From the NCBI GenBank assembly GCA_958510825.1, contig OY294048.1, positions 23,524,674 through 23,588,673 on the forward strand: a stretch of 64,000 nt of DNA, written 5' to 3'. The notes under the pieces are model-generated. The model saw only the letters and a list, made by a program, of their open reading frames with translations. It searched no databases and was not told where the DNA came from. This document shows, in pieces, positions 1 through 64,000 of this stretch (its first letter is position 1; the number at the start of each line of letters is the position of its first letter). Position numbers and translations under genes: made by a program. Origin of the DNA: Brachypterus glaber (taxonomy: Eukaryota > Arthropoda > Insecta > Coleoptera > Kateretidae).

Positions 1-705
1 CAATATTATAGTCAAACAAAGCATCTTGTACAAGCACACGAAGAATTAGAAACAGTCAGGCAATTTTCAAACGAATCTATAACTGATTATTTTAAAAGAA
101 TTGAAAAAATAAAAAATGAATGTATTCAATCTGAAATAAACAATTGTGAAGATTTTCAGGATTTACCTGGATTAAAACGATCTATTCAGCGCACTGCTTT
201 ACGTAGGTTTATAATTCATTGTAAACCAGAAATCAGTCAAATGTTACGAGCTAGAGAACTTAATTCACTTAATGATGCCTATAATCTTGCTCTGCAAGAA
301 GAAAAAATAATCAATTATACAAAACAAAAAACTAATATAAATATGTATTGCAAATATTGTAAAAATAATTCACATAACTCGCAAAATTGTCGCAAAAGAG
401 GTCCCTATAGAGGTCCACCTATCAATACAAATCAAAATAGGTATACAAATCCTAATTTTTCAAATAATAATTTTTACAATAACCCTTCTATGTCAAATAG
501 TTATAATAATTCTTATCAAAAATTTTGCAATTATTGCAAAAAGCCAGGACATTTAATTTCTGAATGTAGAAAAAGACAATTTAAAAATAATCAATTTTCT
601 AATCCAAGAGTAAATCATTTAAACTGCCAAGGGTCCACTGTGTCGAATGTCCCTCAGGATACGGACCACAAAAAAGAGGCATTCCCATCTCAAAACCAGA
701 AATAA
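1..705 (+). CDS. gag: Gag polyprotein, 5' end outside window (element 1)
   Basis: The frame is open from base 1 to the TAA at 703-705, so the N-terminus lies outside the window; the ATG at 241 is internal. The visible part has an alpha-helical capsid-like stretch followed by two perfect CCHC zinc knuckles (C-x2-C-x4-H-x4-C) at about 349-390 and 526-567, separated by an Asn/Tyr-rich linker. Zinc knuckles bind genomic RNA during particle assembly. The following pol is in the -1 frame and is open upstream of the gag stop, so Gag-Pol is probably made by -1 frameshifting; an A-run at 670-675 lies in the overlap. Family assignment (Ty3/Gypsy, errantivirus-like) rests on the adjacent pol and env. 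Confidence 0.9.
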   Translation, partial: QYYSQTKHLVQAHEELETVRQFSNESITDYFKRIEKIKNECIQSEINNCEDFQDLPGLKRSIQRTALRRFIIHCKPEISQMLRARELNSLNDAYNLALQEEKIINYTKQKTNINMYCKYCKNNSHNSQNCRKRGPYRGPPINTNQNRYTNPNFSNNNFYNNPSMSNSYNNSYQKFCNYCKKPGHLISECRKRQFKNNQFSNPRVNHLNCQGSTVSNVPQDTDHKKEAFPSQNQK

Positions 706-776
706 ATAAATGTGTAAATATTTCGCATAATATAAACCTTCAACCAAATTCAAATTTAAATACAATTACGTTTAAT

Positions 777-3700
777 ATGACTAATGCCTTAAATAAACAT
801 ATAACATTCTTAATTGATACAGGTTCTACTACGACTATTGTAAAATCAACGGCTTTAGTACCTCATTTGACCCCTTTAGATAAGAATGATCTCATTGAAA
901 TAAAAGGTATAACAAACGATAACTCCATACAATCCTTCGGGTCAGCAAATTTAGAATTTATCATAAATGATATAACTATTCCTCACAAAAGTCATGTCGT
1001 CAGTGGTGGCGAATTAAATACAAATTTTGACGGTATTTTGGGTACTGATTTTCTTAAAAAACATAATGTCTTACTTGATCTTTGTAATAATAATATAATT
1101 ATTGATAATAAAAAAATAAAACTTAATAAAGAAATTTCACCGAAAGAAATAATATTGGAAAAATCACAAACATCAGAAAATAAAATAAAAATTCCGCCTT
1201 ATTGTGAATTTATTGCTGAAATAAATATTTCACAGAACAATTTAAAATATGGTCTCATTGAGAAAAAACAAATTCATCCTAATGTTTTTATTCCCGATAT
1301 TTTAATTAATAATGATAATCATAAAGCAATCATACCTATATTAAATATGAATGAAAATGAAGTTTTAATTGAAAAACCTACTTTAGATTTAGTAGATTTA
1401 AATAAATTTGAAGAAATTAATTATTTTAATTCAAAAATAAATAATAATCAAACTAATAGAAATAAAATATTAAAAGAAAAAATTCATACTGATCACTTAA
1501 CTTCCGATGAAAATCAAGCCATTCTAAATATTTGTGAAGAATTTTCAGATTTATTTCACTTACCTGGTGAATATTTAACTTCTACAAAAACTCTAAAACA
1601 TTCTATTCATACAAAACATGACGCTCCTATAACTTGTAAAACTTACAGGTATCCGAAAGTACATGAACAAGAAGTTAATTCTCAAATAAATCAAATGCTT
1701 GAACAGAATATTATCAGACATTCTAAATCACCTTATTCTAGCAATCTATGGATTGTTCCTAAAAAACTAGATTCCTCAGGTAAAAGAAAATGGCGACTTG
1801 TAATAGATTATCGGAAATTGAATGATATTACTATAGGCGATTCTTTTCCTTTGCCTAATATTGAAAATATCTTAGATCAACTCGGAAATGCTGTATATTT
1901 CACAGTTCTAGACTTATCCTCTGCTTTCCATCAAATTGAAGTGGAAGAATCAGATAAGTGCAAAACCGCTTTTTTTACTCCATCAGGACATTACGAATTT
2001 AATAGAATGCCTTATGGATTAAAAACCTCCCCCGCGAGTTTTGTTAGGAACATGTCGATAGTATTATCCGGCTTAATTGGCGAAAAATGCTTTTGTTATT
2101 TAGACGATATTATAGTTTATGGCAAAGACCTTGCTGATCATATTAATAAACTTAGGTCAGTATTTCAAAGATTAAGGGAACACAATTTAAAATTGCAACC
2201 CGATAAATGTGAATTTTTACATAGGGAAATTAAATTCTTAGGACACATTATTTCAGATAAAGGTGTAAGACCAAATCCAGAAAAGGTCGAAGCTATTACA
2301 AATATTGCTATTCCTAAAACTCAAAAAGACGTAAAGTCTTTCCTCGGATTAGTTGGCTACTATAGAAAATTTATTCCTGATTTTTCAAAAATCGCTAAAC
2401 CTTTAAACACATTATTAAAAAAAGATTCTCAGTTTGTCTGGACAGATAAATGTAACTTATCCTTTCAAAAATTAAAAAATACTTTAACAAGGGAACCTAT
2501 ATTACAATATCCTAATTTTAATAAAAAATTTAGTCTTACTTGCGATTCTTCAAATGACCAAATATCAGGCATATTATCGCAGGAAACTCAAGGAAAGGAC
2601 TTACCAATTTCCTATTTTTCAAAAACCCTTAACAAGGCGCAACAAAATTATTCTACTACTGAAAAAGAATTGTTTGCAATCGTAGAGTCTTGTAAACATT
2701 TTAGACCTTATCTTTTTGGGAAAAAATTCGATATATATTGCGATCATAAACCATTAATTTGGTTAAATAACTGCAAAGACCCTTCTAGTAAACTCTTAAG
2801 ATGGCGCTTAAAATTAATGGATTACGAATATGAAATAAAATATAAAGCGGGAAAAGATAATATTAATTCTGATGCACTTAGTCGTTTAAAATTAGAAAAA
2901 ACTGATTCAAATAATCAAGTTTCTATTGATAAAATCATAAATAATAACTTAAATGTTAAAAATGACAATGTCATAATAATTCATGATAACATTTTTAACC
3001 CCTTAAATAAAAGATCATTAGCTCACTGTGTATCAAAAGATTTTTACATGAATAAAGGTATTGCACTGGATTTTAAAAACAAATTTAAGTCTGTCGATAT
3101 ACTCAAAAATCAAAATAAAAAAGTAGGTGAAGTAGCTTTTATAAATGTAAATGGTAGAAAAATATATTACTTAATTACAAAAGAAAATTATTTTGATAAA
3201 CCTACTTATAAAACTGTTTCTCAGTCTTTAGAATATTTAAAATCGTTATTAATAAAATTCAAAGAAACTGAAGTTTCTATGCCACAAATCGCTTGTGGAT
3301 TAGATAAACTCGAATGGAATATTATTTTCAATTTAATTAAATTTATTTTTAAAGATTCAAAAATAAAAGTATATATTTTTATAAAAGAACAACATAATGT
3401 TAACTATATTCAACCAGAAGAAGATTTAACATTTGATAACTTTAAAAATTTTCATCAAAGAGAAATTAGAATTCCTAAACCAACTATAGTAAATACTCCC
3501 TTAAACAGGATAAAAAACTTTGTAATTCCTTTATCCTGTGACTTATCAAACAATAATAAATACATTGATTATATTTACAAACACAATTTAACTATTCCTA
3601 ATGCGAAAATAAAAGAAATAAATTTAAAACGATTACCTCAACAATCTCTTTATTTAGCTTTTATTAAGGAATTTATAGATGAATCCGCACTTTATGAAAT

Positions 3701-5057
3701 TCTATTTGACACACTTTATAATCTTAGACTTTTATTGCAACATAATGAAACTAAATATTTTACTATACCAGATATTTCAGAAAATAATGATATAATTAAA
3801 CAAGATACATTTTATACTTTATTATATTTTCTATTTAGGGACTTTAAGTATGAAATACTTTCCGATGAACGTATTACTTTAACAGACCCAGATCTAATTA
3901 AAATTATTCTACAAGAAAATCATGATTTACCATCTGCAGGTCATCAAGGTTTTGAACGAACCTATGAAAAAATTAAACAATATTATTTTTGGGATAATAT
4001 GAAAAAAGAAATTAAAGACTATATTAAAAATTGTCAAACATGTCAAAAATCTAAAACAGACTTTAAACATAATAAAAGCCCCATGTTAATAACTACCACA
4101 GCTTCTAAATTTAATGAAAAAATTGCAATGGATGTAATCGGACCTTTACCAGAAACTCAAAATAATAACAGATTTATTCTAACAATTCAAGATGATTTAA
4201 CTAAATTCATCCAAGCATTTGCTATGCAAAATCATGAAGCAACAACTATTGCTATATATTTAATAAAATATTGTTCACAATTCGGTTTTCCTAATGTACT
4301 CTTATCAGATCAAGGTCGCGAATTTACCTCAAATATTATAAAGGAACTTAATAAACTTTTAACAATAAAACATAAGTTTACAACTCCTTATCATCCTGAA
4401 AGTAATGGAGCACTAGAACGTACCCATTTAACATTAAAAGAATATTTTAAATGCTATGTTAATAAAGACCAAAACAATTGGGACGAATTTTTAAATTTAG
4501 CAATTTTCAGTTATAACTCAAGTATACATAAGTCCACTCAAAAAACCCCATACGAATTAGTCTTTGGACAACGTGCAAGAATTCCTAGCCATATAAATTC
4601 TCCAAAATTTAAACCTAATTATTCAGATTTAGCTAATGATATAACTAATAAATTAAGAATTTTACGAGAAACTGCAAGAGATAATCAAATAAAAGCAAAA
4701 CAAAGTTCAAAAAATTACTTCGATAAATCTCATAATAGAGAATATAAATTCTACGCAGATCAGTTAGTATTATTATACGACAGCTTATCTAAAATTAAAA
4801 AGAAAAAGCTTACTCCGAATTATAAAGGTCCCTATAAGATAGTACAAGTACATGATAATAATACTGCGACTCTATCTATAAATAATAAACTTAAAACGCA
4901 TCATTTTAATAAATTAAAACCGTATATTGTTTCAGACAATGACATTGAAGAAAACAATGAAAATGTTGAATCAGAATCAGAAATTGACCTTCGTAGTATT
5001 CCTAGTAATTTTCCTTCTGACTTTACCGAATCAAGGCCTAGCACGTCTCAGCAATAA
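777..5057 (+). CDS. pol: Pol polyprotein with protease, RT, RNase H, macro domain, integrase (element 1)
   Basis: Uninterrupted 1426-codon frame. Order: aspartic protease (IDTGST near residues 13-18); reverse transcriptase with LDLSSAFHQ motif and YLDD catalytic site (Y441-D444); RNase H beginning near D590 (TCDSS) and ending near DALSRL (about 700); a TARG1-like macro domain at about 731-870; integrase with HHCC zinc finger (about 1049-1087), D,D-35-E core (MDVIG, SDQGREF, ESNGALERT) and a C-terminal GPY motif (about 1350). The macro domain plus linker makes it longer than a plain errantivirus Pol. The first ATG is at 777, but the frame is open further upstream and overlaps gag, which suits a -1 frameshift fusion rather than initiation at this ATG. 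All catalytic residues that I can check are present, so this copy may be functional. Confidence 0.95.
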   Translation: MTNALNKHITFLIDTGSTTTIVKSTALVPHLTPLDKNDLIEIKGITNDNSIQSFGSANLEFIINDITIPHKSHVVSGGELNTNFDGILGTDFLKKHNVLLDLCNNNIIIDNKKIKLNKEISPKEIILEKSQTSENKIKIPPYCEFIAEINISQNNLKYGLIEKKQIHPNVFIPDILINNDNHKAIIPILNMNENEVLIEKPTLDLVDLNKFEEINYFNSKINNNQTNRNKILKEKIHTDHLTSDENQAILNICEEFSDLFHLPGEYLTSTKTLKHSIHTKHDAPITCKTYRYPKVHEQEVNSQINQMLEQNIIRHSKSPYSSNLWIVPKKLDSSGKRKWRLVIDYRKLNDITIGDSFPLPNIENILDQLGNAVYFTVLDLSSAFHQIEVEESDKCKTAFFTPSGHYEFNRMPYGLKTSPASFVRNMSIVLSGLIGEKCFCYLDDIIVYGKDLADHINKLRSVFQRLREHNLKLQPDKCEFLHREIKFLGHIISDKGVRPNPEKVEAITNIAIPKTQKDVKSFLGLVGYYRKFIPDFSKIAKPLNTLLKKDSQFVWTDKCNLSFQKLKNTLTREPILQYPNFNKKFSLTCDSSNDQISGILSQETQGKDLPISYFSKTLNKAQQNYSTTEKELFAIVESCKHFRPYLFGKKFDIYCDHKPLIWLNNCKDPSSKLLRWRLKLMDYEYEIKYKAGKDNINSDALSRLKLEKTDSNNQVSIDKIINNNLNVKNDNVIIIHDNIFNPLNKRSLAHCVSKDFYMNKGIALDFKNKFKSVDILKNQNKKVGEVAFINVNGRKIYYLITKENYFDKPTYKTVSQSLEYLKSLLIKFKETEVSMPQIACGLDKLEWNIIFNLIKFIFKDSKIKVYIFIKEQHNVNYIQPEEDLTFDNFKNFHQREIRIPKPTIVNTPLNRIKNFVIPLSCDLSNNNKYIDYIYKHNLTIPNAKIKEINLKRLPQQSLYLAFIKEFIDESALYEILFDTLYNLRLLLQHNETKYFTIPDISENNDIIKQDTFYTLLYFLFRDFKYEILSDERITLTDPDLIKIILQENHDLPSAGHQGFERTYEKIKQYYFWDNMKKEIKDYIKNCQTCQKSKTDFKHNKSPMLITTTASKFNEKIAMDVIGPLPETQNNNRFILTIQDDLTKFIQAFAMQNHEATTIAIYLIKYCSQFGFPNVLLSDQGREFTSNIIKELNKLLTIKHKFTTPYHPESNGALERTHLTLKEYFKCYVNKDQNNWDEFLNLAIFSYNSSIHKSTQKTPYELVFGQRARIPSHINSPKFKPNYSDLANDITNKLRILRETARDNQIKAKQSSKNYFDKSHNREYKFYADQLVLLYDSLSKIKKKKLTPNYKGPYKIVQVHDNNTATLSINNKLKTHHFNKLKPYIVSDNDIEENNENVESESEIDLRSIPSNFPSDFTESRPSTSQQ
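2964..3386 (+). other. TARG1/OARD1-like macro domain inside Pol
   Basis: Residues about 731-870 of Pol match the TARG1 (OARD1) type of macro domain along its length: a HDN segment at the ADP-ribose-binding start, SLAHCVSKD, NKGIALDF, VGEVAF, YYLITKENYF, KPTY and SMPQIACGLDKLEW. In human TARG1 the catalytic pair is Lys84 in the YLITK motif and Asp125 in the GLD motif, 41 residues apart. Here the equivalents are Lys802 (3180-3182) and Asp843 (3303-3305), also 41 apart. TARG1 removes ADP-ribose from acidic residues and from DNA. Seen: motifs and spacing. Known: TARG1 chemistry. Inferred: that the retroelement domain has the same activity. Confidence 0.88.
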
Positions 5058-6978
5058 ATATGAAATTATTCCATTACAAACAACGGCTGGTCTATTATAC
5101 CATAATCTTGGTAAAACGCATATATCAAATGACAACTTCGCACTTTTAACTTATTATAATCTTTCTCACATTGATTATCAAATAAACCAAATTTATAACT
5201 ATTATACCTTATCACTAGATCTATGCAATTTGGAACAAGCCGATCGCATAAATTTAGACTGTAAAAATCAATTAAGATATATAAATACTAAATTTTTATC
5301 TATTAAAGAATCTTATAAAATAATCTCTCATGAACTTAATGTTCTTACACGCAGAAAACGTGGTATCTTAAATGTAGTCGGTGACGCATTTAAATGGCTT
5401 TTTGGCACACCAGATGCTGATGATGCTCAATTTTATACGGACTCTATTAATCAAATTATAAATAATCAAAAACAAACTGAAGTTTTAATGCAACAGCAAG
5501 TTTCAATAATATCTCAAACAATATCTAATTTTAATAATTCAGTTATACGCATGAATGAAAATATTTTAACTTTAAATAATAATCTTGAAAAATTTAATAA
5601 ATTTACTAAAGAAGTACAAGACTTTAAACAACAGTTGGATTTTGAAATTGAAATATCTAATCATTTAATTTTACTTATTGAAATGACTGACGAAATTCAA
5701 ACTCTTTTAGAAAACTATGTTAATGACGTTTCGTTAATTCAAAATGGCATTATAAACTATAGAATTTTATCACCAGAAACATTATATCGAGAGTTACAAA
5801 AAATATCTACAAAATATACATTACCTATTCCATTATCTTTAGAAAATATTTATCATTATTATAAAATAATAACATTAAGATCATTTATAAAAAGTAAATT
5901 ATTGGTAATATCTTTTGAAATACCAGTTGTTTTAGCAAATGAATATGATTTGTATCAAATATTCTCTCTTCCAAACCCACATAAAGACGATGCTTCCTTA
6001 TTCTCATATATTGAGCCTTCTAAACCTTATATCCTTTTATCCTCTTCTCGGACATTTTATATTATGATCGAAAATCTTGAACGATGCACTCAATACATTC
6101 CTTCAAAATGGATATGCAAAAATCTACCAACTTTAAAGAAAACTACAGCAGACGAATGTGAAGTTCAACTCCTTATGAAAACAACAATCAAAATCCCAAA
6201 AACTTGTCAAACAAGAAATCTTGTAGCAGAAATGGAAATTTGGCACCAGTTGCAACAAAATCAGTGGTTCTATGTAACTTCCAAACCAACCCAATTATCA
6301 ATTCTTTGTGACAAAGATGACAGCATTCAAGAAGTCATAAAAAACGCAGGACTTTTAAATTTAAAATCGAATTGTAAAGCATTCACAAATCAAGTTTCCT
6401 TACAAACACAAATGGTTATGGAAACATATAATCTAACCAACGAAATCCCACTCACAGATATAACTGAAGATGACTGCTGCCGAAAATTAAGAAAAAATCT
6501 TACACTCAACGAAATCCATTTGGATCCAATAAAATTAAATAATTTGGATCTTCATGAATTCAAATATGCCCAACAAAAACTTAACCAGTTTGATGAGCAA
6601 CTTCAAGAACAACTCAATAAACCTTTTATTGTCAAACAAACATTTTGGTATACTTCAACCCTTTCAATAATCACTGGCTTGGCAATATTATATATTTTAT
6701 ACAAACTTCTAAAACAATTTGGATTCACAAACATTATAGGAAAATGTTTAAGAAAAACTTCTTCATGTGGCCCATGCGTACAAATCTACAACCAATGTCA
6801 TAAAGAGCCCATTCAGCATCCAACATTAATCCATTATGACGCAGAACTTCAACGATTGAACTACCCCATTCCGTTAGAGTATACAACTAAAACCCAGAAC
6901 GATGAGCCCCAAGATTCCACTTCTTCAGTTAGACGTTCCAGTCGACTTCAGAAGAAAAAGAAAATAAATCAAAACTGA
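4927..6978 (+). CDS. env: Envelope fusion glycoprotein, errantivirus type (element 1)
   Basis: Frame of 683 codons overlapping the pol 3' end by 131 bases in another frame. Seen: a hydrophobic signal-like segment at residues about 22-40; a furin-type site RRKR ending at residue 145, followed by a Gly-rich hydrophobic stretch like a fusion peptide; a long ectodomain with heptad-like Asn/Leu-rich helices and several cysteines; a single transmembrane segment near 576-598; a Cys-containing, basic cytoplasmic tail. This layout is that of insect errantivirus Env proteins, which are related to baculovirus F fusion proteins. Env of this group is usually translated from a spliced RNA, so the ATG at 4927 may not be the true start. 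The frame is intact, so infectious spread is possible in principle. Confidence 0.85.
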   Translation: MFQTMTLKKTMKMLNQNQKLTFVVFLVIFLLTLPNQGLARLSNKYEIIPLQTTAGLLYHNLGKTHISNDNFALLTYYNLSHIDYQINQIYNYYTLSLDLCNLEQADRINLDCKNQLRYINTKFLSIKESYKIISHELNVLTRRKRGILNVVGDAFKWLFGTPDADDAQFYTDSINQIINNQKQTEVLMQQQVSIISQTISNFNNSVIRMNENILTLNNNLEKFNKFTKEVQDFKQQLDFEIEISNHLILLIEMTDEIQTLLENYVNDVSLIQNGIINYRILSPETLYRELQKISTKYTLPIPLSLENIYHYYKIITLRSFIKSKLLVISFEIPVVLANEYDLYQIFSLPNPHKDDASLFSYIEPSKPYILLSSSRTFYIMIENLERCTQYIPSKWICKNLPTLKKTTADECEVQLLMKTTIKIPKTCQTRNLVAEMEIWHQLQQNQWFYVTSKPTQLSILCDKDDSIQEVIKNAGLLNLKSNCKAFTNQVSLQTQMVMETYNLTNEIPLTDITEDDCCRKLRKNLTLNEIHLDPIKLNNLDLHEFKYAQQKLNQFDEQLQEQLNKPFIVKQTFWYTSTLSIITGLAILYILYKLLKQFGFTNIIGKCLRKTSSCGPCVQIYNQCHKEPIQHPTLIHYDAELQRLNYPIPLEYTTKTQNDEPQDSTSSVRRSSRLQKKKKINQN

Positions 6979-7139
6979 AATATATTATTTTATACTTTAC
7001 TTATACTTTATACTATTTTAATAATTTTATATATTTACATTAATTTAATCAAATATTTTAGTTTTAAGTTCAAATATCTTATATATCTTAAATATCTCAA
7101 ATTTTTAAATTAAGTATCTTAAGTTATCTTAAAATCAAA

Positions 7140-7568
7140 TATCTTAAGTTAATTTTATATTTTAACATTTTTGAGATTTTTGTTCTCACTTTTTTCAAAA
7201 GCTCAACAAAAATCTATAACAGCCCCGAGGTGTTGGCGCCCCCTAGAACAATGGCCTCTTTGTCTATCTTATTTTGCTGACTTAAGCAGTATTCATTTAA
7301 TATAAATAGAGCTCCGCCTAGATTACCCTCAGAGCTGTATTAGACCTGAGTTAGATTGCACGTATCTTATATTAGAGTTATCTCAAATCTATCTCAAAGT
7401 TATAATCTTATAAGTATTAAATAAATATCATTATAAATAATAAACAAGTGTCTAAATCAAGAACATCTAGAACATTTAAACCTTATAGTGAAGAAACTGT
7501 GACTATAAATACAAAATAACTGTGAAGTTATAAAATAAGTTTCGGAACCTCTTAATAAAAGGTTGCCC
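7140..7568 (+). mobile_element. LTR-like segment downstream of env (3' LTR of element 1), boundaries unresolved
   Basis: After the env stop come about 160 bases of AT-rich sequence and then promoter-like and 3'-end signals expected in an LTR: a TATA box (ATATAAATAG) near 7300, and several AATAAA-type signals near 7417-7440. The segment ends immediately before a tRNA-Leu primer-binding-site match at 7569. I could not fix the 5' edge because the second LTR of element 1 is outside the window. AGTTA sequences near 7122 or 7147 are possible starts by analogy with element 2, whose LTR has AGTTA...TAACT ends. Confidence 0.5.
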
Positions 7569-7581
7569 TGGTGTCAGAAGT
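7569..7581 (+). other. Candidate primer binding site, tRNA-Leu type
   Basis: TGGTGTCAGAAGT is the exact complement of the 3' end (with CCA) of insect tRNA-Leu, 13 bases. A primer binding site is expected after a 5' LTR, not after a 3' LTR, so its position here suggests that the LTR also served a second, tandem copy now mostly lost. The match is short and could be coincidence. Confidence 0.45.
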
Positions 7582-7646
7582 AAATTAACCTTTTTTTTAT
7601 GTTGTGTTGATCAAGGAATACAACAATATATTCAAAGTGAACGGTT

Positions 7647-8036
7647 ATGTTTGTGTCTAATCTAGTAATTCTAAGCGCTATAATAAATAATGTTTTGTAT
7701 ATACATAAACCACCTAATATTAAACGTAAGTTAATTCGTACAAATTTTAACTCTAGCTTTGTAAAAATGAAGTCATTGACAATTAATAAGGGAGTCTCAC
7801 CAGTATTACAATTTAATTTAACAGAAAATAAAATTAACAGTAACAATACAATTTTTTATCAGGTTAAACCCTATTTTGTTAATGGTTCGCATTTTGTATC
7901 AGATTGGAAGCAGATATATATAGATAATACTTATTATGTTAAAATAATATCCCCGGAAATTATTGTTATTACTATTTTATCTATAATTATATCAATTTTA
8001 TATATTTTTTTATTTATACACATATTTTGTAATTAA
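7647..8036 (+). CDS. Unrecognised small membrane protein ORF, 129 aa
   Basis: I do not recognise this protein. It has a hydrophobic N-terminus (about residues 4-18), two or three N-x-T/S sites in the middle (for example NLT and NGS), and a strongly hydrophobic C-terminal segment (about 103-127), so it looks like a small type I or double-anchored membrane glycoprotein. It starts 65 bases downstream of the candidate primer binding site and stops one base before a perfect hairpin. It could be an accessory ORF in the leader of a tandem retroelement copy, part of another mobile element, or a chance frame in AT-rich DNA. The frame on the opposite strand overlapping it is taken as a shadow. Confidence 0.35.
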   Translation: MFVSNLVILSAIINNVLYIHKPPNIKRKLIRTNFNSSFVKMKSLTINKGVSPVLQFNLTENKINSNNTIFYQVKPYFVNGSHFVSDWKQIYIDNTYYVKIISPEIIVITILSIIISILYIFLFIHIFCN

Positions 8037-8037
8037 T

Positions 8038-8097
8038 AAATAATTAATAACTAATTTTGTTTTAAAAAATAAAAACAAAATTAGTTATTAATTATTT
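8038..8097. repeat. Perfect 26-bp stem, 8-base loop
   Basis: Bases 8038-8063 are the exact reverse complement of 8072-8097; the loop is 8064-8071. The stem is AT-rich and begins one base after the stop codon of the 129-codon ORF. It could be a termination or RNA 3'-end structure, or the ends of a very small foldback insertion. I see no target duplication. Confidence 0.85.
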
Positions 8098-8312
8098 AAA
8101 AGTTTTTTTGATACCACCATATTTCTATACGTTTGGTTATTTACGATATATCCAGATAAAAGATAAAATAATTTCAAATTTTTTAAAAACAAATAATTTA
8201 AATATTTACTTACATAGTTAATAAGAAGACACACACAAATAATTAAGTAAAATTCTGTTAAACTTGACATTTATATACAAATGAGAACAAGATTTCTTCC
8301 CCCTGACCGGCT

Positions 8313-8362
8313 GGTTCTCCTTTTAAGGAATTCATCCCTGGGTTCTCCTTTTAAGGAATTCA
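8313..8362. repeat. Two direct 22-bp repeats, 28-bp period
   Basis: The same 22 bases, containing CTCCTTTTAAGGAATTC, occur at 8313-8334 and 8341-8362. Nothing else is evident in this short non-coding stretch between the hairpin and the G-rich array. Confidence 0.7.
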
Positions 8363-8464
8363 AACCAGCCTTTCAAACATATAACTTCATTTTTAATTAA
8401 ATTCTTACATGACTAGTCATGTATCCAAATTTTATGCTGATTTATCCTGATTTTATAAGACCTC

Positions 8465-8925
8465 AGGTTAGGTGTATTAGGTAAGGAGGGGGTAGAATTA
8501 TGGTTTTCAGGTCAGCTAAGGCTGAGGTCATGGCTAAGGCTGGTGTTAGGGCTGAGGTTAGGTTTGAGGCTAGGGCTGGGGATAGGTCTGAGGTTAGGTC
8601 TGGGGTTAGGACTGGGGTTAGGTCTGGGGTTAGGTCTGAGGCTAGGGTTGGGGTAGGTCTGAGGCTAAGGCTGAGGGTAGGTCTGAGGTTAGGTCTGGGG
8701 TTAGGACTGGGGTTAGGTCTGGGGTTAGGTCTGAGGCTAGGGTTGGGGGTAGGTCTGAGGCTAAGGCTGAGGGTAGGTCTGAAGTAAGGTCTGAGGTTAG
8801 GTCTGGGGTTAGGGCTGAAGGTCAAGGTCAAGGTTATGGTCACGGTCACAGTTAGGGTCAGGGGTCAGGATCAGTGTCAGGGTGAGGGGTCAGGGTCAGG
8901 GTCAGGGTCAGGTCAAGGTCCGGGT
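8465..8925 (+). repeat. G-rich degenerate hexamer array with TTAGG and GGTCA units
   Basis: The plus strand carries a purine/GT-rich array built of variants of GGTTAG, GGTCTG and GGCTGA, giving TTAGG about every 12 bases (8530-8810), and then GGGTCA repeats that contain TCAGG (8818-8925). TTAGG is the common insect telomere unit and TCAGG is the beetle variant, but the array is degenerate and flanked by ordinary DNA, so it is at best interstitial. Frames through it on both strands are repeat translations, not genes. Confidence 0.75.
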
Positions 8926-9169
8926 GTGTGCCTCCTACGGAGGTGGTCCTCAAACCCCATTATTTCTCTACTTTTTGCAACAAAATTACAGCCATATAGC
9001 AGCAATTTTGATGCGAAAGAGCGGTAAGAGATACTTTATAGCTACTGTGTTACTTGGGAAGATAGTAAGCCACATTGAAAAAGTATATCGACAAAAAAGC
9101 AATATACGATTCAGAGTAAAGATTATACTATGGTTTTTTATTTTTATTCACTAAAGCCTAAGATATTAC

Positions 9170-10367
9170 TTTTAATTGCTTTTGTCTCGTAAATAGTGAG
9201 TCTTAGATGATTACATCATATGACCTTTTATATGTATTTTTATGTATAGGATCATATTCAAACTAAAAAACAGCAAAAAAGTTACGCTGAAAAAAGAATT
9301 GGGCACAAAAGTGCTTGGACCTTCCCGTTTGGCCCGCCCTTGGCTAAAATTAAAACATGAAAATAGTATATATACTATATACATATATGTTAATAGGCCT
9401 TGTTAATATAAAAACACGTGTATAAACTCATTTCTGTAGCTCAAAGGGTTCCTGAGATATTAAACGAACATCTAATTTGCGGGCCTGTCACTGAAGGACC
9501 GTAGCTCCCCTATGAAGCATTTTTGGACATAAGTTTATATGAACTTTTTTATGTCTTTTGATAGGAATTCACCTCTCAAAGTTATAAAACGCTAACTTAA
9601 AAAATGGATCTTGCATATTAGGGTGCATTGCAAACTTTAAATTAAAAAAAAATCGCTTAAATGACCTAAAGTAGTGAAATCCCTTGGGGACTATACTGCC
9701 CTACTACCCTAAAAAGCAGTAACTCCATATTTAATAAAACTCAGATAATGGCAAAAACAGTAAATCGTCTTAGCTACTCCCTTGTGTTATAGCTAAAATT
9801 GAGAAAGTGGGCGTGAATGAAAAATTTTTATTGCTTTTTTTTACGTTTCTCGGCGGTTTATATCCAAAAAAATATGATTTCCGTCAAAAAAAATTGTGTC
9901 TCTCGGTCTGTTTGTCGGTCTGTCTGTCCGTCTGTCCGGAAAATTTGTGACCACGATAACTCGAGAACCCTTCGAGCTAAAGACTTAAAATTTGGATGTT
10001 AGGTTGATTCTCCAAAGTTCTGGACTGGCATTGTTTTTAGTAAAATTCGAAGTAGGGTAAGGGGGTAAAACAGGGTAAAACAAGTTTTTTCAAAAACATT
10101 TATTTTTATTAAATTCCGCAAGCAGTCTTGCGCTAGTAAAAAAAATCGCAAATTCTTTATTGCTTTTTTTACCTTTATGGACTTTTTGTATCCAAAAAAT
10201 ATGATTTCTGTCAAAAAAAAAAGTGTCTTTCGGTCTGTGTGTCAGTCTGTAGGTCTGTCTGTGTGTCCAGGAAATTTGTGCAAAGACTGCAAAGGTTAAG
10301 GTTAATTAAAAATCCACAAAAAGTGGAGTTAAGGCTTTTAGCTTCGTCGGGCAGTATAGTCGTCCTA
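9170..10367. repeat. Non-coding dispersed repeat related to sequence near 44 kb and 40.1 kb
   Basis: No gene is seen here. Parts of 9215-9620 are clearly but distantly related to 44440-44803 (shared pattern TTTTATATGTATTTTTA, then blocks ending in CTCAAAGGG/GCTTAAACGG and GTAGCTCCC/CTAGATCCC). Two stretches (9895-9975 and 10200-10275) carry the CTGTCTGTCCGTCTGTCC motif followed, in the first, by an ACGATAACTCGAGAACC block; the same pair occurs at 40110-40200. This is an old interspersed family whose type I cannot name. Confidence 0.6.
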
Positions 10368-10585
10368 AATAATAATAATAATAATAAATCTTTATTTAAA
10401 TAGGATGCATCCTAATATACAAGACAAAATTACAAAAAATATTACATAATATAAAATATTAAATATGATAATATAAAAAACAATATAAGAAACAAAAAAA
10501 AATAGTGCCCAAAAATAATTATAAAATAAATGGTGAAACAATAATAAAATTATAATAAATTTAAAATATAATAATAATAATAATA

Positions 10586-10589
<4 letters not shown>

Positions 10590-10641
<52 letters not shown>
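10590..10641. repeat. (TA)n microsatellite
   Basis: Uninterrupted TA dinucleotides of about 52 bases in the 3' UTR of the minus-strand element, preceded by a short (AAT)n run. Confidence 0.95.
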
Positions 10642-10645
<4 letters not shown>

Positions 10646-10653
10646 ACATTTAA

Positions 10654-13440
10654 CTACCTTACCGAATATATGTGTGCTAAAAGTTCTCTTTTAAAAGCCG
10701 CTACAGTTGTGCAAGATTTAATGGTATTGGGTAGCTTATTAAATTGATCAATGCCCTTAATAAACAATGAGTTTCTGGTATTATTATAATTAACTCTAGG
10801 TACATAAATATTTCTATTGTTTCTAGTATTATGGTTATGTATGTCAAACTGAAACATAATAAAGTCTATAAAGTACGTAGGAGTGAGACCTTTTGTAATT
10901 TTATATATAAACAGCATAGTACAATAAAAAAGTCTATTTGATACAGAGAGCCATTGAACAGCAGAGAGCATAGTTAAAATAGGTGTTAACCTATTACATT
11001 TTAAAATTATTCGCATGCTCCTATTTTGCAATTTGGCAGTTGTGACAATTTATTTAAATTAAATTGATATAGAACAGAAGTACAATAATCGAAATGCGGC
11101 TGAATAATTGATCTGTATACAGTAATCCTAGTCTCCGTGGAAAGATAATTAGCTATTCTAGAAAAAAAGTATAATTTTTTAGATATTTTACTATAAATAT
11201 AATCAAAGTGGTTATTAAAAGAAAGAATATGATCAATTTTGAATCCTAAATATTTAATGTCTGTAACAACTTCAATTTTTTCGTTATTTAACAACAAGTT
11301 AATATTATTTAAATTTATGTTATTGTATTTATATTTAGTTGTAATAATCATGGCTTTGGTTTTATCAACATTTAACTTCAATTTATTTATTCTTAAGTAT
11401 TTACATATTTTTTCTAGTACAATGTTTATTTTGCTCACAACTTCTTCCAAATTGAGACCACTGCATACAAACAAAGCATCTTCCGCAAAAAGATTGACAA
11501 ATTCACAGTCGCAAAATAAGTTTATGTCGTTAATGTACAGCAAAAACAATAGTGGACCAAGGACACTTCCTTGTGGCCAAAATTGTTATTGTGATCATTA
11601 GACGTTGCTTCTCTTACCCTCACTCTCTGTGATCTACCCGTTAAGTAATCTTTTAGCCATTTTAATACCTTACCCCTTATTCCATACCTCTTCAACTTTT
11701 TGATTAAGATCTTTCTAACTATAGTTTCAAAAGCGCGTTTGAGATCTAAAAATATAGCTATAACATATTTACCGTTGTCTACTTCAGTTTTAAACTTAGT
11801 CAAACAAAGTTGCAATGCAGTTTCGCAAGAACATTTCATTTTTTTCAATAAAATCAATTAACTGTTCATAAACAGCGAGTTCTAATAATTTTTCTATAGG
11901 GGGTAAAGTATTAATTGGTCTAAATTCGGCAGCTTTTTTAGTATTGGCTACTTTAGGTATAGGTATGATAGTACTAGTTTTTAAAGCTATAGGAAATGTA
12001 CCTGTTTCCAAAGAAGTATTCACAAAGTTCAAGATTACATGACCTATAGATTGAAATACTTGCTTAAGCATTTTTGAATTCAAAGTTTCATGAGTACTGC
12101 ATTTATTATCAAATTTACTTATAATATTGGAAAGATCCCTTAGACTTAATATTTTAAATTCATTTAATTCCCTATACAAGTTACAGTTATTATCAATCCA
12201 CACGTCAGTGTTATCTATAGTATCTACAATTTCTTGAATACTTTCAACGAAATATCTATTGAATTCATTAGCTATTTCCATATCATCCCTTAAAATTTTG
12301 ACCTCATTATTATTTTCAAAATAAACATAATTAACCCCCCCTTTATCTTTAGTATTAATTAGGTTTTTAAGTGTTTTCCACATCAGGTGAGAATTACATT
12401 TATTTTTATTAATTTTATCATAATAATATTGATATTTTTTTCTTTTTAATAAATTGACAACATCATTTCTGAGTTTTTTAAAATCCTCCCACTTATTTTG
12501 ACGAACTGGGTTAATACTTTGCTTAAAAACTTTATAAGCTTTATCTCTCTCCTTAATTTTATTATAAATTTCATTATCAAACCAAGGAAGAGTACTTTTA
12601 AATGAGAAATTTTGAACTGGTGAGACACTATCTATGACAGAAGTACAATTATTTACAATTTCATCAAAAAGTAAATTAACATCACGTGCGCCTAAAGACC
12701 AATCACAAACAGATAAATTAGATTTTATTAAATTTAAATTATTCTCGCTTAAATTTCTAAATTTTTTATGTATTAATTGATCAGAGTTAAATGAACTATT
12801 GATATTTATAGAAATAATGTAGTGATCTGTAATTTTGGGACATGTGTGAACTTTCGACATTACATTTTGATTAGTCAAAACAAAATCTATAAGAGTAGAA
12901 CAATTATTAGTAACACGAGTCGGCACTGTAATAGTTTGAGTTACACCGTATGTTGTTATAATGTTTTTAAATTTATTACTATAGAAATTACTATTATCCA
13001 ACAAGTTTAAGTTAAAATCGCCTACAAGTAGAAAACGGTAATTATTGTTAAACATACTATCACATAACTTATTTTCAAATTCATCAATAAATGTTGCATC
13101 TGATGCACTAGGAGAACGATAAAGACATCCAACCAGCCATTTAGTTTGACCAATATCAACTTTAAAAACTTTTCACCAGTAATTTACATCGAGTACAAAT
13201 GTTTTATACACTGTATAATTTATATTGTTTTTTAAATACAAAACAACACCACCAGTATATCGACTTTTTGAATCACAACGAATTGAGTTATAGTTTGGAA
13301 TATGTATTTCATTATTTTCAATATCCTTTGTAGTTCTAGATTCACTAAGTAAGATGATACTAGGGTTACTACCCTTAACTTGATCTAAATTACAAAATAA
13401 ACTGCGAATATTTAAGTAAAAAATATCAGAATTCCATAGT
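10654..13440 (-). pseudogene. ORF2p endonuclease-reverse transcriptase, multiply broken
   Basis: Pieces in order on the minus strand: endonuclease remains (about 13440-13056, no long frame), endonuclease C-terminal half and linker to RT N-terminus (13055-11796, LVGDFNLNLLDN and TDHYIISI motifs), RT fingers/palm (11857-11522), RT palm and thumb (11549-11007) and the C-terminal domain (11031-10654, ending with the HNTR...FNKLPNTIK pattern typical of the Jockey superfamily). The usual FADD active-site motif reads FAEDA, so one catalytic aspartate is replaced. Several frameshifts separate the pieces. Confidence 0.8.
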
Positions 13441-13569
13441 ATATCAGGATGCTCAACTATTTTTTTGACTTTTCTAGTTTATCAACTATTTGAGGTTTAC
13501 TATTGATGTACTTTATAGTTTTAGAATCATCCCCACTATCAATTAATTCCTGGAGTTTACCTTTAATTT

Positions 13570-14177
13570 TCAAAAAATATTGCCTTTGCGCCAGAGTTTG
13601 GTCGTTAAAATTTTTATATTGCGGGAATTTATTTGATCTTTGTTTTTCAGTACATATTTAGCATCATCTGGACTATTTAAAATTACTTTTATTGGACGAG
13701 TTTTGTTTTGTAAATATTTTCCCAATCGAAAGAGTTTAAAATTGTCCTTACGGATTTCCATATCAGCTAAAATATTTGAAATGGCTTCCTTATCTTCGTT
13801 GTTTCGATCACCTTGATTTGCCTTTTTAGATTCTTTAACATTAAAAACAATTATATTCGACATACGATTTTGCCTATCATTTCGCATATCAAATCTTCAT
13901 TTTCAGGAGGTTTATTGTAGTTTTCCCGAGCTTCTTCCAATTTTTCAACTTTAGCTTCAAGATCTTTAATTTGCTTCTGCAGCATCGGCAAAAGTCTAAG
14001 ACCTTGTTGGCAAATAGTGCAGAAGAATTTTAACGTTCTCTTATTTCTGAGCTTCATACAGGAAATTTCAGACGCCGTTAACTCAGCACAGTTAAAATGA
14101 ATAGGCTGGTTACACCCATCACAATAACAAAATTGATCACCATTTATTTTTTCTTCACATTTTATACATTCCGGCAT
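13570..14177 (-). pseudogene. ORF1p-like protein with PHD finger, frameshifted
   Basis: The first part (from the ATG ending at 14177) has a PHD-like C4HC3 arrangement: CIKCEEK, CDGCNQPIHFNC and CTIC, followed by a coiled-coil (LQKQIKDLEAKVEKLEEA). The frame breaks near 13860 and resumes with an RRM-like or CR1 ORF1 C-terminal domain (NIIVFNVKES, FRLGKYLQNK, IKVILNS). In CR1 elements ORF1p is an RNA-binding partner of the retrotransposition complex. One frameshift separates the halves, so it is called a pseudogene. Confidence 0.7.
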
Positions 14178-14180
14178 TTT

Positions 14181-16108
14181 GGCAAAAATGGTACAATTTC
14201 AAGTACACACCTGTGTATTTATACTTTTATCAGCAACTGATAAGGAAGTAACTTAACATCCAAACAACGATTATCTAAATCACCGTATACATGTAAGATT
14301 AGGTACTTACATGGATAAATTTGTGCTTTTTCACTGTATTATTTGGTACCACTTTCTATTTTTAAAACCTACTTTTTCAAGCAAAACACCGTAATATACT
14401 TCCCAAAAACGAAATGTCAAAGCTATAGTATCCTATTAACGACTGACGTTAAGATCTCTTGCCTAAATTTTCTGTCGCACAGTGTTATTTATTATCGAAT
14501 AACAATCGGTTGGGCAGTTTATAACAAAACAAATTATACAGCCACACAAAAAGAAAAAAGTCCGGAAACTTTCCGGATACCACTGTATTCCTATGTATTT
14601 AACTGTGATATCGCGAAATTTGCAAGGGTTCCGCGATTTATTTTAAATATATTTTTTATATTCCCCTATCCAAATATACGCTAAACATAAAATTTTAGAT
14701 TATTTTAATCAACTGGCCCCCAGGCAAAAAACAGCTAAGTCAAGGACGTTGAAATCTTTTATTATGCCATAAAAAGATTGTTTTATAAAGATATTTTATT
14801 TATATTTGGCCAAAAAATAGAAATGATTAGGGACTAATTTTTCCTGTAGAAAAAGCTTCAAATTATTACCTATAGGGGGCGCTGAAGCAAATTTCCATCC
14901 TAAAATTTACATTTTTAAGTGTAAAAATTTACATTACCAGAATATATGAATATTATATTATTATTTTTTATAATAAAATCCATCTGCATATGTTGCTGCT
15001 GTTCATAAAATCAATCTAAACCTATGTCTCGACGTGATCTTTTTAATATTTTTATAATATACTGGGTGTCCCAGCTTTCGGTCAAAGTAGGATATTAGTT
15101 TCTTACCGTTTTTGAAAACTTTTAGTAAGTATTCGTATAGGGGGTTAACAGGTGCATAGTGGGAAAATATTTTCAAAATTACACGGTGTGCTAGAAAAAT
15201 GGGACATGTGCAACATATGTTTTTTTTTAATAGAACTTCCTGTATATTTTTATATTTTTAAAATCTGAATGAAATCAACTTAGATTTTTTTTTGAGATAA
15301 ACAAGGTATATCTATCTTATATAGTTTTTGAGTTAATCGAAAAATTCATAAAATCGGGCACTTAAAGGAAAATAAACAATGCAACTTAAAACAGAATTAA
15401 AATAATATTTTTATGACTAATCTACCACTACAAAAATGACTATTTGGAACTGTGAGCTTTTGAGATTGAAAGCTCCGTGTTTATTTTATTCTTTAGATCG
15501 AGATAAAGCGATAGACTTGCGGGATGCAAGGCCTATTTTTTTTAAGATACACCCTTGAGATACGGCACTTGGCTTGATTTTTTAGATACGCCTTTTAGTT
15601 TGATTTTTTTTTGAGATACGCCCTTGAGATACGCCACTTGGTTTGATATTTTAGATACGCCCCTTAGCTTGATTTTTTAGATACACCCTTGAGATAAGCC
15701 ACTTCGTTTGAACATTTGTTTTTAATACGTCCTTTAGAAATACAAAAATTAATAATTTCCCGCTAAAAATTAAATAAAAATCCAAAATCATATTTTTGAA
15801 TGGCCCCCGTATGATGTTCAGTACTCCAGAATGATCACCCTCGTATATGAGTTAGCACAGCGCCATCTCTGAACGGACAAAGTAGGCTGTTAGCAGAGAT
15901 GCAAACCAATAATTTTTTACAATAAAAAACAGAAACAGCCTCTATGAATGAGCAGCCAGCTGTTAGCAGAGAAGGAAATCCACTGTTGTGCACGGCCCTA
16001 TGTTAGCAGAGCGACATCTATGAACGAGGAGCGCAAGCACAGAGCCATCTCTTAAAGAATAGACTTAGCAGTCATCATATGGGTCTCTGTATTGCCATGC
16101 AGCGCCAT
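14181..16108. repeat. Non-coding region with two minisatellite-like stretches
   Basis: I see no gene in this stretch. At 15535-15725 a sentence-like unit recurs with variations: GATACGCCCTTGAGATACGCCACTTGGTTTGATTTT and shorter forms, four or five times. At 15838-16080 another degenerate unit recurs: GCGCCATCTCTGAACG and GCTGTTAGCAGAG. Around 15060-15115 there is a CTGGGTGTCCCAGCTTTCGG sequence of the kind found at edges of old arthropod repeats. The left edge of element 3 interrupts this region at 16109. Confidence 0.6.
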
Positions 16109-16292
16109 TGTTAGTGTGAAAACTCATACAGATAAAAAAAAATCTATCTGTACAAACTCTCACAAAAACAGATTAAATTTATAAAACCCGCTAGGCGTGG
16201 GTTCCAGTTAGGGTGTGTTAAATAAAAAACTGAAAAAAAAATAAATTTGACGTGGATTTTATTTATAAAAACCTAATAATAAAATGTACAGA
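16109..16292 (-). repeat. Element 3 3' LTR, distal part (before element 2)
   Basis: This 184-base stretch aligns almost base for base with 38452-38625 in the other LTR. It is cut at 16292 by the insertion of element 2; the rest continues at 26567. Confidence 0.9.
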
Positions 16293-16619
16293 AGTTATGT
16301 TACCCTAATAACATTGTTTTATATGTATAAATTAAGACGTAGTTATTTAAGTATTGTTTCCAGAACATTATATTCTAGAATAATCCTTGATAAATCATAT
16401 ATAAAGGAACTCGCCAGCCGAGACAATAATTATTATTAATTCATATTTTAACCACTTAGCATGTAGTATATTTGTAGTAGTTATAGTTTGTAGATTTTTG
16501 TGAAGTTAGTGAATAAACGGTTGCAACTATTAATTCCTTCAATCCGAAAAATCCAAGAACCTACAAAAATAAAACAACTCCTTTTTAAAAAAAGAGTTGG
16601 TTAAGCTCCCAACTTAACT
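16293..16619 (+). repeat. Element 2 5' LTR
   Basis: Ends AGTTATG and TTAACT. A TATA box (TATATAAAG, 16398-16406) and an AATAAA signal (16512-16517) mark the likely U3 promoter and polyadenylation signal. Near the 3' end is an 8- to 9-bp inverted pair around ACTCCTTTTTAAAAAAAGAGT. Confidence 0.95.
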
Positions 16620-16629
16620 GGCGCAGTCG
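16619..16629 (+). other. Element 2 primer binding site, tRNA-Ser type
   Basis: TGGCGCAGTCG is the complement of the 3' end of insect tRNA-Ser; its first T is also the last base of the LTR, an overlap known from errantiviruses. Confidence 0.85.
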
Positions 16630-17320
16630 TACGGATTTTTCAAAACTAGTCGTATGCATTTCATAACTGGTGCAGTATTTTGAAGAAATAAATTTCCAAG
16701 AAAACCGGACAAAAATTGCCAACCTTTTTGGAAGATAGTTGACCAATCACCCTAGGAACCTGGACAAGAATTGCCAAATCTCCTTTGAAACTTCACATAC
16801 AGGAAACCTGGACAAGAATCGCCAAATCTCCTGATATTCAGAAAAGCAGTCGTAGCAGAAACGTTATCTTCAAGAGTACGGTTACCATACCGAAGTAACA
16901 AGTATGTTCTTCAATTATCTTTTCATGTAAGTGATTGAACTGTTCTTTTTGAATTAATTAAAATTTTAAGTTAAAAATACAGAGAATTTATTGAGAAATA
17001 TAAAATACAGAGAATTTATTGAGAAATATAAAATATAGAGAATTTATTGAGAAATATTAAGAAAAGAATAAAAGAAATATAATTTGATTAAAAAATTAGA
17101 AATATAAGTATAAAAAAATAAAAATATAAATATTACATAGAATTTAAGAATTAATTAAGAAAATATTATTGAAACTGAACAAACATAAACGTTATATTAA
17201 AATCACATTTAAAATCACATATATTTTTAGTTTAAGTGTAATAATTAACCTTAGTTTAAGTATCCTTAGTTTAAGCATATTCTTAAAATAATATATTTGC
17301 ACTAATATTTCAATATTACA
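16630..17320 (+). repeat. Element 2 leader with two sets of direct repeats
   Basis: Non-coding leader. Three related copies of about 28 bases, containing GGACAAGAATTGCCAAATCT, lie at about 16704, 16759 and 16806. Three near-identical 28-base tandem units (GAGAATTTATTGAGAAATAT core) lie at 16979-17058. Repeated leader motifs can bind Gag or host proteins; nothing here shows which. Confidence 0.7.
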
Positions 17321-18445
17321 ATGGCAAATTATCAATTATTGAAATTGCATTTAGATACAATTAATTCATATGATGGCAATACGCATACATTAAACATTTT
17401 TTTGAATAATTGTGAAAATTTTATAGAATTATTTTCTGATCCGGAAGATAATCAGTTGAATGGCTTCATTTTGAAAGCATTAATTAGTAAATTGCAAGGT
17501 AGAGCATTAAATTTAATAGGTTCACGTATAAATATTCACACTTGGGAAGAAGTAAAAACTATTTTGACACTATTTTGACAACGAAATCTCGATTGTTTAG
17601 TTCAAGAATTGTACATGGTAACTCCTCAAAAATTTGAGACACCTTATAATTTTGGTATAAGATTACAAGATTTGAGAAGTCTTGTGTTGTCAAAGTTAAA
17701 TATAGAAGATATCCCTTTAGCCGTAAAATTAATAAAAATGCAAGAATATGAAAATTTAACATTAAAAACCTTTATTCGTAATCTAACGGGACAATTACAA
17801 AGTAATGTTAGGCTTCGAAACCCAGATTCATTAGAAAAAGCAATGGCTTTAATTTTAGAAGAAGAAAATTTCCTTTATACACAAAAGGAAGATAATAATT
17901 TAAATCAATTTAATCATAAATTAGCAGAACGTATAATTCCTAATACCTTCAATACACAACAAAAACCCTTTAATTTTAATCAATTACAAAAACCATTTAA
18001 TTTTCAACAACCAAATATTTTTAAACAACCTTTTAATCAATTTAATCAAAGACCATATCAAAATTTCCCTTATAATCGTCAAAACTTTAATAAACCTTTT
18101 CAAACATATTATTACGGTCAAAAACAACCCCTTAATCCTTTTAAACAACAATCACAATTTTTCCAACGACCACAATTAAATAGACCACAATTTAATTAAA
18201 ACCAAAGAAGATATCCTGAACCAATGGATACAACTTCAGGAAATACACGCATTAATCACCAAAACCCACAAACTCAACGTCCACGTAATTATTTTGAACA
18301 GAATAGGTCTACGAACCCTAATTTTAAATTTGAAGAAGTTTACAATATAAATACTAATAAAAATACTGATAATACTGATAAAAATGAACGGAAAAATCGA
18401 CAGAGAAATTTTCCTATTGCTCACGATCAAACCTCAATAAAGTAA
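17321..18445 (+). pseudogene. gag: Gag of element 2, two in-frame stops
   Basis: One frame of about 374 codons interrupted by TGA at 17576-17578 and TAA at 18197-18199; no frameshift is needed. The N-terminal half is a helical capsid-like region (TPYNFG, RLQDLRSL). The C-terminal half is rich in Phe, Gln, Asn and Pro with repeated KPFNF/QPFNQF units and ends with a PEPMDTTSGNTR segment of the kind seen in errantivirus Gag. Unlike element 1 it has no CCHC zinc knuckle. The following pol is in the -1 frame, as in element 1. Confidence 0.8.
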
Positions 18446-20563
18446 ATAAAGAAACACAAACTAATATGATAACTCTACAAATAAATCATAAATTTACAAA
18501 AAAAATATTCCCTTTACCACATATTTTTATTAAAGAATTAAACGCAAAGTTCTTAATTGATACGGGTAGCACACGTAGTTTAATGAATCCTCAACTCGCA
18601 TATAAATATTATAAAGAATATATATATAATGAATTATTTAATATAGAAACAGCACATAATATAAGTCGTCACAATGAAGTTATGAAAATACCATTGTTTA
18701 ATATTTTTAAAGTAAAACAAACTCATAAATTTTATTTATTTAAGTTTAATAATAAATTTCAAGGTTTAATTGGATTAGATTTACTTCAACAATTAAACGC
18801 AAAAATAGATTTTCAAAATAAATGTATTGTAACAAAACATAATAAAATACCGCTTAGTACAACTGAAATGCTAAATACGAAAATAACTAATAAAGCACGT
18901 ACACCTAATTTACATTATAGATTAAGTATTTTGCCGAGAACACAATTAATAATTAAAGTACCAGTAAAAATGAAACAAGGACTAGGTATATTACCATATA
19001 TCAAGTTCAACGAAAAAGTAGAATTACCACATGCACTTGTAAACGTTAAAAATAATTATGCCTATACTAGTATTTTAAACTCAAGCACGCACACTGTAAA
19101 TATAACTTTAACTGAACCACTTGATATTGAACCTTTTCAAGCTTATGAAACATATAATATAAATAATTTTACTCAATTTAACAATGAATTTAATAAATAT
19201 AACGAATATGATAATGAATTAAAAGCAAATTTAAAAAATTTACGTACAAAACATTGCAATCAAGAAGAATATAACGCTTTACGAAAGTTATGTTATGAAT
19301 ATAGAGATATATTTTATTGTGAAAAAATTCCTTTAAGTTTTAGTAATCAAATTCAACATGAAATTAGATTAACAGATAATACGCCAATCTTTGTAAAAAC
19401 ATATAGATACCCTGAAGTACATAAACAAGAAGTAAAATCACAAATGGAAAAAATGTTAGAACAAGATATTATACAACCCTCAGTTTCACCTTTTTCAAGT
19501 CCTATATGGGTAGTTCCAAAAAAAATGGATGCCTCAGGAAAACGAAAATGGAGAATTGTTATCGATTATCGCAAATTAAATGAAAAAACTGTCGGAGATA
19601 AGTACCCTTTGCCAAATATAACAGATATTTTAGATAAACTCGGGAAAAGTCAATATTTCACAACTTTATAATGAAATATGTTTAGTATATCTCGATGATA
19701 TCGTAATTTTTAGTAGTAGTCTACAAAAACATATTGAAAACTTAAAAAAAGTATTTAATAGATTAAGACATGCACAATTTAAAGTACAATTAGATAAATC
19801 AGAGTTTTTAAGAAAAGAAGTTAAATTTTTGGGACACATTGTCACACCTGATGGAGTTAAACCTAACCCAGATAAGTTAAATGTAATTAAAAAATTCCCT
19901 ATTCCAAAAACAGTAATGGAAATAAAAAGTTTTTTAGGATTAGTTGGATATTATCGAAAATTTATAAAAGATTTTGCTCATATAACAAAACCTTTAACTC
20001 AATGTCTTAAAAAGAATAAAAAAATAATACATAATGCAGAATTTCAAAACGCCTTTTTAGTTTGTCAAAATCTTTTGATGAACGCCCCAATTTTACAGTA
20101 TCCAGATTTTTCAAAATCATTTATTTTAACTACTGACGCATCAAATATAGCCTTAGGCGCTGTTCTTTCACAAGGAACAGTAGGCTCAGATAAACCAATT
20201 AGTTACGCATCACGAACTTTAAACGAAACAGAACAAAAATATAGTACTTATGAAAAAGAATTATTAGCAGTAGTTTGGGCATGTAAACACTTTCGTCCTT
20301 ATCTTTACGGTAGCAAATTTACAATTTACACCGATCATCGTCCATTAATATGGTTATTTAATTTAAAAGAACCCAATTCTAAACTAATTAGATGGCGCTT
20401 AAAATTAGAAGAATTCGACTATACCCTCGTATATAAAAAAGGAAAAACAAATACTAATGCAGACGCACTTTCGAGAATTAAAATAAACAATATAAATAAT
20501 ACAGTAAAAATAAACAATGAACTATATAAAGATTTACTTAGAAATAAAATATCGCAAAACAAT

Positions 20564-20986
20564 AATATAGAAATTATTCATGAAAACATATTTACGGAAA
20601 CTAATAATTACTCATTAGCTCATTGCATATCAAGTGACCTTAACATGAATGCAGGAATTGCCTTAGAATTCAAACAAAAATTTAATTCTATAGAAAATCT
20701 CAAAAAACAAAATAAGCACGTAGGAGAAGTTGCATATATAAAATTACAAAACAAATACATATATTACCTAATTACAAAACAAAACTATTATAATCAACTA
20801 TTTTACAAGGATTTATTTAAAGCACTATTAAATTTAAAACGACTTTGTTTACAAAATAAAGATTATAGAATTTCAATGCCACAGATTGGTTGTGGACTTG
20901 ATAAATTAAAATGGAATATAGTATACAGTATGTTAAAAATAATATTTAATAATACACCAATAAAAATACAAATTTATATTTTTAAT
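20564..20986 (+). other. TARG1-like macro domain in element 2 Pol
   Basis: Same domain, same place (between RNase H and integrase) as in element 1: [56 protein letters not shown]. The TARG1-equivalent lysine is at 20777-20779 and the aspartate at 20900-20902, again 41 residues apart. The frame across the domain is open although Pol as a whole is broken. Confidence 0.87.
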
Positions 20987-21453
20987 CCCAATTTAAAAAA
21001 TAATAAAGATTTAAATGTATACCCTTTAAATCTTAATGATAATGATAACTTAAATGAAGAAAAAGAAAATGACGCCTTACTCGACTATTTACAACACGAA
21101 CTAGCAAATCAGTCATTAATAAATAATCCCGGAGATATTAAAAATGATATTCTTGAATTTTTAGAACAATATTCAAATGAAAATGAATTAAATTTACCTT
21201 ATGAAACCCCTTTAACAGATTATTTAACACAAAATAAAACTCAATCTCAAGATCAACCTCAAGCAAAAAAACAAAAAAAAATGAAGAAGAAGAAATATTA
21301 GATAAATTATTTAATGAATTAGAAAGTTTACTTGAAGACTCTCAAAAATTAAATGAAACTTTAGATTTACCTTCTACTAGTGAAATAACTCCTGAACCAA
21401 TAGGTCAACTAAAAATAATAATTCATTCTGACATACAATTAAAACCACCACAA

Positions 21454-21490
<37 letters not shown>

Positions 21491-22677
21491 GTAATGGTAA
21501 TGGTAATGGTAATGGTAATGGTAATGGTAATGGTAATGGTAATGGTAATGGTAATGGTAATGGTAATAGTAATAGTAATGGTAATGGTAATGGTAATGGT
21601 AATGGTAATGGTAATGGTAATAGTAATAGTAATAGTAATAGTAATAGTAATAGTAATAGTAATAGTTATAGTTATAGTTATAGTTATAGTTATAGTAATA
21701 GTAATAGTAATAGTAATAGTAATAGTAATAGTAATAGTAATAGTTATAGTTATAGTTATAGTAATAGTAATAGTAATAGTAATAGTAATAGTAATAGTAA
21801 TAGTAATAGTAATAGTAATAGTAATAGTAATAGTAATAGTAATAGTTATAGTTATAGTTATAGTTATAGTTATAGTTATAGTTATAGTTATAGTTATAGT
21901 TATAGTTATAGTTATAGTTATAGTTATAGTTATAGTTATAGTTATAGTTATAGTTATAGTTATAGTTATAGTTATAGTTATAGTTATAGTTATAGTTATA
22001 GTTATAGTTATAGTTATAGTTATAGTTATAGTTATAGTTTTAGTTATAGTTATAGTTATAGTTATAGTTATAGTTATAGTTATAGTAATAGTAATAGTAG
22101 TAAAATAATAATAATAATAATAATAATAGTAATGGTAATGGTAATGGTAATGGTAATGGTAATGGTAATAGTAATAGTAATAGTAATAGTAATAGTATTA
22201 GTAATAGTAATAGTAATAGTAATAGTAATAGTAATAGTAATAGTAATAGTAATAGTAATAGTAATAGTAATAGTAATAGTAATAGTAATAGTAATAGTAA
22301 TAGTAATAGTAATAGTAATAGTAATAGTAATAGTAATAGTTATAGTTATAGTTATAGTTATAGTTATAGTTATAGTTATAGTTATAGTTATAGTTATAGT
22401 TATAGTAATAGTAATAGTAATAGTAATAGTAATAGTAATAGTAATAGTAATAGTAATAGTAATAGTAATAGTAATAGTAATAGTAATAGTAATAGTAATA
22501 GTAATAGTAATAGTAATAGTAATAGTAATAGTAATAGTAATAGTAATAGTAATAGTAATAGTAATAGTATTAGTATTAGTATTAGTATTAGTATTAGTAA
22601 TAGTAATAGTAATAGTAATAGTAATAGTAATAGTAATAGTAATAGTAATAGTAATAGTAATAGTAATAGTAATAGTA

Positions 22678-22723
<46 letters not shown>
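21454..22723 (+). repeat. 1.27-kb microsatellite of AAT and GGTAAT/AGTAAT/AGTTAT hexamers in pol
   Basis: Blocks of (AAT)n, (GGTAAT)n, (AGTAAT)n, (AGTTAT)n and (AGTATT)n alternate with almost no other substitutions. In the pol frame they would encode Asn, Gly-Asn, Asn-Ser and Ser-Tyr repeats. They sit in the acidic/Asn-rich linker between macro domain and integrase; element 1 has no such array. Long frames with alternating Val/Met/Ile on one strand and Thr/Ile on the other are repeat translations. Confidence 0.97.
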
Positions 22724-24050
22724 AACCCAACATTCAGTCGCAAATGAAACCACTAATAATGGAATCTTAATTTTAGATGACATTTTAAATAATAAAGCAA
22801 ATCAAATAATAGTTTTTCCACAGCCTTATTTTAAATTAGATGTTACACATGAAAATTATGAAAATTTAAAAATAATGATAGTTAAAATGCCGACTATTAA
22901 AAATGAACATTTTATTTTGAAATTTTTAAAAGAATACACAGCTCCACAAATAACTTATTACATACATTTTAAAACTGACCAATTATATATAGATTTTAAT
23001 GAAACTTATTTAAAATATTTTAATAAAAATCAACCCCAACTTGTTCGCTGTTTAAAATTAGTTAATACCGTTCCAGAAAACACCGATCAATTACTTTTAA
23101 TAAGAAATCATCATGAAGGAAAAGTAAATCATAGAGGAATACAAGAAACTTGAATGAATATTTAAAAAAAAATTATTATTGGAAGAAAATGCAAGAGACA
23201 ATAACAAAATATATAAACGAATGCGATATATGTCAAAGAGCCAAATATGCACGAAAAACCCCTTATGTTCCCTTAGTACATACAGAAACCGCTTCAAAAC
23301 CATTCCAAATAATACACATAGATATTTTTACGTATAATAAAAATAATTACCTTACTTTAGTAGATTCTTTTACAAAGTTTGCACAAGCAATATATATAAC
23401 AGGAAAAACGGCAATTAATGTTAGTAATGCATTAATTAGATATTTTAGTAGATTTGGAATCCCTGAAAAAATAATCTCTGATAATGGCTCTGAATTTCAT
23501 AATGAAACTATAAAAGAATTATTAAAAATACATAAAATTAAAATACATTTTATTACCCCATATCACCATGAAAGCAATGCTATAGTAGAACACTTACATT
23601 CTAGACTTATTGAATATTTAAGAATTTTACAAGAAACGTATCCCAATGAAAATGAAAATATAATTTACTATGCAATTTTAGGTTATAATACCTCAATTCA
23701 TAAAGCAACAGGTTACACACCTTTTGAATTAGTTTTTGGACATACAAATACAAGAAATCCAAATGAACTATTTTTACCCGAAATATTTTATTCAGATTAT
23801 GTTATAAATCATAAACAAAAATTAGATAGTGTTTATCAAACAGTACATGAAAAATTAGATAATAATAAAGAAAGAGTTTTAAACAAACATAATAGACACG
23901 GAGAAAACATTGAATTTAAAATAGATCAAACAGTTTATAAACAAAATCCCCTAACACGAAATAAAAAAAGTAATAAATTTTTAGGTCCTTATAAAATACT
24001 AATGTTCCTTACCCATAATCGAGTTAAAATGAAAAACCTAAAAAATCATA

Positions 24051-24271
24051 AAGCTGAAGTTTGCAACGTTTTTTTGCAACGAAAATTCAAATAGTATATT
24101 AAAGTACTAGTTTCATAACATACGTTTTTAGGGCACGAGTACAAGTTTAGAAAACAAGCCGCCTGCGGCGAGTTTTCTAAAGTACTAGTGCGCTAAAAAC
24201 GTGTTATGGAATAAATGCTTTAATATACTATTTATATTTTCGATGCAAAAAAACGTTGCAAACTTCAGCTT
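24051..24271. mobile_element. 221-bp foldback element (MITE-like) at the end of pol
   Basis: The ends AAGCTGAAGTTTGCAACG and CGTTGCAAACTTCAGCTT are perfect inverted repeats and the complementarity continues, with some mismatches, for about 100 bases per arm to a CG-rich centre (GCCGCCTGCGGC, about 24161-24172). CATA is duplicated at 24047-24050 and 24272-24275. It interrupts the integrase C-terminal region. It is non-coding, so it would depend on a transposase elsewhere; 4 bp is the only clue to the superfamily. Confidence 0.85.
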
Positions 24272-24279
24272 CATAAAAA

Positions 24280-26136
24280 ATCAAAAATTTGAAATAGTAC
24301 ATATTAAAGAATTAAGAAAACCTCCTTCTGTTTCAGATGGGTATTCCTTCCCTTCATCCTCGCGGACTCAACATTTATTAATTTAAATGAAAACCCAGGT
24401 ATTTTACCAATTAAACTTGGAAACGCACAAAATCAAATTAATCATTGGTCCTTTATACAAATATACGATATAAGTCAGATAATTAAAGAATTTAATATAT
24501 TACAAGAGTATTTAACAAATTTTAAACTCTTATTAAAAACTTCACATGAAAAGTTAGATTATTTATTCTTAACTTCTTATACTTTAATTCAGACTCTTGA
24601 GAATAAAATACAACTTCAAATAGAACAAATAAACCCTTTATATGAAAGTAGTCAAAACAGACAAAAACGCGGATTAATTAACGCCTTAGGAACTGTTATA
24701 AAAGTATTTACTGGAAATTTAGATCAATCAGATGCAGAAAAATACGATACTGCATTACAAAGTTTATATAATAATCAAAATCAAATAAAAACCCTCATGT
24801 CAAAACAAATAACAATAATAGATGATTCAATTAAAAAGTTTAACAAAACAATGCAAAAACTCACTCATAATCAAATCTTATTACAAGCTCGAATCGCTGA
24901 TATTGAAAAAATATTAAAAAATGTACAATTTGAAGAATTAACCAATACTCATATCCTTTGCTTATAAATAATAATTACACAAATACAAACTACCTTTCAA
25001 ATACTATATGATCTTTTGAAAGAAATAGAAATTGCCATAACATTTTCAAAACTGAATATTTTCCATAATTCCATGATTGAACCAAATAATCTATTAGAAA
25101 AAGTTAAACGTATTGAACCATATTTATTAAATATTAATAAATTACCTTTTGAACCTATATTAGAGAATATATTATTTTATGAACAAATTATTGAAATAAA
25201 AAGTTATAGTAAAAATAATCAAGTTGTATTTATCGTTGAAATACCAATTGTTGAGAATACAATATATAATTATTATAAGTTAAGTTCATGTCCAGTACCC
25301 TATAAAAACACTTTTCATACAATTTTACCTAATTCTAAATTTCTTATAATGAATGAACAAAATTATGTTTTAACTAATGATCACTGTAAATTAATTACCA
25401 TGAATATATATTTATGTAAAAACTCAAATTCTTTAAAAATACATGAAAACGAAAATGTACCATGTGAAATACAACTTCTTAATTATCACAAAAATATTAG
25501 TAATTGTCATCAAATCCCTGTCGAAATTAACACTGTAAAAGTAGAAAAATTAGAACAAAACAAATGGTTAACTATAATACCAGAATCAATTGTAGCAGTA
25601 GAAACCTGTAATAAAAATATAACAAATATACCTTTACATGGAACTTATTTAATAACATTAGATTTTCAATGTTCTATAAAACTTAAAAATATTATTATAC
25701 AAAATTATCATGAAACGAAACCGGATTATTCTAATATAATATTACCCAGATTAAATATTACTTATAAACAAATAATATTAAATAAAATAAAAAAATAAAA
25801 ATAAAATAATATTAAATAAAATATAAAATATTAAATATAATTAAATATTACTTATAAACAGAAATTAAATTAAAATATCAACCATTGAAATTAGACGCTG
25901 TTAATTTAAATGAGTTACACAAAATACATAGTACACTGGAAACTCAAAAGATAGAAACTGAAAAGTTATTACTTGATCCAGTTCATTTTAATAACATAAG
26001 TATATGGACTATTTTACTTTATATAATTTTAATTATATTAATTTTAAGTCTTTTGTATTATCTTAAAAATAAAACATTAACTCTCCCAAAATTGAAAAAG
26101 AAACTTTTAAATAAAAGAAATTCAAATAATAACTAA
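24280..26136 (+). pseudogene. env: Env of element 2, broken
   Basis: A frame without an early ATG runs from about 24325 to the stop at 24965-24967: a short hydrophobic signal-like stretch (WVFLPFILADS), an ectodomain start and a furin-type RQKR site near 24660 followed by a Gly-rich stretch. After a frameshift the ectodomain with cysteines continues at 25016-25798, then a short AT-rich duplicated stretch, and the transmembrane end at 25885-26136 (ILLYIILIILILSLLYYL). The layout equals that of the element 1 Env. A pyrimidine-rich TTCTGTTTCAG at 24326-24336, just before the signal-like codons, is a plausible splice acceptor. Confidence 0.8.
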
Positions 26137-26235
26137 GAATTTAAAAACAAAATATAATGTAAAACTTGACACAATTGTCGAAGAAAATATACCGACAGAT
26201 GGAAACTCTGGAATAGTTTCATCTAAGGGGGGAAG

Positions 26236-26562
26236 AGTTATGTTACCCTAATAACATTGTTTTATATGTATAAATTAAGACGTAGTTATTTAAGTATTGT
26301 TTCCAGAACATTATATTCTAGAATAATCCTTGATAAATCATATATAAAGGAACTCGCCAGCCGAGACAATAATTATTATTAATTCATATTTTAACCACTT
26401 AGCATGTAGTATATTTGTAGTAGTTATAGTTTGTAGATTTTTGTGAAGTTAGTGAATAAACGATTGCAACTATTAATTCCTTCAATCCGAAAAATCCAAG
26501 AACCTACAAAAATAAAACAACTCCTTTTTAAAAAAAGAGTTGGTTAAGCTCCCAACTTAACT
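26236..26562 (+). repeat. Element 2 3' LTR
   Basis: Identical to the 5' LTR except A at 26463. The purine tract TAAGGGGGGAAG (26224-26235) directly precedes it and should prime plus-strand DNA synthesis. Confidence 0.95.
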
Positions 26563-26566
26563 CAGA

Positions 26567-27843
26567 AAAAAAAACCTTATATAAAAAATAACAAAATAAA
26601 CCTTTTTACAAAAAAAATTATAAAACTTACAAATAAGGTGAGTGAGCTCGGCGACTTAGCCAGGTATGCAGTATGGTATGTACAGTTGCAGGTATGCAAT
26701 AACAGCAGCAGCAAAACGGCACAAGGGTTGCTGAATGTAGTTGTATGAATGAACGAAGAATAAATGGAGAATGCGGAATGAATGAATAAATGGATATTGA
26801 AGATTGAAGGTTGAATATTGAAGGCCCTGAAAATAAAGCATGTGTTTGGACGGAGCAAAATATATGCAATAAATGGAAAAAAATAATAAAATCTGTATAA
26901 ACTTACGTTGGTGTAATTTGGCCTTTAGTCCTATTCGATATTCGGGTATTTTTAATAAAACTGCCCCAACTTTAAAGAAAAGAAAAAATACTGTTAATGG
27001 CGGAATAATAAAAAAAATCGTTAATAACTCACCAATCCACCAGAATAGATCCAGCTTAAGCCGTAAGTAGCAACGAAAATAATAAAAAAAAATCACTATT
27101 TTTATCTACACTTAATTTCTGCCTTTGCAGTAATAAATTATAATAAAATTAACACGTGTAGTCTGGAAGATTGCTGATGCCTCATTTTTCAGGAAGACTA
27201 TTCCAAAAAGGAGTTTGCGCGACACCCTAAAAAAAAGAAAATTCGAAAAGATTCTGCGCGCCAAGCTGTTACGCTTGCGCGACACCCTAATAAAAGGTCG
27301 CCCCCTGAAAAATGGTTATGCGCAACATTACCCGGAAATTATAAAAAAAACTAAAGTCTCGACTGTGCAACTTAAGATTGCACTTGCGTAAAAGAAAAGT
27401 AAAATTGCATATATTTTATAAAATAAAAACGCAGCCATCCAAACACAGCTAATAGGGAAAAGGAACAAAAAAAAGAAAAATCACAACAGAATTATAAAAT
27501 TAAATTAATTAATCCAAATTGTTTAATTCCGTGGTAAATAAACACCATGCGACATCTATAATAAATTAAACCAACTAACCTACCAAGTACCTTTTAGTTA
27601 GGCAACTTGTAATACAATGAATACGTAAAATTTTAGGTTAGTTTTTACCACCTTTGTTTTGAAAATAAAAAAATATGTTTGATGACCATATAAAGTAAAA
27701 ATTAGCTACCACTGCAGGTAAAGACAAAATAAATACCTCATACCTAACTCTGTATAACTATGTATACCTAACACCCCTGCATAAAAAAAATAATTAAAAT
27801 GCATTATACCTAATTTTTAGTTACGGCCAATTAGACCGTAACA
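26567..27843 (-). repeat. Element 3 3' LTR, proximal part (after element 2)
   Basis: Continuation of the LTR begun at 16109. It matches 38626-39961 with a few small indels; the other LTR has about 20 extra bases near 39245 and about 39 extra near 39768. Purine-rich sequence on the minus strand just outside the edge (GGGTAAGGATGG, about 27846-27857) may be the polypurine tract. Frames through it are shadows. Confidence 0.88.
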
Positions 27844-29059
27844 TACCATCCTTACCCGGAAAAAAAAATTTAAAAAAATAGTAATTCGTATTGTAGGTAT
27901 TAGGAAGTTTCTGGGAAAAAAGTACTATAGTAGCTATCAATTTTTTTTTTAAACAATAAACCAAAACAAAATCTATATACCTGTATCCTGCTGATACATC
28001 ATGCCTCTAATCATATACCGTAAGTATTTACCCTTAACTTATCTCTAATAATAGTTTAAATGTATTTAAACTATGCAAGGTCCACTAAAATCAAAATAAC
28101 AAAATGTATAATTCTATGATAAATCTTCAAAACAATTCATATAAAAAAAATGCCTAAATATATTGCAAAAAAAATTATTAACTAGTTAGCATTCATATTT
28201 ATCAAAACAAACATATCCATGTGACCGTTCTAATGGTGTAATGGTTAACGCGTTTGACTCAAAATCCAGGATGCCGAGTTCAAACCCGCTCACCGCCTCT
28301 AGACTTTTTGAATGCAATAACCAATATTATTAATATTAAACATATAATTTCTCAATAAAAAAAAATATTAGTAGAAAATTAATCATAGAACCAAAATCCA
28401 GAAAATTTAAAATAATTGTAAAATTTCAGGAAAATAAAACATATATACCCGAAACGTCGTGACGCGCCGCCGCCAAAATAAAATCTCAGTTTTCACCACT
28501 AAATAAATACAATAAATTTAATAAATAGCTACTATAATAATAAAAAAAAAGGAAAAATAGGGATAGTATAACTAGGACAGATAGGATAGATGGAGAAAGA
28601 AAAACAAAAATGAGAGCTTTTAAAGCTTTGTACTTTAATTTAAATTCAGGGTTAAACCCTGAACTCACCCCCTCCCCTCAAAAAAGAACAAACAACAAGT
28701 TGCTTAAAATAATACTAAAACAAATTTCACAGAGAAATAGAAACGCATTTGAGGAAGAATTCTTACACCCCTATCCTCTGGGTGAAAATCCACTTACCCC
28801 ACCCTCTTGTAGCATAAAAAAATACATCCCCAGAAGCTACAAGAAAAAGAAAAAAAAACTAAAAATTACCCACCCAGCATAGGCAAAAACAAAAATACAA
28901 AATACCAACAAAAAAAATGCTAAATAGGCCTATGAAAAATATGAACAAAAAGAACCAAACAATTTTTAATTTTCTGCTGAAAAATATAAAAATGCAAAAT
29001 AATTTATCTATTTTACAATTAAATGATACTTAAATCAACAAAAAAAAATAGACAACAAA
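27844..29059. other. Element 3 internal region between pol and 3' LTR
   Basis: AT-rich sequence without a supported gene. It holds a tRNA-like remnant (28227-28299), a GC-rich CGACGCGCCGCCGCC-like spot near 28455-28475 and a C-rich block near 28665-28680. A 90-codon plus-strand frame at 28610-28882 has no recognisable features and runs against the direction of the element; I do not call it a gene. Confidence 0.6.
28227..28299 (+). pseudogene. tRNA-Gln-like pseudogene or SINE head
   Basis: The sequence follows the insect tRNA-Gln pattern over about 70 bases: an A-box match TGGTGTAATGG (28234-28244), anticodon-arm like GACTCAAAATCCAG and a B-box match GAGTTCAAACCC (28277-28288). The acceptor and T stems no longer pair and the anticodon position reads CAA instead of CTG, so it is not a working tRNA. 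It lies antisense in the internal region of element 3. Confidence 0.55.
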
Positions 29060-31997
29060 TTAAAAAAAAATATTGAAATGATCTGTAGATTCAGAATCAT
29101 GCTCAGAATCATATTCAATGTCTTCTACTATGTGCGGCTTTAAATCACGCACATTCCATTTCCCTTGGGCCTTGTTTTGGTCGTCAACCAATTCATAAGT
29201 CCAGGGAGAAACTTTTTTAGAAATCTGAAAAGGACCCTTAAATTTAGGAGCAAGTTTAGCTGAAAAAAAATTAATTGCGTCTGACTTTACATGATTCTTT
29301 ACCCACACCTGATCACCAATATATTATACTGCACATTTCTTCTCCGTAGATTATACCTCTTTTGGCTGACCTGAGAGACTTTAAGAAGATGTTTCCTAAC
29401 TTTGGCATAAATATTTGAGAATTCTGCGTTATGCTGCTCTATGGTACTAGTGTTTTCCCCTAACAACTCTGTTATTTTATGGTCATCACCGTGGATGCAC
29501 ATTTCACGCCCAAAATTAATAAGGTAAGGAGAGTATCCTGTACTTTGGTGTTTCGATGTGCGCATAGCACAAGCAGCTTTTTGCAAATAATACTCCCATT
29601 TACGCTGATTACCCTTTAAATATGAACCCAAAATTACCTCAGAGTACGGTGCTGACGTTCGCAAGGATTCGACTCGGGATGATAAAGTGGAGTGTAGGAA
29701 ATCTTAACACCATACCTTTGAGAAAGATTATTTAGCTCTTTTCCAGCAAATTGACGTCCATTGTCCATTATAAGGACCTTTGGAGCACCAAATAATAAAA
29801 ACAAATTGTCCTCTATATTTTTACACACCACTTTAGCAGTTTGGGAACGTAATGGAATAAAAATACAAAATTTACTAAAATAATCTTGTATACTAATTAT
29901 ATATTTAAAACCCGAAACCGATCTTGGTAATGGCCCTACTAAATCCACAGAAACAGTAACCCAGGGCCTATCTGTCTCTGGACGAATGCACATTTTCCCC
30001 GCTGGGGCCTTTTTCTCCGGTTTTTGCGCCAGACAGACTTTACATGACCTTACATACCGAGTTATATCATATTTAAATCGAGGCCACCAAAATTTTTGAA
30101 ATAATCGCGCCGAAGTTTTAAAAATACCACAATGTCCTGATGTTTCGGCATCATGACATTGAAAAATGATATCTCTACGGTGGGACTTGGGAACAACGAT
30201 TTTCCAAGCACCCTTACAATTTTTATAAACTAAATTATTTTCCAAACGCCAAAGTGGGTATTTAAGAAGGTTTTTATCAATTTTTTCTTTTATTTTATCT
30301 AACCATCGACACTTATATTGCGGGAACAAAGGGGAATCTAAATTAACTGAATCAATAACAGGAACTGAGCGAGAAAGTAAATCTGGCACGTGATGTTCTT
30401 TTCCAGGCTTGTGTATGACATCAAAATCATATAAACCTGTTCCCTCAATATAAGGACGGAACTTTTCTATACTCCATACTATAGCTAAACACTCTTTCTC
30501 TGTGGTACTCATCTTTCGCTCTTGCGATGTTAATGATCGACTTCCGTAACAGAGCACCTTCTCCCCCTCCTCGAAAATCTGCGTTAAAACTGCACCCAAA
30601 CCAAAATCGGACGAGTCGCAATGTAAATAAAACTTACGTTCCCAATCAGGACAAGTCATGATAGGAGCTGCAATTAAACATTCCTTAAGCTTTATAAATG
30701 CTCTATCACATTCCCCGTCCCAACAGAATTTTTTATCTTTCTTAACAAGATTTGAAATTGGAGCAGCCTTAGTGGAAAAGTCGGGAATAAAACGGCGGTA
30801 CCACCATCATACCAAGCACACGGCGTACCTCGCGAACATTTGTAGGAATAGGTACTTCTAAAATAGACCTAACTTTGTCGGGATCTACAGATAACCCATC
30901 ACGATTGACTACATAACCCAAAAATTTTAGCTCAATGTCAAACCTGCCGCCTTCAGTCGTTCTAGTACCTTTTGCAAGAGTACCATGTGTTCTTCAAAGG
31001 TTTTTGTCACTAAAATGATATCGTCCAAATAAACTAATACATTTTCGTCCAAATCCCCTAAAAGCTTATCTACCAGACGCTGAAATGTGGCGCTTGAATT
31101 ATGAAGGCCCATTGGCATTCGTTTGGACTTTGAAAGAAACCCCGTCCCGGAATCTTAAAAGCAGTAATCGGTTTAGCCCTATCAGTTAGAGGAACTTGCC
31201 AAAACGCACTCTTAATACCCAAGGAAGTGATAAACTGTGCATTCGGCAAGGGATAAGCATCACGCTCTGAGACCTTGTTGACTTTTCTAAAATCAACGCA
31301 AAATCTATAACTATTATCCTTCTTTCGGACCATCACAATGTTATTTGAGCAGGGGGAATATGATTTTTCAATAATATCTTGGGCCAAAAGTTCATCTACT
31401 TGCTGGTGAGCATGTTTTAATAATGCGGGTGAGATAGCATATTGTGCTTGCCTTATAGGTTCTGAATTTACTTTTATATTATGTTTAATATCTTTTACAC
31501 AACCTATCTCATCCCGATTATCAGTTTTTACCAGCTCCAAAATTTTATCTATTTGTTTCTTTTGGTCCAAGGTAAGTGTACCTTCCGTATTTAACTCCGC
31601 AATGTTAAACTTCTCCCTATCCTCTAAAAATACCCAACTACCTTAAATTTGGAATAATCCCCGCTTGTTTCCAGAAATCTGACCCCAAAATGAAAGAATG
31701 AGGCAAGGATGGTATAGTCAGCATCTCCACCAAGTGAAACCGCCCTTGAACAATAACCGGAACTGAAAAACTACCAGTCACCTCACAAGAACTACCATCA
31801 GCTACATTACAAAAAGGTATATTGTTCGGTTGTAAATTCAAGCCCAGACTCACCAAAGTTTTAACACCTACACCCCCTACCACAGTCCTAGAAGCCCCAG
31901 AATCTAATAAACCAAAACATTCTCTACCTAACATTTTAAAATTTAAATATGGACGTTCATCACCTTTAACATTAGCAAACAAAAAATCAAGAAACAC
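29060..31997 (-). pseudogene. pol: Pol of element 3: protease, RT, RNase H, integrase in broken frames
   Basis: Read on the minus strand: aspartic protease (31997-31638, LLDSGASRTVV); RT fingers and palm (31570-31070), where the first catalytic motif reads LGIKSAFW in place of the expected Asp-containing motif; RT palm (31118-30927, YLDDIILV); RNase H (from 30659, LHCDSSDFG to DLLSRS) with an internal deletion of about 30 residues; integrase with HHCC finger (ETSGHCG, CKVCLAQK), DDE core (VSVDLVGP, MDNGRQF, ESNPCERQH) and, after a frameshift near 29650, further integrase (to 29299) and a GPF chromodomain-like end (29308-29060). At least five frame breaks. Confidence 0.88.
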
Positions 31998-32018
31998 ATT
32001 AACATCATCATTAGACGT

Positions 32019-32870
32019 AGATAGATAGATAGATAGATATTTATTTGTGCTAATAATTTAAAAAATTTTACATACGTCAATAGAATAAAACTAAATATAA
32101 AGTAAATATAAAAAAAGCTTAAGACAATATTGTGTATAAAACAAATATGTATAAAACAAAACAAAAATTACCGAAGTACAAAGATGGGTGCTGCAAGTGC
32201 GAGAAAATCGTCAAATCTATAAAAGGCGTTTCTTAATAAAAAGGCTTTAATAGACCTCTTAAAATTATTGTAATTTAGATTTCTTACCTCAAGAGGAAGT
32301 TTGTTGTAAAAAGTTGGAGCATAGTACAGTGTTGATATTCTGGATGTTTCCAATCTTAGAAAATCAACCCTAATATCACGCCCCGACCTCGTATTATGTC
32401 TATGCACCTCGTCGTGGGTTACGTACCTATTTAGATTAGACTTTGCGTATAGTAGGCATTCATAAATATATCTGGAGGGAATTGTAAATAAGTTTAACTC
32501 AATAAACCTTTGTTTTACATTCTCTCTATATCCCAGCCCACAAAGAACACGAACAGCACGTCTCTGCAAACCAAATATTCTGTCAGCTTCCGACAAGTGG
32601 CCCCACGCCAATATGGAATAAGTACAGGTGCTCATTATGAGTGAATGATAAATCATTTTTGAGGTTGAAAAGTTAACTGTATATCTCATATTACGAAGAA
32701 GATATATGGATTTTGTGATCTTTTTTGACATATTTGTAACATGTTGCTTAAACGACAAGGTGACGTCTAACTCAACACCAAGGAATTTAACATTTTTATT
32801 ATTTAAATCGTGATCTAGTGGCCTTAAACTAAATATTATATTATCAGTCTTTGAATAGTAGGTTTAACTG
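32019..32870 (-). mobile_element. 5'-truncated non-LTR retrotransposon fragment
   Basis: On the minus strand: the C-terminal domain of a Jockey-type RT (32758-32168: LAWGHLSEADRI, QRRAVRVLCGLGYREN, FYNKLPLEVRNL), a 3' UTR and a (TAGA/TATC)n tail at 32019-32040. The 5' end is truncated within the RT. It lies between gag and protease of element 3, hence is younger than it. The truncation is typical of incomplete target-primed reverse transcription. Confidence 0.8.
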
Positions 32871-34125
32871 CCTTATGTCTCATGGGATTCGCTCCGCAGT
32901 CAACTAGCGACTCCCCTGCCCGTTTCCCGAACAGTCAGGACAATCTAATGACGTAAAATTCAACTTTCCACATTTAAAACATCTTTTTCGAAAAGGTTTA
33001 GGACAACGGGGAAATACATGGCCTGGGGCTCTGCAATTGTAACATATGATCTCCTTCCTGGGAGGTACCACTGTTGCAGACCCACCTGTCGTCCTATACG
33101 AATCAGTTGTCTCCAGCCTAGACGTTTCACCAAATGAAATGACTCCGTCATTTGAGTACGGTTTGTAGGAAGTGGTTTAACTTTTTGAGAGCGGTTATAA
33201 GCCTCCTCAATCCTTCTACAAGCCTCTCCCAACTCAAATAATGTCGACAGATCTTGTAAAGCCAACTGATTCTGTATAAAAGGCAACAGGTTGCGTCGGA
33301 TAATTCACACCCGGGTTCCCTCGTCAGGTTTGTTGGTCAGTTTATTAAATAAGTTTTGTAAAATAGCAATATAAATCGCTGACCTTTCACCTGAACCTTG
33401 GGTCCGGTTACGAATATCCGACCATATATCCTCCTCGTAGTCATACCCTAAATATGTCTGCCTTATTCTACATTTTATGTCATCCCAACTACCAAAAGAC
33501 CCCTTATTTGCTCTGTACCAGGTTAATGCTGAGAACTCAAATAATACGACCGCGCCTTGGTATAACTGAGCTTCCGTTAAGCTGCATGCTTCCCGTAGTT
33601 CTTCCGCTCTCTCCAAGAATCCGGCCACGCTTCCACCACCATCAAACCTAAGATTCCATTTAGAAATGACGTTATACCCCTTTGCATAATCCCCCAACAA
33701 ATGGTGGGAAGGATTAGGCGTCCTAGTATAGGTATGATCTAGGTGTGATGGCGGAACTGCAGCTGGTCCCGAAAAAATTTGAAAATTATTGTTGTCGTCC
33801 GTCGTCCTGAAAGGGTTAGTATTATTAATGGGTGGGATTGACAAATTAATAAGTCTGTCTTGATCTGGAGGGGTGGGAAAATTTATTTGGGTTATATTGT
33901 TGTCTGTCAGTCTATCTAGGTTTGTACGGGTTGGAAAATTTACTTGGGGTGGACCATAGTTCGTCGGTCTGTCTTGAATAGTCTGTACAGGAGGAGTATT
34001 AATAAAGGTGGGTAAATTTCTGAGAAAAGTGGGAAATGGTTTTCGCGATTTTGGTCACTTTCAGACACAGCTAAGGGAGGGGCATCAACTAAGATGTCTA
34101 CCGGAACCTCTTGAGGTAGCGGCTC
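32870..34125 (-). pseudogene. gag: Gag capsid and zinc-knuckle region of element 3, frameshifted
   Basis: After the non-LTR tail the minus strand continues with a Pro/Asn-rich linker (34125 to about 33790), the capsid-like part (to 33305: FDGGGSVAGFLERAEEL, LTWYRANKGSFGSW), a frameshift, a further helical part (33286-33120), and in another frame two zinc knuckles near 33050-32950. The first is CYNCRAPGHVFPRC; in the second the histidine position is Phe (CFKCGKLNFTSLDC). The zinc region stops at the 32.0-32.9 kb insertion. Confidence 0.72.
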
Positions 34126-37100
34126 GATAATAATAATAATAATAATAATAATATTTATTGCATTAAAAATTTAAAGTATTACAATTAAAATTTAAAGTAT
34201 TACAATAAAATTTAAACATAATGCTACAAATATGCTAAAAGCACTAAAATGTGTAAACATTTGAGCGTGCTTAAAAAAATTATAAATAGAAATTAAATAA
34301 AGAATATATAAAATAGATTAATAAAACAGTTAAGGTACAAGTATAGTTGATAAAAGAGGTACATATATATATAAAGAATACATATACATATATACACACA
34401 TACATATAATACATATAATAGAATAAAATAAGACACATTATAATTTAGGTTACAAGTAAAGTTAATAAAAGGGGTATAAATAAAATATAATAAAATAGAA
34501 TACATTAAAAGGGGTAAGTATAATCGAACTGTTACATCTATAGGTACGTATACAGGTAAGCATAAAAATTATTAATAACTAGGTAATTTATTTATTTTTT
34601 TCAGGTTATTATATTATTTTTTAGATCTATTTGCTGATGAATTACTGATCTAGGAGTTTCCAAAATATAGTTTTTGCATAATTTTTTGAATGAAACTATA
34701 GAATTAGCACTTTTTACACTCGTCGGTAGTGAGTTGTATATTTTTGGACCCAGAAATTTACCACTTCTTTGGCCTATCGTTTTCTGGATTCTAGGTATAG
34801 GTAGCTTATTTGTTTGCCGCGTATTTGTTGCTTTATAGTTTTTGTTTTTTTCATTTTGCATAAATAGAGCTAGTGACAGATAGAACAATTGCCTGCAGTC
34901 CATTTTTCGGGATAATTTAAAAAGTTCATCGGACGGGTATGTAAACTCTTTCTTATAAATAATTTTTAAAATTCTCTTCTGGGTTACCTCCAAATCATCC
35001 AGAGCTCCTTTACAAACACCACCCCATCCTAAAATACCATACCTTAAATGGGAGTCCACAAGTGCATTATAAACTATATCTAGCTGTTTAGAGGTTAAAA
35101 TATTAGATAAAATTTTAAAATAAGGAATAAGAGATCTTATTTTATTGTTTATTTGGTGCACATGTAGGTCCCATCTAAGGTGCTGGTCTATGTTAATTCC
35201 CAAAAATTTAATTGATTCTGTTGAATTAATTGTAAAGTTATTGTTACTATCATTAAAGCTAAGTGTTTCAAAACTTGGCAAGCTATTTTTGTAGGAGCCA
35301 AATGCCATAAATTTAGTTTTATCTATATTTAATGTTAAAATATTTGCATCAAACCACTCTTTAATTACCAAAAAATCTGTCTCTACTAATTTTTTAAGTT
35401 GAGCCCATGAATTTGCCCTGTATAATACCGTAGTATCATCGGCGAAGCTATTAATTTTTCCCCTACTATTTACCCTAAAAAGATTATTAATATAGAGAAT
35501 AAACAGGAGTGGCCCTAATATAGTACCTTGCGGCACTCCGTACCCAGGTGATAGTGGATCACTCAAGTCTTGACCTATTTTGACAAATTGGCGCCTATCA
35601 TATAGATAGCTAGCTATAAGTTTTAATGTGTTTCCTCTAATACCAAGATCCTCCAGAATTCTAATAAGTTTTTTGTGACAAACAGTATCGAAGGCTTTCG
35701 CTAGGTCCAAAAATATGCATATGATAGGTATAGATTTATCTATAGCCTCATATACTTCTTCAACAAGTGAGACTATTGCTTGCTGCGTTGACTTTCCCTT
35801 TCGAAAGCCGTACTGTTTGTCAGAGATTATACAGTTTTTGTCTATAAAGCTCTGTAATCTGATCTTAATTAGACTCTCGAAGACCTTGGTAAAATTGGTT
35901 ATCAAAGATATAGGTCTATAGTTAACTGGATCCAATCTATCACCTTTTTTGTATATTGGTACTACAATGGACGTTTTAAAAGCTTCGGGGCATACTCCTG
36001 ATTCAAAAATGTTGTTCATAAGTATAGATAGTGGGGTTGAAATAGAGCTACTTATATTTTTTAATGTTTTGCTAGTAATACCATCCACACCAACGGAGTT
36101 TTTGTTTTTTAATTTTTGTATAACTAGCTCAATTTCTTCAGGACACGTGGGTGTAAGAAACATGGAAGCAGAAATGTTTAGTTTATTCTCCTTGTAATTT
36201 TTGTTAACTTTTATGTTTTTTGCTAATTTGGCCCCCATTTGTATATAATGCTTATTAAATATATTGCACATTTCTTTTTTGTCTGTAGTTAAATTATTTT
36301 CGTTTCGTATTTCTTTAATTTCATTTTTGCTTGTTTTCGGGTTCTTTAATTTATTTATTTTTTGCCACAACTCCTTGTTATTTTTAGATTTTTCTATTTC
36401 GTTTCTGTAATAATTATTCTTCATTTTTAATATGATTTTATTTAGTCTATTTCTATAGTTATTATAAAGAATTTTTAAGTCATTATTTTTTGTTTGGTTG
36501 TAAAGCTTTAAGAGCCTGTCGCGATTATCTATAGAATTTATAATGCCTTGCGTTATCCATGGTTTGCGTTTGCGTGCTGACTTTTTTATTTTTTTGTATA
36601 TTGTGTTTGTTTCGATTTTACCCCTGACTACACTAATAAATTTTTTTGTTACAGATTCCACATCTCCTGTAAGAATTTGGTCCCAGTTTGTCGTTTTTAG
36701 TTCATTATTTAATGTTTTGTAATTTATTTGCTTAATATATTTATTTTTTACTTGATTATGTATTTTTCCCTTTTTAATAATTAATTGTGTAGCAATTGGA
36801 TAATGGTCTGTAATATTGGTTTCTGTAATTACTGGTATTAAATATTCATCGAAATCACTACTCGCCTTTATAAAAATGTGATCAATGCATCTACCCTCTC
36901 CTTTTGTATTTTTTCTGGTAACTCCATTTTTTACAGACTTAAAATTATGCTCACCCATTATGCCCAGATATTGGCTAGCCTCTGCTATTGGATTTAAGAG
37001 GTTAATGTTTAAATCCCCAGTAAAAATACAAACATCACTTCTATATTTGTTGTTTTTTAAAAATAAGTCAAGATCATTTAAAAAACCTGTAACATTTACT

Positions 37101-37600
37101 GTGTGTAATCTGTAAACACCAATAATATTTACAGAAGTATTATAAAAGCATAATTTGGTATTCACAACTTTACACCCATTTATATTATCTATTGTGTAGT
37201 CAAACGTAAAATCATTTTTAACAAACATTATAACTCCATCGTTTTGATTATAAGTGCCCTCAGAATATATTACCTTATATCCTTCTAGTTTTATGTATTC
37301 AATGTTAACCTGCCATGTTTCACTTAGTACAATGCAGTCAAATTTATTAGTAAATTGTTCTAAGTATACTTCAAGTTCCGCCAAGTTTTTTGTAACACTC
37401 CGTATATTTAAGTGAAGCAGTTTAAAATTTAGATTGTGGGAATTTATTTGAAATACCTCATTACATTGAGCTGCGTTTTTGACTATTTCTGTGGTTATTT
37501 CATTTTCTGAAAAATCTTTAATGTACGGATCCATTTTTACACTATAATTTAGGACAATAAAATAGCCAGCTAAAATAAAAAATAAATAAATAAAATAATT
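34126..37600 (-). mobile_element. Non-LTR retrotransposon with intact ORF, in gag of element 3
   Basis: Minus-strand insertion with a (TAA)n tail at 34126-34152, an AT-rich 3' UTR (34153-34600), one long intact ORF and a short 5' leader. The 5' edge is not exact; gag sequence is recognisable again at about 37680. No ORF1 is visible, so the element either has a single ORF or is truncated just upstream. Endonuclease style and tail suggest the CR1/L2 group. Confidence 0.82.
34601..37534 (-). CDS. ORF2p endonuclease-reverse transcriptase, 977 aa, intact
   Basis: N-terminal APE-type endonuclease with expected motifs: LHLNIRS (about residue 60), LSETW (about 91), TGDLNIN (about 169) and TDHYPIA (about 243). 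The RT domain has AFDTVCHKKL, GVPQGTILGPLLF and the active site FADDTTVLY; a C-terminal domain ends with the RSGKFLGPKIYNSLPTSVK pattern. The enzyme nicks target DNA and reverse transcribes its RNA from the nick. No stop or frameshift in 977 codons makes this the best preserved non-LTR copy here. The broken copy at 60.7-63.7 kb is of the same type. Confidence 0.92.
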   Translation of the reverse strand: MDPYIKDFSENEITTEIVKNAAQCNEVFQINSHNLNFKLLHLNIRSVTKNLAELEVYLEQFTNKFDCIVLSETWQVNIEYIKLEGYKVIYSEGTYNQNDGVIMFVKNDFTFDYTIDNINGCKVVNTKLCFYNTSVNIIGVYRLHTVNVTGFLNDLDLFLKNNKYRSDVCIFTGDLNINLLNPIAEASQYLGIMGEHNFKSVKNGVTRKNTKGEGRCIDHIFIKASSDFDEYLIPVITETNITDHYPIATQLIIKKGKIHNQVKNKYIKQINYKTLNNELKTTNWDQILTGDVESVTKKFISVVRGKIETNTIYKKIKKSARKRKPWITQGIINSIDNRDRLLKLYNQTKNNDLKILYNNYRNRLNKIILKMKNNYYRNEIEKSKNNKELWQKINKLKNPKTSKNEIKEIRNENNLTTDKKEMCNIFNKHYIQMGAKLAKNIKVNKNYKENKLNISASMFLTPTCPEEIELVIQKLKNKNSVGVDGITSKTLKNISSSISTPLSILMNNIFESGVCPEAFKTSIVVPIYKKGDRLDPVNYRPISLITNFTKVFESLIKIRLQSFIDKNCIISDKQYGFRKGKSTQQAIVSLVEEVYEAIDKSIPIICIFLDLAKAFDTVCHKKLIRILEDLGIRGNTLKLIASYLYDRRQFVKIGQDLSDPLSPGYGVPQGTILGPLLFILYINNLFRVNSRGKINSFADDTTVLYRANSWAQLKKLVETDFLVIKEWFDANILTLNIDKTKFMAFGSYKNSLPSFETLSFNDSNNNFTINSTESIKFLGINIDQHLRWDLHVHQINNKIRSLIPYFKILSNILTSKQLDIVYNALVDSHLRYGILGWGGVCKGALDDLEVTQKRILKIIYKKEFTYPSDELFKLSRKMDCRQLFYLSLALFMQNEKNKNYKATNTRQTNKLPIPRIQKTIGQRSGKFLGPKIYNSLPTSVKSANSIVSFKKLCKNYILETPRSVIHQQIDLKNNIIT

Positions 37601-37659
37601 AAGCTAAAACACACGCAATAAAAAACACTCTTTTGTCAACTTTTTTTTTAAATATTTGT

Positions 37660-38093
37660 AAAATCACTATCAAAGAACGAACCCGTGGTCTACTTCTCTC
37701 AAATATACTCTCCAACTCGGTTAATAAATTTGAGCAACGACCAACGAGAGCTTCCGATTCCTCCCGCTCGTCAGCACTCAGATTTACCAACCATGCCATA
37801 CGACCGGATACATGCAACAGCCTTGTGTGTATTCTGTCTCTTTCGTTGGCAGCATTGTCATAATTAAAGTTTCTAATATCTACTGCCAACTCTAACAATT
37901 TACTTTTGCAGGTATCCAACTCATCCCGGGGCTCTAGCTGAACAACGTATATTGGAGAGAAAGCACCGGCTCTTTCCAATCTCAGCCTGTCCCTCAGCCT
38001 AGTCCGAAGAGTTGTAACGGGACCCTCAAAAGCAGCATTCCGTACCCTGAGTTCAAACGCAAGTTCGTCGGCACGTAACCTGTTAACATCCAT
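37660..38093 (-). pseudogene. gag: Gag N-terminal region of element 3 with SAP-like motif
   Basis: From the ATG at 38093-38091 the minus strand reads LRADELAFELRVRNAAFEG followed by TLRTRLRDRL, which fits the SAP pattern (leucine-rich helix, turn with Gly, second helix) found in DNA/chromatin-binding proteins. An alpha-helical region follows. The frame is then cut by the non-LTR insertion at about 37600-37680; gag resumes below 34126. The upstream methionine at 38159 is preceded by leader-type sequence and is not the likely start. Confidence 0.65.
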
Positions 38094-38437
38094 GATGCCC
38101 ACAAAAAAAAATAACCAAAAAAAAAACAGAGCAAGAGTGACAATGCGAATATAAATCACTCAAAAAAATGTATATACATAAAAAGTTGTAATAAAATAAT
38201 GCACCCAAGTATTTTTTTTTGTCCTCCTGTGTATCCTGTTGTGATCCTCCTTGGAGGAAATAAAAGGAAAAAAAAAATAAAGTGGGAATGAAATGTACCG
38301 TTAATGCTGTAAAAAAAATAGACAGTGGCTGCCCTGCGCATACACTGACTAAATCGCAAAAAAAAATAAAAAGAAACCCAAGTCAATTCAATTTTGATAT
38401 TAAATTTCAAAAGCAAAAAAAAATAACTACTGGTTGA

Positions 38438-38447
38438 TTGGGCGCCA
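38438..38447 (-). other. Element 3 primer binding site, tRNA-Lys type
   Basis: Read on the minus strand, TGGCGCCCAA lies four bases inside the 5' LTR edge. It matches the complement of the 3' end of insect tRNA-Lys over 10 bases. Confidence 0.65.
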
Positions 38448-38451
38448 AAAA

Positions 38452-39961
38452 TGTTAGTGTGAAAACTCATACAGATAAAAAAAAACTATCTGTACACAAA
38501 AACAGATTAAATTTATAAAACCCGCTAGGCGTGGGTTCCAGTTGGGGTGTGTTGAATAAAAAACTGAAAAAAAATTAATTTGACGTGGATTTTATTTATA
38601 AAAACCTAATAATAAAATGTACAGAAAAAAAAACTTATATAAAAAAATAACAAAATAAACCTTTTTACAAAAAAAATAATAAAACTTACAAATAAGGTGA
38701 GTGAGCTCGGCGACTTCGCCAGGTATGCAGTATAGTATGTACAGTTGCAGGTATGCAATAACAGCAGCAGCAAAACGGCACAAGGGTTGTTGAATGTAGT
38801 TGTATGAATAAACGAAGAATAAATGGAGAATGCGGAATGAATGAATAAATGTAGATTGAAGATTGAAGGTTGAATATTGAAGGCCCTGAAAATAAAGCAT
38901 GTGTTTGGACGGCGCAAAATATATGCAATAAATGGAAAAAAATAATAAAATCTGTATAAACTTACGTTGGTGTAATTTGGCCTTTAGTCCTATTCGATAT
39001 TCGGGTATTTTTAATAAAACTGCCCCAACTTTAAAGAAAAGAAAAAAATACTGTTAATGGCGGAATAATAAAAAAATCGTTAATAACTCACCAATCCACC
39101 AGAATAGATCCAGCTTAAGCCGTAAGTAGCAACGAAAATAATAAAAAAAAATCACTACTTTTATCTACACTTAATTTCTAAATCCTGCCTTTGCAGTAAT
39201 AAATTATTATAAAATTAGCACGTGTAGTCTGGAAGATTGCTGATATCGAAGAGGCCTAATTCATACACCTCATTTTTCAGGAAGACTATTCCAAAAAGGA
39301 GTTTGCGCGACACCGTAAAAAAAAGAAAATTCGAAAAGATTCTGCGCGCCAAGCTGTTACGCTTGCGCGACACCCTAATAAAAGGTCGCCCCCTGAAAAA
39401 TAATTATGGACCCGGAAATTATAAAAAAAACTAAAGTCGCGACTGTGCAACTTAAGATTGCACTTTCGTAAAAGAAAAGTAAAATTGCATATATTTTATA
39501 AAATAAAAACGCAGCCATCCAAACACAGCTAATAGGGAAAAGGAACAAAAAAAAGTAAAATCACAACAGAATTATAAAATTAAATTAATTAATCCAAATT
39601 GTTTAATTCCGTGGTAAATAAACACCATGCGACATCTATAATAAATTAAACCAACTAACCTACCAAGTACCTTTTAGTTAGGCAACTTGTAATACAATGA
39701 ATACGTAAAATTTTAGGTTAGTTTTTACCACCTTTGTTTTGAAAATAAAAAAATATGTTTGATGTCCATATATCTACCATGGAATTAATTAAAAATATTG
39801 ATACACAGATAAAGTAAAAATTAGCTACCACTGCAGGTAAAGACAAAATAAATAACTCATACCTAACTCTGTATAACTATGTATACCTAACACCCCTGCA
39901 TAAAAAAATAATTAAAATGCATTATACCCTATTTTTAGTTACGGCCAATTAGACCTTAACA
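38452..39961 (-). repeat. Element 3 5' LTR, 1510 bp
   Basis: Complete LTR with TGTTA...TAACA ends, matching the interrupted copy at 16109-16292 plus 26567-27843. An LTR of 1.5 kb is long for an insect Ty3/Gypsy element. Confidence 0.88.
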
Positions 39962-40824
39962 CCATCTGTTGGCAGATACTCGAACCTAGGTGCGAGAGAG
40001 AGGGCTAGTGTCAAGTGTGACGTCATCATAAGGAAATTGCATGTGTTGGAGAGAGAGGCAAATTATTCGAAGGACCCGTCTATTTCACTACTGCAACTTT
40101 TTTTTTAAATGTCTGTCTGTCCGTCCGTCTGTTCGTCTGTCCGTCCGTCTGTTCTTCTGTCCGATGTCACGATTTTTGTAGACACGATAACTCAAGAACG
40201 AATAATTCGATCTACTTGAAAAATAAAGTTCTATGAGGGAAAGATCCCTATTGTTTTTGAAAGTTATCCCCCCAAAAACAAAAAAGTTATGGGGGTTGAA
40301 CTTTTTAAAAAATCGCAAAATCCCGAAAATTTCCGATTAACTTATTTTTTTCAGGACTAATTACTTTTATTATGAGGATCAATTGTACAAAAAAAATTAA
40401 AAAATTTTGAATTTTTTTAGAATTTTTTTTTTTTGATTTTTTTTTTGTTTTTGGTAAAAAGAAAATTTAATAAAAAAAAATTAAAATTAAAAAAAAAATA
40501 AGGTTTTTTATTTTTTTTTTCAATAATTTTTCGTTTTTCAAAAAAAATCTTTTTTGAAAAAAAATGTATTTTTTTATTTTCTTTTATTTTTTTAAAGTAT
40601 TTGGGAAATACTATATACCATTTACTGTGAATAATATATAATGGAATGTTTTGAAATTATTTAATACTTTTGACGTACGCTAATGAGTTTTTTATTTTGG
40701 TATTTATAAAACTTTTTAACTCTATCCCTTTTTGTAATAAAAACTACTTATTTTAAAGGAAATTAAATCGAAAATCACTACCTTTTTTAAAAAATGCAAT
40801 TTATAGTGATTTTTTTGCCTTATA
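39962..40824. repeat. Non-coding flank with CTGT/CCGT repeats and poly-T/A low complexity
   Basis: Right of element 3: first the continuation of the pre-insertion site, then at 40110-40160 CTGTCTGTCCGTCCGTCTGT repeats and an ACACGATAACTCAAGAACG block like that at 9950, then 40380-40600 of poly-T and poly-A runs. No gene. Confidence 0.7.
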
Positions 40825-43626
40825 ACGAATACCACTGGAATTATTTTTTAAATTTGACTTAAGTAATTTAATCTATAGCTTTATATTATGATTTTGTGCA
40901 ATTCTCATAAAAAAAACCGTATAATAAAAAGGTTATGGGTTATTGATTATTTTTTTTCTAAAAAATACAGGTTTTGTTAAATTTACAAGCTTATAACGGA
41001 CGCCACTGAAAATAATATTTTAATTTGAATAAGGTGATCTAATCTATAACTATTTGGGATAACGTTGTAAAAATTTTACTTAAATATCTATCTTGACAAA
41101 AAAGTTATGGGCCAGTGACCACTTTTTGATCCAAACGAACTACTGTGCAGCGCCAGCGCCAAAATAATATTATACGGTAGTTTCGAATTTTCAAAAAATT
41201 TCACAAATCGTCCTAGACAAAAAATTCTTGGATATAAATTTGTTTTATGAAACAATAAGCAACTTTTTTTTTTTGTTGTGATGTAGATTTTTATTAATAA
41301 ATGTTTTTCTACTAATTTTATAAAGTGGAAAATTCGGTTATATCCAAGCAGAGATTATAACTTTTATTATAACTTACTCATTTAGGTTGGACATCCAATC
41401 TTCTATCGTATTTAAAGTATACCCGAGCGGAGAATATACTTAACCACGTACCACTTTATTCGGGAGCGGGGATTCTAGTGAGGTGGTGCTTTGGAAACTG
41501 ATTAAAACAATACTTCTTAACTTAAGAATAATATATTAAATAAATGTGATGCCTTGCTTTGGAAACAGATGAAAACAATAACTTCTTAACTTAAGAATAA
41601 TATATTAAATAAATGTGATGCGGTGCTTTGGAAACAGATGAAAACAATAACTTCTTAACTTAAGAATAATATATTAAATAAATGTGATTAAATTCTTTAA
41701 GAATATGAAAGATTAATTCTTACTTCTAAGTTCTGCTTCTATGCAAAGTCCTAAATTCTAATTTCCTTATATAGTAGTTTGCCATTAAATACTTTTAAAT
41801 TAAAACATTCTATGTTTGAAGTTCCAACTTTTCACCATAATTTTCAAAGCCCAAAAAGTCCACAGTGTAAATATTAAAACCGGTACGTATAAGTCTTTAA
41901 ATATTTTCACACAATATTTTTCAAAGTTCATTATCGCCAAAATTTCTATTAATGTAGAAATATTTTAAAGTAGTCGAACGAAAAATATTTAAGTGTCCAA
42001 AATCGCGTTATTTATTTATTTTTTTTATTTATTTATTTATTTATTTGTTTATAGTCATTCTGGGACTTTTAACATTGAAATTAGTCCCAAAAATTTTCAA
42101 AGTTAAAAAAAAAGAATTTTTAATCAAAGAAAAATTCTTTAAATTATTATTAACAGGTGGATACAAATCCTCCTGTATAGGTACACTTCATTGGCACTAC
42201 TAGGCACTTTTTAATTCATAAGATAAAAAACTATTCAAGACTGATCATCTCTAAAATTTGGACCCCCTTTTATTCTCTTTGAAAAGCAATTAATTAAAAT
42301 AAGAGGCATATTTAGGTCACACATGCTTATGTGCCAGAATATTTGAATTTTTGCCCAGCAACATAACCCGAGTAATGTTAGTTCCTCAAAAAAAGACCAC
42401 CCAGCTCCTGGAATCGACCAGAGCATTTAAATGAAAAACCATTCAATTTCTTCAAGGAGCTGGGTATGTACATGTTGGACAATGATAAAATGCATATTTT
42501 AGTAAAAAAAAGTTGAAAAAAGTTTCTTTTTTCGTAAAAAAAAACATAAAACAAAAAAAATATATATAAATTTAATAAATAAAGCAAAACCGCCCATCTC
42601 CTGGAATTGACCAGAACATTTATTTAAATTTTTAGATAAAAAAAACAAAGGAAATCGAAAAAAATATGAAAAAGGTTTAATTTGATACAAAAAAGTAAAA
42701 AAAAGTCCTCACATCGCCCCATGGGCGAGTTAACAAAGCAAAACTGTCCAGCTCCTGAAATCCACCAGAATATTTAGAGGAAAAGGAAAAGGTCCTCCTG
42801 GTTATCAATTCGACGTGTGACTTTGTTTGTTTTTTTATGTTTGTTCCCATATAACTTTGGAACGAATGAACGGAATTTGATGAAACTTTTCCCAATTTAA
42901 AGAGGGCATTCCTGAGGTGGTCCCGTTTTAACTTTACGCTCGGATAATGCCTGGTAAGCCGGATAATTAAGATAAATCTAATCATTTTGACGCAATTTCA
43001 CTTAAAAGCGGCTTATTTTGGTTCTACTACCAACCAAATTTTTAAAGAAATATCGGATAACTCGGATCCGGAAAACTTGATTAAGGGATTACTCAAATAT
43101 TACTGAAAATCATTTAAATGCCCATAAACTTGATTCTCTGGACTTTTTAATATTAAAATACCAAGAGAAAATGATAAATTTTGTGATTTTATCATAAGGC
43201 GTTATTTGATTATTACTTAACGCTTAAAGTTTAACAAGATTTTATTTAGTATAAAAAATAAAATAAGGTTGGTTGGACTCTTAGGCGCTGAAAAAAAAAT
43301 TACTTTTATTTTTAAGAAATTTATCTTTAAGATGATGAAGTCCGTTAGATAGCTTAGATGACGTTATAAATCTACAAGTTCTTTGTCTCTAAAAAGTAAA
43401 AAATTAAAACTTTTCTCAAAAAAAATGAACCGACTTCTCTGTCTCTAAAAAGCAAAAAACAAAAAATACTTAAGTCGGTGCCAATTTCACAGCAAATAAT
43501 AATAAAATAATAAAAAAATAACTGTTAGTAATTAATTTAGGGAATAGTGAAATTGGCACCGATTTAACTATTTTTTATTTTTTACTTTTTAGAGACACAG
43601 AAGTCGGTTCATTTTTTTTGTAACGC
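40825..43626 (+). repeat. Left arm of giant inverted duplication (2.8 kb)
   Basis: The arm matches the reverse complement of 45027-47695 with small indels. Anchors: ACGAATACCACTGG at its start and AAGTCGGTTCATTT plus GTAACGC at its end. Within it a degenerate unit with ATAACGNACRCCACTG recurs (40821, 40992). It contains no supported gene; short frames in both arms are mirror images of each other. Similarity to the right side may extend beyond 43626 (CACTCCAAAA at about 43649 against TTTTGGAGTG next to the gap). Confidence 0.93.
41486..41690. repeat. 69-bp tandem repeat, three copies (left arm)
   Basis: Unit containing TGCTTTGGAAACAGATGAAA and ending ATTAAATAAATGTGATG, starting near 41486, 41554 and 41624. 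The mirror locus at 46909-47045 has two copies. Confidence 0.9.
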
Positions 43627-45026
43627 ATACCAATAACATGGGCGTAACACTCCAAAATTACCCCGACCCCCCCTAGGAGCATTACGTAATACTTGAACGT
43701 TCCCTTATCCGCAGAATTAGCAGCTTCATCTGGGAAGATATTTTTTCTTCTTTTTAGTAGTGGGATAATAGAAAAAAGATTGATTTCTAAGCCGATTCAT
43801 ATTCTTATTCATGAGTAAGAGGAAATAGAAATAAGAGTTCCGATTATTATTTTATAAAAAAATAAAATTTTATAAAATGTGATGATTAGAAAGAAAAGGA
43901 TTAGATTATAAGTGGGGTATGAAGCCAATAGCTTAATTAGCTTATCTTTTTATATTATAGTATATGATGTACATAGATTTTTGATATTTTTTTTCCTTTT
44001 TAGTTTTGAAAATAATAGAAAATACATTAATCTAAATTTTTCAATTTGAGATTTTTTGGAATTTTTGCATGGTATATAACATTAATAGATATATTATCAA
44101 TATATATACAGCCTGTTCCAGAACTCGCGTACAGAAATTTAAGAGGTGATTCTACATCCAAAAATATGAAAAAAGTTTCTATAAAGGTTGGTCCGGAAAT
44201 GAGCCCTAAGGGAGCTACGGCCCTTCGAAGATGACGTATTGAATGGGGAACAAAAAAAAGCACCAATAAAATTTTAATGGTGCAGGGTGATTCTTTATTT
44301 AAAACTGAGCAAAAAAGTATTATACACCAAAACACCTAAATTTAATATTAAAGGAGTAATAGCCTTTTAAAAAGTAACGTTTTTGGTGGCACAAAATGTT
44401 ACTTCCTCTTAATTGCATTTTTTTTTATAACGGTTGCTCCTACAGTGTTACACTATATGATATTTTATATGTATTTTTACTCTAGAAATCTATATTTTTT
44501 ACAACAAATCCAAAAAACATACACATAGAAAAGTTTGGGGCAAAAATGTTTTAAGCCTCATATATTTTGTCCGTCTGGGCACGCCTCTGGATAAATTAAA
44601 AAAATTAATTAACATAAACTTATTGCCCTTATTAATACTAGTATACATGCAAAAGCTCGCCGCTCTAGCTTAAACGGTACCCGAGTTATTAATTAAAAAC
44701 CTTATTTTTATTACAATTTTAAAGGGCCCTAGATCCCTTAGGGCTCATTTCCGGACCAACCTTTATAGGAACTTTTTTTATATTTTTGGATCTAGAATCA
44801 TCTNNNNNNNNNNNNNNNNNNNNNNNNNNNNNNNNNNNNNNNNNNNNNNNNNNNNNNNNNNNNNNNNNNNNNNNNNNNNNNNNNNNNNNNNNNNNNNNNN
44901 NNNNNNNNNNNNNNNNNNNNNNNNNNNNNNNNNNNNNNNNNNNNNNNNNNNNNNNNNNNNNNNNNNNNNNNNNNNNNNNNNNNNNNNNNNNNNNNNNNNN
45001 NNNTTTTGGAGTGGTGGTGGAAAATA
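43627..45026. other. Palindrome spacer with inner inverted repeat and 200-N gap
   Basis: Between the arms lies 1.4 kb including Ns at 44804-45003. Bases 44144-44225 are the inverted copy of 44722-44803 (shared GGTTGGTCCGGAAATGAGCC). The apparent loop is then only about 44226-44721, and part of the right arm is probably missing in the gap. The loop sequence is related to the repeat at 9215-9500. No gene. Confidence 0.8.
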
Positions 45027-47695
45027 GCGTTACAAAAAAAAAATGAACCGACTTCTGTGTCTCTAAAAAGTAAAAAATAAAAAATAGTTAAATCGGTGCC
45101 AATTTCACTATTCCCTAAATTAATTACTAACAGTTATTTTTTTATTATTTTAATATTATTTGCTGTGAAATTGGCACCGACTTAAGTATTTTTTTGTTTT
45201 TTGCTTTTTAGAGACAGAGAAGTCGGTTCATTTTTTTTGGGGAAAAGTTTTAATTTTTTACTTTTTAGACACAGAACTTGTAGATTTATAACGTCATCTA
45301 AGCTATCTAGGCAAGCATCTGAAGTCACAACGGACTTCATCATCTTAAAGATAAATTTCTTAAAAATAAAAGTAAATTTTTTTTTCATCGCCTAAGAGTC
45401 CAACCAACCTTATTTTATTTTTTATACTAAATAAAATCTTGTTAAACTTTAAGCGTTAAGTAATAATCAAATAACGCCTTATGATAAAATCACAAAATTT
45501 ATCATTTTCTCTTAGTATTTTAATATTAAAAAGTCCAGAGAATCAAGTTTATGGGCATTTAAAAGATTTTCAGTAATATTTGAGTGATCCCTTAATCAAG
45601 TTTTGCGGATCCGAGTTATCCGATATTTCTTTAAAAATTTGGTTGGTAGTAGAACCAAAATAAGCCGCTTTTAAGTGAAATTGCGGCAAAATGATTAGAT
45701 TTATCTTAATTATCCGGCTTACCCGGCATTATCCGAGCGTAAAGTTAAAACGGGACCACCTCAGGAATGCCCTCTTTAAATTGCAAAAAGTTTCATCAAA
45801 TTCCGTTTATTCGTTCCAAAGTTATACGGGAACAAACATAAAAAAAAACAAACAAAGTCACACGTCAAATTGATAACCTCCTCCTTTTCCTTTTCCTCTA
45901 AATATTCTGGTGGATTTCAGGAGCTGGACAGTTTTGCTTTGTTAACTCGCCCATGGGGCGATGTGATGACTTTTTTTTACTTTTTTTGTATCAAATTAAA
46001 CCTTTTTCATATTTTTTTCGATTTCCTTTGTTTTTTTTATCTAAAAATTTAAATAAATGTTCGGGTCAATTCCAGGAGATGGGCGGTTTTGCTTTATTTA
46101 TTAAATTTATATATATTTTTTTTGTTTTATGTTTTTTTTTTTACGAAAAAAGAAACTTTTTTCAACTTTTTTTTACTAAAATATGCATTTTATCATTGTC
46201 CAACATGTACATACCCAGCTCCTTGAAGAAATTGAATGGTTTTTCATTTAAATGCTCTGGTCGATTCCAGGAGCTGGGTGGTCTTTTTTTGAGGAACTAA
46301 CATTACTCGGGTTATGTTGCTGGGCAAAAATTCAAATATTCTGGCACATAAGCATGTGTGACCTAAATATGCCTCTCATTTTAATTTATTGCTTTTCAAA
46401 GAGAATAAAAGGGGGTCCAAATTTTAGAGATGATCAGTCTTGAATAGTTTTTTATCTTATGAATTAAAAAGTGCCTAGTAGTGCCAATGAAGTGTACCTA
46501 TACAGGAGGATTTGTATCCACCTGTTAATAATAATTTAAAGAATTTTTCTTTGATTAAAAATAATTTTTTTTTAACTTTAAATATTAACGCGATTTTGGA
46601 CACTTAAATATTTTTCGTTCGACTACTTTAAAATATTTCTACATTAATAGAAATTTTGGCGATAATGAACTTTGAAAAATATTGTGTGAAAATATTTAAA
46701 GACTTATACGTACCGGTTTTAATATTTACACTGTGGACTTTTTGGGCTTTGAAAATTATGGTGAAAAGTTGGAACTTCAAACATAGAATGTTTTAATTTA
46801 AAAGTATTTAATGGCAAACTACTATATAAGGAAATTAGAATTTAGTTCTTTGCATAGAAGCAGAACTTAGAAGTAAGAATTAATCTTTCATATTCTTAAA
46901 GAATTTAATCACATTTATTTAATATATTATTCTTAAGTTAAGAAGTTATTGTTTTCATCTATTTCCAAAGCAACGCATCACATTTATTTAATATATTATT
47001 CTCAAGTTAAGAAGTTATTGTTTTAATCAGTTTCCAAAGCACCACCTCACTAGAATCCCCGCTCCCGAATAAAGTGGTACGTGGTTAAGTATATTCTCCG
47101 CTCGGGTATACTTTAAATACGATAGAAGATTGGATGTCCAACCTAAATGAGTAAGTTATAATAATCTCTGCTTGGATATAACCGAATTTTCCACTTTATA
47201 AAATTAGTAGAAAAACATTTATTAATAAAAATCTACATCACAACAACAAAAAAAAGTTGCTTATTGTTTCATAAAACAAATTTATATCCAAGAATTTTTT
47301 GTCTAGGACGATTTGTGAATTTTTTTGAAAATTCGAAACTACCGTATAATATTATTTTGGCGCTGGCGCTGCACAGTAGTTCGTTTGGATCAAAAAGTGG
47401 TCACTGGCCCATAACTTTTTTGTCACGATAAATATTTAAGTAAAATTTTTACAACGTTATCCCAAATAGTTATAGATTAGATCACCTTATTCAAATTAAA
47501 ATATTATTTTCAGTGGCGTCCGTTATAAGCTTGTAAATTTAACAAAACCTGTATTTTTTAGAAAAAAAATAATCAATAACGCATAACCTTTTTATTACAC
47601 GGTTTTTTTTATGAGAATTGCACAAAATCATAATATAAAGCTATAGATTAAATTACTTAAGTCAAATTTAAAAAAATAATTCCAGTGGTATTCGT
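45027..47695 (-). repeat. Right arm of giant inverted duplication (2.67 kb)
   Basis: Reverse complement of 40825-43626. It ends abruptly at 47695, where Copia RT coding sequence begins. It is about 130 bases shorter than the left arm, partly because it has two rather than three copies of a 69-bp tandem unit. Confidence 0.93.
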
Positions 47696-47696
47696 A

Positions 47697-48467
47697 TCAA
47701 CAGCTTTCCTTTATGGAGAACTAGAAGAGACTGTTTTTATGGAACAACCAGAAGGATTTAACGATGGTTCTAGAAGAGTCTGCAAACCAAAGAAAAGTTT
47801 GTACGGGCTAAAACAAGCACCAAGATGCTGGAACAAGCGTTTTAGTAATTTCTTAATAATACTGGGATTTAAAGTTAGCGAGGCTGATCTATCAAGATCG
47901 TTAGAAAATCCCTCCAATAAAGATGTTTAAAGAGTAAAGAGGGTGTTTCGTTACATCGCAGGAACTCTTGACTTGGTCATAGTTTATAGTTCAAATTTTA
48001 AAACAGAATTTGAATATTATAGCGACGCAGACTTTGGAGGATGCATAAAATCAGGTCGATCAACTTCAGGTATAGTTATATCTTATGCAAGAGGTGCGAT
48101 TTCTTGGATGAGTCAAAGACAAGCAATGGTTGCTACATCAACGACAGAAGCAGAAATTGTAGCAGCAAATGAAGCTACTAAGGAAATTATTTGGCTAAGC
48201 AGATTATTTAAGGGACTGACTAAGTTAGAACACGTTCCCGTTTTGCAAGTTGATAATTCTGCCGCAGTAAGGCTATCTCAGAATCCTGAATTTCATCGAA
48301 GAACAAAACATATTTCGATCAAGCATTTTTTCATTCGAGAAAAAGTAACAGAAGGAGAGTTGGGTATTCAACAAATTTCAACTGAGCAGCAGCTCGCTGA
48401 TATAATGACGAAACCACTTCCCGGACCAAGTCTTCAAGATTTAGGCAGCAAAATGGGATTATCATAA
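47697..48467 (+). pseudogene. Copia RT end and RNase H fragment
   Basis: A Ty1/Copia pol piece: TAFLYGELEETVFMEQPEGF, KSLYGLKQAPRCWN and then, after a deletion that removes the YVDD active site, connection to the RNase H domain (YSDADFGGC, STSGIVI, STTEAEIVAANEA, VDNSAAVRLSQNPEFHRR, HISIKHFFIRE, ADIMTKPLPG). There is a stop at 47928-47930 and a shift to the next frame. No Copia LTR, gag or integrase is visible; the 5' side is cut by the giant inverted duplication and the 3' side is followed by a non-LTR tail. A relic. Confidence 0.88.
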
Positions 48468-48616
48468 AGTAGCGAAAAATTTATTATTATTATTATTATC
48501 ATGAATTAGAGTTAGGGTAAAACCTATATAAACTCAATATAAAAAAAAATGAGAAAAAAGTACAGAATGTGATGTAAAAAAAGAAAAAAAAATAAATAAA
48601 ATAGCAAAAAGATCAA

Positions 48617-51357
48617 TTATTGGTTAATAAAATTGTCTAGTCCATTTTTAAAACTATTGATGGAGGGTGCTTCAACTACAGACTGAGGCAGTGAGTTCCA
48701 AGAGGAAAATATACGGTTACATATAAATGTTCTGCGGTAAACAGTGTGGGCTCTTTCCTGGCTTAACTTAAAACTGTGACCTCGTAGACGACGATCCGTG
48801 TTTAACTTAAAAATATGTCTTAGATCAATGGAAAACTTATTTTGCAGGATTCTGTAGGCCATAATCATTGATCCACGATCAAGTCTGTCCATCTGAGTAG
48901 GTAGTCTAAATAAACTGAGACGTTCTGGATACGAGGGTCGCGTTCTCCCATATGGAAGTCTGGTAGCTGCTTGTTGGATGGACTCAATTGCATTGCTGTC
49001 GCGAATTAGGCGAGAATACCAAACTGAGGAGCCAAATTCCAGTTTTGGAAGAATATACGTTTTCATTAGTGATGCTGCGGTCTGGACAGTGGGCCTAGCA
49101 AACACTTTTTAAAAAGAAACAGTTGCTTTTTGGCATTGTTACAAACAGAGTTTATATTCTGGGACCACGACAAGTCATTTGTAACAACAATGCCAAGGTC
49201 ATTATGCTTGTCCACTTTTGAAAGAGAAACACTATTGATACTATAGTCTAATTTGGGGTTGTTTTTCCCCATGTGAAGAACCACACATTTGTCTATATTT
49301 AAAGGGATTTGCCACAATTCACACCATTTAACTATAGTGTCCAAATCGCGCTGAAGTTCATAGTGCTGCAGAAGTGGGTTTCCATAAAGTTTGGAGTCGT
49401 CAGCAAAAAAAGAGCTTATGCACATCAAAAGATGAGGTAAATCTGTCGTGTAGATCAAAAATAAAAGCGGGCCAAGCACAGATCCTTGTGGCACACCATT
49501 TAATACAGAGAGAAAATGTGAAAAAGCTGAACCAACTTTTACTCTAAATTTTCTATCTGTTAGAAAATGTTCAAGCCATTTTAGTAAGAGGCCTCTAAAT
49601 CCAAAATATTTTAACTTTGAGAGAAGTCGTTTATGCGGGAACGCTTTACTGCAATCCAGATAAATAATATCAGTGGGACATCCATTTTCCATTGAGCGAG
49701 TCCAATCGTTTACGCATTCCAGAAGATTTGTAGAGATGGATCGGCCGGGGAGAAATCCATGTTGTTGATCCGGAATTATTTTGTTCTCCAAAAGAAAGGG
49801 TATCATGGAATCAGCTATAATTTTCTCCATTATCTTCACTTCAATTACTGTTAAGCTGATTTGGCGGTAGTTTTCCTTCTTAAATTTGTCGCCTTTTTTG
49901 TGGATAGGTATAACATCCGCTGATTTCCAAGTATCCGGTAAAGTACCGCTGTCAAAGGAGTTTTGCATGATAATGGACAGTGGATGGGAGAGGGAGGGTG
50001 CACAATTCTTTAGCGTATATGGAGAAAGCCCACCTGTTCCTGTTGAACAAGTGGTTTTGATCTCAGATAGTTTTTTAAGCACTGTTTCTTCTGAGAAAAA
50101 AATATGTTCCAAAGAGTTAGGCCTTTCTGGAAGTTGAATGTTTGGCATAGTTGTGGGATTCTATGGTATAGCTAGATGTAAAAAAATTACTGAATACTTC
50201 AGCAGATTTTCTGTCGTTACTGCACAGCTTATTGTTTAAATCATAGACACATGGAACTTTGACTGAGGAACAGAGGGACTTTCTAATATAACTATGGAAT
50301 TGTTTTTTATTGCTAGACAGTATAAGGTTGTTTTCATAATTTCTTTTAGCATTTTCAATACTTTGGCTTAGCTGATTTGAGTGAACCCTATGAACTATGT
50401 AGTCCTGCATATTTCCAGACCGTTTGTATCTTCGCCATAAGATTTTTTTGTACTTAATTTGTTGAAAAATGACTCTATCGAGCCAAGGTTTGCATGGGTT
50501 TTGTTTGAAATGTACATCTCTACTTCAGGACTTGATTATATCCCGAGTGGTATTGACAAAAAAGTCCCATTGTTTATTTAAAGTTTTGTTTAATAGTAAA
50601 TCAGGCCAATTTAGGGCTTTGATAGAGTCGTTTGCCATTTGATAATCGGTGATAACACGAGTTTTAATTCGATTTATCTTAGGCGTGATATTAATCTGGA
50701 AGTTGTAGGACAGCACAAGGTGGTCGGAAATGCCTATTGGGGGTAAATAATCTGGCTCAGTAAGAAGACCTGGGTCAGAGGTGAGAATAAGATGCAAAGA
50801 GAGGGATCCTGATTAATTCTGTAACGAGTATTTTCATTGACTAGTTGTGTAAAGCCTTTTTCAGTAATCATATCAAGAAACAAATATACGCTGGAATTTA
50901 TGTTATTTGGAGGCGTAGGATTTGGCCATTTTAAAGACGAGAAGTTAAAATCGCCAAAAATTAGAACGTTTTTATAATGTTCACTAAGATTTGCAATCTT
51001 ATCAAATAATGCAGGATCATTATCATTGAAAACAAAGCCACATGGCGGTCTATATATACAACTAAGAATAAATGTATTACCGTAATAATTTATTTTTAGG
51101 CTTGTACATTCAATTCCAGTTACAGAAAAGGGCAACGTTTCTATTACACAATTTGAAAAATACAAGTCATTTAGAAAAATGCAGGTTCCTCCACCTCTTG
51201 AATCTAATCTATCATTTCTATAAATAGTGTAACCATTTAACTTAGCTAAAGAGTCAGGTATTTCAGGATGAAGTTTGGTTTCACATATAAGTAAAGCAGC
51301 AGGTTTAGTGTGATGAACAAAAGCAGTTAATGTTGAATTTGGCCGAAATTGAATCAA
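48617..51357 (-). pseudogene. ORF2p endonuclease-RT of the split element, frameshifted
   Basis: Endonuclease (51357-50734: ICETKLHP, LIFGDFNFSSLKWP; then, after a frameshift, 50797-50525: GISDHLVLSYNF), linker (50410-50117), RT (50148-49066: CSKAFPHKRLLSK, NGVPQGSVLGPLLFLIY, FFADDSKLYG) and C-terminal domain (49105-48617: LEFGSSVWYS, GRTRPSYPERLSLF, FSSWNSLPQSVVEAPS). About four frameshifts and a lost Asp in AFD-H (AFPH) make it inactive. Type: CR1/Jockey superfamily. Confidence 0.82.
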
Positions 51358-51405
51358 TATTGGTGTATATAAATTGTAAATTGGAAATGGAGTGGGAAAA
51401 GGAGT

Positions 51406-51674
51406 TTAATTTTTTGCAACGATACTAGGAATACCTTTCACGTACTTGATGGTGAGATTATTTTCGCCATTTTCTACACGCCTCTTTAAATCAGTTTGCA
51501 CAGATTTTAAGTATTCAGCTTGTTTAATAGTTTTGTCGTCTTTGATGGAAAGGTTGGCAAAGTTGGTATTGGTTAAATTGTTTTTCATTCTTAATATTTT
51601 CTTAGCAGTAATTTCATCAGAAAGAATAACTTTGACAGGCCTAGGCTTGCCGTTTGCATTAGCAGTTCTTCCTA
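51406..51674 (-). pseudogene. ORF1p C-terminal end of the split element
   Basis: Continuation of the frame that starts at 55856: GKPRPVKVILSDEITAKKIL followed by a Lys/Asn-rich helix, ending at the stop 51406-51408. This is the C-terminal, RRM-like part of a CR1-type ORF1 protein (compare KTRPIKVILNS in the element at 13.6 kb). Confidence 0.75.
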
Positions 51675-51692
51675 GTCTAGTAGATAGTCAAG

Positions 51693-52613
51693 ATGGCGCC
51701 GAGTAATGATATATACGAACAATCGTCTAACAAAAACGCAAATAATAGTGAAATTAAATGTAAAAAATGCAACAGAAAAGTTACTAACGGTGTCCAGTGT
51801 ACATTATGTAAATATCAAGTGCATAAAAAATGTGCAGTGTACGATACAGACGAAAATCCCAGCTGTAACGAGTGTGCAGAAATCACCATTAACGAATCCT
51901 TTTCATCAGACAGCTCAACAAAAACAGTCATCGAGGTAGAATTAAACGAAAATAGCGAAAAGAAAGTCCTGAATAACGTTTTACAAGAAAATATTCGATT
52001 ACAAAATGAAATTTCTTTACTAAAAAGGCTAATAGACGAACTAGACGAAAAAAACGGTCTACTAAGATATAAAATCAATATTTTAGAAACCAATAATATT
52101 AATACGCCGCCATCAAATGACAAAGCAGTTAGCACCAAATCAACACCAGCGCCATCACAGTCAAGTAATGTCGCAACTGTAAACAATAACAAAAAACAAA
52201 ACAAGGAAGATGGCAAAAGTTCAAATAAACAAGAAAAAACACAGCAAAAACAACAACAAACCATCACTAAGGAACAAGTAGCAAATGCTGTCCATGAGGC
52301 GAAATCTACAACTACGAAAAAAATTACGGGAACAATCAAATCAGACCTGATAGCCGAAAATAAACACTGGCTTTATGTAAAAAAATACAAAAGTACATTT
52401 ACAAAAGATGATTTAAATCAACATTTGTTAAGTAAATTTCCGAATAGTAGGTTTGTAATTTACCAATATAGTAACGGAGGTAGATTTAACTCATTCAAAG
52501 TAGGGGTTGATGCGTCACTTACAAATGACCTGCTAAATCCAGATGTATGGCATGAAGGCATAACTGTCGAAAACTACATTTTTCACATAATAACTTGCAA
52601 ACACAAAGAGTAG
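51693..52613 (+). CDS. ORF1 protein with PHD-like zinc finger and coiled coil, 306 aa
   Basis: N-terminal Cys/His cluster (CKKCNRKV, CTLCKYQVHKKC, CNEC; residues about 23-58) of PHD/C1 type, a coiled-coil near 90-135 (VLQENIRLQNEISLLKRLID), a Gln/Lys/Ser-rich linker, and a folded C-terminal domain near 225-306 (HWLYVKKYKSTFTKDDLNQH, WHEGITVENYIFH). Such ORF1 proteins bind element RNA and may guide chromatin targeting through the finger. The ATG lies 14 bases after the 5' end of the element and the frame is intact. A 174-codon minus-strand frame inside it is a shadow. Confidence 0.82.
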   Translation: MAPSNDIYEQSSNKNANNSEIKCKKCNRKVTNGVQCTLCKYQVHKKCAVYDTDENPSCNECAEITINESFSSDSSTKTVIEVELNENSEKKVLNNVLQENIRLQNEISLLKRLIDELDEKNGLLRYKINILETNNINTPPSNDKAVSTKSTPAPSQSSNVATVNNNKKQNKEDGKSSNKQEKTQQKQQQTITKEQVANAVHEAKSTTTKKITGTIKSDLIAENKHWLYVKKYKSTFTKDDLNQHLLSKFPNSRFVIYQYSNGGRFNSFKVGVDASLTNDLLNPDVWHEGITVENYIFHIITCKHKE

Positions 52614-52619
52614 ACTTGA

Positions 52620-55205
52620 ACATAGGCGGAATGGACACACATTTCGAATATTCTTGCGTAAGTACTCTAATAAATAACAAAAAAAAGTATCATTGTTTCT
52701 TTATATAGAACACCAGACGGTGATTTTAACACATTTATAGACACCCTCTATAAACTATTAGCTAAAATTTCCTCCAAATATTCATATATTTTTTTATGTG
52801 GAGATTTCAACACAGATTTGTTGAAAAATGACTCAAAAACAAAACAGTTTTTAGATACACTAGATGCCTTTAATCTAAAACGTACCGTAAACAATCCGAC
52901 GCGTATTCGCGAAAACAGTCAAACACTAATCGACAATATATTTACAAATTACGATTTAAGCCACACCTCCGCGCACCTACTCGACTTAGATTTTTCGGAT
53001 CACAAAGCGATAAACTTAAGCCTTAAAAAGGGAGTCATTCCCGTAGAAAACATTTGTGTAGCAAAACGCGTTTACTCCGACTGCAATAAACACATTCTTC
53101 GGACATTGCTTTTGAACAGCGATTGGTCCGACGTTTTTAGTGCAGACTGCGTAAACAAAATGTACAAAAAGTTTTACGACACATTCGAGTATGCATTCGA
53201 TATCGCTTTTCCTCTCAAAAAAATTAAAATCAATAAAAATAATAAACCTAACAAAAAATGGGTAAACAAAGCGGTAGATGACCTTTCCAAAAAAATTCAT
53301 GAAACAAAAAAACTTTTCAAAAAAACAAAAAATACCAAATATAAAACTGAATTAACTATGCTGCTAAAACAGCAGCGTATCGAGGTTAAAAACGCAAAAC
53401 TTGCGTACAATGATAACCTGCTAAATAATTCCGAGAATTTTTCAAAAACCGCTTGGTCTTTAATAAATAAAAATAAAAAAACCAAAAAAACCCAAATAAC
53501 TATAAATTATAAAGATAAAGAGATATCGAACGCAGAAGAGCTTACCGAGGTTTTTAATGACCATTTCCGAAAATCGGTTTTAAAAGCGGTAGAAAAAAAT
53601 GACATTAAGGAAAAAATATACAATGACAGGCATACTAGAAACTCGTTTTTTCTTAAACCAACCGACCCATTAGAGGTTGCTAAACTAATAAAAACTTGCT
53701 CGGCTAAAAAATCTGAAGGTCCAGACGGTATTCCGGGTAATATACTAGGCGAGATAGCAGATATTATTGCTATACCTCTATCTCACATAATAAACAATTC
53801 TTTTGAAACGGGGACATTTCCCGATTTACTTAAAACCGGGAGATGTATACCAATTTTCAAAAAGGGAGAACTCGACAAGATTGAGAATTATCGTCCGGTC
53901 TGTATCCAGTCTGTTTTTTCCAGAATACTAGAAAAGGCAATGGCACATAGACTAATGGATTATTTAGAAAATTTTTCTCTATTGGCCTCGTCACAGCACG
54001 GTTTCAGAAAAAAGAAAAACACATCCACAGCTCTATATGATTCTATAAAAGCAATAACCAAAGCTCATGACGATAAATTCCGGGTAGCCGGAATTTATTT
54101 CGATCTTACAAAGGCTTTCGATCTAGTTAGGCATGAACGCCTTCTAGAAAAACTAGAATCATATGGAGTTACCGGAAAACCAGGTCAATGGATTAAATCC
54201 TACTTAAAAAACAGAACACAATACGTCGAAATTAACGGAAAAAAATCCAGGACTACCCCTTGTGAGTACGGCGTGCCACAAGGGGGTGTATTATCGCCCT
54301 TGCTTTTTCTAGTGTTCTGCAACGACCTACTACAAAAATTAAACGAAGTGAGCGGTACTCAGGTTTGCCAGTTCGCCGACGATACGTCCGTTGTCCTATC
54401 AGCGGTAAACCTTAAAGATCTTAGCCGAATTGCAAATGACGTACTACGACTTATGCTAGAATGGTGCCACGAAAACGGTCTTCTACTTAACCCTAAAAAA
54501 TCGGCAATTATACAGTTTTATAATCCATATAACGCAAACAAAACCGAATGTATTTGGGTCCACTCAAATAGTGACAGCATACCGGTTGTCGAAAATACAA
54601 AATTTCTCGGTATAAATGTCGATTCCACTTTAGGCTTCAGTGTCCATGTAGACAGTGTCACGAAACGAATAAATAGTGCACTGTACGCCGTAAGACTGTT
54701 AGAAGAAAAAGTATCACTAAATCTACTTAAAATATTCTATTTTGCCTACGTTCAAAGCTACCTAAACTACGGATTAACAATTTGGGGATCATCCGCAAAC
54801 CTAGAGAGAATACTACTTGCTCAAAAACGCTTAATGCGTGTTATGAGCAATGTGGGATACCTGGAACACACAGCACCTATTTTTACCAAGCTCAATATAT
54901 TGACTGTATATTCATTATATTTGTACAACATGGTTCTGTTAGCGAAAAATTCTCCTGAACTTTTTACTACAAACGGCTCAATAAATAGAGCTGTGTCTAC
55001 CAGATATACCCACCAATTTAGTATTCCTTCCCATAGAACTGCTACCTTCGAAAAGTCACCCCAGTATATGGCCATTCGGATCTATAATAAGTTTCCAGTC
55101 TCTATAAAAGAGCTGCCCTTTAACAAATTTAAAATTGAGGCAAAAAGATTTTTTATTCACAATCCCTTTTTTGGATTGCAGGAATATTTTGATTTTAACA
55201 ATTAA
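52620..55205 (+). pseudogene. ORF2p with truncated endonuclease but open RT
   Basis: After ORF1 only the middle and end of the endonuclease are found: a fragment in one frame (52620-52690), a shift in an A-run near 52680, then IIVSLYRTPDG, FLCGDFNTDLL and SDHKAINLSL. The first endonuclease motifs (Asn and Glu of the active site) are missing, about 90 residues. From about 52676 to the stop at 55203-55205 the frame is open and the RT is complete: YFDLTKAFDLVRHERL, YGVPQGGVLSPLLFLVF, CQFADDTSVVL and a C-terminal domain. The RT may still be translated, but target nicking should fail. Confidence 0.82.
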
Positions 55206-55341
55206 ATAAATTGTGATATTTTATATAAGTATGTATATGTTACAGATGTTTACATTAGTTATATATTTTTTTGACATTATCCAACAATTTGTAAAAATTT
55301 AAATGGAAATAAAGTTATCTTATCTTATCTTATCTTGTCTA

Positions 55342-55856
55342 AACATGCCAGTAAAATTAACATTATTAGTTGGCAAGATGGCTTTAAAACAGTTCGTGAC
55401 GCTTCTGGTATCTTCATTTCGGCAAAATTCGCTTGAACCAGGGGGCTCTTGAAGGTTAAAAATTAATATATTTTTGGCACGACTTTGACGCTCATGCATT
55501 TCAGCAACAACCTCTTCAAAATTCGAAGAAGGAGCCACATTAGCAGTTTTCAAGTTATCTATTTTATCATTAAACTCGTCCCTTATGGCACTTATTTGAT
55601 TTTCTATCTTTGCACTTAGCTCCGCTTTTAATGATTTTATAGAATCCAGAAGAGTAGTATATTGGTCAAAATTATTATTGCATTTATTGCAAAAAAGTTT
55701 TAGATTTTTGCGTGATTTACGAGTGATTTTGATGATTTTTAACTCATCCTCTGTTAACTTAAAACAAGACTGATGCATCAAGCCTTTGCAGCTGTCGCAC
55801 GGTAGAATCGGCGGGTCATTATCACGTACAGTGGAACAATTAACGCAGGCGTTCAT
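55342..55856 (-). pseudogene. ORF1p N-terminal part with PHD finger, split by insertion
   Basis: From the ATG at 55856: PHD-like finger (CVNCSTV, CDSCKGLMHQSC, CNKC), a coiled-coil with repeated Leu/Ile (LLDSIKSLKAELSAKIENQI, then more), and the start of the RRM-like domain (NILIFNLQEPPGS). At 55341 the frame runs into the tail of the inserted element. The reading frame continues without shift at 51674 if the insertion and one target-duplication copy are ignored, so ORF1 was intact when it was hit. Confidence 0.8.
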
Positions 55857-56218
55857 CGTAGTGGGAGTTTTTAAAACATAAACAAAGTGTACTGACCTTA
55901 CAATGTTTTCGTTTGTTTTGATTTCCTAACAGAATTAATTATTTTACGATAAAGTGGATTTATCTCGCTGAATTTAACACACACGGAAACTACGTGTTTT
56001 TTAGCACTGATTGACTATAGTTTAAGAATTTATTTCACAAAATACACTATTAAAATTTGATTATTGGCAGAGCAAAAATTTTTACGAACGATCGACTAAT
56101 CTTAAGATACGATTTTTTTTTTCTTTTTAATATCTCATTTAAAGATTTTGTTTATATGAATTTAATTTATAATTAACAAGGGAAAGTGTTGAAGTAAAAC
56201 AAAGTGTTAGCTATAAAA
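55857..56218. other. Non-coding junction between non-LTR 5' end and DNA-virus-like element
   Basis: AT-rich, no gene. The left part is presumably the 5' UTR of the minus-strand non-LTR element; where it stops and the virus-like element starts is not visible. I found no terminal inverted repeat. Confidence 0.5.
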
Positions 56219-57163
56219 TTAAATAAGGTTCATTATGTATAAAGCTGTTTTAGTATAAATCTTAAGTAGTCCAGGTGATTGATACTTTAAAATAAAAACG
56301 ACAGATTGAACAAGATCAATGTCTAAAGAAATTTTTATTTTACTATAAAATCCAATAATGATGTTAGTATATTTATCTGTATCTGATGCTTGAATGCTCT
56401 TATCTTCATTATAGTCTTTACAATATGCATTAGTTCGATTTAAAATATCCATATAATTTTCCAAATCGCCTTTATGATATCCAATGGATGTTTTTTGAAA
56501 AGTAATTCGTAAAGCCTCACCGAACCAGAATATTGAATATTTTTTACAACTACATCCTTTCCTTACCAAACTATTTGCTATTTTATATTCATCTGAATCT
56601 GGTGTATATTTAATTCCATTCTTAAAATCAAATTTATTTTCAGTATCCTGAATACATTCATCAATATACCTTCGAGGTAAAGGATCAAATTCAGTAAGGT
56701 ATTCCTGGTAAGTCGCGGTCGTAGACAAATTTTGAACTTGTTCAAGGATACTAGTTTCTTTAGCTAAATCAACACCACTGTTATACTCTTGTGTTGTTTT
56801 ATCCTCTATATATTGATCCTATAAAAATGATGCCGTCATCATAGGCAAAAGAGGTTGATATTTTTTATTTCTGGGAGTTGCATCTTCTTGATTTGCGTGA
56901 GATTTATTTTGTAATGTTGAATGTAAAAATGAATAATCCTTAATTTGATCTGCATTAACAACGCCTGGCAATTCCAGTTTTTCTCTTTTAATATTTGTGT
57001 CCGGATTTAAATTTTTTATAAAATTTTCCAATGGTTCCGTTATTGGTTTACTTCGAAATTTTAAGTCTCTTTCCGATTGCGCTAAATCTGATTTTAAAGT
57101 ACGATATTTTTGTTTAATAGATTTTCTAGTGTTGATTAATTCTTTAGCTAAGCGTTCGTTCAT
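56219..57163 (-). pseudogene. Conserved Polinton/adintovirus-type protein of unknown role, one in-frame stop
   Basis: From the ATG at 57163 a frame of about 314 codons is interrupted only by a TAG at 56819-56821; both halves are in the same frame. The N-terminal part is a basic coiled-coil-like helix (RKSIKQKYRTLKSDLAQSE, KPITEPLENF); the C-terminal part has RRYIDECIQDTENKFDFKNG, a YSIFWF segment and HKGDLENYMDILNRTNAY. I recognise the pattern from Polinton/adintovirus-like elements of insects, where it accompanies capsid genes, but its function is not known to me. It is the last gene of the minus-strand capsid cluster. Confidence 0.6.
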
Positions 57164-57259
57164 GTTTTTGTGCTAAAGAACCACACTTAACTAAAAATAA
57201 TATTTTTAAACTTACTTTATATACAGGTTAAAATAAAACCGTAAATTAAATGAAATAAT

Positions 57260-57531
57260 TTAATTATTCAGATATACAGCTTTCTCAGTTTCTTTAACGA
57301 AAATATTATCAGCACTTTTACAAAGGTCTCTGATAATATTTTGAGAATTATAAGCTAATGTATATCCTGTCTCCCAAGCAATACAATGATGATTTTTGAT
57401 GTTCAACTTATTAAATTGAAATGGCGCTTTAAAAACGTAATGACGTACTCTAAATCCATCATAAGCTGAAAGTTAATTAAAAATCGAGTACCTTCTGATT
57501 TAAATGCCTGGAAATCTATAATTAAGCTCAT
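57260..57531 (-). pseudogene. Remnant of a small virus-element gene
   Basis: The ATG at 57531 opens MSLIIDFQAFKSEGTRFL; after a frameshift, HYVFKAPFQFNKLNIKNHH and ETEKAVYLNN up to the stop at 57260. The FK-P-F-L pattern recalls an abundant protein of insect DNA-virus-like elements whose function I cannot name. Most of the expected length is deleted. Confidence 0.4.
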
Positions 57532-57540
57532 TTTTTGCGT

Positions 57541-58740
57541 TTACAAATGTTTGGACTGATCAATTTTTTCATGTAAAATTAAACAATAGGCTGAAGTTTC
57601 CTTGGGAACATTTACAGAAGTTTCAAATTCAACCCGAAGTGTAATCGGTCTACTTTGAATTGATTCTTTTTGTCCGAAACAATCAATATATGTAATAGGT
57701 GCTATACTTTTAAATTCGGTTGGTGTAAATAGAGGAATATTTGCATGGTCATAATAAGAACTTCTAAATTTCGTTGAGCAAACTTATTATTTTGGTTTGG
57801 ACTTATTATTTTCGAAATCTATAAACATATCATTACAAGGATATCTCTCTGAATTTAAAAAACACTCTTATAACTCGCAACTTGCAGTCATCAAATTTAC
57901 TCATGTCTTTTGTCACGACATCCCTTCTTTTTGTTTGGAAAGCTATAATAATATGTCTCGGTGTTTCCAGTCTGGTGCTAGTCTTAACTGACCAATTGTG
58001 TCTATTTGTATAAAGTAATTCAGGATATTCAACAAGTTCCCAACTTCGAAAACCAATTTTTAGATCAACATTTTTATCAATTAGTTTTGTCAGAGCAATT
58101 TCTTCCGCTAAACAACAGATAGGTACTTTCCAAGAAAGTTTCAGAAGTTCAATTTTAGGTTTTTCTGTGCCTGTCGTACCGGATATAATACAGAATTTAA
58201 ATCATTATTGCTTCGAACTATTATTAATTCCTGTTTAGCATTAATCAATATTTTTCGAAAATCTTCATAAAAGCCCATTAATGTGGACAATTTAATAACT
58301 ACATGAAAGTTTCAGTTTTTATCTACTAGAACAGGTTCTGTATATTTGGATTTGGGAAACCATCCTGCATTTTCCAGTTTGACTGTGTCACCAACACAAA
58401 AAGATAAATAACCTTTTAATGTTGAGGTCAGTCCAACATCTCTAACTGAATCAACTTGTTGTCTATTTATTAAGTATCGGATTTCTTTAAAAAGAAAAGC
58501 TACCCCGTTATTTATCAGGGTTAAATTTTTAGATACACTGCCATCAGATTTTGTTAGTTTTCCTTCAATATTTAAAAAACCTTCACAAGGTAACGTAAAT
58601 TTATCTACACCCGGTATAGCTATTATTATTTCATCATTATTGCCTAACCTTTTGGGCAAATATGGTTCATATGTATGATATTATAAACTAGTTATTGAAT
58701 TATCAATATACAGATTTTCCGTTACATTTAAAATACTCAT
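57541..58740 (-). pseudogene. Double jelly-roll major-capsid-like protein, multiply broken
   Basis: From the ATG at 58740 the frame hits a stop at about 58681, continues as a long piece to 58312 (IIAIPGVDKFTLPCEGFLNI, FLFKEIRYLINRQQVDSVRD, TSTLKGYLSFCVGD), and then in other frames shows LSTLMGFYEDFRKILINAKQ, KPKIELLKLSWKVPIC, KIGFRSWELVEYPELLYTN, VKTSTRLETPRHIIIAFQTK and finally FTPTEFKSIAPITYIDCFGQ up to 57541. This order matches capsid-like proteins of insect Polinton/adintovirus-type elements. Capsid identity is inferred from family resemblance and from the packaging ATPase next door. At least four lesions. Confidence 0.6.
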
Positions 58741-58770
58741 TTTAAATTAGTAAGGTAAAGATTTTAAAAA

Positions 58771-58911
58771 TCAACGATTGTTTGGTGTTATCTGTTTAAC
58801 GTTTGTCTTCTGACTGCATTTTTTAGAAACTTTCTTTTTTTTATATTTTCCTTGATCCAATTTAAAATTATTAGAACCAATAGTAAAAGAAGGATTATAT
58901 TTAGTAACCAT
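58771..58911 (-). CDS. Small basic protein, 46 aa
   Basis: Short intact frame between the capsid-like gene and the penton-like gene: MVTKYNPSFTIGSNN, then a Lys-rich middle (QGKYKKKKVSKKCSQK) and a hydrophilic end. Size, charge and position suggest a virion core or DNA-condensing peptide like those of adenovirus-like genomes; this is inference. Its ATG lies about 10 bases after the stop of the upstream gene. Confidence 0.45.
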   Translation of the reverse strand: MVTKYNPSFTIGSNNFKLDQGKYKKKKVSKKCSQKTNVKQITPNNR

Positions 58912-58921
58912 TTTTATTTTT

Positions 58922-59673
58922 TTATTTTTTCACGTGTAGTCTTATTGTTATCACTTCATCATTAAAATTGATGAGATCACCATCTTGATCAAGTATTTTA
59001 ATTTGTTATAGTTTTGACGTTTATCGGAAAATATAAAATTGTTTCTGGTCTTTCCACTATTTTATAACCAACAGGAACTATGGGAAAGAACTGATGAATA
59101 ATATGAACAGGTTTTCCATTTAAATGGCACCCTTCTGCTATGTTACAATCTATACAAATTAAATTTATTTTTAAAATTTCTGCTGGATGATCTGAGTCAT
59201 ATGGAATTCCTGCTTCTAAAGTTTTATTCTCAAAACCTAAAATTTTTCCGATCGAATCGTCTTTGAAAATTATCTTTTCTGTACATCTGATGTATGTATG
59301 TAATGTATTGTTATTTCCATATAAAACAAGCAGTATTTTACTTGTGCTTAATTCCCGATGTAATAATTTATATAAATCGGATATCTCGTAAGACCCAGTT
59401 GATATTGTTACAACTGTGTTTTCATCTCTATAATAAAATTTATTATTTTTTTCGTCAATATTAGGAATAAAGTAAAAAGTCTCAAAATTTGCACCTCGTG
59501 CAAGTCGTTTCGCTAACTAGTAACGGGACCACAAAAGTTATAACCAGGCAAATGTAGTTCTACGGGTAATGTGTTTATTAGTTTATTTAAAAACCCGGAG
59601 CCACTTTTTTTGCATCTCTTCTTTCCTTGAAGTCTTGTTTAGAAATAATATTAGATTTTGTATAAACCATCAT
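58922..59673 (-). pseudogene. Penton-like minor capsid protein with phospholipase A2-like motif, frameshifted
   Basis: From the ATG at about 59673: a basic start, then in the next frame SGSGFLNKLINTLPVELHLP and GYNFCGPV, the signature of the phospholipase A2-like domain known from parvovirus and related virion proteins, which helps escape from endosomes. After a second shift the rest reads KRLARGANFETFYFIPNI, FYYRDENTVVTISTGSYEIS, GKILGFENKTLEAG, INLICIDCNIAEG and HIIHQFFPIVPVGYKI, ending at 58922. The second part resembles penton-like proteins of insect virus-like elements. The middle of the lipase domain, with its His-Asp pair, is absent. Confidence 0.55.
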
Positions 59674-59783
59674 TTTATATAACTGTTCAAATAAGAACTG
59701 AATGTTCTACGCAATACAGCTTTTTAAATAGATTAACATTCTTTATTACCACTCATTCTAATACAAATAATGAGAAAGGGAAC

Positions 59784-60466
59784 ATGCAAATTGGGCAACA
59801 ATCTTTTGCTTTTCCAATTAAAAATCACGATCAACTGGACTATAAACAATTCCAAAAACATGGACCAATATTTTGTGGCGGACCAAAACGAGGACTAGTC
59901 GTGGGTGGATCGGGATGTGGAAAAACAAACGTTTTAATTAGTTTACTAGAACACCTGAACGGACTTAGATTAGAAAATATATACGTTTACTCAAAATCTT
60001 TAAACCAACCAAAATATAAATATTTAAGTTTTTTATTAAAGCCAGTAAAAGAAATAGGATATTTTGAGTTTGAAAATTGCAATAATTTAATAACTCCTGC
60101 TGCAGTAAAACCTAACTCAATCGTAATATTTGACGACGTAGTGTGTGGAAATCAAACTATTCGAAATTTTTTTGTCTATTCCTGACAAAAAAATACCGAC
60201 ATATTTTATCTGGCGCAAACTTATTCCGCCTTTCCAAAACAACATATAAGGGATAATGCAAATTTATTAATTATCTTTCAACAATACAATACAAATTTAA
60301 AACACATTTATGATGACCATGTTAATGTAAATATGCCTTTTAAAGATTTTCAGAAATTATGTTCTTTATGTTGGATTTTTTAGATATGATTTTGTAGTTA
60401 TTGATAAACATTGTAAATTAAATTCGGGTCGTTATAGAAGCGGATTTGATAAATTTATCACAATAT
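59784..60466 (+). pseudogene. FtsK/HerA-type packaging ATPase, frameshifted
   Basis: The likely start is the ATG at 59784 (an upstream stretch in frame lacks an ATG). A Walker A motif GGSGCGKT (about 59907-59930) and Walker B SIVIFDD (about 60118-60138) are intact; also NIYVYSKSLNQPKYKYL. The frame breaks at about 60170 and continues in others: FPKQHIRDNANLLIIFQQ, FKDFQKLCSLCW, FVVIDKHCKLNSGRYRSGFD. This is the genome-packaging ATPase of Polinton/adintovirus/virophage-type DNA elements. It is transcribed away from the minus-strand capsid cluster, leaving about 110 bases as a shared promoter region. Confidence 0.75.
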
Positions 60467-60479
60467 AATTTTTTATTTT

Positions 60480-63400
60480 TTTTTTTTTTTAATTTATTTA
60501 TTTATTCATCAATAATAAGTATTTAACAATAACTAGCTTAAAAATATTTCACACTAGGCTTGCGCCCGTTTTGTGAACATTTATATATTATAAGTTAAAT
60601 AACATGATTTTGCTTACAAAGCATTATGTTTATAATATAAAAAAAAAAATACCTACATATAATAAACTGCAGTTGTGCATAAACAAAAAAAATCTTAGTT
60701 TTAAACAAAAAATATCTGTAATATAGCAATATAGAGGAGAATAGAACAATATTTTAAAACAATTGTTTAATAGCATTGCTATCCCGCTTAACATAAAGCT
60801 TCAATTCACGCTTTAATCTATTGGAGTATGTAATATTTTTTAAATTAATTGGCAGCATATTGAACAGTTTCGGCCCTAAATAAAAAATAAATTTTTGGGT
60901 AAAGGCTTTTTTGCAAAGTGGAATTATTGATTGCTGACTGGATGTTCCTCTTGTTGTACAAGTATTTGGTTTAATATTGATAGTGCCATTTTTTATAACA
61001 AAATTTAAAGTACTGTAGGCGTAGAGTTCACGTACGTCAAATATCCCAGACTCACGGTACAACAATTCGGTTGGGTATCTGCGATCTTTCTTAAATAAAA
61101 TCCTAAGTAGAGTATTTTGCGCAACCTCTAGGCTTTTTAATGTAGTTTTACATAATCCGCCCCATACTGTAATGCAATATTTCATAATAGACTCAGCCAT
61201 TGCATAGTACACGGTGGTTCGATTTTTAATGTTAAGAAACCCTTTTATTTGGTTAAAAACAGGAATTAATGTTCTAAGCCTCTTAACCAGATTATTTGTG
61301 TGCTCTCTCCATCTCACATGTTGATCAATTGTGACACCTAGATATTTTAAGGAGTATTCCTTTTCTATAAAAGGGCAGTCACAATTGGTTGTGTTAGTAC
61401 ATTTTGAATTATGTAGATATATCTTATTTTGTGCTGGTTGATCAACATCTGTGACAGAGAAAGCAACAAATCTTGTTTTTGATATGTTGAGGCTTAGAGA
61501 GTTAATACTTAACCAGTCAAGTATAGTTTTTATACCATTTTTAGCACTCCTGTATACACTGTCCCAAGAATTACCCACAAAGACCGCAACCGTATCGTCA
61601 GCATAAGAGAGTATTTTGAAATTTTTGATTAAAGTAAGTAACCCGTTTATGTATATCAAAAATAGAATTGGTCCAAGAACCGTCCCTTGTGGAATTCCTG
61701 TGACAATTTTTAACGGATCACTTAGTACTCCCTCAATTTTGACACGCTGGGTTCTAGTTGTAAGGTAATCCTGGAACAGAGTTAGTGCAATGCCCCTTAT
61801 ACCCATTAGGTTTAATTTCCTTAGCAGTATCTTATGATCCACCGTGTCAAAAGCTTTGGCTAAGTCCAGAAATATTGCAAGACATTTTTTATTATTATTT
61901 ATGCCCTCAACTATAGACTTCTCTAAATCCATATTGTTTGGAATTTAATATTTTATTTTTACTAAGATAATCATTTAAGCGTTTTTTCAGACATTTCTCG
62001 AAAATTTTAGAAAATTGATTAATAACCGAAATAGGTCTGTAGTTAGTGGGTTTCGTTTTATCGCCGGATTTGTGTATTGGGGTGACGACAGATTCCTTCC
62101 ACTGTGTCGGAATTTTTCCACTGGAAAAAGTGAGATTTATTATGTGAACTAGAGGTCTCGCAAAATACTCATGAAATCTTTTAATAATTGATGCAGACAC
62201 CCCATCTAGCCCCGGTGATGAATTATTTTTTAGATTTGAGATATGTATTATTAATTCATTTTCGTTAACAGGAGACACAAAAAATGATTCACCTATTCTC
62301 TCATCAAGCGACTCAGAAATGCCTTTTTTGTCAATTTTTTCCGCCATTTTCTTGCCTATATTTGTAAAAAAATTATTTATAAAGTTAGCCTTATCCTTTA
62401 CGTTTACTATTTTTTCCCCTTCTTCATTTATTAAAATATTTATTGATTGTTGTTTCTTTTTTTTTTAATATTACAAGCGTTATTTATTGTTTGCCAAAGT
62501 TTTTTACAATTATTTTTACAATTTTCTATTTTATTTTTGTAGAAGTTGTCCTTTGTAGTTCTAAGTAGCGTCTTTAAATTATTTCTATACTGTATGTATC
62601 TAATTTTATTTTCAATGCATGGATTTTTTAAGAACACTCTTTTTGAGTTATCGCGTTGCCTTATTGATGTTATAAGCCCAGTGGTTATCCATTCCTTCAG
62701 TTTTTTATTTTTGTTATTAATGTTTATTATTTTAGTAGAACTATCTATATATTTTTTTAATTTATTCATAATATTATCGTAAGCAATTTCTGAGTCGATT
62801 GATAAGAAAACATCATCCCATGTCTCATCTTGTAAATATTTTTGTAAAACTTCAAAATCTATTTTGTTTTTTATATCTTGTTTGGTATTTATATCTGTAT
62901 TTAAGTTGTTTTGTTGTTTAATAGTTAATAAGGGAGAGTTGTGATCAGTTAGAGAATTATTATAGATCATACCTGTAATATCTATTTTGTTTTTTATTGC
63001 CGAATCGCTAATCCTAATAAAAATATGATCTAGAATACTATTTTTAGACTTCGTTACCCTTGTTGGTTGGTTTATGTAAGATATAAATCCAAGATGGGAC
63101 ATGGTACATATGTAATCATTTACATCATTATCTATGTAATTAAGTAAATCATAATTTATATCCCCTAGAAAAATTTCAATTTTTTCATTGTTAAGATTTT
63201 GATAATAATTATTTATATCTGTAATAAAAGTTTGTCTGTCTGACCCGTATGCACGATATGTTCCCGTAATACCTATATTTATGTTTAAATCAGGCACAGT
63301 TACATTGGCCCTTAATAAGTTTGTTTGTGTTTGTGGACTAATTATAACATTAGCATTTAGTCTATTATTTATGTATATTATAAATCCGTCATTCTGATTA

Positions 63401-63720
63401 AAGCGTGAGTTGTTGTAGTGCAAAGAAAAATTATCAATATTATATATATATATATATATCAATGTTTTCAATGTTCCATGTTTCGGATAATGCTATAATA
63501 TCAAGATTTTCAGGTTTAAAGGCCTGTAAATAAACTAAAAATTCTTCAAAATTCCTATTTATACTACGTATGTTAAAATGCAGAAAATTTAAAATTCGCT
63601 TACCATTTATTTGTTGTAAACAGTCCTCGATATTATTGCAAATAATTGTATTTAATTCTTCGTTCTCCTCTATATCACTAGAAAACTCTAAACTTCCTAT
63701 TTTGGTATACAAATATGCAC
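60480..63720 (-). mobile_element. Decayed minus-strand non-LTR retrotransposon
   Basis: Minus strand: 5' end near 63720, broken ORF2 (63712-60754), 3' UTR and an A-rich tail with (TAAA)n-like repeats near 60480-60515. It has the same single-ORF layout as the intact element at 34.6-37.5 kb and lies next to the end of the ATPase gene. Confidence 0.78.
60754..63712 (-). pseudogene. ORF2p endonuclease-RT, four frame pieces
   Basis: Pieces in order: start and first endonuclease motifs (63712-63440: LHFNIRSINRN, LSETWN, then a frame break at a TATA-type dinucleotide repeat near 63443-63460), endonuclease and linker (63471-62440: LGDINYDLLNY, TDHNSPLLTI), RT fingers (62347-61907: PGLDGVSASIIKRF, YRPISVINQFSKIFEK), and RT palm to end (61932-60754: LDLAKAFDTVDHKILLRKL, TGIPQGTVLGPILFLIYING, SYADDTVAVF). 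The active site is intact in the last piece. Expansion or contraction of the TA repeat is one obvious cause of a break. Confidence 0.82.
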
Positions 63721-63940
63721 AATTTTTTTTTTATGTACACTAGGTTATAAACGCTAAATTTAGCTAAATAAAATATAATTTTGCTCCATAATTAAGTAGT
63801 AAATTTTTCTAAATCGTATTCGGAGTTTATTATAACCTTTTTATTGTTTATAAGTAAGATTACACTACCTTTATTTGTCCAATAATAATATATATTTATT
63901 TGCAATTAACTAATAAACATACTTGTTTTAGTGCAACAAA

Positions 63941-64000
63941 ATGATCAACTGTCAACATTGTGGAAAGTCCTTCACTCGTAAAGATAATCTTAAGAGGCAT
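63941..64000 (+). CDS. Start of a C2H2 zinc-finger ORF, cut by window end
   Basis: The ATG at 63941 opens 20 codons to the window edge that read as a C2H2 finger start: C-x2-C-x12-H with GKSFTRKDNLKR between. Proteins with such an N-terminal finger occur in insect Polinton/adintovirus-like elements ahead of the polymerase gene, and the strand equals that of the ATPase, so this may be the next gene of that element beyond the non-LTR insertion. It could equally be a host zinc-finger gene. Confidence 0.5.
   Translation, partial: MINCQHCGKSFTRKDNLKRH

What the first reader, a model, noticed from the sequence alone, without database searches (positions are those of the whole stretch)
2964..3386. 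A TARG1-like ADP-ribose hydrolase (macro) domain fused into a Ty3/Gypsy errantivirus-like Pol
Between RNase H and integrase of an otherwise intact 1426-codon Pol lies a complete macro domain of the TARG1/OARD1 type, with the YLITK lysine (Lys802) and the GLD aspartate (Asp843) that form the catalytic pair in TARG1, at the same spacing of 41 residues. Macro domains are known as virulence factors of some RNA viruses that reverse antiviral ADP-ribosylation; I know of no described retrotransposon lineage with a TARG1-type enzyme between RNase H and integrase. It could counter PARP-based defence, or clean ADP-ribose from DNA ends or integrase complexes during integration.
Basis: partly seen in the sequence, partly recalled or inferred. 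Interest (0 to 1): 0.92.

Follow-up and report, generated by a model that had tools for sequence, protein, structure and literature searches.

The report
ADP-ribose-removing enzyme in retrovirus-like elements
Young, many-copied retrovirus-like jumping elements carry, inside their replication polyprotein next to the integrase, a close copy of the cell's TARG1 enzyme that strips ADP-ribose tags, which suggests that they have to undo a host tagging reaction in order to replicate.

The parts
1..705 (+). Element 1: 3' part of gag (window starts inside it), with weak zinc-knuckle and gag matches
   Evidence: open frame; zf-CCHC_2 E 0.0018 and Retrotrans_gag E 0.0031, both below the Pfam cut-offs
777..5057 (+). 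Element 1: Pol frame (protease, RT, RNase H, macro, second macro-like domain, integrase)
   Evidence: ORF list, Pfam on pieces
2430..2900 (+). Element 1: RNase H piece used as query
   Evidence: RT_RNaseH E 1e-35; coordinates
2961..3392 (+). Element 1: TARG1-type macro domain (finding); Lys802 codon 3180-3182, Asp843 codon 3303-3305
3420..3860 (+). Element 1: probable second, decayed macro domain
   Evidence: hhalign score 49.6, 94.6 percent, against at most 21.3 in 60 column shuffles; same order of strands and helices in the two-domain model; model of the domain alone is poor
3861..4520 (+). Element 1: integrase zinc-binding and core pieces
   Evidence: Integrase_H2C2 E 2.9e-22, rve E 3.9e-11; coordinates
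4927..6978 (+). Element 1: env-like frame
   Evidence: Baculo_F E 1.5e-40
7231..7625 (+). Element 1: 3' LTR (395 bp); the 5' LTR lies left of the window, L053 3721-4115; 1 mismatch; flanked by ATAT on both sides
16293..16619 (+). Element 2: 5' LTR (327 bp matched)
   Evidence: 1 mismatch to 26236-26562
19829..21301 (+). Element 2: frame with the end of RT, RNase H and macro; its Pol is interrupted
20555..20989 (+). Element 2: TARG1-type macro domain, 53 percent identical to that of element 1 over 141 residues
   Evidence: Pfam Macro 23.8 bits, cut-off 22
23150..23770 (+). Element 2: integrase piece
25016..25798 (+). Element 2: env-like fragment
   Evidence: Baculo_F E 1e-21
26236..26562 (+). 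Element 2: 3' LTR

Best explanation
A group of Ty3/Gypsy elements, those examined here bearing baculovirus-F-like env frames, took a TARG1/OARD1-type mono-ADP-ribose hydrolase into Pol and keeps it as an enzyme module next to the integrase. Shown: the domain is in the Pol frame, at either of two sites; it has the TARG1 fold in the model and the TARG1 catalytic pair; it is under purifying selection; it passed between element lineages or sites. Inferred: it is made and packaged with Pol; it hydrolyses ADP-ribose esters; it removes ADP-ribose that host transferases put on element proteins (Gag, integrase) or on phosphate ends of its RNA or cDNA, so that reverse transcription and integration can go on. 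It would work like the macro domains of RNA viruses, with TARG1 chemistry, and it is placed like retroviral dUTPase.
For: TARG1 match in sequence and fold; K and D invariant in 23 of 23 rows and together in 73 of 74 own-genome copies read; dN/dS of the macro 0.09 to 0.26 in the pairs where it could be computed; young copies (LTRs 1 mismatch in 395 and in 327); filled and empty site swapped between L033 and L038; macro tree against RT and IN trees. From papers, passages seen: TARG1 removes ADP-ribose from Asp/Glu and from nucleic-acid phosphate ends (PMC7050489, PMC6582358); RNA-virus macro domains counter antiviral PARPs (PMC7729036); most mobile elements misregulated without PARP-1 in Drosophila go up (PMC7712786).
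Against: No activity, expression or packaging data. The macro evolves faster than RT, RNase H and integrase in most pairs (0.17 against 0.05-0.10 in L036/L037), though not in L034/L045. One copy has Asn for Asp (L223). The authors of PMC7712786 allow that element derepression without PARP-1 is indirect. A search for host PARP genes did not complete.
Confidence: 0.55

Rival explanations
1. Reader, not eraser: beside or on the integrase the domain binds ADP-ribosylated chromatin or DNA breaks and steers integration there, as chromodomains on some Ty3/Gypsy integrases are thought to do (recalled parallel).
For: Both docking sites adjoin the integrase; the ALC1-like class holds readers as well as erasers (PMC7050489, passages).
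Against: A reader has no need of the lysine-aspartate pair, which is kept in 73 of 74 copies.
Confidence: 0.15
2. Eraser aimed at silencing: the domain removes ADP-ribose from host chromatin or silencing factors and so derepresses the element, rather than cleaning its own particle.
For: PARP-1 loss raises most of the misregulated mobile elements in Drosophila (PMC7712786, passages); SIRT6 silences L1 in mammals by mono-ADP-ribosylating KAP1 (PMC4695847, passages).
Against: A Pol domain is delivered with the particle, as a rule in low amounts (recalled), late for control of transcription; both papers concern other elements or hosts.
Confidence: 0.15
3. House-cleaning or metabolic role (for example O-acetyl-ADP-ribose or ADP-ribosylated cDNA ends formed by DNA repair), without any host defence, as dUTPase serves retroviruses.
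For: Same kind of placement as dUTPase, between RT and IN or after IN (PMC5408684, passages); TARG1 acts on O-acyl-ADP-ribose and nucleic-acid ends (PMC7050489).
Against: Does not by itself explain the exchange between lineages.
Confidence: 0.1
4. Passenger: a captured piece of host gene without function.
For: The macro evolves somewhat faster than the replication domains in most pairs; a decayed second copy probably exists.
Against: Active-site residues kept in families about 50-64 percent identical; dN/dS well below 1; an intact macro kept through change of site.
Confidence: 0.05

Closest known systems
Human TARG1/OARD1/C6orf130 (ALC1-like macrodomain class)
   Different: Free-standing cellular enzyme; here a domain inside a retroelement Pol, in its own clade (99/99)
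Macro domains of RNA viruses (coronaviruses, alphaviruses) and of some iridoviruses
   Same: Macro fold carried by a virus; removal of ADP-ribose
   Different: Those are of the MacroD-type class (PMC7729036, passages); this one is of the TARG1 type, in a reverse-transcribing element
[quoted passage not shown] 2009, cited in PMC4977317, passages; the paper itself not held)
   Same: Retroelement with a captured macro domain gene
   Different: Described as additional ORFs in vertebrate retroviruses; here a Pol domain of Ty3/Gypsy elements. Type of the fish macro domain unknown to me
dUTPase of retroviruses and of rotifer LTR-retrotransposons
   Same: Captured enzyme module placed variably in pol: between RT and IN or after IN (PMC5408684, passages)
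   Different: Acts on nucleotides, not on ADP-ribosylation
DarG (ALC1-like antitoxin of DarTG)
   Different: 16-20 percent identity; lacks the full TARG1 catalytic pair according to PMC7050489

Membership tests
TARG1-type (ALC1-like) macro hydrolase | Sequence homology to TARG1 | tested here: met
   phmmer E 6.6e-33
TARG1-type (ALC1-like) macro hydrolase | Minimal macro fold as in TARG1 | tested here: met
TARG1-type (ALC1-like) macro hydrolase | Catalytic lysine (84) and acidic residue 125 | tested here: met
   (73 of 74 copies)
TARG1-type (ALC1-like) macro hydrolase | Hydrolysis of ADP-ribose esters | not testable with these tools
   no assay
Pfam Macro (PF01661) | Score above the curated cut-off of 22 | tested here: inconclusive
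   no hit for element 1 and L034, below for L224 (20.1), above for element 2 (23.8), L033 (34.1), L225 (33.9), L226 (22.6)
Ty3/Gypsy LTR element | LTRs, target site duplication, order PR-RT-RH-IN in Pol | tested here: met
Errantivirus (insect endogenous retrovirus) | Baculovirus-F-like env frame behind pol | tested here: met
   Baculo_F in element 1, element 2, L033 and L049
Errantivirus (insect endogenous retrovirus) | RT groups with named errantiviruses | not tested
   no named reference Pol was compared
RNA-virus type (MacroD) macro domain | Closer to MacroD than to TARG1 | tested here: not met

The most novel reading that the evidence does not exclude
An intact TARG1-type hydrolase is a needed module of Pol in several retrovirus-like lineages of beetle-like hosts, held next to the integrase and handed between lineages, because host ADP-ribosylation of incoming nucleoprotein or cDNA ends is a general defence against retroelements there; the decayed second macro of lineage I is an older module turned into a binding partner. 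This would point to ADP-ribosylation-based immunity against retroelements in insects.
Probability: 0.35. Interest if true: 0.9.

Novelty: new variant of a known kind. Interest (0 to 1): 0.76.

Why it matters
If the domain works, these elements show which host barrier they had to beat: an enzyme kept, exchanged and re-sited across several Pol lineages is circumstantial evidence that ADP-ribosylation hinders reverse-transcribing elements in their hosts. The isolated domain is small, close to a solved human enzyme, and can be assayed directly. It also adds the TARG1 type to virus-borne macro domains, which a 2020 review assigns to the MacroD-type class (PMC7729036, passages).

Tried and rejected
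One-off insertion or assembly freak: rejected. A MacroD-like domain: rejected. The region between macro and integrase of the other lineages as a further decayed macro: rejected; hhalign against the macro profile 14.2 with 50 shuffles up to 18.0. Against the second domain of element 1 the same region scores 18.4 with shuffles up to 17.6, marginal and not taken as homology. A first hhalign result of 99.9 percent for the second domain came from a script fault (macro pieces of P0002 and P0003 had overwritten their second-domain pieces) and was thrown away; one search is the corrected run. One search ended in an error and was redone.

Rows dropped before the trees: pieces with a stop or too short (macro: L042; RT: L042, L044, L049 and element 2; IN: L047, L049). 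WIN3 was left out of the IN tree, and eight near-duplicate own-genome rows out. Tests that went against or did not support exchange: the macros of E2, L032, L040 and L041, kin by RT, held as one clade are not rejected (p-AU 0.059), and grouping L226 with the Pol macros is not rejected either (p-AU 0.133). The clades tested were named after trees had been seen.

Not found or not done: the donor of the Pol macro; the host's own TARG1 gene, if it has one, is hidden behind repeats in the capped list. Macro-less close relatives were not surveyed. Viral and prokaryote collections gave 67 and 83 (80 kept) loci with relatives at 26-43 percent identity; I did not examine their surroundings. The structure search of the two-domain model barely tests domain 2 (note); domain 2 alone gave a low-confidence model (pLDDT 65) whose Foldseek list begins with macro domains but has no match at E 0.001.

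Full report
WHAT IS THERE. That the host is an insect is an inference from the Harmonia axyridis relatives and the type of element. The first 7.6 kb hold most of a Ty3/Gypsy element (element 1): the end of gag (1-705), Pol (777-5057, 1426 codons), an env-like frame (4927-6978, Baculo_F E 1.5e-40) and the 3' LTR (7231-7625). The 5' LTR lies left of the window. The LTRs differ at 1 of 395 positions, begin TGTTGG, end ACAACA, and are flanked by ATAT on both sides: a recent, proper insertion.

NOT ALONE. A second element in the window (LTRs 16293-16619 and 26236-26562, 1 mismatch in 327) has its own TARG1-type domain at 20555-20989, 53 percent identical to the first, also between RNase H and integrase; its Pol is interrupted. 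A third Gypsy-like piece (29634-31489, minus strand) showed no macro match. In the own genome 150 of 150 scored places match element 1's domain (610 candidates) and 150 of 150 match element 2's (620 candidates); both lists are capped. In the protein collection, with a Pol piece as query and the macro region scored, 3 of 145 candidates match: two Harmonia axyridis proteins and one of an unnamed assembly, all three in the order RNase H-macro-integrase. The macro alone as query gave 19 proteins of 41 candidates (113-216 aa), mostly unnamed.

CONSERVATION. Lysine and aspartate are invariant in 23 of 23 aligned rows, 15 from elements and 8 other proteins, and both are present in 73 of 74 own-genome copies read (the window copy is in twice, as WIN and L002; L223 has Asn for Asp). 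For L036/L037 dN/dS is 0.17 for the macro against 0.05 (RT), 0.10 (RNase H) and 0.08 (IN); for L034/L045 the macro (0.09) is lower than RT (0.29) and IN (0.18). Over the close copies of element 1 pN/pS is 0.28 for the macro (30 copies), 0.22 for the second domain (30), 0.22 for RNase H (30) and 0.20 for IN (28). In many pairs synonymous sites are saturated. The domain is constrained, in most pairs less than the replication enzymes.

TWO DOCKING SITES. I mapped domains in 46 fetched stretches, picked from the table and not at random; 40 hold a macro. In 27 it lies between the RT/RNase H part and integrase (L218 shows RT but no RNase H match, L217 RNase H but no RT). In 12 (L033, L049, L204-L212, L214), which belong to one family, it lies after integrase; in L213 no integrase match was found. 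L225, from another lineage, also has it after integrase; L224 has it before. L033 and L038 are kin by integrase (99/98) and less surely by RT (85/87). L033 has no macro at the RNase H site; L038 has one there, and its Pol tail, which aligns with L033's almost up to the macro, ends without one. L033 and L225 share the junction peptide IENPVYII before the macro. The post-integrase macros form one clade (98/85), but the integrases of L033 and L225 held together are rejected (p-AU 0.0068); the site changes twice on the integrase tree and once on the macro tree. So the macro moved between sites or between elements.

EXCHANGE BETWEEN LINEAGES. By RT, element 1, L031, P0002 and P0003 form one lineage (100/99), and P0002-P0004 as a clade is rejected (p-AU 0.0045). 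By macro, P0002 and P0003 go with P0004 (99/96), and the RT grouping is rejected (p-AU 0.015; groups named after seeing trees). In the largest tree the 18 Pol macros form one clade against 15 others, human TARG1 among them (99/99); inside it lie the three proteins (97/90) and the own-genome macros (93/89). The simplest reading is one entry into Pol followed by exchange among elements within hosts. Not excluded: repeated capture from related hosts, because no cellular insect TARG1 was available.

A SECOND, DECAYED MACRO. In the lineage of element 1 the stretch 3420-3860 looks like a second macro domain: hhalign against the macro profile scores 49.6 (94.6 percent), 60 column shuffles at most 21.3; against the profile of non-element proteins only it scores 37.3 (81.4 percent). 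The two-domain model shows the same order of strands and helices. It lacks the AHC and GIA motifs and the glycine loop; the lysine that aligns with the catalytic one is kept in all four sequences of A3, the aspartate is not. Alone it models poorly, and its Foldseek list, headed by macro domains, has no match at E 0.001. The corresponding stretch of other lineages is not macro-like. I call it probable.

HOW IT MOST LIKELY WORKS. Shown: anatomy, modelled fold, catalytic pair, selection, exchange. Established elsewhere: TARG1 releases ADP-ribose from Asp/Glu and from phosphate ends of nucleic acids (PMC7050489, PMC6582358, passages); RNA-virus macro domains act against antiviral PARPs (PMC7729036, passages); most mobile elements misregulated without PARP-1 in Drosophila go up, perhaps indirectly (PMC7712786, passages). 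Inferred: the domain travels with Pol and integrase and takes ADP-ribose off particle proteins or cDNA/RNA ends. Rivals: a reader that steers integration, an eraser aimed at silencing factors, a house-cleaning role; the kept catalytic pair speaks against a pure reader.

KNOWN OR NEW. Ten paper searches, several of which list only the top of long result lists, showed no report of a macro domain in a Ty3/Gypsy Pol. Two papers on such elements (PMC12992720, PMC12440569) hold no word beginning with macro or ADP-ribos. Only open-licence papers are searched. One precedent surfaced: PMC4977317 (passages) says that some fish endogenous retroviruses include additional ORFs for CNPase or macro domain proteins, citing Basta et al. 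2009, which is not held. Retroviral dUTPase is the analogue in placement (PMC5408684, passages). Hence a new variant of a known kind, with unusual features: TARG1 type, inside Pol, two sites, exchange, a probable decayed twin.

A FURTHER LEAD. Searched with human TARG1, the own genome puts another multi-copy family on top: about 65 places (counted by eye) at 48-56 percent identity, many in open frames of about 500-517 aa (150 of 536 candidates scored). The 531 bases that could still be fetched (L226) encode a macro with the same catalytic pair that just passes Pfam Macro (22.6, cut-off 22) and that falls outside the Pol-macro clade in the best tree, though grouping it with them is not rejected (p-AU 0.133). 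What this repeat is remains open.

Noticed in passing
G000 C2:61737123-61737518 (-) and about 65 further places; piece held as L226: A second multi-copy family of the own genome carries a TARG1-type macro (48-56 percent identical to human TARG1) in frames of about 500-517 aa; its nature is unknown.
   Followed up: partly
window 16293-26562: Element 2, a different young LTR element with its own macro domain; Pol is interrupted.
   Followed up: yes
window 21488-22770: Long low-complexity stretch that reads as runs of MV, IV and IT in several frames, between the macro and integrase parts of element 2.
   Followed up: no
window 3420-3860: Probable second, decayed macro domain in Pol of element 1.
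   Followed up: partly
L053, just after position 4115: A TGG-starting stretch close behind the 5' LTR of element 1 as primer binding site candidate; likeness to a tRNA-Leu 3' end is from recall, not tested.
   Followed up: no
window 29634-31489 (-): A further Gypsy-like piece with RT, RNase H and integrase matches but no macro match.
   Followed up: no
window 34601-37534 (-), 52818-55205 (+), 60754-61932 (-): Long frames that read like reverse transcriptases of non-LTR elements (translations; no family search made).
   Followed up: no
window 603-705: Gag frame (1-705) and the Pol stop-to-stop frame (from 603) overlap and differ by one base, as in programmed -1 frameshifting; no signal looked for.
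   Followed up: no
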